Part shown: positions 1-64,000 of the stretch, piece after piece
How the letters are laid out: each line of letters begins with the position of its first letter
Position numbering within the stretch: position 1 is the stretch's first letter
NCBI RefSeq assembly: GCF_026210795.1
Contig: NC_089434.1
Span: forward strand, 558,001 to 622,000
Reading direction: 5' to 3'
From: Rhizophagus irregularis
Lineage: Eukaryota > Glomeromycota > Glomeromycetes > Glomerales > Glomeraceae
Length of the DNA: 64,000 nt
Made by a program: the position numbers and the translations under genes
Notes under the pieces: model-generated
The model's database searches: none
The model's input: only the letters and a program-made list of their open reading frames with translations
Told to the model about the DNA's origin: nothing

Positions 1-1275
1 AATTTTATTAATATTAATAGGTATATTATTTGCTAAATTTATAAAAAATTTATCAATATTATAAGAAATATTAATATTTAATATTCTTATTCTTAAATTT
101 TTTAAAAATTCTAATACTGATAAATCAATATATAAATAAATTCTTATTTCTAAAAAAATAAGATTTGAACAATACATTGATATATTTTCAATAAGTTGAA
201 TTGTAGGATTTTCAATTAATAATCTTTGTAATGATTCTCCTAGATATTTGATCATTAAAGATGTGACATCATCATTCCATCTATTACGTATAAATGATAA
301 TTCCTTGAGCTTAAATGAAGCAAAATTTAAAATCTCACATTGATTTAATAATATACCTTCACAAGATTTAAATATTAAATATTCTAAATTATATAAATTA
401 TTAAACCTTTTTAAATTAACGTTAATAAAGTTTGATCTTATAAATTCAATATGAACTAAAGAATGCTTTTGAAATTCTAAGGATAAAATAATATTATTTA
501 ATAAAGAATAACAATTCCATATCTTAAATATTTTAAGTTTGTTTTTCCCTTGAATAATTTTGTAAAGATTTTCCCATATAGTATTTTTGGAATTGACTGA
601 CCCTCGAGTTTGAGTAAGCTTAATTATCAATTTACTCAAATTTAAACTATTATTAGTTATATTTCCTAAAAATTCTTGTTTAATTTCATTATTAATGATA
701 TCATCTAATGATAAACTTAATGATTTTAATTTTGTTAAATTTGAAATAAAGTTTTGAACATTAAAATTTTTAAAACCTTGTTTATAAAATAAATGTAATG
801 AAATATCTAATTGTTTAATATTTCTACTTTGACGTAAAATTGATTGATGAAATATTGGAATAATATCTTCATACATTTTATCTGTAAATATCGATAAACC
901 TAAATTATAATTTATAAACATAATAATAAAAGACTTTATTTTAGAGTGATTGTAATCTTCTAAATATTTTAAATATTCAAATAATGGTTTATGTTCTTCA
1001 TAATCAATATTATTATTATTATTATTAATTTGATTTATTCCTAATTGATTCTTTAATTGTAAAATTTCTTCTTTATTAAAACATAAAATTATGGTTGAGA
1101 TTATCATGTATTTTTTTTTGGATATTATTACAAAAGGATTTGTATAAAGTAAAGGAATTGCCGTTTTACACCAAAATCTATTAACTAATAAACAGTTAAA
1201 TAAAGTTGTTCCATCATTTTGAAGGTATTGTAAAATATCATAAACACAATCATCTATTAAATAAGGCAATGACAT
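1..1275 (-). CDS. F-box / leucine-rich-repeat-like protein, C-terminus cut by window edge
   Basis: An uninterrupted minus-strand frame runs from an ATG at 1275-1273 to the left edge, 425 codons without a stop, so the C-terminus lies outside the window. Residues 1-45 look like an F-box: a start MSLPYLIDDCVYDILQYLQ, then CLLVNRFWCKTAIPLLYTNPF. The rest is leucine/isoleucine/asparagine-rich and reads as irregular leucine-rich repeats (LKSLSLSLDD, LEYLIFKSCEG, LKELSFIRNRW). In F-box proteins of this kind the F-box binds Skp1 in an SCF ubiquitin ligase and the repeats choose the substrate. Glomeromycotina carry hundreds of such genes. No intron is visible. Gene and family are clear; the substrate is unknown. 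Confidence 0.85.
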   Translation of the reverse strand, partial: MSLPYLIDDCVYDILQYLQNDGTTLFNCLLVNRFWCKTAIPLLYTNPFVIISKKKYMIISTIILCFNKEEILQLKNQLGINQINNNNNNIDYEEHKPLFEYLKYLEDYNHSKIKSFIIMFINYNLGLSIFTDKMYEDIIPIFHQSILRQSRNIKQLDISLHLFYKQGFKNFNVQNFISNLTKLKSLSLSLDDIINNEIKQEFLGNITNNSLNLSKLIIKLTQTRGSVNSKNTIWENLYKIIQGKNKLKIFKIWNCYSLLNNIILSLEFQKHSLVHIEFIRSNFINVNLKRFNNLYNLEYLIFKSCEGILLNQCEILNFASFKLKELSFIRNRWNDDVTSLMIKYLGESLQRLLIENPTIQLIENISMYCSNLIFLEIRIYLYIDLSVLEFLKNLRIRILNINISYNIDKFFINLANNIPININKI

Positions 1276-2163
1276 CTTAAGAAATTTTAGGAAGAAAATA
1301 CGAGTATCGGAGTTATGTTAGTTATTACAGTATTATAAGCCCAATTTTAGAAGTCATATGGTTGTACATTTTATAATACTGCGACACGAACTGTGGATAA
1401 ATTAGAATGCCGTAATTGCTGACGTGTGTGACGTATGACATATTGTATGTAAAACATTTATTGATGTATTGATGTGTTACACTGCTGATCATACGTTGAA
1501 CAATAATTTTTATTTTTATCACAAAAAGAACCGTCATTAGTACAGTCTACAAGAAACTATATAAAACAATTTCTACAAGTAGGGCATAAGAACTAATGCA
1601 TGAAAAGTCTTCCTAAGACAACATTCTTCTGGTGGAAATGGGAAATAACAAAAATATCTATACTAGATAGATATCACCAAAAAAGAAATAAAATAAAACT
1701 ATGCAATATAAGGTTGAACAAACTTGAATAAAATTAGCCAATCAAAATATTATATAGTATATATCATATAATACAAATGAGCCACACTCTCCTATTTTGA
1801 AATAATTAAAGAATAATTAAAGCATTTTACTAAGTCCATTCAAAAAAAAATAATTATTATTTTTTGATCCCACATATAGCAAATGGACAACTTCTTCAAA
1901 TTTGAACCGGCGATTTAAAAAGTTATATCCAAATTTTTTTGTCTCTTGTTCTTAAAAAGAAAATTTTATAATTTCAAAACAATACATATGGCTAGTTCAT
2001 TAATAATGATCTGCAAAATTAAAATTTTCTGCAAATATGCGTCATATGATCATGTAGCAATAAAATTTATTTAATTGCCTATTCGTCTAAAATCAGCACT
2101 GCATCACTAACAAAATTTGGGGCTAAATTTGCCGATTTCATGCTAGAACATATTAACTATAAA
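1276..2163. other. intergenic, no gene seen
   Basis: AT-rich spacer upstream of the F-box gene. It would hold that gene's promoter, but no specific element is recognisable. Short open frames here have no protein-like composition. Confidence 0.6.
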
Positions 2164-2880
2164 CTAGAAAATAGGGTTGGATCGGTCCTAGCAAAGACCG
2201 GTCCTGCGTCGGTCTTGGGACCGGTCTTCACGGTCTTCGGTCCGAGATCTGAGGACCGGTCCGGACCGGGACCGATCTTATATTATTAATATCCAATAAA
2301 AATGAGCCAAATTTTTGTGCTCATGTACTTCTAGGACACGGTTTTTGCCAAAACCGACTATCAGTTCGGTTTTTAACATTTTCGCAACGTTTTTTATTAA
2401 AAAAATGTGCGAAAACCTTTTTTTCGTGAAATTATTAATAAAAAACGTTTTTGTAATGTTTCCTATTAATAAAATAATTAAAAAAACATGCGAAAACGTT
2501 TTTTTATTAAATTACTTAATAAAAAATGCTGCAAAACGTTAATTACTTAATAAAAACGTTTTCACAACGTTGTTTGTTAAAATAATTAAAAACGTTTGCG
2601 AAAAACGTTTTTTTTTATGAACTTATTAATAAAAAACGTTTTCGCAACATTTTCTATTAAAATAATTAAAAAACGTTGCGAAACGTTGTTTATTTGTTAA
2701 ATTACATGTTAAAAAATGTTTCGCAACGTTCTTTAATGTTTTAGAGGTCTTAAAATCATGGGGACAAAATTTCTTGAATTTAAATCAGTCCGGTCCCGGT
2801 CCAGTCCGGTCCAGGTTGAAAGACCGGTCTTTTTGGGACCGGACCAGACCGGACCGGACCGATCCAACCCTACTAGAAAA
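2164..2880. mobile_element. non-autonomous hAT-type MITE with GC-rich ends
   Basis: The element proper is 2172-2872 (701 bp). It has perfect 17-bp terminal inverted repeats, TAGGGTTGGATCGGTCC at 2172-2188 and its reverse complement at 2856-2872. A perfect 8-bp target duplication, CTAGAAAA, lies at 2164-2171 and 2873-2880; 8-bp duplications are the hallmark of hAT elements. The outer ~100 bp at each end repeat GGACCGGTCC-like palindromes. The centre (about 2370-2740) is a degenerate tandem repeat of AAAACGTTTTCGCAACGTTTT-like units separated by TTAATAAAA. No transposase is encoded, so it must be moved in trans. Open frames inside are by-products of the repeats. Confidence 0.88.
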
Positions 2881-4370
2881 CGTGAACCGTTGTAAGTCTG
2901 GACTCCGGAACGAAAAACTAAAATTTGCGATTTCATTGAGCGACGATCACGTGGCGGACAGAGAATTTCACGTGATCGATTTTTTTTCATAGTGCGTAGA
3001 CATATATTGTCCTTCGCTCCGGACAATAAAAGTCACATGATATTCTGAAAAAATACTTGAAAAGCAGAATAAGAGTTTACTATGTACGCGCGTCAGATTT
3101 ACACCTTAAAATATAGGAAAATTTAAAATTTATTTTCTGTATTGCATTATTTACATTAAAAACATATAATTTTTAGCTTTCAAAGTTGTTTTTAAAGACT
3201 TTTTTGAAATATTTTTTATTATTAAAACTGGGTGAAAGTTGAAGAAAACCAATTGATAATTTATTTTTTTCATTATTTCTATTGTAATTAACGGATGATT
3301 GTTCATAATTTATTTTGGATTTATGAATGTTTTATATTACTTTTACAGTAAGCAATTCTCATTCTTTTTTTTTATTTTTTTTATTTAGACAAGTTCTGTT
3401 TTGATTTATTATTTTTTTTTATTGATACATTCAATTTTTTGATTTTGATATTAGACATAGGATAGTTGAATTTAATAGTGACATGCATATTTACTTATAA
3501 CTATAAGACGCGTATAGAGAAATTTAAACTAATTAAAATAATTAAATTACTCTTTAAGTAGGAATTTGGTAAATTTGAGAATATTTTATTAAACGGAATT
3601 TTAGAAAAACACGATGCATTATAATGAAACAAATACGATGTGTGGTCAACGAATCAATAATTTCAACAAATACCTCATCTTTAAATTAATATCGATAAGA
3701 CAGAAATTTGAAATTTTTTTTTTTAAGATTAAAATTTATGCTGGATTGATTTTTTTCAAAAAAAAGATTCTTTTGTCTTTTAATACTTTTTTTTTTGCTT
3801 AAAAATGCTAAAAACTTGTAAGCTTACTTTTTTTGAATTTACTGGTCTTTACAAAGGTTCGTAAACTTTAAATCCACCAAGGAGTACAGTGCGTGACGTT
3901 GTTGGCAAGTAAAAAAAATAAAATTGATTAACATTAATAATTATACATCTTAGTCGAACCATCAAAGTTCAATGAAATGGATTTGAAATCCGCAAGCATC
4001 ACTACTATCCGCCATAATCTTTATGAATTGGCATACTGGAGTTAGAAAACCTTAGTTTCAGAATAAAATTTTCTCAAACATCCGGGAAAACTGGAAAATG
4101 AATAGAAAATTGTAGTTTGGAGCAATTAATCTTGATATCTTTATTTCAAAACAACTTTCACCATTGGACTTGATGCAGTCCTAAAGAAAAATATAATGTT
4201 AGTTATCGTTTACCTATAGTTAAGTAAGTCATTTCCGGTGTAATAGTTTTGGGATGCGGTCCAATAATAATGATTATTACTGTAGGAAGAATATTAATGC
4301 AAAGAAATATCTAGAAATTTTGCAGAATCGTTTTTTCCTTATTATGACCAAATATTTATTTAATGTTTTA
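2881..4370. other. intergenic, no gene seen
   Basis: AT-rich spacer with homopolymer runs. CACGTG motifs near 2949 and 2971 are notable only as short palindromes. No coding frame with splice support was found. Confidence 0.5.
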
Positions 4371-4410
4371 CTAGCTGTAGCTTGTTGCGTTGCAACAGGA
4401 TTAAATGAGT
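4371..4410 (-). mobile_element. Helitron 3' terminus (minus strand); element body undefined
   Basis: Read on the minus strand, this is a hairpin TGTTGC-AAC-GCAACA followed by AGCTACAG and the terminal CTAG, with T as the next (flanking) base. That is the canonical Helitron 3' end: subterminal hairpin, CTRR terminus, insertion before T. Its spacing and several bases (CTAG, TGTAGC, then the hairpin) match the 3' end of the full Helitron at 20291, so the two are probably related. The element would extend to higher coordinates. Its 5' TC end could not be placed. Confidence 0.6.
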
Positions 4411-5329
4411 TTAAATCAATATAAAATTTTTGTTTTATATTTAGATAAATTAGAACTTAGAATAAGTAACTTAAAATAAAAAAAAAATTATGTAATATTA
4501 TAACTAAAAAAGCTATACAATGCATATTTAGCGATAGTATGCTTTTGGATGATAAATTTCTGACGATCATCTTCCAAATTTATTCACTTTTTCGCTTAAT
4601 TTGTAGTTTGTCATACGATCTACATGCATTTTTTCATAATTTCGGAAATGCTCAATGTGAACTTTTTTGAATCAATTTTATATAGCTATATATATTGCTA
4701 ATTGCAATTGCTATTGCAATTGCAATTGCAATAGCTATATAGCTATAGACGTTGTTATTGCAATATTGCTTCTTTGATATCATTAAAATAAAATTACAAA
4801 ATATTCATTTTTGTGCCACTTTCGCTACATATTAACTTGAGGCATCAAACAATAAGTTTTATATTTGTATTTGATTTTGTTGATCTTTATTGATTTTCAA
4901 TAAAAATAGATTCAAATATATTTCTTTTTCGTTAAAAAAATTGAAACGTGTAGATGATCATGTAGATCTTGTGATAATCAAAATAAAAAAGTGTTAGACG
5001 AAAATTTTTTTCAAAAATTTTTCTTTTTTTATAAATTTTTTTACATTTTTTTCTATTTGTAAGATTAAATATTTGGATATTACATAATCACAAATTAAAT
5101 TTATAAGTGTATTTAAGTGTATTTCTTTTAGAAAATAATGTGATATTTCATAAAAAATATTTTTTCTTACTATTTTTATTTTTAAACTACTTGAATTTAT
5201 AATTAATGAAAAAATTAATTAAAAATTTATGTCAGGTCATTTTCAAATTTTTATCATCTCAGTTCTTAATTTTTATATTACATTTATTTTTTATATAAAA
5301 TTTTTTTAAATTAAACTTCTTTTTCCAAA
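4411..5329. other. non-coding, includes ATTGCAATTGC/TAGCTATA palindromes
   Basis: AT-rich sequence, possibly the body of the Helitron ending at 4371. At 4680-4770 overlapping palindromes (GCAATTGC, TTGCAATTGCAATTGCAA, TAGCTATATAGCTA) form a block able to fold. No coding frame is seen. Confidence 0.4.
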
Positions 5330-6296
5330 TATACTATAATCTCCACTTTGGCCAAATGAAATCAACTTCATTTATTAATTAAAAGTTGTTCAGGCATGTT
5401 GAAACCACTTGACTATTAATTTTCATGAATATAGGTATAGTGCTTAGAGAAAATTGCATTTCTTGATGATATTAACTCTCTTTTCTGTTTTTTAATTTAG
5501 AGCGTAATATTTCCACTTTGGGCAAATGAAATCAACTTTATTTATTAAATGAAAGTTGTTCAGGCAGGTTGAAACTACTTGAATATTAATTTTCATGAAT
5601 GTAGGTGTAGTGCTCATAGAAAATTGCATTTTTCTTGATGATATTAACTCTCTTTTCTGTTTTTTAACTTAGAGCGTAATATTTCGACTTTAGACAAATG
5701 AAATCAACTTTATTTATTAATTGAAAGTTGTTCAGGCAGGTTGAAACCATTTGAATATTAATTTTCATGAATGTAGATGTAGTGCTTAGAGAAAATTGCA
5801 TTTTTCTTGATGATATTAACTCTCTTTTTTGTGTTTTAATTTAGAGCGTAATATTTCCACTCTAGACAAATGAAATCAACTTTATTTATTAATTGAAAGT
5901 TGTTCAGGCAGGTTGAAACAACTTGAACATTAATTTTCATGAATGTAGGTGTAGTGCTTAGAGAAAATTGCATTTTTCTTGATGATATTAACTCTCTTTT
6001 CTGTTTTTTTAATTTAGAGCGTAATATTTCCACTTTAGACAAATGAAATCAACTTTATTTATTAATTGAAAGTTGTTCAGGCAGGTTGAAACTACTTGAA
6101 TATTAATTTTCATGAATGTAGGTGTAGTGCTCAGAGAAAATTGCATTTTTCTTGATGATATTAACTCTCTTTTCTGTTTTTTAACTTAGAGCGTAATATT
6201 TCCACTTTAGACAAATGAAATCAACTTTATTTATTAATTGAAAGTTGTTCAGGCAGGTTAAAACAACTTGAATATTAATTTTCATGAATGTAGGTG
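5330..6296. repeat. 172-bp satellite array, block 1 (~5.6 copies)
   Basis: Tandem units start AGAGCGTAATATTTC at 5499, 5671, 5843, 6016 and 6188, spacing 172-173 bp, with a partial copy before the first. Each unit contains CAAATGAAATCAACTTTATT, GAAAGTTGTTCAGGCAGGTT and TTAATTTTCATGAATGTAGG. Copies differ at scattered bases. The array stops mid-unit at 6296 where another element begins, and resumes in phase at 8380. Open frames on the minus strand within the units are repeat artefacts. Confidence 0.92.
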
Positions 6297-8379
6297 CCCA
6301 GTAAAAAGTCTTCGTATAAAATTCATATGGTTTTTGTTTAGTTTTTGTAATAATTGTCTAATTTTCGTATAGTATTTGTTATATTTAAACATTTTTTATT
6401 TTTTTATAAAGTTTAAACGTATAATTATTGTAAGATTTATTAAAATTTATGACATTTAATAAACAAAATTTGTATGATTTCTAAATTTGTTTGAAATTTG
6501 TGTTAAAGAAAAAGTTCTTAAAAAAAATTTTATTTTGTTTACTTCAATTTTAGATTGAAGTTCGGTAAACTTGGAATACTTAACTTAAAATAGTAATGAT
6601 ATACTTCATTTAATTTGAAGTACGTAAATAACAAATATTTATTTACACATCTCTATCACCCTTACTTTGTGCATCTTATGCATCTTATTACCGTATTCTT
6701 TTATGCATTATACTATTCTTTCCTTTTTCTTATGTTATCTTATTCCCTGCTTTCTATTCTCCTTTTTTACGCGTTTTTATCTTTTTTAAGTATCTATTCT
6801 CCCTTCTTACATGTTTTGTTTATTTCTCTATTTCTCTTATTTGTATATCTTGTTTTATTTTCCCTTTTTATTTTACATTTCTTTATTTTATTTCTCTTTT
6901 TTTTATGCGTCTTGATTTTTTGATTTTATTCCTTTTTTAAATATCTTGATTTATTTCTTCTTTCTTTACGTGTCTTTATTTTATTTCTCCTTTTTTTACG
7001 CGTCTTGATTTTCTTGATTTTATTCCTCCCCTTTTTAAACATCTTGATTCTATTCTTCTTACTTTACGCGTCTTTATTTTATTTCTCCCTTTTTTACGTG
7101 TCTTGTTTTATTCCTCCCTTTTTTACGCGTCTTGTTTTATTCCTCCCCTTTAATGCGACTTACTTTCTCTTTTCACACATCTTTTTTTTTATTTTTTTAA
7201 ATATCTTACACATCTCATTTTCCTTTTTCATAGATTCATTTCATCCCTTCCATAATTTCTATTTTTTATAACGACATATATGACATAATCCGAAAATTGA
7301 TACACCAATATGAATATAAAAATTTTTTTTTGAGGTATGTACTATTTAAATAATTTTATTTATAACTTTTATTGCTTATGTTTTAAGACACGTTTTAATA
7401 TGAATTTTATTAAAATTTTTAACTTCATATTAATCATCAGCTTCAATGTCAAAATCTTCATAATCACTTTTGATTAATCACATTTATCTCTATATTCATA
7501 TCAAAGCATCTTTCCAAAGTAATTTTTTTTTTCAGAATGTGGTTTTGGATCGGAACTCCATACCTATAACCTTAGAAGTAACCATTTCCTTAAGAGACTT
7601 AGGCGGGATAAGAGCCAATTCTAGCAACTGTACCTTTTAAAGTTAACCAAACTCCCTTAATTGGTTAGAAGTTCATAATGGTAAGGTACAAATTGCTTTA
7701 ATTTGTTTAATTTTATTAGTTCATAAAGTTCTAATTTGCTAGAATTTTCCATATCCTTTTCAAGTTTGATGTAGAGCCCGCACTAATGACTCTATGATGC
7801 TGACAATAACTCTACAGCTCCTCATCCTCCTTAATACGATTACTAACACTTTTATCACTTCCGAAACCAACCCTAACTCTTTGGTTGATACAGCTTCCCC
7901 TTCTCAAACAGATAACCCTCCTACCAGCACCTCTCTTATGGATTCTATACATGTGTATATTATTCTTGATAGTTTATCACAAAATCTTCGAATATGTCAG
8001 CTGTAAAATTACTGGTATAATAAGTACATAGCCTACTACAATATTAGAATTTTGAATAACATTGAAAACATAATTTCAGACATCAGCATTGCCACCTCTG
8101 GTCAATAGCACAAGCCAAAAAAAAAGCGAGTTTAATAGATTATTATATTTTAAATTTAGAAGAATAAACCATATAAAGTGCAAGTCTATTGCAAATTTAT
8201 AATAAATTACTTTCAAATACTATATAAAAATAATGCATGTTTATAACAAATTTATTTCAAATACCATACGAAAACATTACAGATATTGTACAAATGGATG
8301 CTCATAATTGTACTAAATTTGTTATATTAACTTATCTTACGTTTTTTTTACAAAAACCCAACATAAACTTTTTATTGGG
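6297..8379. mobile_element. TIR element inserted inside the satellite array
   Basis: The left end begins CCCAGTAAAAAGT and the right end, reversed, begins CCCAATAAAAAGT. Subterminal sequences also match in inverted orientation (TTTTCGTATAGTATTTG near 6363 against the reverse complement near 8255-8275). The flanking satellite unit is interrupted after GTAGGTG and continues TGTAGTGCTT, which implies a 2-4 bp target duplication (exact length ambiguous because of G/T repeats). Length is 2083 bp. No transposase frame was found, so it is probably non-autonomous. A CCC terminus with a short duplication is compatible with CMC-type elements (CACTA/Plavaka relatives), but this assignment is tentative. 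The interior holds a pyrimidine-rich degenerate repeat (about 6700-7200). Confidence 0.75.
6700..7210. repeat. pyrimidine-rich degenerate tandem repeat
   Basis: Imperfect units resembling TTTTTTACGCGTCTTGTTTT followed by ATTCCTCCC recur about every 30-45 bp. Long hydrophobic open frames on the plus strand (F/L/Y-rich) come from the low-complexity composition and are not treated as genes. Confidence 0.6.
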
Positions 8380-9058
8380 TGTAGTGCTTAGAGAAAATTG
8401 CATTTTTCTTGATGATATTAACTCTCTTTTTTGTGTTTTAATCTAGAGCGTAATATTTCCACTTTAGACAAATGAAATCAACTTTATTTATTAATTGAAA
8501 GTTGTTCAGGCAGGTTGAAACTACTTGAATATTAATTTTCATGAATGTAGGTGTAGTGCTTAGAGAAAATTGCATTTTTCTTGATGATATTAACTCTCTT
8601 TTCTGTTTTTTTAACTTAGAGCGTAATATTTCCACTTTAGACAAATGAAATCAACTTTATTTATTAATTGAAAGTTGTTCAGGCAGGTTAAAACAACTTG
8701 AATATTAATTTTCATGAATGTAGGTGTAGTGCTTAGAGAAAATTGCATTTTTCTTGATGATATTAACTCTCTTTTCTGTTTTTTAATTTAGAGCGTAATA
8801 TTTCCACTTTAGACAAATGAAATCAACTTTATTTATTAAATGAAAGTTGTTCAGGCAGGTTGAAACCACTTGAATATTAATTTTCATGAATGTAGGTGTA
8901 GTGCTCAGAGAAAATTGCATTTTTCTTGATGATATTAACTCTCTTTTCTGTTTTTAATTTATAGCGTAATATTTCCACTTTGGGCAAATGAAATCAACTT
9001 TATTTATTAATTGAAAGTTGTTCAGGCAAGTTGAAACTACTTGAATATTAGTTTTCAT
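8380..9058. repeat. 172-bp satellite array, block 2 (~4 copies)
   Basis: Continuation of the same satellite. Units start at 8445, 8618, 8790 and 8961 (the last mutated to ATAGCG), spacing 171-173 bp. Its first base continues the unit broken at 6296. The array decays after 9050 into unrelated AT-rich sequence. Confidence 0.9.
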
Positions 9059-9552
9059 AAGATTTCATTTTTTTGTAGCTGTAGAACACTTATTACAGCT
9101 TATGTCATTATTTTAAATTATAAAAATTAATTTATATTATTGGCTAATTATAATCACATGATACTATTTGATTTAATAATTTAATAAAATATTATTATTT
9201 AAAATTAAATTCATATAAATGCAACTAATATTAATAATTATAATTTAAGCAGTAAATTCATTGACCAATTCTTGTAAATTTTATGCTCAAATTATGTAAT
9301 TTCTTTGATCAAATCAATATAAATTCAGTATAAATTATGGTCAATCATACAAATGGTGCATTTTTGTGATATGGAATTGTGCATTTTCCTATATCCTTAT
9401 ATATAGTTTAGATACATTATTTTTAAGAAAAAATTGTATAAATCTTATTAAAACATGATTTTTTATAGGGTCTAATTATAATAAAATTTTATTATTCAGT
9501 AACAATTCAATTTATTTATATCAAAGAATTTTTTTAATTATAAATGTTATAT
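9059..9552. other. non-coding between satellite and Helitron end
   Basis: AT-rich sequence with no gene seen. It is probably internal to the Helitron whose 3' terminus is at 9590. Confidence 0.35.
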
Positions 9553-9590
9553 TTGGGGGACGAAGTCCCCCAGCAAATCGCATATTCTAG
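9553..9590 (+). mobile_element. Helitron 3' terminus (plus strand); 5' end undefined
   Basis: A perfect hairpin TGGGGGAC-GAA-GTCCCCCA is followed 10-15 bases later by CTAG (9587-9590) and a flanking T. Hairpin, CTRR end and following T fit a Helitron 3' end. The upstream extent is unknown; the satellite blocks could lie within it, as non-autonomous Helitrons often carry tandem repeats. Confidence 0.5.
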
Positions 9591-12557
9591 TTATTCAATA
9601 AAAAATATTTTATTTTAATTATATCGCCGATCCAAACCTAAGAGGTGAAAGAACGAAAAAAAGAAAAAATGGAAAAAAAAACTAGTAAAATAATAAGAAA
9701 AATTATTAAAATAAAAATCACGCTTACTGTATGACTGTAGCGTCAATCCGACCAGTGAATTTTCTTCCTTTTTTTATCTTTAATTGTTTTTATCTATAAG
9801 AACGAATTATTAAAATAAAGTAAATTAAACATGTAGAAAGCAAGCTAATATAAATGAGTACCTAGGTTTAGTTGGTGAAATCTATTGCTTCTAGAAGTTC
9901 TAGAAAATAAAAAATAATTGTACTTTAATGATCTGATCATTGATCTAGATCAGTAGATCTAAGCCTAAAGACGAAATAAAAAAATGGATAAAATAAATAA
10001 TAAATTACATAAAAATTATTAATATAGATTATTACAATCAGATATCTCTATAATCGACCACCCTATAAAGAGAAAAAAACTGGGATGAAAAATATTAAAA
10101 ATTCAGTTTTAAAAAAAAATTGGAAAGAAAAACTATTAAAATCTTGGTAAAAAAAAAATAATATTAAAAAAAATCTGGTATAAAAAAAGAAACCGAAACA
10201 AAATGATATTAAAAAAAAAATAGTATTAAAAAAAATGATACGGTCTAAAAAAAATTGAAAGAAAAGTATTGTTAAATAAAAAATGATCCAGTCGAAAAAA
10301 ATGATCCAGTCTGCAGTGAAAAAAAAACTGAAAAAAGATCTTAAAATCAATGTTCGGATAGGCTACGGTAACCACATCAAAAGGGTGGAATAACCGAAAA
10401 TTGAAACATGATTAATAAAACAAGTTAAGCTTTTTTTCGTTAAATAAATATTCAGATATTATCAAATGTAAATTTTTTGGGATTTGGGAAAACATGAATG
10501 TTATTATTATTAGTGTTATACGTAAAATAAATGGTTCTATTTTCACAACGAAGGATGACATTCCACTTTCGCATTTTCCTTCCAATTCATGCAGTTCTTT
10601 TAAAACATTTCATTACTTTTTTTTAATGAATCATAATCTTCGTTACCACTTACCAGCAGGATATAAAATAATTGTAAAATGTTTGTCATGAAAATGCAAA
10701 TTTTTCTTATAATTACACCTGTAACCATCACGTGTTTTACTTTTTGGCCCACATTATTTCCATCGCCAGAAATACTTAAATAATAATGATAGGACGACTA
10801 GGACGTGTAATACACCATCACTAATAAGCTTAGGTACTATATATTTAAGAATGTCTTTTATACTTCTATATCCCACTTTTCGAATTGCACTAAATTATAT
10901 ATTTAAATCAACATAATAAAATATAATTGTGTTAAAGTATTTGAACAATTATAATTATAACTAATATCAGTTCCTGTATTATATATACCAATTAATTTAA
11001 TTAAGAACTAAATCTTCCATTTTTCAAAATATCATTGGCCATACACATAGTACATGTATGTGTCTGTGACAGACAGACAGACCGATTCCACCTATTAAAA
11101 CATTAATATGATTTTACATACATATTAAGATTGATTTCTTTAATTTCAATTAACATTATTTAGAGAATTATTATTATATGATGCATGAAAGGATTTTTTG
11201 CCAAAAAAAAAGTGCATAATTACCATAATGATCCATAATTCAAAGTTTTATCCATCTTGTTAGATCATTAATGAATTAAATAGACTAAATTTTTAGATTA
11301 TTTCGATTATTAATTATTTTTTTTTGTTTCCAAACAAAATATATTGTTATTTAGTATTTAATCCCATATGTGAAAAGAAGAAATCTTCTTGGAAATTTGA
11401 AATCATAAATTATGATATAGCTTAAATAATACCAATAAAAATAAAATTTAAAACAAAATTTAAAATAAAATTTTATTTATTTAAAACAATAAAAAGATAT
11501 TATTGGGCGTTTTTTATAAAACTAGTAACGATTTTATTGATCATTTGTTGATCATTTATTTTTAAATTTATTATAAATTTTGTCACGAGATTTTCTATGG
11601 AAATCATTTCTCAATTTGTTATTAAAACACCTGCTGAATTGCCTCGAAATTGAAAATCATTTCTCTTTTTATAAAAAAATTTCCTTTTTGGTAAAAAACT
11701 CTCAAATTAATCTTATATAACTTTATATGTAAATGACAATGACAATGACAATGACAATGTCAATGTCAATGTCAATGTCAATGTCAATGTCAATGTCAAT
11801 GACAATGACAATGAAAAAAACTTCTAATGCCAACTTTTCGCAAAAACTCTTCCTGTGCCACTGAAAATACCTGTTAAATTGAGACATCATTTAATATTTG
11901 CATGTTTTCATTTGTTTGCTGATCAATTTCGCTATTATAATATTATTTACTGTTGTAGCATTTTCGCTATAATTTAAAAAATTTTTAAATAATTTTAACA
12001 AAAAACGTTTTATCGTTAATTAATAAATTATAGTTTTTCAATTTAATTTTTAAAATGTTAATTTCAAAATAATACATGTATTATGACAATTTCTCTCTAT
12101 AAAAAAAATAAAATAAATAAAATAAATAATAAGTAGAGGTTAGAACCATCCAAAAAAACCTTAACCAGTTAATATGAAAAATATTTAAAATTTTTTTTTA
12201 CTTAAAATTGTACCAATTTTCGATTTTACTAACGCTAATACATTTAGTTGAAAAAAGACTATTTGAATCACTACCATTATTAATAAATAGGAAAAAATTC
12301 GGTATTAAATTTTGAGTTTGAAAACATATAACTGAATTACTAAGTCTCTAGGCAGCATTAAGTAAATCTGATCAGAATTACTGATATATTTATGGTCAAA
12401 ACAGTTTTAACCAGTTAATCCTGCTAATAAGATCCTTGTGTTAATTAAATTTTGACAATAATTTGTCTTATGGATTATAAAATTTTGATATTTAACACTT
12501 TTGGGATTATAGAATTTGATTATGAGGATAATGCACCATTGGAATTTTAATGGATGA
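9591..12557. other. gene-poor spacer with low-complexity tracts
   Basis: No supportable gene. Contains a nested palindrome around 9930-9962 (GATCTGATCATTGATCTAGATCAGTAGATC is cut here to its theme: repeated GATC/AGATCT halves), an A-rich degenerate repeat with AAAATGATCCAGTC motifs (10070-10335), a short CAGACAGA run near 11070 and a hexamer microsatellite listed separately. Open frames across the A-rich tract are compositional. Confidence 0.5.
11732..11813. repeat. hexanucleotide microsatellite (AATGAC)n/(AATGTC)n
   Basis: AATGACs run for about four units, switch to AATGTC for about eight, then return to AATGAC. One internal base change (A to T) has been amplified as a block, giving an A-B-A arrangement. 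Confidence 0.95.
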
Positions 12558-12728
12558 GTTCCCTTCAGTGTACAAAAAGTTTTAGAAAAATTCCGAAAAT
12601 CTTCTGAAAAATACTACAATCTGCAGTAAAATGTCCAAAATTATTCAAGATTTAAAAAATTTACCAGATTTTTCAAAAACCTTTTAGAAAATCTGGCAAA
12701 ATTGAGTAGATTTTACGCTGGCCCCCTT
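12558..12728. mobile_element. possible short hAT-like MITE, degenerate
   Basis: The candidate element is 12566-12720 (155 bp). Ends are CAGTGTACAAAA and, reversed, CAGCGTAAAATC, with AT-rich subterminal AGATTTTCTAAAA-like inverted segments. Flanks GTTCCCTT and GCCCCCTT match at 6 of 8 positions, which would be a decayed 8-bp duplication. Weak evidence, no coding capacity. Confidence 0.35.
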
Positions 12729-12905
12729 TCTTGAAGTGATACAATTAATTATGATAATCAAGTTTTTTCATCTTGTACTTTACCAATTATATAAAAATCT
12801 GTAATGCTTTATTCACATTTATAGATAGTTTGCAGGTGTTTTTTTCTCTACACTCAAAATAATATAAAATCTTTCAATTTTTTTTTATCAAAAAAATTAA
12901 AAAAA

Positions 12906-14095
12906 ATGACCGCTACTCTGTCAGTTATCACACTTGTAGTACGTTTAAGAGAATCCTCTCACACAGCATTTGGGGACGCTATCTATCGTGAGAAAGTTTC
13001 CAATGAAAATCCTGTTTTTGGATTCAAACAGTTTTCAAACGCGCTGCACGATTATAATGAGGCGTTTAAAGAAGGGGACTTAGTCCATTTTGGTGGAAAG
13101 TTCACTATTGATGACAATAAATTAATGGTAAGTAATTTTTGTATGTATCTAAGGAATAATGACATATAATAATTTTAATAATAATTTTATAATTTACTTA
13201 ATAATAATAATTATAAAAATGATAATAATCTAATAATAATAATTATAAAAATTTATAAAAATGATAATAATTTAAATAATTTTTTTAATATTAATTACAA
13301 ATATAATATTTTCATTTGTCTTTTTCATATAAACAGCTCTTAGTTGAAGCGGCATGTGTGCTAGAACCTCAATTAGGACGTAATGGAGAACGTTTGAAAT
13401 GGGAACCTGAAAAAATTCCATCAACAAAGCCGTTCGTTCATATCACTACTTCTGCTTGTGAACCATTGTCAACATCAAATAATATGAATTTTGTTAAAAC
13501 CAAATCGTTGATCTATTCACCATTTCATTCTGCTGCACGTTACATTAATTTTGAGATTGGATATTCAAGTGAATCAAAATGGCTTGAATATCTTTCTGAT
13601 AAATGGAGTGAATTTGCCAATTTTTTCGTCGCTGGATTTCTTGAGGCAATTTATACAGACGGATCAACAACATACGTACAGATAGATGCAAAGTTGATCG
13701 ATTATGATGTTCGATTTTGTACTTCAACTTCAAGTAACAATTACCAACCCTCACCACAAAGATCAACCACCAACACATTTGCTCAAAGGAGGAATAAATC
13801 AACTCCTAATTTACCAGTAAAAACACATATTACCCCAAAATCGGATTCAAATACCACAGAAATAGAAAATGCATATGAAGAAGAAAGTGATAATGATTCA
13901 GACAAAGAAGATACAGTAGGAACAAATCAATCTCCTATAGACCTGGTTATGATAGATGATAATACGCCTATTAATGCTAATAAAACTAAAAAACGCCAAT
14001 TATCTGATTTGTGTGATGGTGAAATTGATCAACCTATTAAACTGAAAAGAAGTTATAATAAAAAAGGAGGTCGTGGAGGACGCGGAAAGAAATAA
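12906..14095 (+). CDS. unrecognised two-exon protein, acidic linker and basic Gly/Arg tail
   Basis: Exons 12906-13127 and 13337-14095 join in phase 0 across a GTAAGT...ACAG intron, giving 326 residues. The start ATG follows a T/A-rich leader. The N-terminal ~190 residues look folded (GDLVHFGGKFTIDDNKLM joined to LLVEAACVLEP; later WLEYLSDKWSEFANFFVAGFLEAIY). The strand-rich GDLVHFGGKF pattern could be an OB-like fold, but that is inference. Residues ~190 onward are low-complexity: Ser/Thr/Asn-rich, then an acidic stretch (EEESDNDSDKEDT), then a nuclear-localisation-like basic end (KKRQLSDL ... KLKRSYNKKGGRGGRGKK). The GGRGGRG tail suggests nucleic-acid binding. No family name can be given with confidence. 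Confidence 0.75.
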
Positions 14096-14859
14096 AAATT
14101 ATTTTGCGTATTATACAAATAATAAGAAAATATGTCAAAAATCATTTCCATAAATTATAGAAATTAAATCTTAAAGAAATTAGTAACAGAAAATTTAGTA
14201 TTATTCACAAGGATCCACATTTTTTTGTTAAAAAAATATTTTTTTTCTATAATAATTTGTTTCACTTCTTTTAAAAAAAGAATATACATATATTTTCTTA
14301 TATATAATAAAAACATAAAATTTATGATCTGAAATTATGATATAATGGTTTAATTTTATTAAAAAAAATAAATCTTTTTATAACGAGTGATTTCGTAACT
14401 AATTAATGTACACGTTAACATAATTATTTATGCTACACATAAATCTAATCTAAATTTATCAAAAAATTTTCTTAATACTGCTTAATACAGGTTAGAATTT
14501 TTGCCAATTTACTTTTAATTTATTCATAATTTTAATATTATTTTACAATTTTACAATTGTAATAGCAGGAGATATAATTTGGCCTATCGGTCATATATGT
14601 AATACGTATTACCAATTTAAATATAGGATTTCCGATTTTAATATTGCAACATGTGATCACGTATTACGGTTATTAACAAAGAATTTTTTTATTTTTTCAG
14701 CTGATTATTTTTTTGTCTTTTCGTTTACAAAAACCTAATAAAATAGAAGTAAAATTTTATTTTTTTTCCTTAAATATAAACAAACACATTTAAATTAAAT
14801 AACTCAGAATTTAAATATAAACAAATATTATAGTTTGTTTACACATATTTCAAATTATG
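14096..14859. other. intergenic, no gene seen
   Basis: AT-rich 3' flank of the preceding gene leading into the second satellite block. Nothing specific is visible. Confidence 0.5.
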
Positions 14860-16040
14860 GTTTGAGCATTTTGGCCAAAGTAAATCTTGCTCTTTAATTG
14901 AAAGTAGTTCAGCAAGTTTGAAGCTGTTAAGATATTAATCTACATGAAAGCACAGTTAATATTTTTGGAGTTATTTACATTTTTACATAATAGTACTAAG
15001 TTACAAAATTTTTTTTACCTTCAGAGCGTATTTTGGGCAGTTTAGTCAAAGTAAATCAACTTCTTATATTAATTGAAAGTTTTTTGGCGGGTCAAAATCT
15101 GCTTGGATATTAATTTTCATGAAGGTACAGTTAATACTTGAAGAGTTATTCACGTTTTTCACAATGGAATTTTATTTTTTCTATTTTATCACTTTAGAGC
15201 GTATTTTCGGCACTTTAGTCAAAGTAAATCGACTTCTTATATTAATTGAAAGTTGTTCAGCGAGTAATAATCTGTTCGAATATTGGTTTTCATGAAGGTA
15301 CAGTTAATACTTGAAGAGTTATTCACGTTTTTCACAACGGTACTCATTCACGAATTTTATTTTTTCCATTTTATCACTTCAGAGCGTATTTTGAGCACTT
15401 TAGACAAAGTAAATTGACTTCTTATATTAATTGAATGTTGTTCAGCAGGTGATAATCTACTTGGATATTAATTTTCACGAAGGTACAGTTAATACTTGAA
15501 GAATTATTCACGTTTTTCACAACACGAATTTTATTTTTTCCGTTTTGTCACTTCAGAGCGTATTTTGAGCATTTTAGTCAAAGTAAATTGACTTCTTATA
15601 TTAATTGAAAGTTTTTCAGTGGGTCATAATCTGCTTGGATATTAATTTTCATGAAGGTACAGTTAATACTTGAAGGGTTATTCACGTTTTTCACAACGAT
15701 ACTCATTCACGAATTTTATTTTTTCCGTTTTGTCACTTCAGAGCATATTTTGAGCATTTTAGTCAAAGTAAATTGACTTCTTATATTAATTGAAAGTTTT
15801 TCAGTGGGTCATAATCTGCTTGGATATTAATTTTCATGAAGGTACAGTTAATACTTGAAGGGTTATTCACGTTTTTCACAACGGTACTCATTCATGAATT
15901 TTATTTTTTCTGTTTTGTCACTTCAGAACGTATTTTGAACATTTTGGTCAAAGGAAATCGACTTCTTTTATTAATTAAAAGTTGTTTAGCAGTTAAAATC
16001 CAATTTTCATGAAAATGCAGTGGAGTAATTTATATTTTTT
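14860..16040. repeat. diverged satellite array, block 3 (173-185-bp units)
   Basis: Units start AGAGCGTATTTT at 15023, 15196, 15381, 15555, 15740 and 15925, spacing 173-185 bp, with a decayed copy before. The core (CACTTTAGTCAAAGTAAATC, ATTAATTGAAAGTTGTTCAG, ATTAATTTTCATGA) aligns with the 172-bp units at 5330-9058, so both arrays come from one family. Length variation comes from presence or absence of an ~11-bp GTACTCATTCA segment. Higher-order similarity is visible: the units at 15555 and 15740 are nearly identical. Confidence 0.9.
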
Positions 16041-16312
16041 ATGATCATACTATACTGAATTGCAAATAAATTTACATTCTTTAATGTATTTTTAAAATTT
16101 AAATTTTTATTTAATATTACTTAATAAATAAGGTTGCTTGCCGAAACTAGAGGGTTTCGGCAATACTTTCTATATGATTTAATTAGAGTTTCAGCATTTA
16201 AACAATTTATAAGAATAAAGACAATATGATTTTTTGTATGTAAATATTTATTTTATAATATTTAATATTAAACTAATAAAATATACGATTAAAAATATAA
16301 TAAAAATTAAAA
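16041..16312. other. spacer with a perfect hairpin at 16138-16163
   Basis: TTGCCGAAAC and GTTTCGGCAA form a perfect 10-bp stem around a 6-nt loop (TAGAGG). It lies ~150 bp beyond the stop of the minus-strand SANT gene. It could be a transcript-end structure or a transposon relic; no CTRR follows, so it is not a Helitron end. Confidence 0.6.
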
Positions 16313-16975
16313 TTATCTTCTATGTGGGGACCTGCTTCTACCTCTTCTTCTATCTCTACTTCTGTCCCGTCTTCTATCTCTACCTCTATCTCGTCTTCTA
16401 TCTCTACTTCTTGATCTACTTCTTGATCGAGACCTTGATCGAGACCTAGATCGCGACCTCCTTCTTTCCCTTCGCAATCTATATTCATATCGACGTCGAT
16501 CATGCGCAGCATGCCGCTGTCGATACTCTCGTCTAAACAGATCTAAAATCCAATAAAAATATTAATGAATTGAATGAATTGCCTAAATAAAATTAATTTA
16601 AAATAATAATTAATAATAATTACCGGTTTGTAACCAGAATTCATCGTTCATATCGGCAAAACACGCTCTATCGAAACTATTTGGGCTTGTAATAGGAATG
16701 CCGTCATCATTATTATTTATTATTCTACTGAGGTTTTCATAACCTCGTTTGAGGGCATTCCATTTTGTATAGCACTGCCTGGGTGTCGCTGCAAATCCCG
16801 TTGCAGCGAACACCCTATTTGCTATTATTGTCCATGCATTAACATAGTAGCGGTTTGCAATTCTTTCGAATTGCTGATGTAAGTTTCTTCGCTCCGCAAT
16901 TAACTGCCTAGCAGCATTAATCGTCCATTGGAATACTGGTGGTGGCGGTGGAACAAAAGGTACTAATGCTGCCAT
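16313..16975 (-). CDS. SANT/Myb-like DNA-binding protein with RS-repeat tail
   Basis: Two minus-strand exons, 16975-16624 and 16542-16313, join across an 81-nt GTAATT...TTTTAG intron (codon G|AT), giving 193 residues. Residues ~16-85 form a SANT/trihelix-like helical domain: FQWTINAARQLIAERR, then NRYYVNAWTIIANRVF and the recognition-helix-like ATPRQCYTKWNALKRGYENL. After the splice the frame reads DLFRREYRQRHAAHDRRR, then seven or more RS dipeptides, RDRRRDRGRD and a final GRSRSPHRR. RS tails are typical of splicing factors, so pairing one with a SANT domain is unusual. The acidic frame on the same strand over 16273-16512 is the wrong frame of the RS repeat. Function is inferred as nuclear nucleic-acid binding. 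Confidence 0.75.
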
Positions 16976-18432
16976 TTTTTATTTTTTATGATTTTTTTGT
17001 AACTTGAAAATTAAATACAATTTGAAAATTAAAATACAATTTGGTTTTGAATTGCGAAAAAAAAATTCAAATTTCATAATATTTATAATAATTTTAAAAT
17101 TCGTTATAATGTTTAAAACATGAACTGATGAACATAATAACATTCTACATAATTAAAGTATTTGTAACAAAATAAACACAGTTTTGATTCTAATGTAATA
17201 AATTTAATTAACGCAGTTCTAAATTTTTTTTTGTAATGCAGTTCTTAAAATTTATTGATCTAATGTAATAAATTTAATTAACGAAGTCCTTAAAACTTAT
17301 TGATTCTAATATAATATGCTTATCCTTATTCCTTAATTAAATTGCACTATTTTTAAAATATAATATGCTTATCCTTATTCCTTAATTAAATTGCAATGTT
17401 TTAAAATATAATATAAAATTACAATTGCCTGCATTGCCTGCATAATTATATGTTAACTGGACTTTGATCACGAATATTTTGCCCTGCATAATTACATCAT
17501 TTATTTCCTAAATAGTATCATTATTTAAATCACATGATATTAGAATTAATTCTCATTGGATTAACTATTGTAATTATTTCTCATTATTATTATTCCTCAC
17601 TATCATCATAATTATCGTCATTAACACTTTTATTAATAGAAAATTTAAAAACAAATTTTTATAGTGATAAAAAAATTATTAAAAATACTAAATAAATAAA
17701 AGAATTACAATGATGGAAAAAAAAATGACTGACTGAAAAAGGAATAATATTCATTTAAAAAAAATTTGTAATTACAAAAACTGAAAATAACTGGATAGCT
17801 GCATCAGGACCCCGAACAATACATATAAAGGTCACATTAAAATCAAAATTTTTTACTATGATCAATAAGCAAATGATTTTGGATTCTATCTCGCCAATTA
17901 TAAGTGATCTACCTACTACTAATTTGTGATACTACAGACATCCCTCGCGCTCAAATTTTGTGTTCTTACAAATCTCTCCTTATAAATTCATTTGATAGAT
18001 TTCTATTATTGGGGCTTTAAAAGTTCCTTTCATTATTTTACATAATTTACAATTATAGGTTAAATTATTGAAATCAGTATCTTAATTTTTAAAATTAAAT
18101 AATCCTAATTATTTCTAAAAATAAATTAATGGTCGCGACTTATTAATTTTATTATTTTAACTCCTTAAATTAACTTATCGAGTATTACTATTTTTAGACT
18201 ATTTTCCTTTGTTCTGAAAATAATTTTTCTGATATGATTTTCCTTTTCCAGAATTTTCCCTCATGTAACATTTATCCTTTTATTTGTTTTGCTAATTTTT
18301 ACATGTTTACGCGTCACATCTCTTCATTATATAAGTATCTTCATTTTTCCTTCCTTTCTTGTTTTTACTTAATATTTTTCAAAATTTTCCTTCACTACAC
18401 CTTTACTACACATCTATTTGTTCCTTCTCAAA
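16976..18432. other. intergenic with short local duplications, no gene seen
   Basis: Upstream flank of the SANT gene. Contains a duplicated AATGTAATAAATTTAATTAACG (about 17192 and 17262) and a ~50-bp duplication of the ATAATATGCTTATCCTTATT segment (about 17310 and 17360). The rest is featureless AT-rich DNA. Confidence 0.5.
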
Positions 18433-19362
18433 ATGGTTGCCACTAGGAAATTTACCACCACTTCTGCTTTAATTGCTGCTCGTCCTTCTACTACTGCTGC
18501 TCGTCCTTCTACTGCTGCTCGTCCTTCTACTGCTGCTCGTCCTTCTACTGCTGCTCGTCCTTCTACTGCTGCTCGTCCTTCTACTACTGCTGCTGCATCA
18601 AATAAGAAATGCTGTCGACGTTCTGCCACCTCTAACCGAAAATCTAAAAATCGCTTGAAGGCTTTGAAAGCTGCCAGAAAACCAAAGGTTCAACTTCTTG
18701 AAGGTGGGTATTGTACGCAAGGTTTACTAAATGATCTTAAAAGAGGTTGCCTGCAGACAGTATATTCGTATTCTCAGGGCATGGTTCTTGACGGTTCATT
18801 ACCTGTAGACGGAGTATTCATATTTCCAGTGTCCAGTTCTTAAAAGGATTTTACCTTCTGCAGATCTTTTCTAAACTATCGACTTTATCCACTTAGTTCT
18901 CGAACTAACTATCCAATTATTATCATATACACATATATACATATATTTTTTTTTAATTTAATTCAGAGGAACTTGAAAGTTGTTGTCGTCATCTTAATCA
19001 TATTCAGAAACAACTTAATGAGGCACAAGACTCCCTTCATGACAGTATTAAACTAAGGTCTCAGCTGGAAGATGATCTGACTATTGCACGATCAAAAATA
19101 TTAGACCTTGAAGATGAATTAACGAAGCAGCGAAAAGAACAGAGAATGTTGGGTAAAAAGTATATGGAACTAAAAGGTATATTTCAATATTATATCTTTC
19201 AACTATTATTATATATTATTTCTTTAATTAAAAATTTTATTAGAAGAGAATTATACCATTAAAACTCGTCAACTTCGTTCTCATTCTACTACTCCCGCTA
19301 CTCCTATACCATCACAACTGACTAAAAGTAAATCTAAAAAGAAAGTAAAATTTGCCACTTGA
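18433..19362 (+). CDS. three-exon AARPST-repeat / coiled-coil basic protein
   Basis: Exons 18433-18703, 18967-19176 and 19244-19362 join with codons G|AG and G|AA, giving 199 residues. Residues ~14-50 are a tandem pentapeptide-type repeat of AARPST with alanine spacers. A basic stretch follows (KSKNRLKALKAARKPK). The join then gives QLLEELESCCRHLNHIQKQL and IARSKILDLEDELTKQRKE, a convincing heptad coiled coil, then KKYMELKEENYTIKTRQLR. The end is Ser/Thr/Pro-rich with a KSKSKKKVKFAT terminus. The first donor is a non-consensus GTGGGT; retaining that intron would give a 137-residue product ending at 18843. The composition suggests a nuclear or scaffold protein, possibly dimeric. No known family is recognised. 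Confidence 0.7.
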
Positions 19363-20060
19363 TTTCTGTATTTTGGAAAGGCTTTTATTTCTTCTTTTTT
19401 TAGGTTTATGGATGATTCTTGGACAATTATTCATGGTAGGTTTATTTGTGTGGGTGTTAATGGTGACGTTATTAAACTACATTAACATCCCTTTTTTTAT
19501 TTTTAGATTCCCAGATAATTTTAAACAACATTCTTCATGGTAGATCCTTTGCATGGTGTTTAATGGTGTATTGTTTAATAATATTAATGCCTTTTTTTAT
19601 TTTTTTTAGATTTTTGGATGGTGTCAATAAATTTTTTGGATAATTATGTGATGGTTTTAATGGTAGTACTAACCCCATTATTTACTTTGTTTTCTAGGAT
19701 TTTATTATGGTACGTAGGTTTTTTATTAAATTGGGTGATAATGGTGCCATTAAACAAAACTAATAATGCCTTCTTATTTTTGTAGCGTTTTTTGGATAGG
19801 AAACGCAAATGACATTAGACGCGATGAGATATCAAAGACATCTGAGACGTATTAGAAGTTTTTTGTTGGAATCGAACCAACTGGAAAAATGTTCCAAACC
19901 ATTAACAACATTTATAATTTAGAAAGATAAAATATTAATGTAACACATATAATAAATATCTAGTTTTAAGCAAATAAAATAAATAAATGATGTTTATTAA
20001 TAAATAATAATATACAATACACATAAAAATCAGTAAAATATCGGGATATATCAGGATATA
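19363..20060. repeat. degenerate ~95-bp tandem repeat with splice-like motifs
   Basis: Directly beyond the stop of the coiled-coil gene, about five units recur (near 19400, 19500, 19605, 19695, 19785). Each has a T-rich tract ending in TTTTAG or similar, then a TTTTTGGAT-like core, then often a CATGGTAGGTTT-like donor and GTTTAATGGTG / ATTAAAC / ATTAATGCC. The last part (19800-20060) is unique sequence with no clear gene. Units may be 3' UTR sequence. Confidence 0.5.
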
Positions 20061-20069
20061 TTATCAATG

Positions 20070-20255
20070 AAACATTGTATTTTGATAATATACGGCAATA
20101 ATTGAAAGTGCGAAAATTATTAGTACTCCATAAGTATTGCTCCGATTACTATGAAAATTTACGTGCAGGTAGATTCGACATCGCCGAACAACATTACTTA
20201 AACTTGAAAAGGCGATTACATTTGACTAAAATGCATTCCGAGCGTACCGACGTTA
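20070..20255 (-). repeat. single diverged satellite unit beside Helitron end
   Basis: On the minus strand this reads CATTTTAGTCAAATGTAATC, then GTTGTTCGGCGATGTCGAAT and GTAAATTTTCATAGTAATCG, matching the core order of the satellite in block 3. It lies 36 bp outside the 3' end of the Helitron. Confidence 0.6.
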
Positions 20256-20290
20256 GTAAAAAAATAAAAAAATAAAAAAATAAAGTAATA

Positions 20291-23200
20291 CTAGTTGTAG
20301 CCCGCTGCTTCGCATCGGGTGATTCGATTCGGGTGGTACAAAAATCAATAAATTGAAACAATAAACGTAACTAAAAAAAAATTCGTATACATAGTATACA
20401 CATGACAATGATAATCTTCATACATACACATGACAAAGATAATCAAAGAATGAAAAAAAAAATTCGTTTTAACTTGTACAAATTCATACATGGGCTCACT
20501 TTTTACACAATAAATAATTTATTTCTTTGCAAATTATCGTAAAAGAGAAGAGTAAAAAGTTTATATTACAATATTATGCAAACACATACAAAATTCTAAG
20601 CAAAAACTTCCTTATAAACCACATTCCTTGTCCATCCTTTCTGAGATTTCACACAACCGTTGTCTATAAGAACTTTAATGTTCTGATATGAAGTAATTCT
20701 CGACAAAGCAACATACAGTTGGCCATGAGAAAAAACCGGTTGCGGCAAATAAAGACCAACACGGCTTAAGGTTTGACCCTGAGCTTTGTTAATAGTTAGA
20801 GAAAAAGCCACACGAATGGGAAACTGACGTCAGTTCAGAATAAAAGGCAAGTTGCTGTCAGAAGGGCTTAGTGTCATTCGAGGGATAAAAACACGGCTGC
20901 CAACATGAGAGCCAGAGATAATTTCAGCCTCAATTACTTTGTTCTGAAGAGCTCGACATATCATCCTAGTTCCATTATACAGACCTTGAGAAGGGGCAAG
21001 GTTTCGTAATAGAATAATTGGTGCACCCACCTTCAACTTCAATTCACCAGGAGGAATATCAGGAATTTTTAAGGATCTTAAAAACTCAGGTGAATATACT
21101 TGAGGTTGGGATGTATTGCCATCTTCAGATAAATCTACAGAGTCAGCACTGGGATAGATAGTAAAATCACCAGGTAATCGATCTAACACCAGTTCTGAAA
21201 TTTTTTCAACATCAACATTTTTAGGTGTCAAGATGGCTTTTCCGACCATATAATCCACATTTTCATAATTCTCAATCAAGTGTGGATAAACAAAATCGAT
21301 AAGCGCTGGTAAACCTCCTTTAGTCATCACCAAGTCCAAAGGGAGATTTATACTATCTTCTGTACCAGGAACAATGGAATTATTATCATCTCCAATATCC
21401 AAAAGAAATTTGGCAAATTTCTTTTGCTTTATGGTCTCCTGTGGATCAAGATCTTGACTAAGTCTCATATTAATAGATAATTTCATAACTTTCAAGTGTT
21501 TCCATAAAAAAGAGTGAGTCAAGCATGATGAGACAACATCAGCTCGAAGGGAACGTGGTATGACTGGTAAAACCTGCCTAAAATCACCACCAAATACGAA
21601 AACTTTTCCACCAAAAGGCTTATCAACGCAAGTGATATCACGTAAAGTCCTATCCACAGCTTCAAACGCGAACTTATGTAGCATTGGAGCTTCATCCCAG
21701 ATGAAAAGCTTAGCTGCATTAATTAAACGGGCTTCTCTACTTCCACGGGAAATGTTGCAGGTTGAAAGTTCATCTAATTTTAGAGGAATTCTAAAGCGTG
21801 AATGGGCGGTTCTCCCACCATCAATCAAAAGTGCCGAAATCCCTGAAGAAGCTACAGCCAATGCGATTTCTCCACGGGATCTAACAGTTGCCAGCAACGT
21901 ATTATACAAAAAAGTCTTACCGGTACCACCAGGACCATCAACAAAGAAGCAGTTACACGTATCATTAATAGAAGACAAAACAGCATCATAAATAGCTCGC
22001 TGGTCTTTATTCAGCAAAGGAACATTCTGATTTAATGCACTTTGCAATAGTGTAACATCATATGACATTTCTTCTCGAATCAGTTGATTTAACGCATCAG
22101 GACCATCAAGAAATGCAGATCCTCCCAAAAAAAGAGGCATATCAGGAAAATCTTTTAAAGATTTCGCATTCAACTGCAAGTAAGATTCCAATTGTCTCAA
22201 CGCTTCCTGTTCAACTGCATCATTTACATCACTATAAAGATCACGATTTTGATATAAAATGTCTTCACAAAGAGCAACTTTATGATTATTCCACAGAATT
22301 TCAGGTGCAGCGGGCTGACAAAAGATAAGAATGGTCGCAAAAAGGAGACGTAATTGTTGACCCATTCTCATACAACATGCTTCTCTCAAACAGACATCCC
22401 ATTCGGTATCATCTTGAAGAAGGCCCAAACGAATACAGGCTTCCTTAAAACTTCCACATACATGACCTTCAACTGTCTTCAAGTCATCAAAACTGGAAGC
22501 ACCTCTTACATGAGTAAGCAACATTCGCAAATAATAACGTTTACCTTCTGAAGGTTGCACCATGTACAGTCTCCCAATCGTACTCGTAGCAGTTTTTCGT
22601 ATATTCCACTTATGATTGGTTGAATTCCAAGTATAATAAAGTGGAAAATCAACATATCTGTAATTATGAGCAGCAGGATTCTTAGCATTTTCTTGAAACC
22701 AAGCAACTAAGGTAGTTACATGAGAGTCAGCATGATCTAAAACTTGCTGCAATTTATCATCATCACGGAAAGTAATAAGCTGCTTCTCAGGAAGATGAAT
22801 CGCCAACCTTTGAACACTTGGAGAACGGCCATGCATCCTGTAATGAAAAATTCTCCAAATTGCCTCCGAAGACGAAATGTATCTCGTGTCAAGATACATC
22901 TTTATCTCATCAACGGGTTCTTTAACAGGTGATCGCAGTTCGCTAGCACTGTCAGGTCGTGAAAGCGCAACAGTAGCTCGATCGTGACCTTTGTATACGT
23001 ATTTATATAGGTATTTAATAGCTAAAACTGAATTACAGATTTCAACGTTGATATGGGCGTCATATTTTTCTACCAATTCAACATTGTGAGGAACCACCCA
23101 TCGGTTATCTAAACGGATGCCACGCCTAACTTCAACAAAAGAACCATTATCACGCCTACGGTAAAGAGGATATCCGTCACAATTGTCCTGTGTGGAGGAT

Positions 23201-25645
23201 TGAAAAGATTTCGGATAATGCTTCTGGCAGAAACCATCCTTCATACACGGAGCCGAAGGATTAAGCACACCACACAGACCATGCATCATAGACAATATAA
23301 CGGTCTCGTAAGCAAGAGGGTGAACATTAGGATCAGGGATTTCTGCAGAAACAATTGCATCATAATCTTCCGCAGAATGAAGCTTTGAATCTTGCGAAAG
23401 AATTAGGAGAATATGAGCATGCGGTAAGCCGCGTTTCTGAAATTCGATTACGTAAACAAACGCGGCAACTTTACCGAGGCAGTGTTTTTCACATAAATCC
23501 TTTAACAATTCTCGTAGTTTCATATGAAAAACACGTGCCGTCAAGTCAGGTCTATCCACGGCAGTTTGATGTGGCAACAATTCTCTTGTAACCTCTTGCC
23601 ACTTGGGATTACATGTGAAGGTGACAAAAAGGTCAGGCTTTCCAAAGTGACTCACGATGGCCATAGCATCTTGATAGAGTTGGTACATCTGACGCGGACC
23701 ACCAATAAACGTTGAAGGAAGAATTATCCGACGTCCAATATTCTGTCCAATGTCTCCAGCATCTCTATCATCAGCATCTCTGTCATCAGCATGTATGGCA
23801 TCAGCAATTCCTTTATACAAATCCAAGCGAAGGGATGATTGATTAAATCTGAGATAATTCAAACGATGCTGTTCTATCTTTGAATACTGGTCTACAACAT
23901 ACTGCTGATACAAACGGCCAGCACGTTGCAAGCAATTACCGGGTCTAATCTGTAACCTATAAGAATAGAATTGCATAGGAGTCACCGTATCTCTTTGAGT
24001 ATTTATTCGAGTGTTATCTGCAAGCAGTATATCAAGATGCCATCCATCATCACCGTTTGGGAACAGCAGCACGTATTGAAGAGGATCATAGGAAGGATGC
24101 AATTCGGATATTCTTTGTAAAGTCCCATCACGGAGGTTAAGAACAATATCTCGATTAGAAGGTTCAACTTCATAACCATCACCAACTATGATCGCAGCAA
24201 CATCAGAAGCAGCAGGAGCATTATAGCGGCGGGCATCATTAGAACGATCACAAAAAATTCGCATCGAAATTTCAGCTGAATCAGCATCATTTTGAAGCAA
24301 ATCTCTTACTTGACGAAAATTCTGGATATAAGGGTTAGAAGTATCCAACATATTCTGCAAATTCTGCAACATTTCGGCATTCAGATCACGCATAACATGA
24401 AGGCGATTGCTATTTTCATGATCGGTGTCATAGATATAGAGCTGAACAAATACCGGTTTCTGTCCTTCATCCGGCATCAAAGATCCTACGCGATGATAAA
24501 TTTGCCCATGGATTTTAAAATTCGAGACACCTTGACCTTGAAAGCTTTCGTCAATATTAGCACCAAAAGAGGTGCATGCCAAAATTCCGTTATAAGCTCT
24601 GATGTTTTTACGAAAACTTATTGCTTCGGAACAGGAGGAAGTATATAAATCAAGTAGATAAGGAGGAGGATCAAGCACAGGAGCTAAACGGACCTTGCCA
24701 CCCGCACAACACATAGCAAACCTAGGAGAAGATAGGCTGCTGTTCCGATCCTTCTCACACAACCAAAATCTCACGCCACAGTGTAAACACGTTTGATCGA
24801 TGATTCCCAGATCAAGACGCCCTCCATCAAATCTCCTTTGTCGGTGACGTTCAACTCTCTCTTTTTGCAGTCTTCTTTTACGTGATACAGGAGTCTCGCT
24901 TGTAGAAGGCATATTGGAGCAGTTAAAGAAAGATTAGCGTCAAGGACAAAAGATAAGACGACATCGTGCAAATTGGGCAGCAACGCGCATAAATTAGCAT
25001 ATGAACACGCGAAGAAAAAGGAAATCAGGGTATCAGCACAACGGCATGGGGGAAGAATACAACAAAACGAAGGATTAGATAATTAAAGCAATATTTTTTT
25101 TCGGATTACATTGGAAAAAGTATTTTTTTCAAACAACTTTATTATAATCAAATTAAAATTTATTTAAAAAATCATCTTTTTTAAACAACTCTATTATAAT
25201 AAGATTTGAAAAACATTAAAATAATCATTAACTACAAAACCGGTAAATCAACAATTTATACAATGTTATACACTTATAAATAAGAAATAATTAATTTATC
25301 AATGTTATTACTTAAAATATGTTTAAGGAACAGATAACGTTAACTACTCTTCTAGAAATAAAAAAAAATAAAATAAAATAAAAAATTACTTTTAAAATGT
25401 TTATTTTTTACAAAAGGAACGTTTATTTTTTACAAAAGCAATGCGAATTAATACAAAATGAATATACATACAAACAAAACTCAACTAATCAGGTTTATTA
25501 AAAAAAAGACGCGAAAGTAGTTAAAAAACGTGACCAAAAGCGCGATGACGAAACAAAGAAAATGGCGTCAACAAAGGGGGTAACACAACTGTATAATTAT
25601 TTATACAGGTAATCTAAACGTTACAAATTTTTTTAATTATATAGA
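20291..25645 (-). mobile_element. complete Helitron, 5355 bp
   Basis: Minus-strand element. The 5' end is TCTATATAATTAAAAA at 25645, preceded by A. The 3' end has the hairpin CCCG-ATGCGAAGCAG-CGGG, then CTACAA and CTAG ending at 20291, followed by T. TC start, hairpin, CTAG end and A^T insertion site are all canonical. It contains one long Rep/helicase gene (20596-24912), a ~730-bp 5' leader and a ~300-bp 3' tail. Both ends intact and a single internal stop indicate a recent insertion. Such elements move by rolling-circle or peel-and-paste replication. Confidence 0.88.
20596..24912 (-). pseudogene. Helitron Rep/Pif1-type helicase, one in-frame stop
   Basis: One frame runs from ATG 24912 to the stop at 20596, interrupted only by TGA at 20832-20830, after residue 1360 of about 1438. 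Layout: an N-terminal Cys cluster (CLHCGVRFWLC, ~42-52) and a Helitron-like N domain (FVTFTCNPKWQEV, ~429-441). The HUH motif is HAH at 498-500 and the two-tyrosine motif is KYLYKYVYKGHDR at ~633-645. The Pif1/RecD-like helicase has Walker A GPGGTGKT at 993-1000, Walker B FIWDEAP at ~1070, and GGDFRQVLPVIP at ~1108. Beyond the stop the frame continues with [20 protein letters not shown] and ends in [11 protein letters not shown], the last helicase motifs. Without readthrough the product lacks motif VI. TGA sits where CGA would fit (arginine), a single C-to-T change. Confidence 0.9.
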
Positions 25646-26904
25646 TTATTGTGAAAAATACAATTTTTTTTATGAGTATGATGTCTAATTTTATGAGAAT
25701 TAGATGTAATAAGTTCAATAATGTATTTGAAAACAAATTATCAGTTTAAAAATTTATTTTATAAAAATTTTTGAACGTGTGAAATTTAATTTTATTTTTT
25801 ATATATAAAAAATTACTCCTGTTACGCAAATCTATATATGACTATTCATTTCTAATTTATTTGCTACGCAAATACAAATATGACGTTATGGAAATTTTAC
25901 CCCTAAATACGCAAAATTCTATATGACTTAATAAAAAATTTTATATGATGAATAAGCAAATTTTTTTGTTACCGTTCATTCCAAAAGGATGGGAATAGAA
26001 AAATTATTATTAATACAACTGAGTTTTTTTGTAAAAAAAGTGATTAAAATTTCATTAACTGGAAAAATTATATTAGCAATAAAGAATTGTGTACATATGA
26101 ACATATGACCTGACCGCTAATCAAATAACATGGACAGATCATGTTACATAATTCAAATTATTTATACAGACAGTATGACAGAATATTTCTCGGTTTACAC
26201 AATTTTTTAAAAAGCTATCAATCGGCCGGTAAGTTGTACAACCGATACCAAAACTGCATATATATATAGTAAATAAATAATATTAAATTAATATTAATAA
26301 TAAATAAATATTGCACATAATTATAATTTATTTATTAAATATATTAAATAATTCACTCAGTTTATACAATTATCGATCAGCCAGTAAGTTATATGGCCAA
26401 TACCAAAACTGTGGTTTTTAATATATATATATAGTTAATAAATAATATTAATTATTTATCAATATATTAAATAATTTTAGATATAACAGCTAAGTCATAT
26501 ATATAGCGAATAATAATTGCATTAATTACATGATAAATAAAATGAATAATCACGTATTTTACATTATTTTTAGGAAAAAACTGGTAATTAATTACCAGAA
26601 TTACAAATAAGAAAAATAAGATAATAAAATCCATGTATTACATAACACATATGATCTTCGGGAATCGGATATTTTGGCAGGTTTCGGCCTATCTTAAGAT
26701 TCGGCCTAATTTTGAAGTTTCAGTCAAAATTACAAATTTCAGCCAAAATTTTGGATTTCTGGAATTTTATTGGTTAAACCCTTTCACAATTTAAAAATAG
26801 GGTTTTAGTAAAAGACCCTTTATTTTGGTATATTAACACTGAAATGTAATTAAAATTCTTACATTAATAAATACATTTTTAATTTTTTCATATAATATAA
26901 AACT
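25646..26904. other. intergenic with a diverged local duplication
   Basis: A ~75-bp segment (ATCGGCCGGTAAGTTGTACA-type, then CCAAAACTG and ATATATATAGT) occurs at about 26218-26290 and again, diverged, at about 26368-26450. A run of TTTCGGCCTA / TTTCAGTCAAAATT / TTTCAGCCAAAATT repeats is at 26660-26760. It may include the undefined 5' end of the element carrying the next gene. No gene seen. Confidence 0.45.
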
Positions 26905-27399
26905 ATGAGTTTTACTGTTAATCATTGGAGAGTTGAAGTATCAGATAATGATTCTGAATCTTATTTGAACTCAGAACATGAAAATTTTGATAGTTCATTA
27001 TTTTCAAGTTATGCAGTTCGTCAACAAGCTAATGCAGATCATTCTCGAATTCCAATTCAACCATCTTTGTTTTCTGCAAACATCACCTTTAGAGCTTATT
27101 TTCCATCCTGGCAACCTTCTATAAAATTGTGTAACTTACAAGATCGGTTTAATACAACTATTATTCTTACTCAATATCCATGTGTTCCATGTAGTTATTG
27201 TTCTCGTTTACAGTATCCAACAAAGGCAAAGTGGGAACTATATGATAGAACATTTAAATATCCTTTAGAAGAAGCTTATTCAAATAATCCACAAATCACA
27301 TTAGTTTTTCATACTGATGATTCTCAACCTGCACGTATAGCAACATGTTCTTCTTGTTATAATTCTAATAATCATCTTAAAATACCAATTCCTGATTAA
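26905..27399 (+). pseudogene. N-terminal piece of Helitron-type Rep/helicase, cut by hAT insertion
   Basis: 164 codons from ATG 26905, stopping at TAA 27397-27399, which is the first three bases of the hAT terminal repeat. The frame ends at KIPIPD on the 8-bp target duplication. Removing the hAT element and one duplication would join it in phase with the frame that resumes at 33577 (PIPDEIQSV), making a protein of about 1368 residues. This piece carries an acidic N-terminus and paired Cys motifs (CVPCSYC and CSSC), probably a zinc site as found at the start of many Helitron proteins. It lacks any catalytic motif. Confidence 0.85.
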
Positions 27400-28086
27400 A
27401 GCTCTCCATAAGCCAAGCCGGCTTGAAGGCTTATAAGCCGGCTTGCATCAAGCTGGCTTGAATCTCACTTATAAGCCATCAAGCCGGCTTATTTCAAGCC
27501 AAGCCAAGCCGTGGCTTATTCAAGCCGGCTTGCAAGCTTTTTTTTTTTTTATAATTTATGTAATTTATATGAAATATATTAAATTATTTATTAAAAAAAT
27601 TTATAAAATAAAAATTTTCAATAACCAAATTACGTAGTATTCATAAAGATCGGTATCAGTCATATGACTTGCCGAATCAATTTACCGATCGGTTGATAAT
27701 CTATTTTTTATTTAAAACAACCGAATTCCTATAAAAATTTTTATGTAAAAACTCCGTAAAAATAATCCTTTCACGGATCCATTCACGGAAAATGAAAACA
27801 ATTCGATAAATTCCATGATATAAGGTTATTAATTCCGGAAATATGAGCCTTCTACGGAAAAAGGATGGAATATAAAAAAACGGATCAACTTTTTTTACCG
27901 GAAATAGCTAAAAAAAGTTGGAACTCTACATAAACTAAACACCGGAGTGCTGTAAGTATGAGAGTTCGTGGTTATTTTTTTATTTTTGGAACGATTACTA
28001 ACGTTCCTTTTCATTTTTTACTTTAGGAACGGTTCTTAGACGTCTGGAACTCTGGAATGGCAAGTCGAGGGGAGAATGGGGTATTG

Positions 28087-28553
28087 TTAAAACGTAAGAG
28101 ACAATTCCTTCCCCGATTTTGAAGAAAAAGAATAACGCCGAGTTTCATAAAAGAGAACGACTAGATTTGCATTGTGAGGAATACCCCAAAACCCGGAACC
28201 TTTCGTATTCCCCTTTCCCTTTCGTATTCCCCTTTCCCTTTCGTATTCCCTTTCCCTTTCGTATTCCCCTTTCCCTTTCGAATTCCCCTTTCCCTTTCGT
28301 ATTCCCCTTTCCCTTTCGTATTCCCCTTTCCCTTTCGAATTCCCCTTTCCCTTTCGTATTCCCCTTTCCCTTTCGTATTCCCCTTTCCCTTTCGTATTCC
28401 CCTTTCCCTTTCGTATTCCCCTTTCCCTTTCGTATTCCCCTTTTCCTTTTAACGGTTCAAATGTATTATTTCCGACGCTATTATTTGTTGCCATACCTGG
28501 AGCAGCGTAGGGATCTATTGTTGGTTGATTTTGTGGATCGTTCGTGTTTGATG
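28087..28553 (-). pseudogene. possible captured gene fragment overrun by minisatellite
   Basis: A minus-strand frame from ATG near 28553 begins MTSNTNDPQNQPTIDPYAAP and GMATNNSVGNNTFEPLK, a credible protein-like composition, then runs into a 19-bp minisatellite read as GKGEYERERGIRKGKGNTKG-type repeats to a stop at 28087. A possible upstream exon (MDQHCYFERPLSNFEDGGTS ending at a GTAAGT donor, 28782-28723) joins to an acceptor at ~28561, but in that join the protein-like frame is not kept, so it is not asserted. Best read as host or transposon coding sequence degraded by repeat expansion. Confidence 0.35.
28199..28450. repeat. 19-bp minisatellite, about 14 copies, strand-asymmetric
   Basis: Unit CGTATTCCCCTTTCCCTTT, with CGAATTCCCC variants in two copies and one 18-bp unit. 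The minus strand has repeated GGGAAAGGGG runs, giving G-quadruplex potential; the plus strand is pyrimidine-rich. Because 19 is not divisible by 3, all frames stay open and yield long artificial ORFs on both strands. Confidence 0.95.
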
Positions 28554-30041
28554 TCATGTACCTAGAACCGAAAGAATTGAGAGAAAAATTTAAAACGGTA
28601 TTTCCGGAGGATCTGAAGATTCTGTGAGAAAGGTTTTTGATGTTTAAATAATTGGAGTATTTTTTTGTGAAGAAGCATATCAACAAAATAATTTCTATGG
28701 AGGGTGAGGGTGTTGAACTTACCGACGTTCCTCCATCTTCGAAGTTCGAAAGAGGACGTTCAAAGTAGCAATGTTGGTCCATTTTCGGAAGAGGACTTTT
28801 AAACTATTAATGTTGGTATTTCTTCAAAAAGTAGACAGTTTATTATATAAGATGGGGAACGTTAACACGTTCATCAGTTTGGTGTTGATAAAATTTGAGG
28901 AGCAGCAAACGAACCCGTTGGAAAATAAAGTATTTGTTGTTTTTCTATAACCCATAATACTTTCAGAACGTTACTAACGTTCCTTTTCGTTTTTTACTTT
29001 AGGGAACGGTTCCTGGACTTGAATTTTGGTCTGGAACTCTGAAATGAGAAGTTGAGACTTGAGACGGGTTAAAACTCCGGAAAATAAGGTATTTGTAGTT
29101 ATGACAATAATATCTTTACATTTTGGAGGCGCTTGTAGATACGAACCACTAATGGAATGGTAGTGGTCGGCATTTTTTCTATTATGGGAACGTTAGTAAA
29201 CGTTACTGACGTTCCTTTATTTGGTTTTTTTTTAATAGGAACAATCCTGGAAGTTAAATATATCACCCTCAAGGTCTATATAAATATGTTTTATGGGGAA
29301 GTTGGCACTCACAATAGCATCTCCCCTTCTTATTCCTGCACGTTGTAGAGGTTGGCAAGCTTTGAGAATAGATGAAAAATGGTTGAAACTCATTTTCTTA
29401 AATCAATCAATTTGCCAATAAATTTGTCTAATTGATTTGTGAATATATTACATTAAGAATTGCCAAATTGTGTTAAAGTACCAAGATTCACACCATCCAT
29501 GAGTGGAGTTATTTTGAGCTCTTCTAATTCAATATATACTTGAATAATAGTAAGGTGTGGAATGCTGAATTTTTGCATATAAAAAGAGTGCATGAATATT
29601 ACCCAACTTTTTCATTACTAGTTAAATTAGCTGGATAGAAGAAGAGATACAAATGCCAAATCATTGTGGATGGATTTATCAATTATGGAATAATCTAAGA
29701 TACAGGAATTGGGATTTAACAAAGTTTGATATCCAACAATCACTCTATTTACTTTTATATTTTTCGTCCTATTGGTCTAATAATAATGTATGGTCATATG
29801 ATTTATACGTACTATACTTTATGCATGCATATTAAAAATTTAAATAAATGTTTGATAAGAAGATTGCTATTTTCAGTATTTTGGTTACAATTACGAATCA
29901 TTATACAGATTTATGCATTAATATTGTTCTTTTTTTTAAAAACGTTTCAAAATTATTTATAAAAAAAAAAAAATTATTTTGTTGGGTTTATTCACTTTAT
30001 TGTATTAATAATTTGTTTTTTTGTTTTTATAAAATTATAAA

Positions 30042-32618
30042 ATGTCATCAGATTCTTCTAATAATACGAACAATGATAGTATCATTAACATTGGTAAAGA
30101 AGATGAAAGTTCTGTTAAAAAAAGAGTATCCCCCGTTTATCAATATTTTACATTTAATGATGAACTAAGTCGCTGGTATTGTGACTATTGTGCGTAAGTA
30201 TATATTTTCATGTTTTAATATTTATTTTCATGCTTTAATATTATAAATTTACAATCTAAAATTAATTGTATTGTTTGAATAATAGGAAGGATTTTGGAGA
30301 TAATACCTCAAATCTTTGGAGACATATTAAAAAAATCCATAGCGAAATTCTTGGTGAATCTGAAAAAACAAATAGTAATAATAATGAAAAAGTTAGTTTA
30401 ATATTTTAATTTTCAATACAAATATTATGCAATAAGCAGTATTAATTAGAACATTTACTTGTTTATTTTTTTAAGCCTACACAGCATGGTTTTCGAAAAA
30501 AATTACTCCAATGGGTAGTACGAGATGACCAACCATTTATCACAATCGAATGTCAGGAATTTAAAAATATGGTAAAATATTTGTGGCCTAGTGTTAATGT
30601 ACCATCAGCAAATACATTAAGAAGAGATTTAAGTGCAAATTTTGAGCAAGTAAAAGATAAAGTTCGCCTGGAATTACAAGTTAGTATTTAGTAATCACAT
30701 AAATAATAATTATATAATTATTAAATATTAATAATAATATAATTTAAAAATAGGAAACTCCTGGTTTGCTTTCTTTTACAGTAGATGCTTGGACAAGTAA
30801 AAACCAACTACCATTTCTTGGTATATCTGTTCATTGGATTAACAAAAAGTGGGAACTACAAAGTTTAACTTTAGATTTTTGCCTTTTATCGGGACAGCAT
30901 TCCGGAGAAAACCTTGCTCAACAATTTTTGAAGGTTTTGGAAGATTTTAATATAGAAACAAAAGTATGTAATTATATTGGTTTAGAAATTTTAATTTTTT
31001 TTTTAATATTTTTTTTTGATTTTAGCTTTTAGCTATAGGGTGTGACAATGCGTCAAATATGGATGTTATGCTAAATAAAATATCTAGTTCTTTACGTAGT
31101 AAAAATATTTTGTTTAATCCAAACAATCAACGTGTAAGATGTTTCGCACACATCATTAACTTAGCGGCAAAAAAAGCTGTTGAAAATCTTTATATATCTG
31201 ATTTGAATGATGATGATAATTTAGATATTGGAGAAACTACTAATGAATTAATGAGTGTTATTTATAAAGTAATTTATTAATTATAAATATACTATATAAC
31301 TTAAGTTTTAATACTAAAATTTATTCTTTTTATTATATTAATATTTAATATTAGCTTCGAAAATTAGTAGTAAGGATACGTGCATCTCCACAAAGAAGAG
31401 AACGTTTTCAACAGCAATGTGTTGCTATTGAACTTCCAGAGCTTGAATTACTGCCAGATATCAAGACACGTTGGAATTCTACAGAAATTATGATTGAACG
31501 AGCTTTAAAACTTCGACAAGCACTTCATAATTTCACTTCGGCTGATAGAGATTTAAAACATTACTTATTTTCAGATAATGAATGGAAGCTTATTGAAGAA
31601 ATTCATTTACTAATGCAGGTTTGTAAATTATAATTATTGTTTTTTAAAAAAAATAATTATTTATTAATATTTTATGAATTTTATTTTATATAGTATTTTA
31701 AAATATGTTCAGATTATATTACTGGTCAATTATATCCTACTCTTGCCTTTACCATCCCAGCATATAATTATCTATTAGATAAAATCGAAGATATTATTGA
31801 TAATAATAATATAAGAATTGAAATTAAGAATGCGGCAACTGCCGCAAAAAAAAAATTGAAGAATATTATCCTACTACTGGTGGACATATATATATAATTG
31901 CTACAGGTTAGTTGAATTACAAAAAGTGTATTTTATAATTTTTATAAATTTATATTTATTATTTATTATTCATAATTATTAAATAGCAATGGATCCACGA
32001 TTAAAATTACAATATTATGATGACAATGATTGGGAGGCTGAATATATTTTAGAAGCTAAAAAAATTGTTACAGATATATGGAATAATTTTTATAAAAATA
32101 ATATAGATATTAGCCAATCTTCAGATAATTTAGAAGACGATCTTCTTTCACATATTTTCAAAAAACGAAAAACTGAACGGGATGATGAATTAAAATCTTA
32201 TTTTAGAGAACCAACTATATCTAAATCAACAGATGTACTTGCATGGTGGAAGGTAAATTTTATTGTAAAATTTAATTATAATAATATATATTATTAAATA
32301 TAAACTTATTTTTTATTAATTTTTTTAATAGGTACAAGAAGCTAATTATCCAAATCTTTCTAAAATGGCTTTAGATTATTTAGCTATTCCAGGTTAATAT
32401 TTAAATAACATTATTATAATAATATTTTTAATTATTTAATAATATATTTTTATTGTTTTTTAGCGACAAGTGCTCCTGTAGAACGTATTTTTTCAAGTGG
32501 TACCGATTTAGTTACACAAAAAAGATGTAGTTTAAAAGGTGAAACTATTAGAGAATTAATGTGTTTAAAAAGTTGGTGGAAATTAGGCTTCAATGAACCT
32601 ATAATTATCAAAGATTAA
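30042..32618 (+). pseudogene. hAT transposase, 10 exons, one A-run frameshift
   Basis: Exons 30042-30193, 30286-30391, 30476-30679, 30754-30963, 31026-31268, 31355-31618, 31694-31906, 31987-32252, 32332-32392 and 32464-32618, all GT-AG with matching phases, except that exon 7 has a run of 10 A at 31846-31855 where 8 or 11 would keep the frame. With that allowance the product is ~624 residues. BED zinc finger: C47, C50, H64, H69. Catalytic-core motifs: VDAWTS (D165), GCDNASNMDVM (D231), RCFAHIINLA and DIKTRWNST. The C-terminal dimerisation domain reads ATSAPVERIFSSGTDLVTQK with LKSWWKLGF at the end. As written the frame stops soon after the A run. The homopolymer makes a sequencing or assembly error possible, so the gene could be functional. 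Confidence 0.9.
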
Positions 32619-33555
32619 TTTTTTAAATTATTTTTTTTAAAAAAATCAATTTATGTATAAAACTTATATAAATATATATATAATAAAAAGAAATTATTTA
32701 TCAGAATTTTTATAATTATATAAAAATAAAAAATTAATTAATTTGTTTAATAACTTATAAAATATAAATATAATTTATATTTTATTAAGGGTTTAAATCT
32801 TATATACAAGTATATTGCAATATCCTATCCTTTATAATATTTTATATAAAAGTCAAAAACACTATTTTAATTGGCTATTAAGTAAAATTGTAAAATAAGC
32901 AAAAATATATATAATATATATCTTTTAAAAGTTCTATAATATGTATATAGAGAAAATTACCAAAAAAAAAGGATGTGTTACTACATAATTGCATAAAATG
33001 TTTTTATTAAAATTAATTTTAAAGTATTCTTTTAAATTTAAAAAAGAAAATATTAAAATAATATTTTTTTTTATTTAATGATTATAAAAAAATAAAATTA
33101 CTACTGTTAAATTCATTTCAATAAGATATATTAAATGGTAGTAATTTACCCTTTTATAATTACTTAATAGTAAAAAATTTAATTTGTAGTTTTTTCTAGA
33201 ATTTTATAATTTTTGAGCAAAATTCATAATGCCGGCCAGAATTACAATATCACGTAATTTCGGAATTCGGGTAAATAGTTTAGCCACCAGAAAATTAATG
33301 TTACACAAGAAAAAAACACATTTCAATACGCACAAAATCCGTGTAACATAAATTTCCTTATTAGGAAATTATATTTACGAAATTTGTGTAACATAAATTT
33401 CCTTATTAGGAAATTTAATAATTCCGGCCGGCATTATAAATTAGACAAGCCGGATTATTAAGCCGGCTTGTTAAGCCAAGCCGGCTGGATTAATCAAGCC
33501 GGCTTGAAAAAATTTAATAAGCCAAGCCGGCTTGTAAATTAATCCAAGCCGGCTT

Positions 33556-36500
33556 ATGGAGAGCTTTATTCCTGATCCTATACCTGATGAAATTCAAAGT
33601 GTGCCTTTATATCATCGAATTTATCTCTCACCTATTCATCTTAGTTGTTCATTAGGCCGAGTTCCAAATAGCAATGCTTACACAAACTATCGTCACTTAA
33701 CTGGAACCTTTAACTACTCAAAAAATATTAATGCACTTGCATTATATTCTGGTACCATTGGTGCTATACTAAATAATAATCAATCAAATTCATGGTATCA
33801 TTCTTCACTTGATAATGCAGCAAGATGGTTACGAGATCATAATCCTTATTTTAAACCATATCAAACTTTAATTAATCGTGGAACATGGGATGGGGCACCA
33901 ATTATCTTTCCAAATGCCTCACTTAGTAATACTTCTCAAAATCAAGACCAACCATTATTTAACATTAATTCACGTCCTTCTGCTGTAATACTACCTCCCT
34001 ATGAACTTGATGCAGAAATTCATAATGAAGATTACCATTATAATCGATTAATGGCAGGATTTTTAACTGATCCATATAATAAAAAATTACCAATATCTTT
34101 TTATGATAAAAATATTGAACCACTTTTATTTCCTGACCTTTTTCCATATGGAAAAGGATTTTATATAAATGATGAAAATACAAATCGGCGATTTACAGAT
34201 AGTTTAGGTAATTATGCAAAATCTTTACTACTTTGTCCTGATCCCAGATGGAGATTATCTTGGTATTGGCCTCATTATATTTATTTAACAATTGAAAAAT
34301 TAAGAAATCACCAAAATAGAAATCGAATTTTAAATCAATATAATACTTCACTATCACATCAATTAACAACAGCAGATTTAATTACCAATAGTATTTATAC
34401 TGGACGTCCAATAATTAATGAAAAAAATACAACAACTATACCTTCTTATATTAGAACAGGAGATTCTTATTTTCGCCAAAAAGAACATCATATTAATACT
34501 ATGGTTCAAGGATTTGGTTTACCACAAATTTTTTATACTATGACTATGGCTGAAAATCATTGGTCACATTTAAAAAATATTTTATTAAAAACTGATAACA
34601 AAGATCCCCTTCCTTCTAATCGTCCATTTCATACCTACTTGCATTATCATCATCGTTTAGCATCAATGCATCAATATCTTTGGAAAAATCCAAATTTAAC
34701 TGATTGGGGTAACTGGTTACATCATTTTGAACGTGATGAATTTCAAAATCGTGGAGCAATTCATACACATGGTATAGCTTATTTATCTAAATCAATTTCT
34801 GAATTAATTGATTCTAATGTAATTAGAGCAGATATGCCAGATCCCAATTCTGAACCAGAATTATATGAATTGGTTAAAAAACATCAAATTCATACTTGTG
34901 ATTCACGTTGTGGAGGTCCAGCTCCATCTGGTTCACGTTGCAAAAAAGGTTTTCCTCAACCATATTCAGATACTACACATGAAGATCCTAATTCCTTAAG
35001 ATATATTTATCGTCGTACTAAAGAAGAAGATTTATATGTTATTCCATATCATGCACCAACATTATTTTTATGGAATGGTCATATTAATTTTCAATATGTA
35101 ACAACACATCAATTTGCAAAATATATGACTAAGTATGTTACAAAATCTGAACCATCAGAATATTTTGATATTTCTGAACCTGATGCATTTCGAAAACATA
35201 TTTTAGCAAGACGTCTTGGATCAATGGAATTAATGATTCTTTTACTTGGATATTCAATATGTCGATCATCAATTGCTGTTGAATTTCTTCCTTCTATTCC
35301 TCCTGAAATAAGAACTAAATCTATAAAACCACTTTATTTATTACAACAAGAAGAACAATTATCTCCCTATTGGGATGATGCCATTGATAAATATTTTGAT
35401 CGTCCATCTGATAATGAATTTGATAGTATGACATATCCTTTTTATCATCGCAATTATACTATACAAAAAAGTCAGCCAAAAAATGGAATATATTATATAG
35501 ATAAAAAAAACCGCTTTGTAAGAAAAAGACAAAAAGAAATTCTTGTACGTTTTCAACATTTAACAATTCAGCAATCAGAATCATTTTATTATCAACAATT
35601 ACTACTTAGATTACCTGTTAGAAGTGAAACTGATTTAAAAAGCTTATATCAAACTTATAAAGCTCATTTTGAAGCTAAATATCCTACTGAATATTCATTA
35701 ACTTTAAATTTTGTACAAAATTCAATGCAATCTAATATTCAAAGATATACAAATAATTATCAAAATTTAGTTAATAATTTGATATCTTCATTGCATGTAA
35801 ACTTACAAGAAATTATTGGAAATCAGTTAAATAATTTGTTACGTCAACCTATTCGCTCTTTAAATCTCTCATCTATGCTACTTTCTGAAGATCAATACAA
35901 AATAATGAATATACTTACAAATAGTTGGGGAGAAAGATTACATTCTAAACATCCTTATTTTTTTCTAACTGGTTCAGCAGGTACTGGTAAATCTTTTATG
36001 ATACATCTAATTAAAAATTTTTTAGCTGATAAAAAAACTGAATATTTATTGATGGCTCCTACTGGTGTTGCTGCACAAAATGTAAATGGAAAAACTATAC
36101 ATTCAGCATTATATATTAGAAATACTCAAACCTATTTTGAAACATTATCTCATTATAATAATCAACAATTTGAAAAACTTAGCCAGATTAAAGCTATTAT
36201 AATTGAAGAAGTATCAATGGTATCATCAATTCTTTTATCTTTTATTAGTTCATTATTTGCAAAAATTAACAAATCACCAGTAACTTTTGGTGGAATTCCA
36301 ACTTTACTAATTGGAGATATTGCTCAACTTCCACCTGTAAGTGGTAAACAAGTTTTTTATGCTCCAGAATGGCAAGAATTTTTCCCACTTTTTCTTACAA
36401 CTTCTCATCGCCAACAAGATAGATCATTTTATAATATATTAGAAGAAATGCGAATAGGAAATATAAGTTCAGAAACAAGAAGATTAATTGATGAAAAAGT

Positions 36501-37191
36501 GCAATCATATCAAAGTAACAATGAAATGTCAACTGATACTACCTATATTTTTGGATTTCATCATAGTGCAGATTCAATTAATAATTTAATCTGTGGTTAT
36601 CTTCCTATTTTTAAAGATATCTCCTCTGGATTTTTAATTTCTACAGCTATTGATTATGTTAATGAAAAAGAATGTATACCAAAAGAATATGATAAACAAT
36701 TTAGACATTATACTAATTTACCATCTGAATTAATAATAAGAGAAGGAGCAAGAGTAATGTTTCTAACTAACAAATTATTTAATGAACAACTTTGTAATGG
36801 ATCAATTGGTGTGGTAACTAAATTAATAAATGAAAATCAAGTAGAAGTGGCATTTCCAATAAATAATGGGATAAATCAAGTTATAGTAGAAAAAATTACA
36901 ACTTATTTTAACTTACATGGAGCTTCAGCACAACGAACACAATTTCCACTTCAAAATGCATTTGCTCTAACTGTACACAAGACACAAGGCCTTACATTAC
37001 CCCATGTAACTGTATCATTGGATGAACAAATGTTTGCTCATGGGCAATCTTATGTAGCAATAAGTCGTGCCACATCTTGGGAAAATCTAGAAATCCAATC
37101 TTTTGATCCAAATGCAATAAAAGTAGATGATGCAATGTTGTCAGAATTAAATAGATTACAGGAGAAATTCAATACAATGTATTTATCATAA
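33556..37191 (+). CDS. Helitron-type Rep/Pif1 helicase, C-terminal 1211 codons with transposon-derived start
   Basis: The frame starts at an ATG lying inside the hAT terminal repeat (MESFIPDP; native sequence resumes at codon 8). Residues ~190-350 hold the Helitron-like N domain ([32 protein letters not shown]). The HUH motif is HTH at 403-405 ([12 protein letters not shown]). The two-tyrosine motif is [11 protein letters not shown] (Y523, Y527). The helicase part has Walker A GSAGTGKS at 806-813, IIIEEVSM at ~881, [14 protein letters not shown] at ~917-930, and near the end [20 protein letters not shown] with [14 protein letters not shown]. All catalytic motifs survive the hAT insertion; only the N-terminal ~164 residues are cut off. 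Sequence differs strongly from the Helitron at 20291 (GSAGTGKS against GPGGTGKT), so it is another lineage. The ends of the host element were not found. Confidence 0.88.
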
Positions 37192-37582
37192 TAGCATCCA
37201 ATCTAATTTTTTTAAATCACTATACTTAACATTATCATCATATCTAATATTTTACTAAAATTAATACAAACTATTATATTTATATTTATCTTTATATTAT
37301 TATCACTTAACATGTTACAGGATCAATTCATTTTGATCATTAAATATAATATTTCTTTAATAAAACTAATAAACTCAAAATAAACCATAAAATTTATTAT
37401 TTGATAAAAATACAAAATACAAATCAACTTTTTAATATAAACCCTATTATATTACTTAAAATATATATAAATAATTACTGAATAATGCAATAATTATATT
37501 ATAACTCACTAACAATACCAAATTACCCTAGTTTATAATAATAATATAACTTTTAAGTTAATAATTTATGCATAAAAATTAT
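37192..37582. other. intergenic, 3' flank of Helitron-type gene
   Basis: AT-rich, no gene. No hairpin with a CTRR end could be identified for the element carrying the helicase. Confidence 0.5.
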
Positions 37583-37632
37583 TTAAATTACAAACTAAGA
37601 ATTTTCCTTTTACACTTAGTGTTTTAAATAAT
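37583..37632. other. conserved hairpin element, copy a (downstream of kinase 1)
   Basis: AATTATTTAAA, then ACTAAG, pairs with CTTAGTG and TTTAAATAATT. It lies ~130 bp beyond the kinase 1 stop. The same element occurs beyond the other kinase copies (43320, 52828, 57541, 63305). Confidence 0.7.
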
Positions 37633-37759
37633 TCAATTTAAAAAATTTCAAAATAAAATAAATGATATTTCCTTTGGTTTAATTTATAAAATAATTTAAA
37701 ATCCCTCTAAGAAAAAACAAATGTATTAGTAGTAAATAAAAAATTCACTATTATAAGCA

Positions 37760-39998
37760 TTAAGTATATAATTTTTGTAAAATAAACAAACCATCAGGAA
37801 TTTCAAATTCTTCTTGTTCTTCTGAATGAAGATTTGGATTATTATATTCATCATCATCATCTATGAAACGAAAATAATATACAATTACTTATGATCTAAA
37901 AAATTTTTGATAAATAAATAATAGTTTACCTACCATCATTATCACCTGTTTGTGATGATGACTGTTGTATTTTATCTCTATAATAGTTATTTTGTATATC
38001 AACTATTATTAAATAAAATAAAATTTATTAATAAAATACTACTTATTTATAAATAAACTCTAATTTGAGTGTTTACTTTATTTAATATTTACTCACCACT
38101 TTTTGAATTTACCCGTAATTTTTTAAATACCTTGGTCAATCTTGTATTACCAGCTAAAATTAAGATATTAATACTAAGTATTTAAAATAAATTAAATATT
38201 TATTCTTATTTTAAATTACCTTCAATAACATTACTATTTCTTTTGTTATTCTGGTTACTTGATTGGCCAAAATCATCAACTAACAATAAAACAATTATCA
38301 ATATTATACCATATAAATTCAACATAAACTTAAAAAATTTTTACTTACTATTTTTTGGAATATTAAAGTCAAATAATTTACTATGAAATGCTATTAAATA
38401 AATAGATTCAGTTCTAATTTGTTATTGACTAATTATTTTTTAATAAGAATAAGTATTAAATTTATTTCACCTTCTTGTTCTTCTATTATTATTTAAATGA
38501 AAAAAGATTATATTAGTAATAACAAAAAAGATTAAGTAGTAAATAAATATTACTAAGTTATACCTTCTGTTGCATTTTTTGGTTCAGGTAAATTTTCAAA
38601 TTTATGAATTTTACTTGTAAATAATTTACTGCTTGCATTTGCATAGCTTATTTTTTTATCCATATTTGCTTTTAGTTGAGGTAATTCAGTTGGATTATGT
38701 TGATAATACAATTTAATTTCTTCCATTTTTTTCCAAAGTGTAAAAGTATCAGGCCTTTCTAATGGGTTAGCATTCCAGCATTGTTCCATTAAAGTTTTAT
38801 AATTTAAGGGAATTTCTGATATGGTGTTTGGTCTCATACCATTAATGATATTTCTTGCAAGATAATAATCATGATCATGATTAAAAAATGGTGGTTGTCC
38901 AGATGAAATTTCCCACATAAGCATACCAATACTATAAATATCAGATTTAAAAGTATATTCTTTTCCATTAATAATTTCAGGTGCTATGTAAGGAAGATTT
39001 CCATATATACTTGTTGATGGTTTATCTGCAGGGCCACAAAATCCAAGATCACTAATAAGCCAAGTATCACTAAACTGTAAATATAATATATTTCCAGAAT
39101 GTAAATCTCTATGAATTGAGTTCTCTCTATGAATACTATCAAGTGCATGAATTATTTCATAAATAATTCCAATTCTTTCTTTCCATATTAGTTGATTATG
39201 ATTTTGTTGTAAAAATTCTCTTAAATTAACATTTGCCTTTCTCATTACAAGCATATAATTTCCATTTGATGGATTTTGTGTTAAACCATAACATCCAACA
39301 ATATTTGTCCATTTATTACTTATAGTTAAATGTGATTTAGCCTATAAAAATCAGGTTTAATAATTATGATTTTAAATATTAAATCCCTTAAAATAATTTA
39401 GATTACAAACCTCTTCAAACCAATTTTGACTTGCATTTTCAAAGTTTTCTAATTCTTTTAGTATTACATCAAGATTTCCAAATCTTTGTAATTGTTGATT
39501 CTCAGAATCCCATTCTTCATATCCTCCATCAATCCAAGTTGCTGTATAAATTTCAGAAAATCCACCTTTTGTTAGATATTCAATATTTTGTAAATTATTA
39601 TATGGAATCCATTCAACTATCATATCTGGCATAAGTGACTCAATTTGACATTTTTGTATAAAATTATATATGACATTATTTCTAGATGTCCAATATGAAA
39701 ATTTTGCTTTTAGATAATTTCGGACACAATATTCACAATATGATGTAGCCAAACATTTTTGATTACAATTTTCACAAATTCTTCTTGTCCCTTCATTATT
39801 AAGAATTTTTTCTTTATCATAAACTTTTTTATGTATTCTTATTGCTTCAGTTTTTTCATCATTTGTAAGAGAGTTATCAGCAAGAATTATTCGATTTATA
39901 AATTCATATTGTTCGTGTATATTATCGTAAGCATTAATAGTTGATATAATTGCTCTATTGATTGCTGCGTTAATCAACTCTCCGCGAATGGTAGACAT
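37760..39998 (-). CDS. protein kinase 1, eight exons, TKL-like with NLHSEEQ tail
   Basis: Minus-strand exons 39998-39411, 39341-38564, 38482-38471 (12-nt micro-exon), 38390-38349, 38279-38220, 38153-38097, 38002-37934 and 37860-37760 join in phase to 568 residues. The N-terminal region has a Cys cluster CENCNQKCLATSYCEYC (~76-91). Kinase: glycine loop KGGFSEIYTATW (~144), VILK lysine (K181), HRDLHSGNIL (catalytic D275), DLG replacing DFG (294-296), YIAPEI (~316). All catalytic residues are present, so it is probably active. The tail, coded by small exons, reads IDDFGQSSNQNNKRNSNVIE, TRLTKVFKKLRVNSK and NLHSEEQEEFEIPDG. Family members are greatly expanded in Glomeromycotina; substrates are unknown. 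The last exon's end (LFILQKLYT) is less certain because a further splice after IPDG is possible. Confidence 0.87.
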
Positions 39999-40300
39999 AA
40001 TATTATAGGGCTTTCAATTTTTTCTGACAAATTTGAACGATGAACTAAAGTGTTATTTGGTAAACTCTGGATTCGTAACTATAAATTTAAATTTAGCATG
40101 ATCTACTAAGTGGTTTCAATGTTTCACAACGTTTACCATATGACTTTTGTGATTATACATTTAAATTAAGAAGTGAACTACTTAAAAAGGTAACAAAAAG
40201 TATTACTAATTTTTTTTTTAACAAAGAAAAATAATTATTATGTCATAACTTTTCGTTCAAAAAAAAAAAATATTTTTTTTTCTCATTATTGTTATTTAAT
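39999..40300. other. spacer between kinase 1 and truncated copy
   Basis: AT-rich, presumably the kinase 1 promoter region. Poly-A/T tracts near 40260 mark the breakpoint with the duplicated segment. Confidence 0.5.
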
Positions 40301-40598
40301 ATCATTATTTCCAGATGTCCAACTTGAAAATTTTGTTTTTAAATAATTTTGGACACAATATTCACAATATAATGTAGCCAAACATTTTTGGTTACAATTT
40401 TCACAAATTCTTCTTGTCCCTTCATTACGAAGAATTTTTTCTCGATCACAATTTTTATTAAATACTCTTATTGCTTCAGTTTTTTCTTTGTTTTACAAAT
40501 TCAAATTGTTTGTGTACACTATCGTAAATATTAGTATCAATTAATGCAATTGCTCTATTCAATGTTACTTTAATTAATCCGATTCGAAAAGTAGACAT
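40301..40598 (-). pseudogene. truncated kinase first exon (duplication remnant)
   Basis: ATG at 40598 begins MSTFRIGLIKVTLNRAIALI and follows kinase 2 closely. A ~32-bp deletion (missing the ILADNSLTND part) then shifts the frame, and the copy ends abruptly at 40301 in the region coding KTKFSSWTSGNNDI. The Cys-cluster region is present but out of frame. No kinase domain remains. The flank upstream of it (40599 to ~42030) is a copy of the kinase 2 upstream flank, so it is the edge of a segmental duplication. Confidence 0.88.
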
Positions 40599-42030
40599 AA
40601 TATTATAAAATTTTAATTTGTTAAAAAGAAAATATCTATATTTATCAACTTTAACCAATAAATTATAGTGCACAAATAGAAACAAAAAAGCAAGTCTTTT
40701 TACGCCCTTTTTAAAATTATAAAATTCTACAAATTTAAATTTAGCATGATTTACTATTGTATAATGTTACACCATATAAAGGATTGTAATTTATACACTT
40801 ATGGGTTAGAAGCGTATTACCCAAATGCCAAATGTAACATAAAAATTTTTTTGTACGAATTGTTACTACGCCACGGCATTATAAAAAAAAAGTATTTTTT
40901 TCTTTCTCTGATTAATTTTTTTTTTTTAAAAAAAAAATCCTAAAAAATAAAAAAAAAATTCTAGGAAATTAATGAGTTAAAAATAATTTAATTATCATAC
41001 ACAAGTAATAGCTTTGCTCAAATTGTTTCAAACAATAAATCGTTCTTTTTTTTTCTTAAAAAAAAATAAAAAATAGCAATCAAATAAATAAATGAATAAA
41101 AGTAAATAAATTAATCAACGGATAATTGAAAAAACAACAAACTTTTAATATGTTGAAGATCACAAAAAATACCGCAGTCAGCTGGAGACTACTAGTCATA
41201 GAAATTTTATCTACGCATAATGAAATAAAGAATTCGATCAACTTCAAAATCATTATCAATATAAATTTCTTAGTTTAGTATTTGCGTCCATCTTATTAAA
41301 CTCTCACATAAATGATATTAGCAATACGCTGCATGAATAAGTTGAACAAAATTGGAAGGAATACATTACATTATTATAAAATTGTGTAAATAAATGAACG
41401 TGAGCGTAATATATCATAATGTAACGGCAATTAGTAAAGTTAGTTAATATAAGTACTATAATAAAAAAAAAAGTTACGTATATAATAAATTAATTGTATT
41501 CCTTGAAAATTTAAAACTTTAAACTTTTTTTTTTTAGTTTATAATATGATATCTTACGTCATTTGTGTTAAAAGATTTTAAACCACGTAATGTTAAAACA
41601 CTTTTAAAAGTTATAACGACGATTATAAAAAAAATTTTATTAATATATATAATAAATAAAAAATATATATATTATAATAAATAAATCTTACGAAAAAAAA
41701 AAAAATTAAAATCTTACAAATAAATAATTAATCTAAAAATTATATACACATTTTAAATAACCCAATTTTTTTTTTCTTAAATATTTTGAAATTCTTAAAA
41801 AAAATTTTTTTTTTGTTTATCAATCATAAAAAAAAAATAAATAAAAAAATATTATCAATATTATCTAAATTTTCAATAATTATTTTTTTTCTTTTTTTTC
41901 TTTTTTTTTTGTTGTTGCGTATAATCTATTTTAAATTCTCAAATTTTTTATACTTAATGTAGTATAAATCAATCACGAAAAATTTTAACGTTATTAAATT
42001 AAAAAATAATGTAAAATAAATTTATTCTTT
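40599..42030. repeat. segmental duplication of the kinase 2 upstream flank
   Basis: Collinear with 45774-47215. Shared landmarks include GTATAATGTTAC near 40757/45948, the GGGTTAGAAGCGTATTACCC segment (40804/46001), AATAGCTTTGCTC (41008/46208), TTATAACGACGATTATAAAA (~41614/46796) and TTGTTGTTGCGTATAATC (~41910/47117). Differences are mostly homopolymer lengths and small indels. It may contain the kinase promoter region; no gene inside. Confidence 0.85.
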
Positions 42031-42219
42031 TTTTTGGTTTCATGCAAAAATATTCCAAGTAATGTAACCTATAAATATTGAATTAATAATGAGTGATTTA
42101 GAATTACATGATCTATATATGGTTGGTTAAAATTTGGCAACCTTTTCGCAAATTACCTGGCGTTAAACTGCGTGCACTATAATAATGATGCAATTTTTCA
42201 ATTTGATTTGTGTAAGAGT
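42031..42219. other. spacer, no gene seen
   Basis: Unique AT-rich sequence between the duplicated block and the MITE. Confidence 0.4.
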
Positions 42220-42765
42220 ATATAATACGGTTACGGTACATTTTGCTGAAGCCATTTCACTGAAGGGATATTTTACTAAAGGGACGTTTTGCTGCAAAAT
42301 GGACATTTCGCCGAAAATAAAAAATATTTATCGCGCAATGAAAAGAGATATTTTTTTTCCAGGATATTATCACTTTAATATTCAAGTAACTGATATTAAT
42401 TGTTAAGAGATAAATAAATAACTATTCTCCTGAAAATATTTTTTAATACATTATAAACAACGAAATAAATTTATAAAAATCAGTTAATTCAAAAATTTTC
42501 TAGAAAATATTTCTTTATGTATTTAATATATAAAAACAATAAAATAACCAAATGAAATAAATAATTTTTTGGTGAAATGTCCATTCGATAAAATGGCTTC
42601 AGTGAGTGGAATTTGGTGAAATAGGGTTTCAGTGAAATGGTATTTTGGTGAAACGTCCTTTTGATGAAATATCCCTTCGGTTAAATATCCCTTCGGCAAA
42701 ATGGCTTCGGCGAAGTGGGTTTGATGAAATGGACTTTAGCGAAAAGTCCGGATACCATATAATAC
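42220..42765. mobile_element. MULE-like MITE, 9-bp target duplication
   Basis: The element is 42229-42756 (528 bp). The 9-bp direct repeat ATATAATAC flanks it at 42220-42228 and 42757-42765. Inverted ends are GGTTACGGTACATTTTGCTG and, reversed, GGTATCCGGACTTTTCGCTA. Subterminal arrays of a ~20-bp motif (GAAGCCATTTYRCCGAAGGG-type) face each other, about 85 bp on the left and 190 bp on the right. A 9-bp duplication is typical of Mutator-like elements. No transposase; the ORF across the left end is chance. Confidence 0.72.
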
Positions 42766-43318
42766 TAAGTGTTTTCGCAAAAAAAATCAAATAGAGGACT
42801 TTATTGTTAATGGTTAAATATTTGTTGTTATTTAAAGCTCATGAAAATTTATTGAGATAAAAGACGTTCTAAAATAGACAATGATATATGGATAACAGAA
42901 ATTCTTTTTACAGTATTGTGTTTTATATATTATTAAAGACATGTATAAAGTTTACATTACATCAATCCTTTAAGTATTTTTTGCTATATATATGTACGAG
43001 GTTGTAAAGTAGTAATTTGATTTTTGGCCAAAAATTAAATGCGAAAATTATTGGTAAAGAATAAAAAAAAAATTTTTTATTTGTATTACAGTATATGTTG
43101 TGTCTTGCTGTGATATTTGCTGTAAAGTAACTATTCTTGGCATAAGAATCCTAGTTACACAATTTTGCAAAATTTTTAATGAAGTCTAAATCTTCATTAC
43201 ACGAAATAAACAAATATACACATTTCTGAAATTGTGATAATAAGTGTTATAACATAAATCATAAGTTAAAAATAATACATAATATTTAATGATAATTTTA
43301 ATACAGAAATAAATAAAA
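42766..43318. other. spacer, no gene seen
   Basis: AT-rich sequence between the MITE and the 3' flank of kinase 2. Confidence 0.45.
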
Positions 43319-43319
43319 A

Positions 43320-43385
43320 AAAAAATTATTTAAATTACAAACTAAGAAAATTTCTTCTACTACTCTTTAGTGTTTAAATAATTTC
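43320..43385. other. conserved hairpin element, copy b (downstream of kinase 2)
   Basis: AATTATTTAAA...ACTAAG pairs with TTAGTG and TTTAAATAATT around a loop containing CTACTACTCT. It lies ~110 bp beyond the kinase 2 stop. Confidence 0.7.
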
Positions 43386-43494
43386 AAATTTCAAAATAAA
43401 GATAAATGATACTATATTGCTTATAAATCTAATTTGTAAAATAATTTAGAATCCATCTAAAAAAAAATAAAATAAAATGATATAAATAAATACA

Positions 43495-45773
43495 TTAGTA
43501 AATCATTACTATAAAACATTTGTTTATAATTTTGAAAAAAAAAATAAACAAACCATTAGGAATTTCAAATTCTTCTTGTTCTTCTGAATGAAGATTTGGA
43601 TTATTGTATTCATCATCATCTATGAAACAAAAAATAATATACAATTAGTACTTATTGTCTAAAAAGATTTTTAATAAGTAAACTCGTTTGCCTACCATCA
43701 ATATTACCAGTTTGTGGTTGATGTGTTGTATCTTTATAATAGTTCTTTTGTATATCAACTATTGTTAAATAAAATAACATTTAATAATACTTATTTACAA
43801 ATAAACTCTAATTTGAATGTTTATTTATTTAATATTTTACTCACCGCTTTTTGATGAATTTACTCGTAATTTTTTAAATACCTTGGTCAGTCTTGTATTG
43901 CCAGCTAAAAATTAAGATATTAACTGTTAATACTAAGTGTTTAACATAAATTGAATATTTATTTTTATTTTAAATTACCTTCAATTACATTGCTATTTCT
44001 CTTGTTATTCTGATTACTTGATTGGCCAAAATCATCAACTAAAAACAAAACAATCATTTAGCAACATTATACAATATAAATTCAGCATAAACTTAAAAAC
44101 ACTTACTATTTTCTGGAATATTGAAGTCATATAATTTACTATGAAATGCTATTAAATAAACAGATTATTTTTAATTATTAATGATTATTAATTATTTTTT
44201 AATAAGAATAAGTATGAATTATTACCTTCTTGTTCTTCTGTTATTATTTGAATAAATTAAAAAAAGTTTGTATTATTAATAACAAAGAAAGATTAAATAG
44301 AGTTATAAATATTGATAAATTATACCTTCTGTTGCATTTTTTGGTTCAGGTAAATTTTCATATTTATAAATTTTACTTGTAAATAATTTACTGCTTATGT
44401 TTGCATGGTTCATTTCTTTATTCTTTTTTGCTTTTAGTTGAGGTAATTCATTTGGATTATTTTGATAATAAAACTTAATTTCATTTATTTTATTAAAAAG
44501 TGTAATAATATCAGGCCTATCAAATGGATTGGCATTCCAGCATTGTTCCATTAAATTTTTATATTTTAAAGGAACTTTTGATATAATTTTTGGCCTCATA
44601 CCATTAATAATATTAAGTGCAAGATCACAATCATGTTCATGATTATTAAATGGTAGTTTTCCAGATGAAATTTCCCACATAAGCATGCCAATACTATAAA
44701 TATCAGATTTAAAGGTATATTTATTTCCATTAATAATTTCAGGTGCTATGTAAGGAAGATTTCCATATATACTTGTTGATGGTTTATCTGCAGGACCACA
44801 AAATCCAAGATCACTAATAAGCCAATCATCACTAAATTGTGAATATAATATATTTCCAGAATGCAAATCTCTATGAATTAAATTCTCTTTATGAATATAA
44901 TAAAGTGCATCAATTATTATATAAGCAATTTCAATTCTTTCTTTCCATGTTATTTGATTATGATTTTGTTGTAAATACTCTCTTAAATTTATACTCATTC
45001 TATTTATTACAAGCATATAATTTCCATTTGATGGATTTTGTGTTAAACCATAACATTGAACAATTGATGGATACTTATTACTTATAGTTAAATGTGATTT
45101 AGCCTGTAAAAAATAATTTTAAATTCAGTTTTATTATTTAATTTTAAACACTAAATTCCTTAAAATAATTTAGTTTACAAACCTCTTCAAACCAATTTTG
45201 ACTTGCATTTTCAATATTTTCTAATTCTTTTAGTATTACATCAAAATTTTCAAATCTTTGTAATTGTTGATTCTCAGAATCCCATTCTTTATATTTTCCA
45301 TCAATCCAAGTTGCTGTATAAATTTTAGCAAATCCACCTTTGGCTAGATATTCAATATTTTGTAAATTATTATATGGAATCCATTCAATTACACTATTTG
45401 GCATGAGTGTTTCTGATTGACATTTTTGTATTAAATTATCAATATCATTATTTCCAGATTTCCAACTTGAAAATTTTGTTTTTAAATAATTTCGGACACA
45501 ATATTCACAATATAATGTAGCCAAACATTTTTGGTTACAAGTTTCACAAATTCTTCTTGTCCCTTCATTACGAAGAATTTTTTCTCGATCACAATCTTTA
45601 TTAAATAATCTTATTGCTTCGGTTTTTTCATCATTTGTAAGAGAATTATCAGCAAGAATTGTTTGTTTTACAAATTCAAATTGTTTGTGTACACTACCGT
45701 AAATACTAGTATCACATAATGCAATTGCTCTATTTATTGTTGTGCTAATTAATCCAATTCGAAGTGTAGACAT
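43495..45773 (-). CDS. protein kinase 2, eight exons
   Basis: Minus-strand exons 45773-45183, 45103-44326, 44237-44226 (12-nt micro-exon), 44148-44107, 44038-43979, 43904-43845, 43758-43696 and 43619-43495 join in phase to 576 residues. Same architecture as kinase 1, with exon 2 exactly the same length (778 nt). Key motifs: CETCNQKCLATLYCEYC, KGGFAKIYTATW, VILK, IHRDLHSGNIL, SDLGFCGPAD, YIAPEI. The tail has NLHSEEQEEFEIP. After IPNG the frame continues into a hydrophobic LFIFFFKIINKC end made by a 10-T run; a splice at GTTTGTTT just there is an alternative, so the last ~20 residues are doubtful. Confidence 0.86.
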
Positions 45774-47215
45774 AATATTTTAAAATTTTTAATTTGTTAA
45801 AAAGAAAATATCTATATTTATCAACTTTAAACAATAAATTATAGACTTATAGACTTATAGTGCACAGATAGAAACAAAAGGCAAGTCCTTTTACGCCCTT
45901 TTAAAACTATAAAATTCTATAAAATTAAATTTAGCATGATTTACTATTGTATAATGTTACAGTTGTTACACCATATAAAGGATTGTAATTTATACACTTA
46001 TGGGTTAGAAGCGTATTACCCAAATGCCAAATGTAACATAAAAATTTTTTTTGTACGAATTGTTACTACGCCACGGCATTATAAAAGAAAAAATTATTTT
46101 TTTCTTTCTCTGATTAATATTTTTTTTTTAAAAAAAAAAATCCTAAAAATAAAAAAAAATTCTAGAAAATTAATGAGTTAAAAATAATTTATATCATACA
46201 CAAGTAATAGCTTTGCTCGAATTGTTTCAAAATAATAAATCGATCTTTTTTTTTTAAAAAAAAAAAAAAAGAAAAAAGAAATCAAATAAATAAATGAATA
46301 AAAAGTAAATAAATTAATCAACGGATAATTGAAAAAACAACAAATTTTTAATATGTTGAAGATTACAAAAAATACCGGAGACTACTAGTCAGAGAAATTT
46401 TATCTACGCATAATGAATAAAGAATTCGATCAACGTCAAAAGATAAATTTCTTAGTTTAGTATTGCGTCTATCTTATTAAACTCTCACAAAAATGATATT
46501 AGAAATACGTTGCATGAATAAGTAGAATAACAAAAGTGGAAAAAATTCATTACAATATTATAAAATTGGGTAAATTAATAAACGCGAGTGTAATATATCA
46601 TTACGTAACAGCAATTCATCTTATAGTATAATAAAAAAAAGTATAATAAAAAAAAGTTACGTATATAATAAATTAATTGTATTCCTTGAAAATTTAAAAC
46701 TTTAAACTTTTTTTTTTTTAGCTATTAATATATATCTTACGTCATTTGCGTTAAAAGATTTTTAAATCACATAATGTTAAAACACTTTTAAAAGTTATAA
46801 CGACGATTATAAAAAAAATTTTATTAATATATATAATAAATAAAAAAATATATATATATAATAAATAAATCTTACGAAAAAAAAAAAAATTAAAAATCTT
46901 ACAAATAAATAATTAATCTAAAAATTATATACACATTAATTTTTTAAATAACCCAATTTTTTTTTTCTTAAATATTTTGAAATTCTTAAAAAAAAATTTT
47001 TTTTTTGTTTATCAATCAATCATATCATAAAAAAAAAAATAAAATAAAAAAAATATTATTGATATTATCTAAATTTCAATAATTATCTTTTTTTCTTTTT
47101 TTTCTTTTTTTTTTTTGTTGTTGCGTATAATCTATTTTAAATTCTCAAAATTTTTTATACTTAATGTAGTATAAATCAATCACGAGAAATTTTAACGTTA
47201 TTAAATTAAAAAAAA
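45774..47215. repeat. segmental duplication, kinase 2 upstream copy
   Basis: Partner of the segment at 40599-42030. Slightly longer because of homopolymer and small indel differences (for example an extra ACAGTTGTT near 45959 and a tandem ATAGACTT near 45842). No gene seen. Confidence 0.85.
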
Positions 47216-47478
47216 ATGATGTAAAATTTTCCTTCGTTCGATTCCGTGTAATAAATAAAAAGAAAAATTAGGTTCGTCTAATTAAAAAGTAAAAAGGTGT
47301 ACGTTAAATATGAACTAATCTATCTATCTTGATCTGGTTATTTTTTGGAATATAATTGCGAAATAAAACATAACAAAGAAAAAAAAAATTGTAGAGTGGA
47401 ATATAATAAAAATTAAAATTTAGTCGTTGTTCATGAATCAAATTATTATTTGTTTTAATTAATCATCAAAAATTGAAT

Positions 47479-48652
47479 TTAGTTTTTTCGAGCATAACAT
47501 CTAAAATTTACAAGTTGAGTTTTGTACTCATCAAATTCACTTGCAATAGAAGCAAATATATCATCTGTTTCTTCTTCCGTTAAACCTGGTTGAAATCGTT
47601 TATTTAAGGCTTTTTGGGACGTTTCATAACTATTTAGCATCTAAACAAAAAATAATAATGATTAAATTAATTAATATGAAGATTTTTTATTGACGGATTA
47701 CGAGGATTACGAGGATCACGAGAATCACGGATGAACCACTTACCATCAAACCAATTTCTCCACCCCAACGACCTATCGGACAAATTTTATCTTGTTTATG
47801 AAAGTCTGAAAATGAAGATGATTGTAACATTTGAGGAATTGAATTTATGGTAGTTTCTGGATCGATTCCCTTAGAATTCAAATATCTAAAGACTTTAAAA
47901 AAAAATAATGATGGTGAGAACTACTAGAACTTAAGATGCAGTACTAATGAACACTACCAATGTACTCGCTTACCTTGATCATTTCTATTTTGAGTTATTG
48001 GACCGGGATTATCGTAACCTATACGATATTCCATTATCTCCAGATAACCACCTGGTTTTAATACTCTTTTAATTTCAGAAAAAAGATATTTCCATTGAGA
48101 ATCTGTAAGATCAGGATAAATTAAGAACCTTTCACAAACAAAATCAAAAGTAGAATCAGGAAATGGGATTCCATCAAGAAGATCACATTGTATAAAACCA
48201 GTATTTGAAAGACGAGAATTTTCATCAGGAAGGATTGGTAAAATATCTATACCGATATAAATATTTGTAGAGTGATATTCTTTTGCCATATCAAGAATCC
48301 AAGTACCAGTTCCACATCCCACATCAAGTACTTTTAAACCACCTGATAATAAATTTTGTTCTATAGGGGAGGAAAAATTACTTTGCCATTGAAATCGAAA
48401 TAAATAATGATCTAAATTTAATCTTTCAAAATCTTCGTCATTAAAAGAAGGAAAATTATATTTATGAAACGATTTAAGATCATGAGCTATATTAGGTTTA
48501 TAATGATCATCTATATCATTGTTTAATAAAGGTTTATTATTAATTAAAGCTCGAGAAAATTTTTTTAGACAAAAAATTTTAGCGAGTTCTAGAAGAAGAG
48601 AAGATGCGTCGGTTTGTTTACGTGGATTGGGAGATGACGGACGATCGGTCAT
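47479..48652 (-). CDS. SAM-dependent class I methyltransferase, three exons
   Basis: Minus-strand exons 48652-47974, 47892-47744 and 47640-47479 join with codon G|TC and in phase 0, giving 329 residues. The Rossmann-type fold is clear: motif I VLDVGCGTGTWILDMA (~108-123), the acidic ribose-binding residue in GIDI (~134-137), CDLLDGIPFPDSTFDFV (~156-172) and the post-motif LKPGGYLEIMEY (~198-209). After the splice it continues VFRYLNSKGIDPETTINSIP, IGRWGGEIGLM and ends AKRFQPGLTEEE-like/DEYKTQLVNFRCYARKN. This arrangement resembles fungal LaeA/TAM-type methyltransferases with a C-terminal helical part. The methyl acceptor cannot be told. It sits alone between kinase copies and is not duplicated with them. 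Confidence 0.88.
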
Positions 48653-51600
48653 GGTATGGATAATATTATAGTGTTGGAAAAGACTGAAAAAGTTTTTCGT
48701 AAAATTATAAATATAAATATAAATATAAATATATAAAATAAATATATTAATATATATATATATATATTAAAAAATATATATATACGTCTCTTTCTAGTTG
48801 TCACAAAAATACGAGACTAAAAGGACTGAAAGAAAAGAAAAGAAAAAAAAAAAATTTTTTTTAGTATCAGCAGACATAATTTATAAGATATCTTGGCGTG
48901 AGAAAGATGCATGCAATATACCATTTATAATTGGACATATTTGGATTATCCATTTAGAGAGATCTCCCCATTGTGCCCGTTACCAGGGAACCTGATATTT
49001 TTTAAAAAAGAGGGAATCAATACCTTAATATAAATAATTTCACAAAATTAATGCAAAACATGAAAGTAGATAATCAGTTAAGAAAGAATTAATTGGTTAA
49101 ATTTCCCCCTAAAGTTGTTCTTGTTAGAGGGGTAAAAAGTAATCTCCGAATCTATTTCAAAAATCCTAAAAAGGAGAAGATAATTTAAACTTTTTAATAG
49201 TTTAATAATAATGTTTATATAATCAAAGTAAATTAATATGTTACACGGCATGCATTACGTGAAATAGCATAAATAAAATTCATTATTTCTCACTCCTTTT
49301 TTGCGTTAATGAGACAAAATATCAAACAATTTAATCAAAAATGATTTATAATGAATGAGCCTTACTACAAGTTTAGCAAAAATTCCACGTAATCCAAAAA
49401 AGACCAATGAAGTTTTCTCCCGATAAATCCGCCCGTTATCCGGCAATAGCCGTAACAGCCGGAATATATTTTCCCTTACAATAAATAATTAAATAATTCG
49501 GGAAATGAATCCTTTTAAAGGAGTTAAATATTAACTTTTTTTAAATAACAACGATCTTTATGAAACTAAATAAAGAAAACCATACCTCGGATTTTCCTTT
49601 GAATAATTCATTAATGTAAGTAATTGTAAATAAAATAATCATTTATTTATTTATTCCATTTAAAAATATTTATTTCTACAATGATATTTATTTTTACAAT
49701 GTTCTCAAAGCAAACTTTCATCTTTTTTTTTCATATTTTTTTTTCATTTTTTCTTTCATTTTTCGTTTCATTTTTATTTTTCATTTTTATTTTTTTTGTT
49801 TAACGTTAATTGTTTAATTGTTTTGATCAAATGATCATCCAATATATTATTATTTTACGATTTGCTAATTGTATTTAGTTTCATTTTTTTTTTCAAATTA
49901 AAGTCTTTATTGTTTTCATTGTTAATCATTTATCGTAATTAATGTCTTGTCTTTATATATCCTGGTTTCATAAATAACAGATAAACTTTGAATTCATAAA
50001 TATAATAAATATAATTAAATAATATATATTATAACTTACTAATATACAATATTACCGCAGGTAATAAACATATTGATGATCAATGATTTACATGTACCTT
50101 TAAACTAAAAATGGAGAGGTCTAGATCAGTCTACGCTTTCACAAAAATGATCATAAAGAATAAATAAATAATAAATAAATAATTTTTTTAACCGAACTTT
50201 TCCATAAAAAAAAAACTCACGTGCAAAATCCCTTACAAGTACATTTATACGTAAAATGAAAAATATGTAAGTAAAATAATTAATCACAGGGATCAGTCCC
50301 TTGTTTTTCTCCTGCGTACTTATCAAGAATCTTTTCAATAAGAGATTATTTTTTTTTTTTTAGTAATTATAAATATATTTTGTATTGATACTAACTATAA
50401 TTAGAATTATATAATTTATGAGAAACTTCTTTTTAAAAAACCATAACGATAATATTGAAGCCACATACATTAAATATTTATAAAATGTTAGTATGATTGG
50501 ATAATATAAGTTTTAGGATTCACTAAATTATATTAGTTAAATAAATAGAATGATTAATTTTTGTATCCGAGATGTTAGACGCTTGTCTAATTATTTTGAT
50601 TGACACTTTGGAATATTTATAGTAACACATATAAACATAATTTTTAATATAAATTGGATTGGTGGAATACGTCATATAATATATGTCTACCAATTAAATA
50701 TTTTAAATTTTATGTATTAAATATCATTTATATTAATTTGAAATAATAATTTTCGAAACCAAATTCAAAAAATTTTGGTTTTAAGTTATAAAAAAAATAA
50801 ATTAAAAATTAAAACATTGAAAAATACGAATTTTTATTCTAACTAATCTAGTAAATGAAATTTGAGTTATTTTTTTTTTGTATACACAAATATTTACTAT
50901 ATACAGTGAGTATTTGGAAATTACTAATTAATAATTCTATTAATAATACGGTACGGTAATCCATAGTCAAAAAATAATATATGAATAATTAATTGAGAAT
51001 TTATTATAAATCGTGCGTTAGAATCATTAGTTTGTGATGCTTTTAAGTAATGAGTAAAAATTAAGGCACGACAACATATTCGTTAACGTACTGTACTTAT
51101 AGTATAAAGCATGAGAAATAATATAATGGTTGTAATCTAGTTGATTTTATTATTTTAATTTGTTATTCACTTATTAATCTTTTTTTAAAGAAAATTATTA
51201 TAAAAAGTATTGTATAAACATGTTACAACGATAACCTTTTTAAAATATTCGTAATTTCGTGTGATAGAAGAGATCGACGTTACGACTTTAATTTATCATC
51301 AATCCACTATTCTATTAATAATCAATAAACATTAATAAACATTGTACAATACTTTTATTTTCATGGTTAAATTTAATATATTCTTTTAGCACAAAATTTA
51401 AAAAGGATTATAATAAGTTATTATTGCACATCAACAATCTTTTCACTATAATTTCGCGTCTGAAGCGAAATCATGAAAGTAATCGAATAAAGATAAAATA
51501 AATCTTCAAATTAACTCAATTTTTAGAGGTTTGAATGTCAGTCGCAATTTTTTTTTTTGTGCACCAAATAATAATGATAATTTTATTCAACAAAAAACTA

Positions 51601-52825
51601 TTTATACAAGTAATAACCGAATCCTTTGTATAAAAATTCTAGTCCATATTTTATTTTTTATTCTTAAAAAAAAAATTATTAATGTTAAAAAGCAAATTCG
51701 ATCATTTATAATAATGTCTATATCTGGCGACCGAACAAACATTTTCCACTTATCATTAGTAAATTAAGTACATGTAAATGTTTGTCAGTTAATCCACAAA
51801 AAAATATGTTGGACATTGGATATTTGGAAATGAAAATTTAATCATGATAGTAGTCCAGGGCGAAGTGGAGGAATTTTTTTGTAATAAATAACCCATGTCT
51901 TTCTATCAATTCACTTACGTCATCTATTCAATTACGTCATCTCTACTTTCTTTTTTTGCTGATCACTAATACGATATCGGTGTTTTTCATATTTACTGTA
52001 TAAAATTGTCCATTTTCTTAGTAAATAATAATTTATTTTAATAATAGTTTTATAGTTTATAACAACAGAAAATAATTCTAAAAAGTAGATAGCTATTTAA
52101 AATTTCATTTTATTTTATTTGGGTTCTTACGCTGAATTATTAAAGAATATTTATAAAAAAAGTTTTGTATAATTAAAAAGAACGAGGAAATAATTTGAGA
52201 AATATTTAAAGAACCTATTTCTTTAATAAAAAATAATTGCATATTTAAATAAATAAGTATACATGACTATACACATTTAATAATTTTGTTAAGCTCCAAT
52301 GGCCATGTTCGGATAGTTTTTTTGAGAAAGACGCGAAAATCTAATCTTTAATTAAAGTACATTTTTTCTAAAATTTTTTACGATCTATTTTGTTCAAATT
52401 GACAAAATTATGCGGTCGGTAATAATAATCATCGTTTTTCTTTTAATTTTTTTTTAATATCGAAAATGGGTTTTTTGTTTGTTTTTTTTTTGTAAATTTG
52501 CTGTTAGCGGTAGTTGTTGATCACGTGTCTGTATAATATACTAAACTTTTTAGGTAAAAACAAAATTCTAAAATCTTCGTATATACAACATACTTTAAAT
52601 GAAGTTAAAACGATTTTAGCAGCACAACCAAAACTTTTATCTCACACATTATTAGTTATCAATTTTATCCACTTCAAGAAAATACTGTAATAACGATCGA
52701 TATTAATATTATAATGAATCATTATCAAATAGAAGCGACTTTAAAACAGAATAATTTCATGATGTTATTATAATAAACTTTACATAACAAAATGGATAAT
52801 TTATGTTTATAATTTATAATATAAA
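48653..52825. other. 4.2-kb gene-poor interval; right part duplicated at 61-63 kb
   Basis: AT-rich with an (AT)n tract at 48740-48785. From about 50580 on it is collinear with about 61000-63300: shared landmarks include AAAAAGGATTATAATAAGTT (51400/61957), TTCGCGTCTGAAGCGAAA (51452/61979), GGCGAAGTGGAGGAATT against GAACGAAGCGAAGGAATT (51858/62240) and GTTGATCACGTG against GTTGATCACGCG. A degenerate copy of the small ORF at 62221 lies at ~51840-52130. No intact gene seen. Confidence 0.5.
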
Positions 52826-52892
52826 TGAACTATTTAAATTACAAACTAAGAAATCGTAAGTTATCTTACTACTCTAGACTTAGTGTTTAAAT
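52826..52892. other. conserved hairpin element, copy c (downstream of kinase 3)
   Basis: ACTATTTAAA...ACTAAG pairs with CTTAGTG...TTTAAATAGT, and an inner GTAAG...CTTAC stem is present. It lies ~300 bp beyond the kinase 3 stop. Confidence 0.75.
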
Positions 52893-53187
52893 AGTAATTA
52901 AGAATAAAAAATAAAAATAAAAATAAAATCAAAAAGAAAGAGAAAAAGGAAAAAAAATAAATACAACTCATTCTCATTCAGGGTTACGCCCAGAAAACTT
53001 TAAACGATTTGTAAATTTAATCTAATATGTTAAACATCACTGGAATTTAAGATCTAGATTATGCTAAGTGGTTTTAAAGGATATGAGCGAGACAAAATTC
53101 TTTGAAATAAAATTATAATTTATCAATATCTAATTATTTAAATAAAATTTAATAAATTAGTAATTCTAAAAATATTATTTTATTACA

Positions 53188-55369
53188 TTAAAAAAAATGT
53201 TTACCATCAGGAATTTCCAATTCATCTTGTTCTTCTGAGTGAAGATTTGGATTATTGTGTATTTCAGCTTCATCTATGAAACAAAATAATATTATTATCT
53301 AAAAAATTTTTAATAAATAAATAATGTTTACCTACCATCAATATCACCAATTTGTAGCTGTTGTGTTGTATCTTTATAATGATTATTTTGTATATCAACT
53401 ATTGTTTAAATAAAATATCGTTTAACAAATAACTGACTGATTTGAGTATTTATTTATAATATTTTACTCACTACTTTTTGAATTTACCCGTAATTTTTTA
53501 AACACCTTGGTCAATCTTGTACTACCAGCTAAAATTAAGATATTAATACTAAGTATTTAACACAAATCGAATATTTATTCTTATTTAAATTACCTTCAAT
53601 AACATTACTATTTCTTTTGTTATTCTGGTTACTTGATTGACTAAATCCATCAACTGAAAAGCAAATAATTTCATCAATATCATACAATTTAATTTCAAAT
53701 TCAAATAAATACTTACTGCTATCAGGAATATTGAAGTTATAATATGTTTTATTACTGTGAAATGCTAAAAAAATTATAAAATAAGGATTAAACACTATAA
53801 TATAAATTTAAATAAAAATTATTTTTATTTTTACCTTCTTGTTCTTCTATTATTAAAAAAAAAGAGAGATGTATTAATAATGTAACTAATATTAACATAG
53901 ATAATAAAAAACACATTATAATACCTTTTGTTGCATTTTTTGGTTCAGGTAAATTTTCAAATTTATGAATTTTACTTGTAAATAATTTACTACTTGTGTT
54001 TGAATTTATTTCTTTATCCATTTTTGCTTTTAGTTGAGGTAGTTCGTTTGGATTATTTTGATAATATGACTTAATTTCTCTCATTTTATCTCTAAGTGTT
54101 TTAATATCAGGTCTTTTTAATGGATCAGCATCCCAGCATTGTTCCATTAAATTTTTATATTTTAAAGGAATTTCTGATATAATTTTTGGCCTCATGCCAT
54201 TAATTATATTAAGTGCAAGATCACAATCATGTTCATGATTATTAAATGGTGGTTGTTCGGATGAAATTTCCCACATAAGCATCGCAACACTATAAATATC
54301 TGATTTATATGTACACCCTCTTCCATTAAGTACTTCAGGATCAATGTAAGGAAGGTTTCCATATATACTTGTTGATGGTTTGTCTGCAGGACCACAAAAT
54401 CCAAGATCACTAATCTGCCAATTATCATTGAATTGTGAATATAATATATTTCCAGAATGCAAATCTCTATGAATTGAATTCTCTCTATGAATATTTTCAA
54501 GTGCATCAAATATTGTAGAAGTAATATTAATTTTTTCTTTCCATGTAAGTTGATTATAATATTGTTGTAAATATTCTCTTAAATTTATATCCATTTTACT
54601 TAGTACTAGCATGTAATTTCCATTTGATGGATTTTGTGTTAAACCATAACATGGAACAATATGTGACCATTTATTACTTATGGTTAAATGTGATTTAGCC
54701 TGTAATAAATAATTTAAAACTTCAATAAGTTAAATAATTTTTACCATAAAAGATAAATATTTTTAGATTATATACCTCTTCAAACCAACTTTGACTTGCA
54801 CTTTCAACATTTTCTAATTTTTTGAGTACCACTTGGATATACCTTATAGATCTTATTAATTGTTGCTTTTTAGAGTCCCAATCTTCATATCTTCCATCAA
54901 TCCAAGTTGCTGTATAAATTTCAGAAAATCCACCTTTTGTTAGATATTCAATACTTTGTAAATTATTATATGGAATCCATTCAATTATACTATTTGGCAT
55001 GAGTGCTTCTGATTGACATTTTTGTATTAAATTATCAATATCATTATTTCCAGATGTCCAACTTGAAAATTTTGTTTTTAAATAATTTTGGACACAATAT
55101 TCACAATATGATGTAGCCAAGCATTTTTGATTACAATTTTCGCAAATTCTTCTTGTCCCTAAATTATGAATAATTATATATCGGTCATAGTCTTTACTAT
55201 ATATTCTTATTGCTTCCGTTTTTTCATCATTTGTAAGAGAATTATCAGCAAGAATCGTTTGTTTTACAAATTCAAACCATTTGTGTGCAGTATCGTAAAT
55301 ATTATAATCAATTGAATTAACTGCTCTATTGATTGTTGCATAAACTAAATCTCTTCGGATATCAGACAT
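53188..55369 (-). CDS. protein kinase 3, eight exons, DPE in place of APE
   Basis: Minus-strand exons 55369-54776, 54699-53925, 53846-53835 (12-nt micro-exon), 53764-53717, 53653-53594, 53528-53472, 53398-53336 and 53273-53188 join in phase to 564 residues. Motifs: CENCNQKCLATSYCEYC, KGGFSEIYTATW, lysine in VVLKKL, IHRDLHSGNIL, SDLGFCGPAD. The APE motif reads YIDPEVLNG, an A-to-D change not seen in the other copies. The tail is IDGFSQSSNQNNKRNSNVIE, then NLHSEEQDELEIPDG. A further splice at GTAAAC after IPDG is possible in place of the KHFF end. Distinct middle sequence (RSIRYIQ before the lysine) marks it as the most diverged of the three. Confidence 0.86.
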
Positions 55370-57540
55370 AGTTTATTAAAGTATTATAGCTTTTAGCTTT
55401 ACTAAAAAAATTGAGCGTAAAACACAGAGCACAAAGAAAAAAATTTGGTACCAAAGTTAAACGAGTAGTTTGTGTAACCATTAAATCTTAGTATTGTCTA
55501 CTGATCTACCTTGCACATGCAGCATAATTTTTGGTTTTGTGTAAAAAATGCCAGAAATGAATATTCTGTATCAGGAAAAAAAAATCTAGTTAGCCACAAA
55601 TTGAACAACTTTATATGGTTGGCAATAGCCTTCATATTAATTATTTTGGACTTTTGAAACGTTATTTTGTAAATATTTATTTAATTTTAGATAGATATTA
55701 TCTAAATTGAGAAAATTTTTCGGTGATCTTCATCCCTACGTTTAACCGCAACTTTTAAAAAAATGAGTTATTGTAATTTTCCATAGCTCAATAATGTTTA
55801 AACTTCAAAATGTATTATTCTAATTCTTAAAAAATAAAAATATTAATACTTGCTGTATAATAAATAAATATAATTATACCAAAGTATTTGTCTTTGTTTG
55901 TGTTCTCGACATAGTAATAATGTAATTATCTAATTATCATTATATGTAAAAAAGTTTTTATTTTAGATTGTAAAATTAAACATTATTTATATGATTTCTA
56001 GTTAATTTTACAAATATGTTGTATATATATATAATATATATGAATCAAACATAGACCTTATTTAAAAAATTAGTATATTTTTGTGATTACGCATTTATAT
56101 AAATAATGATTTTATTATAATTTATAACATTTATTAATTTTTTTGTTCATAAATTACAAAACAGAGACAGGAAACGATACTCGTATTCTCGATTAAGGTT
56201 AAAGTACAGTACTAATTAATTTGTTGACGAAACTCGACAATGTATTTATTATCTCAATATCCCGACAATCAATCATTCGATTATGATCACGTTATAATTA
56301 TGTTACTACGTAATAGAAATTATTTACAGATCACTTATTATCACAATAACATGTTGCAGCAGCGACTAAAGGAGAATACTCTATTGTATATATGGCATGG
56401 TGCTAAAATTGTTAAGTATGGTTAATATGATACTTCATTCTGGGTATATAACAATATTGTATAAGTAAGTACAGAATCAAATTTGGTATGGGTATACCGA
56501 ATTACCAAATTACTATGATAAGACACTAATTTCAACCAAAGTTGTAATCATGTGACATTAGCGTCTGTGCTACTTACAATTCCAGCTAGAATTAAATTTC
56601 TTAAATAATTCCGACCAGAATTAAGATAATTAAAAAGTGGTCAAAATTGTCCATGCGAAATCAATAAACAAATTGGCTAAAAAATTGTCCATATGAAATT
56701 AATAACAAAAAGGGAAAAAATAGAGTGAACATGTAAAAATAAGGCAAAATTGTCCAGGAACAAAATTAATAATTAACAAGCAGCTTAAATGTTACTTTTA
56801 TTTATTATAAAATAAATATGAAACTAGCAAGTTGAAAACTAAAAAAATAGAAAAAATAGATTATTAATTCACAAAAAATTTAACGAAATAGCCGGCTGGC
56901 ATTACACATTTTGGCTGAAATTGTGAGTTGTGACAGATAATATGCTACTAAAAATTTCGTCCCTCAGATACTTGGTGATGAAGAAGTCACGTGATTTCCG
57001 TCGTATGTGGTCCTGGGATATTATATTCACGTCCAATACATGTTAAAGCAATCAAGGGTTTATTTAAATTTAACAATTTTTTCTACTAGTTACAAGACTA
57101 AAAAATTTTTAGTTTAAAAATATATAACTTATATTTGCTATACATACAGGTAATAGTTAGATGGTTTTTTAATCAATAAAGACAATTACTGGATCATGTG
57201 CGCAGATCATATGATAATCAGGAACAAATCCTTTTTTTTATTAGTCTTTTCGTTATATGTAGATGGTCACGTGTATGTATATATATAAACGTCTAATTAA
57301 TTTATAAAAATTCTTTGCATACTTTTAAACAAAATTAATGAGCAAATTTAAACGATTTTATCGGCAAACTTCATAATCTTTTGTCTCATAATAATTGGCA
57401 TATTACTAGTTATCTATATCAATTCTATCCGCTTCGAGAAAATACTATGACGATAGCTTTACTCTAATTATATGATGTAGCGTTGGTAAAATAGAAGCAG
57501 AATAATTTTATCATGTTATTTTAATAAATTTGAATGAAAT
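55370..57540. other. intergenic; left part duplicated at 58.3-58.9 kb
   Basis: About 55560-56200 (from TCTAGTTAGCCACAAATTG) is repeated at about 58340-58910, so it is the conserved upstream flank of the kinase unit. The remainder is AT-rich, with CCAGCTAGAATTA / CCGACCAGAATTA repeats near 56580-56630. No gene seen. Confidence 0.5.
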
Positions 57541-57600
57541 ATTAACTAAGAAATTTGTAAGACATCTTACTACTCTAGACTTAGTGTTTAAACATTCATT
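57541..57600. other. conserved hairpin element, copy d (downstream of kinase relic)
   Basis: AACTAAGAAA, inner GTAAGACATCTTAC stem, CTTAGTGTTT. The outer stem is partly lost, in keeping with the gene beside it being a relic. Confidence 0.65.
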
Positions 57601-57814
57601 AATTCAAAGAATAAAAAATAAAAATAAAAATAAAATCGAAAAAGAAGAAAGGAAAATAAATATAGCTAATTTTCTAATCTAATATGTGAAATTACATTTC
57701 ACAGGATACAGCAACGAAACAAAATTCTTAGAAATTTACTATCAATATCTAGCTATTCAATGAATTTATTAAATTGGTAATTCTAAAATATTATTTATTA
57801 TATTAAGAAAGATC

Positions 57815-57894
57815 TTTAACATCAGGAATTTCTAATTCATCCTGTTCTTCTGAGTGAAGATTTGGATCATTGTGTATTTTAACTTCATCTATAA
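57815..57894 (-). pseudogene. isolated last-exon relic of a fourth kinase copy
   Basis: On the minus strand this reads DEVKIHNDPNLHSEEQDELEIPD, clearly the final kinase exon, but the exons that should precede it are absent. The flank at 58320 already matches sequence upstream of the kinase 3 start, so nearly the whole coding region has been deleted. A MITE sits 32 bp away. Confidence 0.85.
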
Positions 57895-57918
57895 AATAAA
57901 AAAATAAATTAATAATCT

Positions 57919-58275
57919 ATCATAAATAAAGATGGTCATCGGTCCTAAAAGACCGTGGTCCTACGGTTTTACACCTTAAAAAGACGGACCGGTCCGTCTT
58001 GGTGTAGGACTGCGATCTTTCGGTCCTGTATCACATATAATAAGACCGTCGGTCTTTCTAAGTACCGCAGCCTTTTTAAGACTTATCAGTCTTTTTTCTT
58101 TTTTTTTGCAAATAAAAAAATTTTTTAGCTTTAAATTTAATTCATTATATGAAGACCGGTATGAGGACCCCTACTGCGCCATAAAAAATGCAAGACCGCG
58201 GTCCGGTCCTACAAGTCCTGGGACCGACCAGTCCAGGACCGAGTAGGACCGTTAGGACCGATCCTTAATCATAAA
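57919..58275. mobile_element. 341-bp hAT-type MITE with GC-rich ends
   Basis: The element is 57927-58267, flanked by the perfect 8-bp duplication ATCATAAA (57919-57926 and 58268-58275). Ends are TAAAGATGGTCATCGGTCC and, reversed, TAAGGATCGGTCC, imperfect through a short insertion. The subterminal regions carry many GGACCGGTCC-like and AAGACCG motifs in both orientations. Style matches the MITE at 2172, although terminal sequence differs, so they are likely cousins. Confidence 0.78.
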
Positions 58276-61200
58276 CAGTATACAATTCGAAATATTAACT
58301 TACATAAAGTACCTTGATATTTCTCTGTATCTTCTGTATCGGGAAAAAAAATCTAGTTAGCCACAAATTGAACAACTGTATATGTGTGACAATAGTCTTC
58401 ATTTTAATTATTTTGAACTTTTGAAACGTTATTTTGTGAATATCTATTTAATTTTAGTTATTATCTAAATTGAGAAAATTTCCCGGTGATCTTCATCCCT
58501 AGTACGTTAACCGTAACTTTTAAAAAAAATGAGTTATTGTAATTTTCCATAGCTCAATAATGTTACAACTTCGCAATGTATTATTCTGTTCTTAAAAAAA
58601 ATATTAATACTCGCTTATAATGAATAAATATAAGTATATCAAAGTATTTGTGTTCTCGACATGGTAATAATGTAATTATCTAATTATCATTATATGTAAA
58701 AAAAAGTTTTTAATTTTGGATTGTAAGAGTTAAACTAGTTAATTTTATAAATATGTTGTATATATATATAATTTATATTAATCAAACGTGATCTTTATTC
58801 AAATAATTATATTTTTGTGACCACGTCTTTATATAAATAATGATTCAAATATTTGTTAATTTTTTTCGTTCATAAATTGCAAAACATAGATTCAGGAAAC
58901 GATACTCGCATGTCACTACGACATTTTCAATTATTACGTCATAATTATCATAACACGCGATTAAAGTCATCAAATTTGAAATAAAAGAGATAGTGATTTT
59001 AATGATTTTGAAACATCTTTACAAATTTAATATTCAAATAAACAAGATAAATCGACAACGCTATTTTGGTTTATGGATGTTGCATGTTTTGTGATTATTC
59101 AACAGATATCAGAATTCCAAAAAGCAATGTATAAATATTATTATTTGTTTTTTATTTCAAACAATATTATTGCATTTAAATAGTCATATTATATACTTCT
59201 GTATTAAACTTTATATTGTATTAATCCTTCAAATTTTCTAACACTAGATCATGAAAAACTTTTTGTTTATCTATATTACGAATTTAAAAAAATTAACGCC
59301 TTAAATTTATAAAGAATCTATTTTATCGAAAATTTTAAAGTAAAAATAAAAATATTTTCATTAATTACAAAACCGTGTACATCTTAACGAATTTATTTCT
59401 TCTAATAAAGGTTATGAATTAATATTCAAAACTAACAATTTTTTCTCTTTGAACAGTGTGAATAAAAAGTAAAAATTTTGATTTTCTTTGATAGCAATTA
59501 AACTAAATGGTATTACGTATAAATATATCATTAAAACTTCCAGTGAAATAAAAAAATAATGTATACATAAATCTTAAATATGGAAAGAGTTCTTGTCATT
59601 TAAAAAATTCTTGGAAATTACTAACTAGAACATTCTATAATAATATATTTGATTCATATTACAAGTAATGAAAATCATTATCTTGTAATTCTAATTATAA
59701 TGAAAGTTTGTACGGATCAAATTATGTTATTAAAATAAAAGAATGGTGAGGGTTTAACAAGTTTAGAGTTTCAATTCGCGGACTGGCGGATCGGGACATT
59801 TTGGCAATTATACACGGATTTAATCAATAAAGGCAAGAATTTTTTTTTGAGATATCCTTAGACATATTATATAGTTAATTTAAAAACTCTTTTCAAATAT
59901 AGAAAAAAAGAGAAATTAGATCCGGATTGAAAATCTATCCGATGGATGAAAAATTCAATATGAATCAAATTTATTATAAACAAAATATTTTGCATATGAA
60001 ACTGATCAAAGAAAGCCATACCACAAAATTATAATAATAAAAATAAAATAACCAAAATAAAAAACTAATTAAAAAAGATTTATTTTTCGGTTTTGAACGG
60101 AAAAAAAATAAAAATGATGATTAAAAAATTATAGAAATTTGAACTAAAAACCAAAAACAAAAAAAATAATCAAGAAAAATTTTTTCAGTTTGAACCAAAA
60201 AAATAAAATAAAAAAAAAATTGATTAAAAAAATTTATTTTCTATAATGAATTAAAAATAAAAAAATAATTGAAAAAAATTAGCAAATTGATTAAAAAAAA
60301 TTTATTTTCGAAACTGAACTATAAAAAAAAGGATTAAAAAAAAAAATTTATTTTTGATATTGAACTCAGTTTGAACTGAAACAAATAATATAATGATTAA
60401 AAAATTTATTTTCAGTATTGAACTGAAAAACTGAAGGTAAAAAAAAATAATTAAAAAAATTTTTTTCGGTATTGAATAAAAAAAAACCCCAAAAATAAAA
60501 ATAATTAAATTTTTTTCAGGTTAAAAAAAAAAGAACCAAAAAAATAATCGGATTTAAAAAAAAAGTAACCGAATGCGATAATTGCGATCTGCTGCGGCCG
60601 ATTACATCATGTACCAAAAATGAAATTAAACTTTTTTTTCGTTATTAGCAACCTGATTAAAAATTTCAATCTCTTATCTCTTGGATAGAATACACATGGC
60701 CAATCAAATCCCCAGCGTAACCAAGTAACCAACAAAAAAAGCTTGAACACGTGATCTAAAGTGTGACGTCTAAATTTTGATTGATTGATCTTGTGTAACA
60801 TTTAACTTTTGAAAAAGACAATATTTAAGTTTTAACAAAATTTTTTTCTTTGTTTTTGTTTTTAAAATTCTCTGTATAACTGATAAAGTAGTTTGTGCTA
60901 TTTATACAAAAAACGCCGAAATATATAAAATTAATATATATGAATACTTTAATACTTGCTAAAACAAACTTTAAAAATTTCAAAGGAACGCAAAATATTA
61001 ATATTTATTGTTTATAATATGTGCGATAAAAATAATAAAAAGAAATAAATAAAAAAGAAAAGACAATATTTATATAATATAGGTTTCCAAGGTTTCCAAA
61101 AAATAAGATGTATAAAGAAATAGGTGAACGGGCAAGTTAATATTCGACGCGAGAAAAAAAACATTTATTTATAGTGTTTACAACGGTAAATGGGGAAGAT

Positions 61201-62220
61201 TAGACATGTCACGATTGTCACGCGTTGGGGAGTAATCTAAACGTGTAAACTTTCAAATCGAATTGGCGAAATTCTCAAATAATAATATATGAAAAATTTA
61301 TGTATTAAATATTAATTATACCTAATTTTCAAATTCGGTTTTAAAGTTGCAAAAAATAAATTATAAATAAAAAATAAAAATACGAAATTTTTTCTTTGAT
61401 TTAACTATAAACTAAAGCGAGTTATTTTTTGTATACGTAATATTTAAAATACAGTAAATAATACATATACAATATATGGAAATGTAATTAATATATGAAA
61501 CGATTACTAATCGGAAATTTGTTATAATCGTTAGAATCATTAGCGTGTTGATGAGTCTATAACCTTTTAAGCAAAGGATAATATAATAATTGTAGTTTAA
61601 ACTTTGCTATCCTAATTTGTTGCTCTCTTATTTATTGTTTGTTTCTATCCCACCCCAAAAAATGTAATTGAAGAAAAGGCGTGAAAATTATTATAAAGTA
61701 TATTGTATAATTATGCTATAGCCTTTTTAGAATATCCGTTTGAGATCAGGATGGTCCCAGAGGAGATGATTAACATTTGTTTACCATCTATGTACTGTAT
61801 AATTTATTTTTAAAAAAATAATAACCAATAAACATTAATAAACATTGTACAATACTTTATTTTCATGTTTTTTAAACTAATAAATTTTACTACTAAACTA
61901 TTTATTTCGGATTTTTTTTTAATAAATACTTTTAAGCAAAATCCCACACGAAATTTAAAAAGGATTATAATAAGTTAATTTCGCGTCTGAAGCGAAAATA
62001 TGAAAGTTAATATAAATATTCATCAAAAAATATTTATACTCTTAATAATGTATAAAAATCTATGTTCATATTTATTTTTTTTTTATACTTGACGACAAAA
62101 CGAACATTTTCCATTTTTACTCATAATTAGTGAATTAAGTAAATGTTCATCGACTAATCAGTAGAAATGATGTAAAAGAACATATATGTTGGATATTAGT
62201 TGGATATTGGAAATGAAAAT
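58276..62220. other. gene-poor interval with duplicated flanks and an A-rich degenerate repeat
   Basis: 58320-58910 repeats the upstream flank of kinase 3. 60060-60560 is a degenerate repeat of AAAAAAATTTATTTTCGGT / TTGAACTGAAAAA-type units ending near GCTGCGGCCG. From ~61000 it is collinear with ~50580-51800. No gene seen; the ORF at 60607-60801 has no support. Confidence 0.45.
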
Positions 62221-62499
62221 TTAATAACGATAATTGCCGGAACGAAGCGAAGGAATTATTTCTATACTTTCTTGTGATAAAACATGCATTTTCATTTCAT
62301 CAATCCACTTTCCACTTATATTTTCTAATTTCTTTTTGAATGATACTAGCGCGACATTTTTCCATTTTCCTGGTAAATAATGGTTTATTTTAAATAATAT
62401 ATTATAACAAGCAGAAAATAATTCTAGGAGGTAGAAGACTTCATTTAATTTATTTGGTTCTAATACTAAAATTATTAAAGAATATTTCGTAAAGTGCAA
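62221..62499 (-). CDS. small ORF or gene remnant, 92 codons, unrecognised
   Basis: Starts MHFTKYSLIILVLEPNKLNE and contains YLPGKWKNVALVSFKKKLEN and ISGKWIDEMKMHV, a composition (Trp, Lys, Glu, Pro spread evenly) more protein-like than other short frames here. The collinear segment at ~51840-52130 has lost the frame through indels. It may therefore be a fragment of a gene carried with the duplicated kinase unit, or a short gene now decaying. No splice partner was found. Confidence 0.35.
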   Translation of the reverse strand: MHFTKYSLIILVLEPNKLNEVFYLLELFSACYNILFKINHYLPGKWKNVALVSFKKKLENISGKWIDEMKMHVLSQESIEIIPSLRSGNYRY

Positions 62500-63302
62500 T
62501 TAAAAAGGGCAAGGAGATGGTTGTGACTTGTGAGAAATATTTAAGGAACCTATATTTTTTTGATTGTTGCGCTGTTATAGTAGTTGATCACGCGCCTACT
62601 ACAGTATATACTATAAATAAAATTCTTTGTATACAATATACTTTAAATGACGTAAGAAAATAAAAATCTAGTGTAGTTGAATAGAAAGTTTCCCCGTTAA
62701 CGATGAATATCTTTTTATTTTTTAGGAGTACTATGAGGATAGTACTCAGTTTTCTTTATTTAATGTTACATTTTCTTTTGCATAATTGGTTTTTATTTCC
62801 CTTCCCCTTCCTCTTATCCTTGAATAATAGTAGGTTGTCTGAGGTGTAGTTGGAGGTTATATTTGATAGTTCACTTATATTTATTTTTTTAGGTAAAATG
62901 TGCGTCCAAAGGTTGGCGTGGTAGGAAAATGGTACCTGTTAGGCAGTGTTACCAGGGCTTATGTTGGGTTTATGAATAATTACAGTTATACTAAAGATTT
63001 AGGATTCTATATGTTTTGTAACCACATTTTGTTTTCCAATAGTATAAATAAATAAATGATATAAATACTTTTAAATGAAGTTAATTGAGCAAATTAATTT
63101 TATCAACTTTTACCTCACAATAATTGTCACATTGCAAGTTATTTATATCAATTCTATCTACTTCAAGAAAATTCTATATGTTACGAGATTTCACTTGTTT
63201 TAATATAGGATTGTAGCGTTGCCGGTTGGTCAAATAGAAGCAATTTTAAGCAGAATAATTTTTACAAAAAACCTAATAATTTATATTTGTAATTTATTAT
63301 AT
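62500..63302. other. duplicated kinase 3' flank, no gene seen
   Basis: Collinear with ~52140-52820, including the TCAATTCTATCTACTTCAAG segment (also at 57418 and 52660). A ~300-bp insert at about 62680-62990 is absent from the other copies. Confidence 0.45.
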
Positions 63303-63375
63303 GAATGAACTATTTAAGTTACAAACTAAGAAATTGTAAGACAGAATCTTACTACTCTAGACTTAGTGTTTAAAT
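63303..63375. other. conserved hairpin element, copy e (downstream of kinase 4)
   Basis: ACTATTTAAGTTACAAACTAAG pairs with CTTAGTGTTTAAATAGT; the inner stem is GTAAGA...TCTTAC. It lies ~260 bp beyond the kinase 4 stop. Confidence 0.75.
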
Positions 63376-63631
63376 AGTAATTCAATAAAAAAAAATAAAA
63401 ATAAAAATAAAATCAAAAAGAAAGAGAAAGAGAAAAGAATAAAAATAGCTAATTTTCATTGAAATTTAATTTAATATGTGAAAAAAATTAAATATCACTG
63501 GAGATTAAAATCTAGGTTAGATTTCACAGGATACATCAACGTGACAAAATTCTTAAAAATAGTAAAATTACAATTTATCGATATCTAATTATTTAAAGTA
63601 AATTTAATAAATTAGTAATTCTAAAATATTA

Positions 63632-64000
63632 TTATTTTAGGAGAAAATATTTACCATCAGGAATTTCCAACTCATCTTGTTCTTCTGAGTGAAGATTCGG
63701 ATTATTGTGTATTTCAACTTCATCTATGAAACAAAAAATAATATATAATTACTTATTATCTAAAAATTTTTAATAAATAAATAATAGTTTGCCTACCATC
63801 AATATCACCAGTTTGTGGCTGTTGTATTGTATCTCTATAATATTTATTTTGTATATCTACTATTGTTAAATAAAATATCATTTAATAAACACTTATTTTA
63901 TAAATAATCTCTAATTTGAGTATTTATTTTTTTAACGTTAATATTTTACTCACCACTTTTTGAATTTACTCGTAATTTTTTAAACCCTTTGGTCAATCTT
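63632..64000 (-). CDS. protein kinase 4, last three exons only (runs off right edge)
   Basis: Minus-strand exons end at 63954 (entered from beyond 64000), then 63859-63797 and 63723-63632. They read LTKGFKKLRVNSKS, then VDIQNKYYRDTIQQPQTGDID, then the tail EVEIHNNPNLHSEEQDELEIPDG and a KYFLLK end. Splice sites and phases match kinases 1-3. The catalytic domain lies outside the window. Confidence 0.8.

Follow-up and report, generated by a model that had tools for sequence, protein, structure and literature searches.

A hAT element and a canonical Helitron nested in a 14.5-kb Helitron of Rhizophagus irregularis

In the 64,000-nucleotide stretch of Rhizophagus irregularis DNA analysed here (the window), a Helitron with a non-canonical 5′ end, referred to as the host element, carries two other transposons: a canonical Helitron (insert 1) and a hAT element (insert 2), the latter lying within the host's RepHel gene (Table 1). 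Almost certainly, the 14.5-kb Helitron arrived first and both insertions then occurred in this copy. The structure, the target-site duplication, the empty sites and the intact frames of sister copies were observed directly. For the events behind them we infer a rolling-circle spread of the host and a cut-and-paste entry of the hAT element. The host would have been copied to the site, most likely by rolling-circle transposition; later, the canonical Helitron would have entered it between A and T, 5′ of RepHel, and, also later, the hAT element would have entered RepHel, duplicating 8 bp over codons 161–163 (intact-copy numbering). The initial annotation had confined the case to 26905–37191, which is correct for the gene, but the element is larger and the second insert had not been connected with it.

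Table 1. Features of the nested locus (window coordinates).
Feature	Position	Strand	Details
Host Helitron, non-canonical 5′ end	11481–37532	+	TTAAAAC...CCCTAGT; 26.05 kb with the two inserts
Second host gene, exon 1	12906–13127	+	ORF reading
Second host gene, intron	13128–13336	+	GT-AG; predicted by eye
Second host gene, exon 2	13337–14095	+	
ORF with Myb/SANT-like domain	16613–16978	-	In host element; PF13837, E 2e-08
Insert 1, canonical Helitron	20291–25645	-	5,355 bp; 5′-TC...CTAG-3′, 3′ hairpin, A^T target
Insert 1 RepHel ORF	20833–24912	-	PF14214, E 3.9e-63; PF05970, E 1.5e-78
Host RepHel, 5′ part	26905–27396	+	164 codons; Cys-rich motif; includes left duplication
Left target-site duplication	27389–27396	+	TTCCTGAT
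Insert 2, hAT element	27397–33568	+	6,172 bp; 18-bp TIRs at 27397–27414 and 33551–33568
hAT transposase gene	30042–32618	+	10 exons, GT-AG introns; modelled by eye and by script
Frame from ATG inside right hAT TIR	33556–37191	+	In phase with RepHel 3′ part; 7 + 1,204 codons
Right target-site duplication	33569–33576	+	TTCCTGAT
Host RepHel, 3′ part	33577–37191	+	1,204 codons + stop; Rep and PIF1-type helicase

Direct reading of the ends of insert 2 gave TAAAGCTCTCCATAAGCC and its exact reverse complement, a match of 18/18 bp between the TIRs. Within the window, 17 perfect 18-bp inverted pairs occur at a spacing of 1–12 kb, and only the hAT pair is accompanied by an outer 8-bp direct repeat. The duplication fits nTnnnnAn, the target-site consensus of hAT elements. 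The predicted transposase matched zf-BED (PF02892, E 3.2e-08), DBD_Tnp_Hermes (E 9.3e-05) and, at its C terminus, Dimer_Tnp_hAT (PF05699, E 2.5e-24). Judged by its structure and predicted protein domains, 27397–33568 belongs to the hAT superfamily. It resembles other members in its 8-bp duplication, its short perfect TIRs and the domains of its transposase, and also in its subterminal AAGCCGGCTTG motifs, all six of those in the window being close to the two insert ends. It differs from them in being large for its gene (6.17 kb, with about 2.6 kb of DNA 5′ of the gene, including a 19-bp array), and in that exon 7 of its transposase gene (31694–31906) shifts out of phase at a homopolymer run when compared with the copy on C3. 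No direct donor was found among the two near copies, on C3 and C15: the former was without matching 8-bp flanks (by eye), and the latter was truncated by telomere repeats.

The two parts of the host RepHel are in the same phase, and removal of the insert and one duplication restores a single frame of 1,368 codons (164 + 1,204), in agreement with the earlier estimate. The positions had also been called codon-precise; the halves are indeed in phase, but this is nothing special for an insertion with a target-site duplication. Whenever an element inserts in this way, taking away the element and one duplication brings the two sides of a reading frame back into phase, and one such duplication in three is expected to end at a codon boundary. 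At the junction the frame stops at TAA, the triplet with which the insert begins, so the hAT element would itself have provided the stop codon.

The 3′ part of RepHel matched PF14214 (Helitron_like_N, E 1.6e-16) and PF05970 (PIF1, E 9.4e-26), and no Pfam family scored above chance for the 5′ part (best E 0.16). An HxH motif near 34760 and a Y-x3-Y motif near 35120 are present also in sister copy A (described below) and in all of five relatives fetched for comparison (45–52% identity; two of the five are nearly the same). The protein aligned to Helraiser in two stretches, Rep (50 bits) and helicase (83 bits), and its helicase scored 134 bits against cellular PIF1, compared with the 83 bits for the Helraiser helicase stretch. 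By these similarities, and by its place in an element that has defined ends and many copies, the host gene is of the Helitron type, with a predicted HUH Rep having two tyrosines and a fused PIF1-type helicase. The hAT junction is spanned by four of the five relatives, and in the fifth (C10:329665) the frame starts beyond it; the comparison with homologous proteins suggested in the initial annotation thus does not refute a split gene. It is clear that the hAT element has broken the full-length RepHel frame, and the window copy would have lost RepHel function. The gene had been described as disabled; this holds for the full-length frame but does not extend to the mobility of the element in trans. 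Because both ends of the element remain, the window host could in principle still be mobile through protein from intact copies.

When the genome was searched for the empty hAT site, with up to three mismatches allowed and more diverged copies outside this limit, it was found at eight other places, seven of them exact and one with 3/40 mismatches. The right-hand flank of the site occurred at nine places, the window being the ninth. The empty site of insert 1 was found at six places, all exact. Among all of these matches, a filled hAT or insert 1 site occurred in the window only. The base-level comparison covered three copies, in all of which the site of insert 1 is empty: A (from C6:1464601 on), B (from C6:1402900 on) and C (from C14:1835800 on); the remaining ones are represented by matches to sequence patterns or to proteins. 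Each of the three has a single TTCCTGAT at the hAT site and an open RepHel frame of 1,367 aa, which is one codon shorter than that of the window, since the 5′ halves differ by three bases in frame. The claim that a 6.17-kb hAT element splits a Helitron-type gene is borne out by TIRs, duplication, empty sites and domains together, and so is the relative date: the hAT insertion is later than this Helitron copy.

Private substitutions, counted over 7,229 aligned columns in three stretches, numbered 10 for the window, 0 for A, 2 for B and 18 for C, where A and B are almost identical and changes common to both were therefore not counted as private to either. Both inserts look young by this measure, because the window has 10 private substitutions against 18 in the intact sister C, and the window copy bears no marks of prolonged decay. 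One private window substitution fell in the 5′ half of RepHel. The region 11479–20276 was more divergent than the three counted stretches, with 36 mismatches to A in 8,822 columns. The host family could seem younger than it is if its copies have undergone gene conversion. The same comparison bears on whether the hAT element landed in a relic, RepHel being already dead. The window protein does differ from that of A by four amino-acid changes and the one extra codon, but five changes separate A from C, whose frame is open, and the window halves have no stop or frameshift of their own apart from the insert; we therefore regard a relic as unlikely.

Slightly less probable still is that the insertion gave an N-terminally shortened RepHel and did not silence the gene. 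An in-frame ATG (33556) lies in the right TIR and opens onto the 1,204 codons with Helitron_like_N and PIF1, and the frame of the relative at C10:329665 likewise lacks the N-terminal part, with upstream exons possible there. The 163 codons that such a protein would lack contain, however, a CxxC...CxxC pattern which is kept in the four junction-spanning relatives (two nearly identical), suggesting a needed domain. Moreover, no second 26-kb copy was present among 31 paired copies of the host family.

Insert 1 bears the marks of a canonical Helitron, namely TC...CTRR ends, a 3′ hairpin, an A^T target and RepHel. Its RepHel aligned with Helraiser (7lcc) at E 1.5e-295 over residues 36–1359; it ends at an early stop, where the copy on C31 reads on. 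Insert 1 sits 5′ of the host RepHel gene and does not touch the hAT insert. That an assembler joined unrelated repeats is highly improbable: all three elements are repeats and so prone to misjoining, but the 8-bp duplication and TIRs are base-exact, the A^T junction of insert 1 is exact, and sister copies have exact empty sites.

The host element measures 14,516 bp in copy A and, counted from one end motif to its partner, 26,053 bp in the window. Its sequence is common to A and C from 11479/11480 and to A, B and C up to 37532, and the flanks differ outside these borders. Searches for the family found 80 5′ ends and 34 3′ ends. TTAAAAC, in place of the canonical 5′ TC, was read at 79 of the 80 5′ ends (up to three mismatches allowed). 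A same-strand 5′ end lay within 30 kb for 31 of the 34 3′ ends, and for 21 of these it lay at 3.5–5.2 kb. Because 21 of the 31 paired copies are so short, and L074 (the only short copy read) is without the RepHel region, members of this family have probably moved in trans.

The base before TTAAAAC was T in 11, A in 7 and G in 5 of 23 copies, so the host did not show the A^T target; the base after CCCTAGT was T in 24/24. Paired flanks (n = 23) shared 0–6 bp, with no target-site duplication of fixed length: sharing of at least 4 bp occurred in 3/23 against 1.3 expected by shuffling partners, and in 1 and 0 of 23 when the outer T was counted to the target. The outermost T at each end may be part of the target, and its constancy on both sides is what a T^T target predicts, or the T may instead belong to the element. 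At the 3′ end, CTAG is followed by TT, and CTAG may be the actual end. A short hairpin was predicted at the 5′ end, and none in the last 50 nt. For an ATIR (first 40 against last 150 nt), the best ungapped match was 9/10 bp, which was matched or beaten in 451/500 shuffles. About 40 bp away from the 3′ end there is a match of 7 bp, ATTATTG/CAATAAT.

The second host gene has eight diverged matches (32–57% identity); in three cases (on C16, on C12 and at C4:2708542) a RepHel match is no more than about 5 kb away. Its first ORF had no Pfam match, its second gave one weak WWE match below the family cutoff (E 0.096), and a comparison with PDB gave one non-significant match (E 0.32). An OB-fold or RPA-like protein was considered, and no claim is made of it.

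Nested transposon insertion is common knowledge, and the present case is a clear, well-documented and fairly ordinary one. A single locus here demonstrates, the empty sites being the proof, that both Helitrons and a hAT element moved in this genome within a short period, and it defines the termini and genes of a large, many-copy Helitron family. In the parts of the Rhizophagus literature consulted, Helitrons are named as a class only.

Compared with canonical Helitrons (Helitron1; Helraiser), the host shares the Rep-PIF1 architecture, the Helraiser alignments and CTAG in its 3′ end, but does not start with TC and is not preceded by a fixed A; its helicase is closer by score to cellular PIF1 than to the helicase stretch of Helraiser. 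With the non-canonical Helitrons (Helitron2, Helentrons, FoHeli), as described in the consulted parts of PMC5148889, it shares the lack of a TC start, the constant T at both flanks, a predicted short hairpin at the 5′ end and high identity among copies. In the same parts of that paper, one group of FoHeli of Fusarium oxysporum ends in CTCCTGT, to be compared with CCCTAGT of the host. The host differs from the elements described there in its second gene, and in that no 12–16-bp asymmetric inverted repeat was found (PMC5148889, parts consulted). It differs from Helentrons in that the 18 Pfam families matching the 1,204-codon part include no endonuclease domain of the Helentron kind. Set beside both groups, the host has neither the A^T target nor the 5′ end of canonical Helitrons, is without the asymmetric inverted repeats of Helitron2, and has a helicase closer by score to cellular PIF1 than to that of Helraiser. 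We tentatively propose, as a possibility that may or may not hold, that the host is a distinct, recently active Helitron lineage, 14.5 kb long, with TTAAAAC...CCCTAGT ends, a constant flanking T and a second two-exon gene. If so, the nested copy would lend itself naturally to testing whether a 26-kb form that lacks an intact gene still moves in trans.

The gene split by the hAT element encodes RepHel, the replication protein (Rep plus a PIF1-type helicase) of a large Helitron, here called the host element. The 5′ part of RepHel has 164 codons and is followed immediately by TAA, which is made of the first bases of the hAT insert. The 3′ part continues in phase with the 5′ part for 1,204 codons. 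Direct reading of the sequence agreed with the initial annotation on the hAT coordinates, the 8-bp duplication, the 18-bp TIR and the two in-phase half-genes. Perfect 18-bp inverted pairs lying 1–12 kb apart number 17 in the whole window, and only the hAT pair has an 8-bp direct repeat outside it.

Features of the host Helitron and its two inserts (window positions)
Feature	Position	Description
Host Helitron	~11481-37532	5′ TTAAAAC, 3′ CCCTAGT
Second gene of host	12906-14095	Pfam: nothing above cutoff
Insert 1 (canonical Helitron)	20291-25645	opposite orientation to host; 5′ TC, 3′ CTAG preceded by hairpin; A^T target
Host RepHel	26905-37191	split by hAT insert
hAT insert	27397-33568	18-bp perfect inverted ends, TTCCTGAT on either side
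hAT transposase gene	30042-32618	ten exons, GT-AG introns; model by eye and script

Empty sites were searched for in the 146.7-Mb assembly (32 contigs), in which the window occupies C6:558001-622000, by pattern matches with up to 3 mismatches, a limit outside which more diverged copies fall. The right-hand flank of the hAT site was found at nine places, the window being the ninth. At the other eight the site was empty, with a single TTCCTGAT (seven exact, one with 3 mismatches in 40 bases). In three sister copies of the host, A and B on contig C6 and C on C14, the RepHel frame is open, with 1,367 codons each. A 3-base in-frame difference within the 5′ part makes the window halves sum to one codon more. 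The junction is also spanned by four of the five distant relatives fetched (C23, C9, C24 and C5; 45–52% identical, C5 and C9 being nearly the same); the frame of the fifth, C10, starts past it. These relatives do not refute the single frame proposed for the two halves.

Homology to A, B and C extends past RepHel, window stretches 11479–20276, 25645–27396 and 33569–37532 being common (B only from 16233), and the flanks of all four copies differ outside these stretches. The host limits in the table were therefore adopted. The initial annotation was right that the hAT element splits RepHel, but its extent for the element was too short and insert 1 had not been linked to the same host. Repeats offset by ~175–185 bp occupy 14861–16000 of the host, visible as shifted BLAST rows between copies. 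The site of insert 1 is empty at six places genome-wide. Its RepHel protein resembles that of Helraiser, a canonical Helitron, across nearly the whole length (E 1.5e-295), with a stop codon at a point where the copy on contig C31 continues. The two differ by 41 mismatches in the 3,093 columns aligned for the C31 copy.

The insert interrupts the full RepHel frame after codon 164 (163 in intact copies). The lost part holds a CxxC...CxxC pattern conserved in all four junction-spanning relatives, and for this reason the hAT insertion likely abolished RepHel function. A shortened protein is possible, as an ATG at 33556, in the right TIR, is in phase with the 3′ part bearing Rep and helicase; against this, such a protein would lack the conserved CxxC...CxxC pattern. 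Both host ends are still present, and the element may be movable in trans. No second 26-kb copy occurred among 31 paired copies, and genome-wide site searches for either insert returned empty sites only, with no filled site elsewhere. The claim that one transposon had disabled another is borne out for the full RepHel frame only, given the in-frame ATG and both ends kept.

Genome-wide pattern search (up to 3 mismatches) gave 80 5′ ends and 34 3′ ends of the host family, and 31 of the latter had a same-strand 5′ end within 30 kb. With pairing by nearness, and most pairs not read through, the spacing was 3.5–5.2 kb for 21, 8.6 kb for one, 13.1–15.6 kb for seven, 18.7 kb for one and 26.05 kb for the window. 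The family looks like a few long and many short copies. The single short copy read (L074) has both ends but no RepHel region; the short copies probably moved in trans. CCCTAGT is followed by T in 24/24 3′ ends, and TTAAAAC is preceded by T in 11, A in 7 and G in 5 of 23 5′ ends. Shared flanks in the 23 paired copies read at both ends were 0–6 bp long, reaching at least 4 bp in 3/23 vs 1.3 expected from shuffled partners. Hence, the family has no fixed-length duplication.

Private substitutions were counted over 7,229 aligned columns in three stretches (18700–20230, 25650–27388 and 33577–37533). The window copy had 10, A 0, B 2 and C 18, so that in these stretches the interrupted copy shows no greater decay than C, whose frame is open. 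The window copy and A differ at 16 of these sites (~0.2%); across 11479–20276 the figure is higher (36 mismatches in 8,822 columns, ~0.4%). As judged from the sister copies, both inserts postdate the split of the window copy from the A, B, C lineage. The relative order first proposed, with the hAT later than the Helitron copy, holds. Divergence of the hAT from its nearest copy is 0.5%, 1.3% and 3.7% in three blocks. The hAT lineage is therefore probably older than the window Helitron copy, although the lowest block is near the Helitron figure. All dating is relative, without an absolute clock, and could be biased by gene conversion.

The ten-exon hAT product has a BED finger, a Hermes-type DNA-binding stretch and a hAT dimerisation domain. 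Compared with the copy on contig C3, the phase of exon 7 is shifted at a homopolymer run, through either mutation or sequencing error. The nearest copies are on C3 and C15. Against the C3 copy, two blocks gave mismatches at 27/729 and 16/3,124 bases, the remaining block being unanchored; BLAST gave 25 mismatches in 1,897 columns for 28274–30168. Identity to the C15 copy is ~92–97% across its blocks. That copy (L021, C15:1-8800) ends near position 750 straight into TTAGGG telomere repeats at the contig start, an arrangement suggestive of a chromosome break inside the transposon that telomere addition then healed. The C3 copy (L020/L025) carries a ~5.3-kb insert in transposase exon 1 (about C3:5888866-5894174), a further nested DNA transposon whose inverted ends read CACTGGTC... 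and which is flanked by a TAA duplication. The window hAT also contains a 19-bp tandem array (CCTTTCGTATTCCCCTTTC, 13 copies) at 28199–28449 and, at 27740–27901, a frequent genomic repeat of ~160 bp, present in the C3 copy too, which makes up most of the 47 matches listed (816 first-look candidates for a 600-base query).

Three of the eight diverged matches to the host's second gene (C16, C12 and C4:2708542; 52–57% identical) lie within ~5 kb of a RepHel match; the other five are not near the RepHel matches listed, which are the best candidates only. Because some diverged matches adjoin RepHel, this is probably a gene of the element and not a fresh capture. The host's ends are not described in the passages available from PMC11075540, PMC8647823 and PMC9226531, in a search covering Rhizophagus/Glomeromycotina Helitrons, nested Helitron and hAT insertion, and non-canonical Helitrons; the family may be described in Repbase or subscription papers, which lay outside it.

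The host is classed as a Helitron on the strength of its domains and motifs, together with an alignment to Helraiser that covers stretches of Rep (50 bits) and of the helicase (83 bits). CTAG is present at its 3′ end, as in canonical Helitrons, but its 5′ end is not canonical, without the TC start and the A^T target. A T^T site has been described for Helentrons and Helitron2 (PMC5148889), and the host's constant T on both sides fits it, although the outer T may be the element's own. A search of the host ends did not find the asymmetric inverted repeat characteristic of that group. On both counts, the host was not placed there. The host helicase aligns better with cellular PIF1 (134 bits) than with the Helraiser helicase stretch (83 bits), whereas insert 1 shows the opposite trend, with 987 bits for Helraiser and 52 bits for PIF1.
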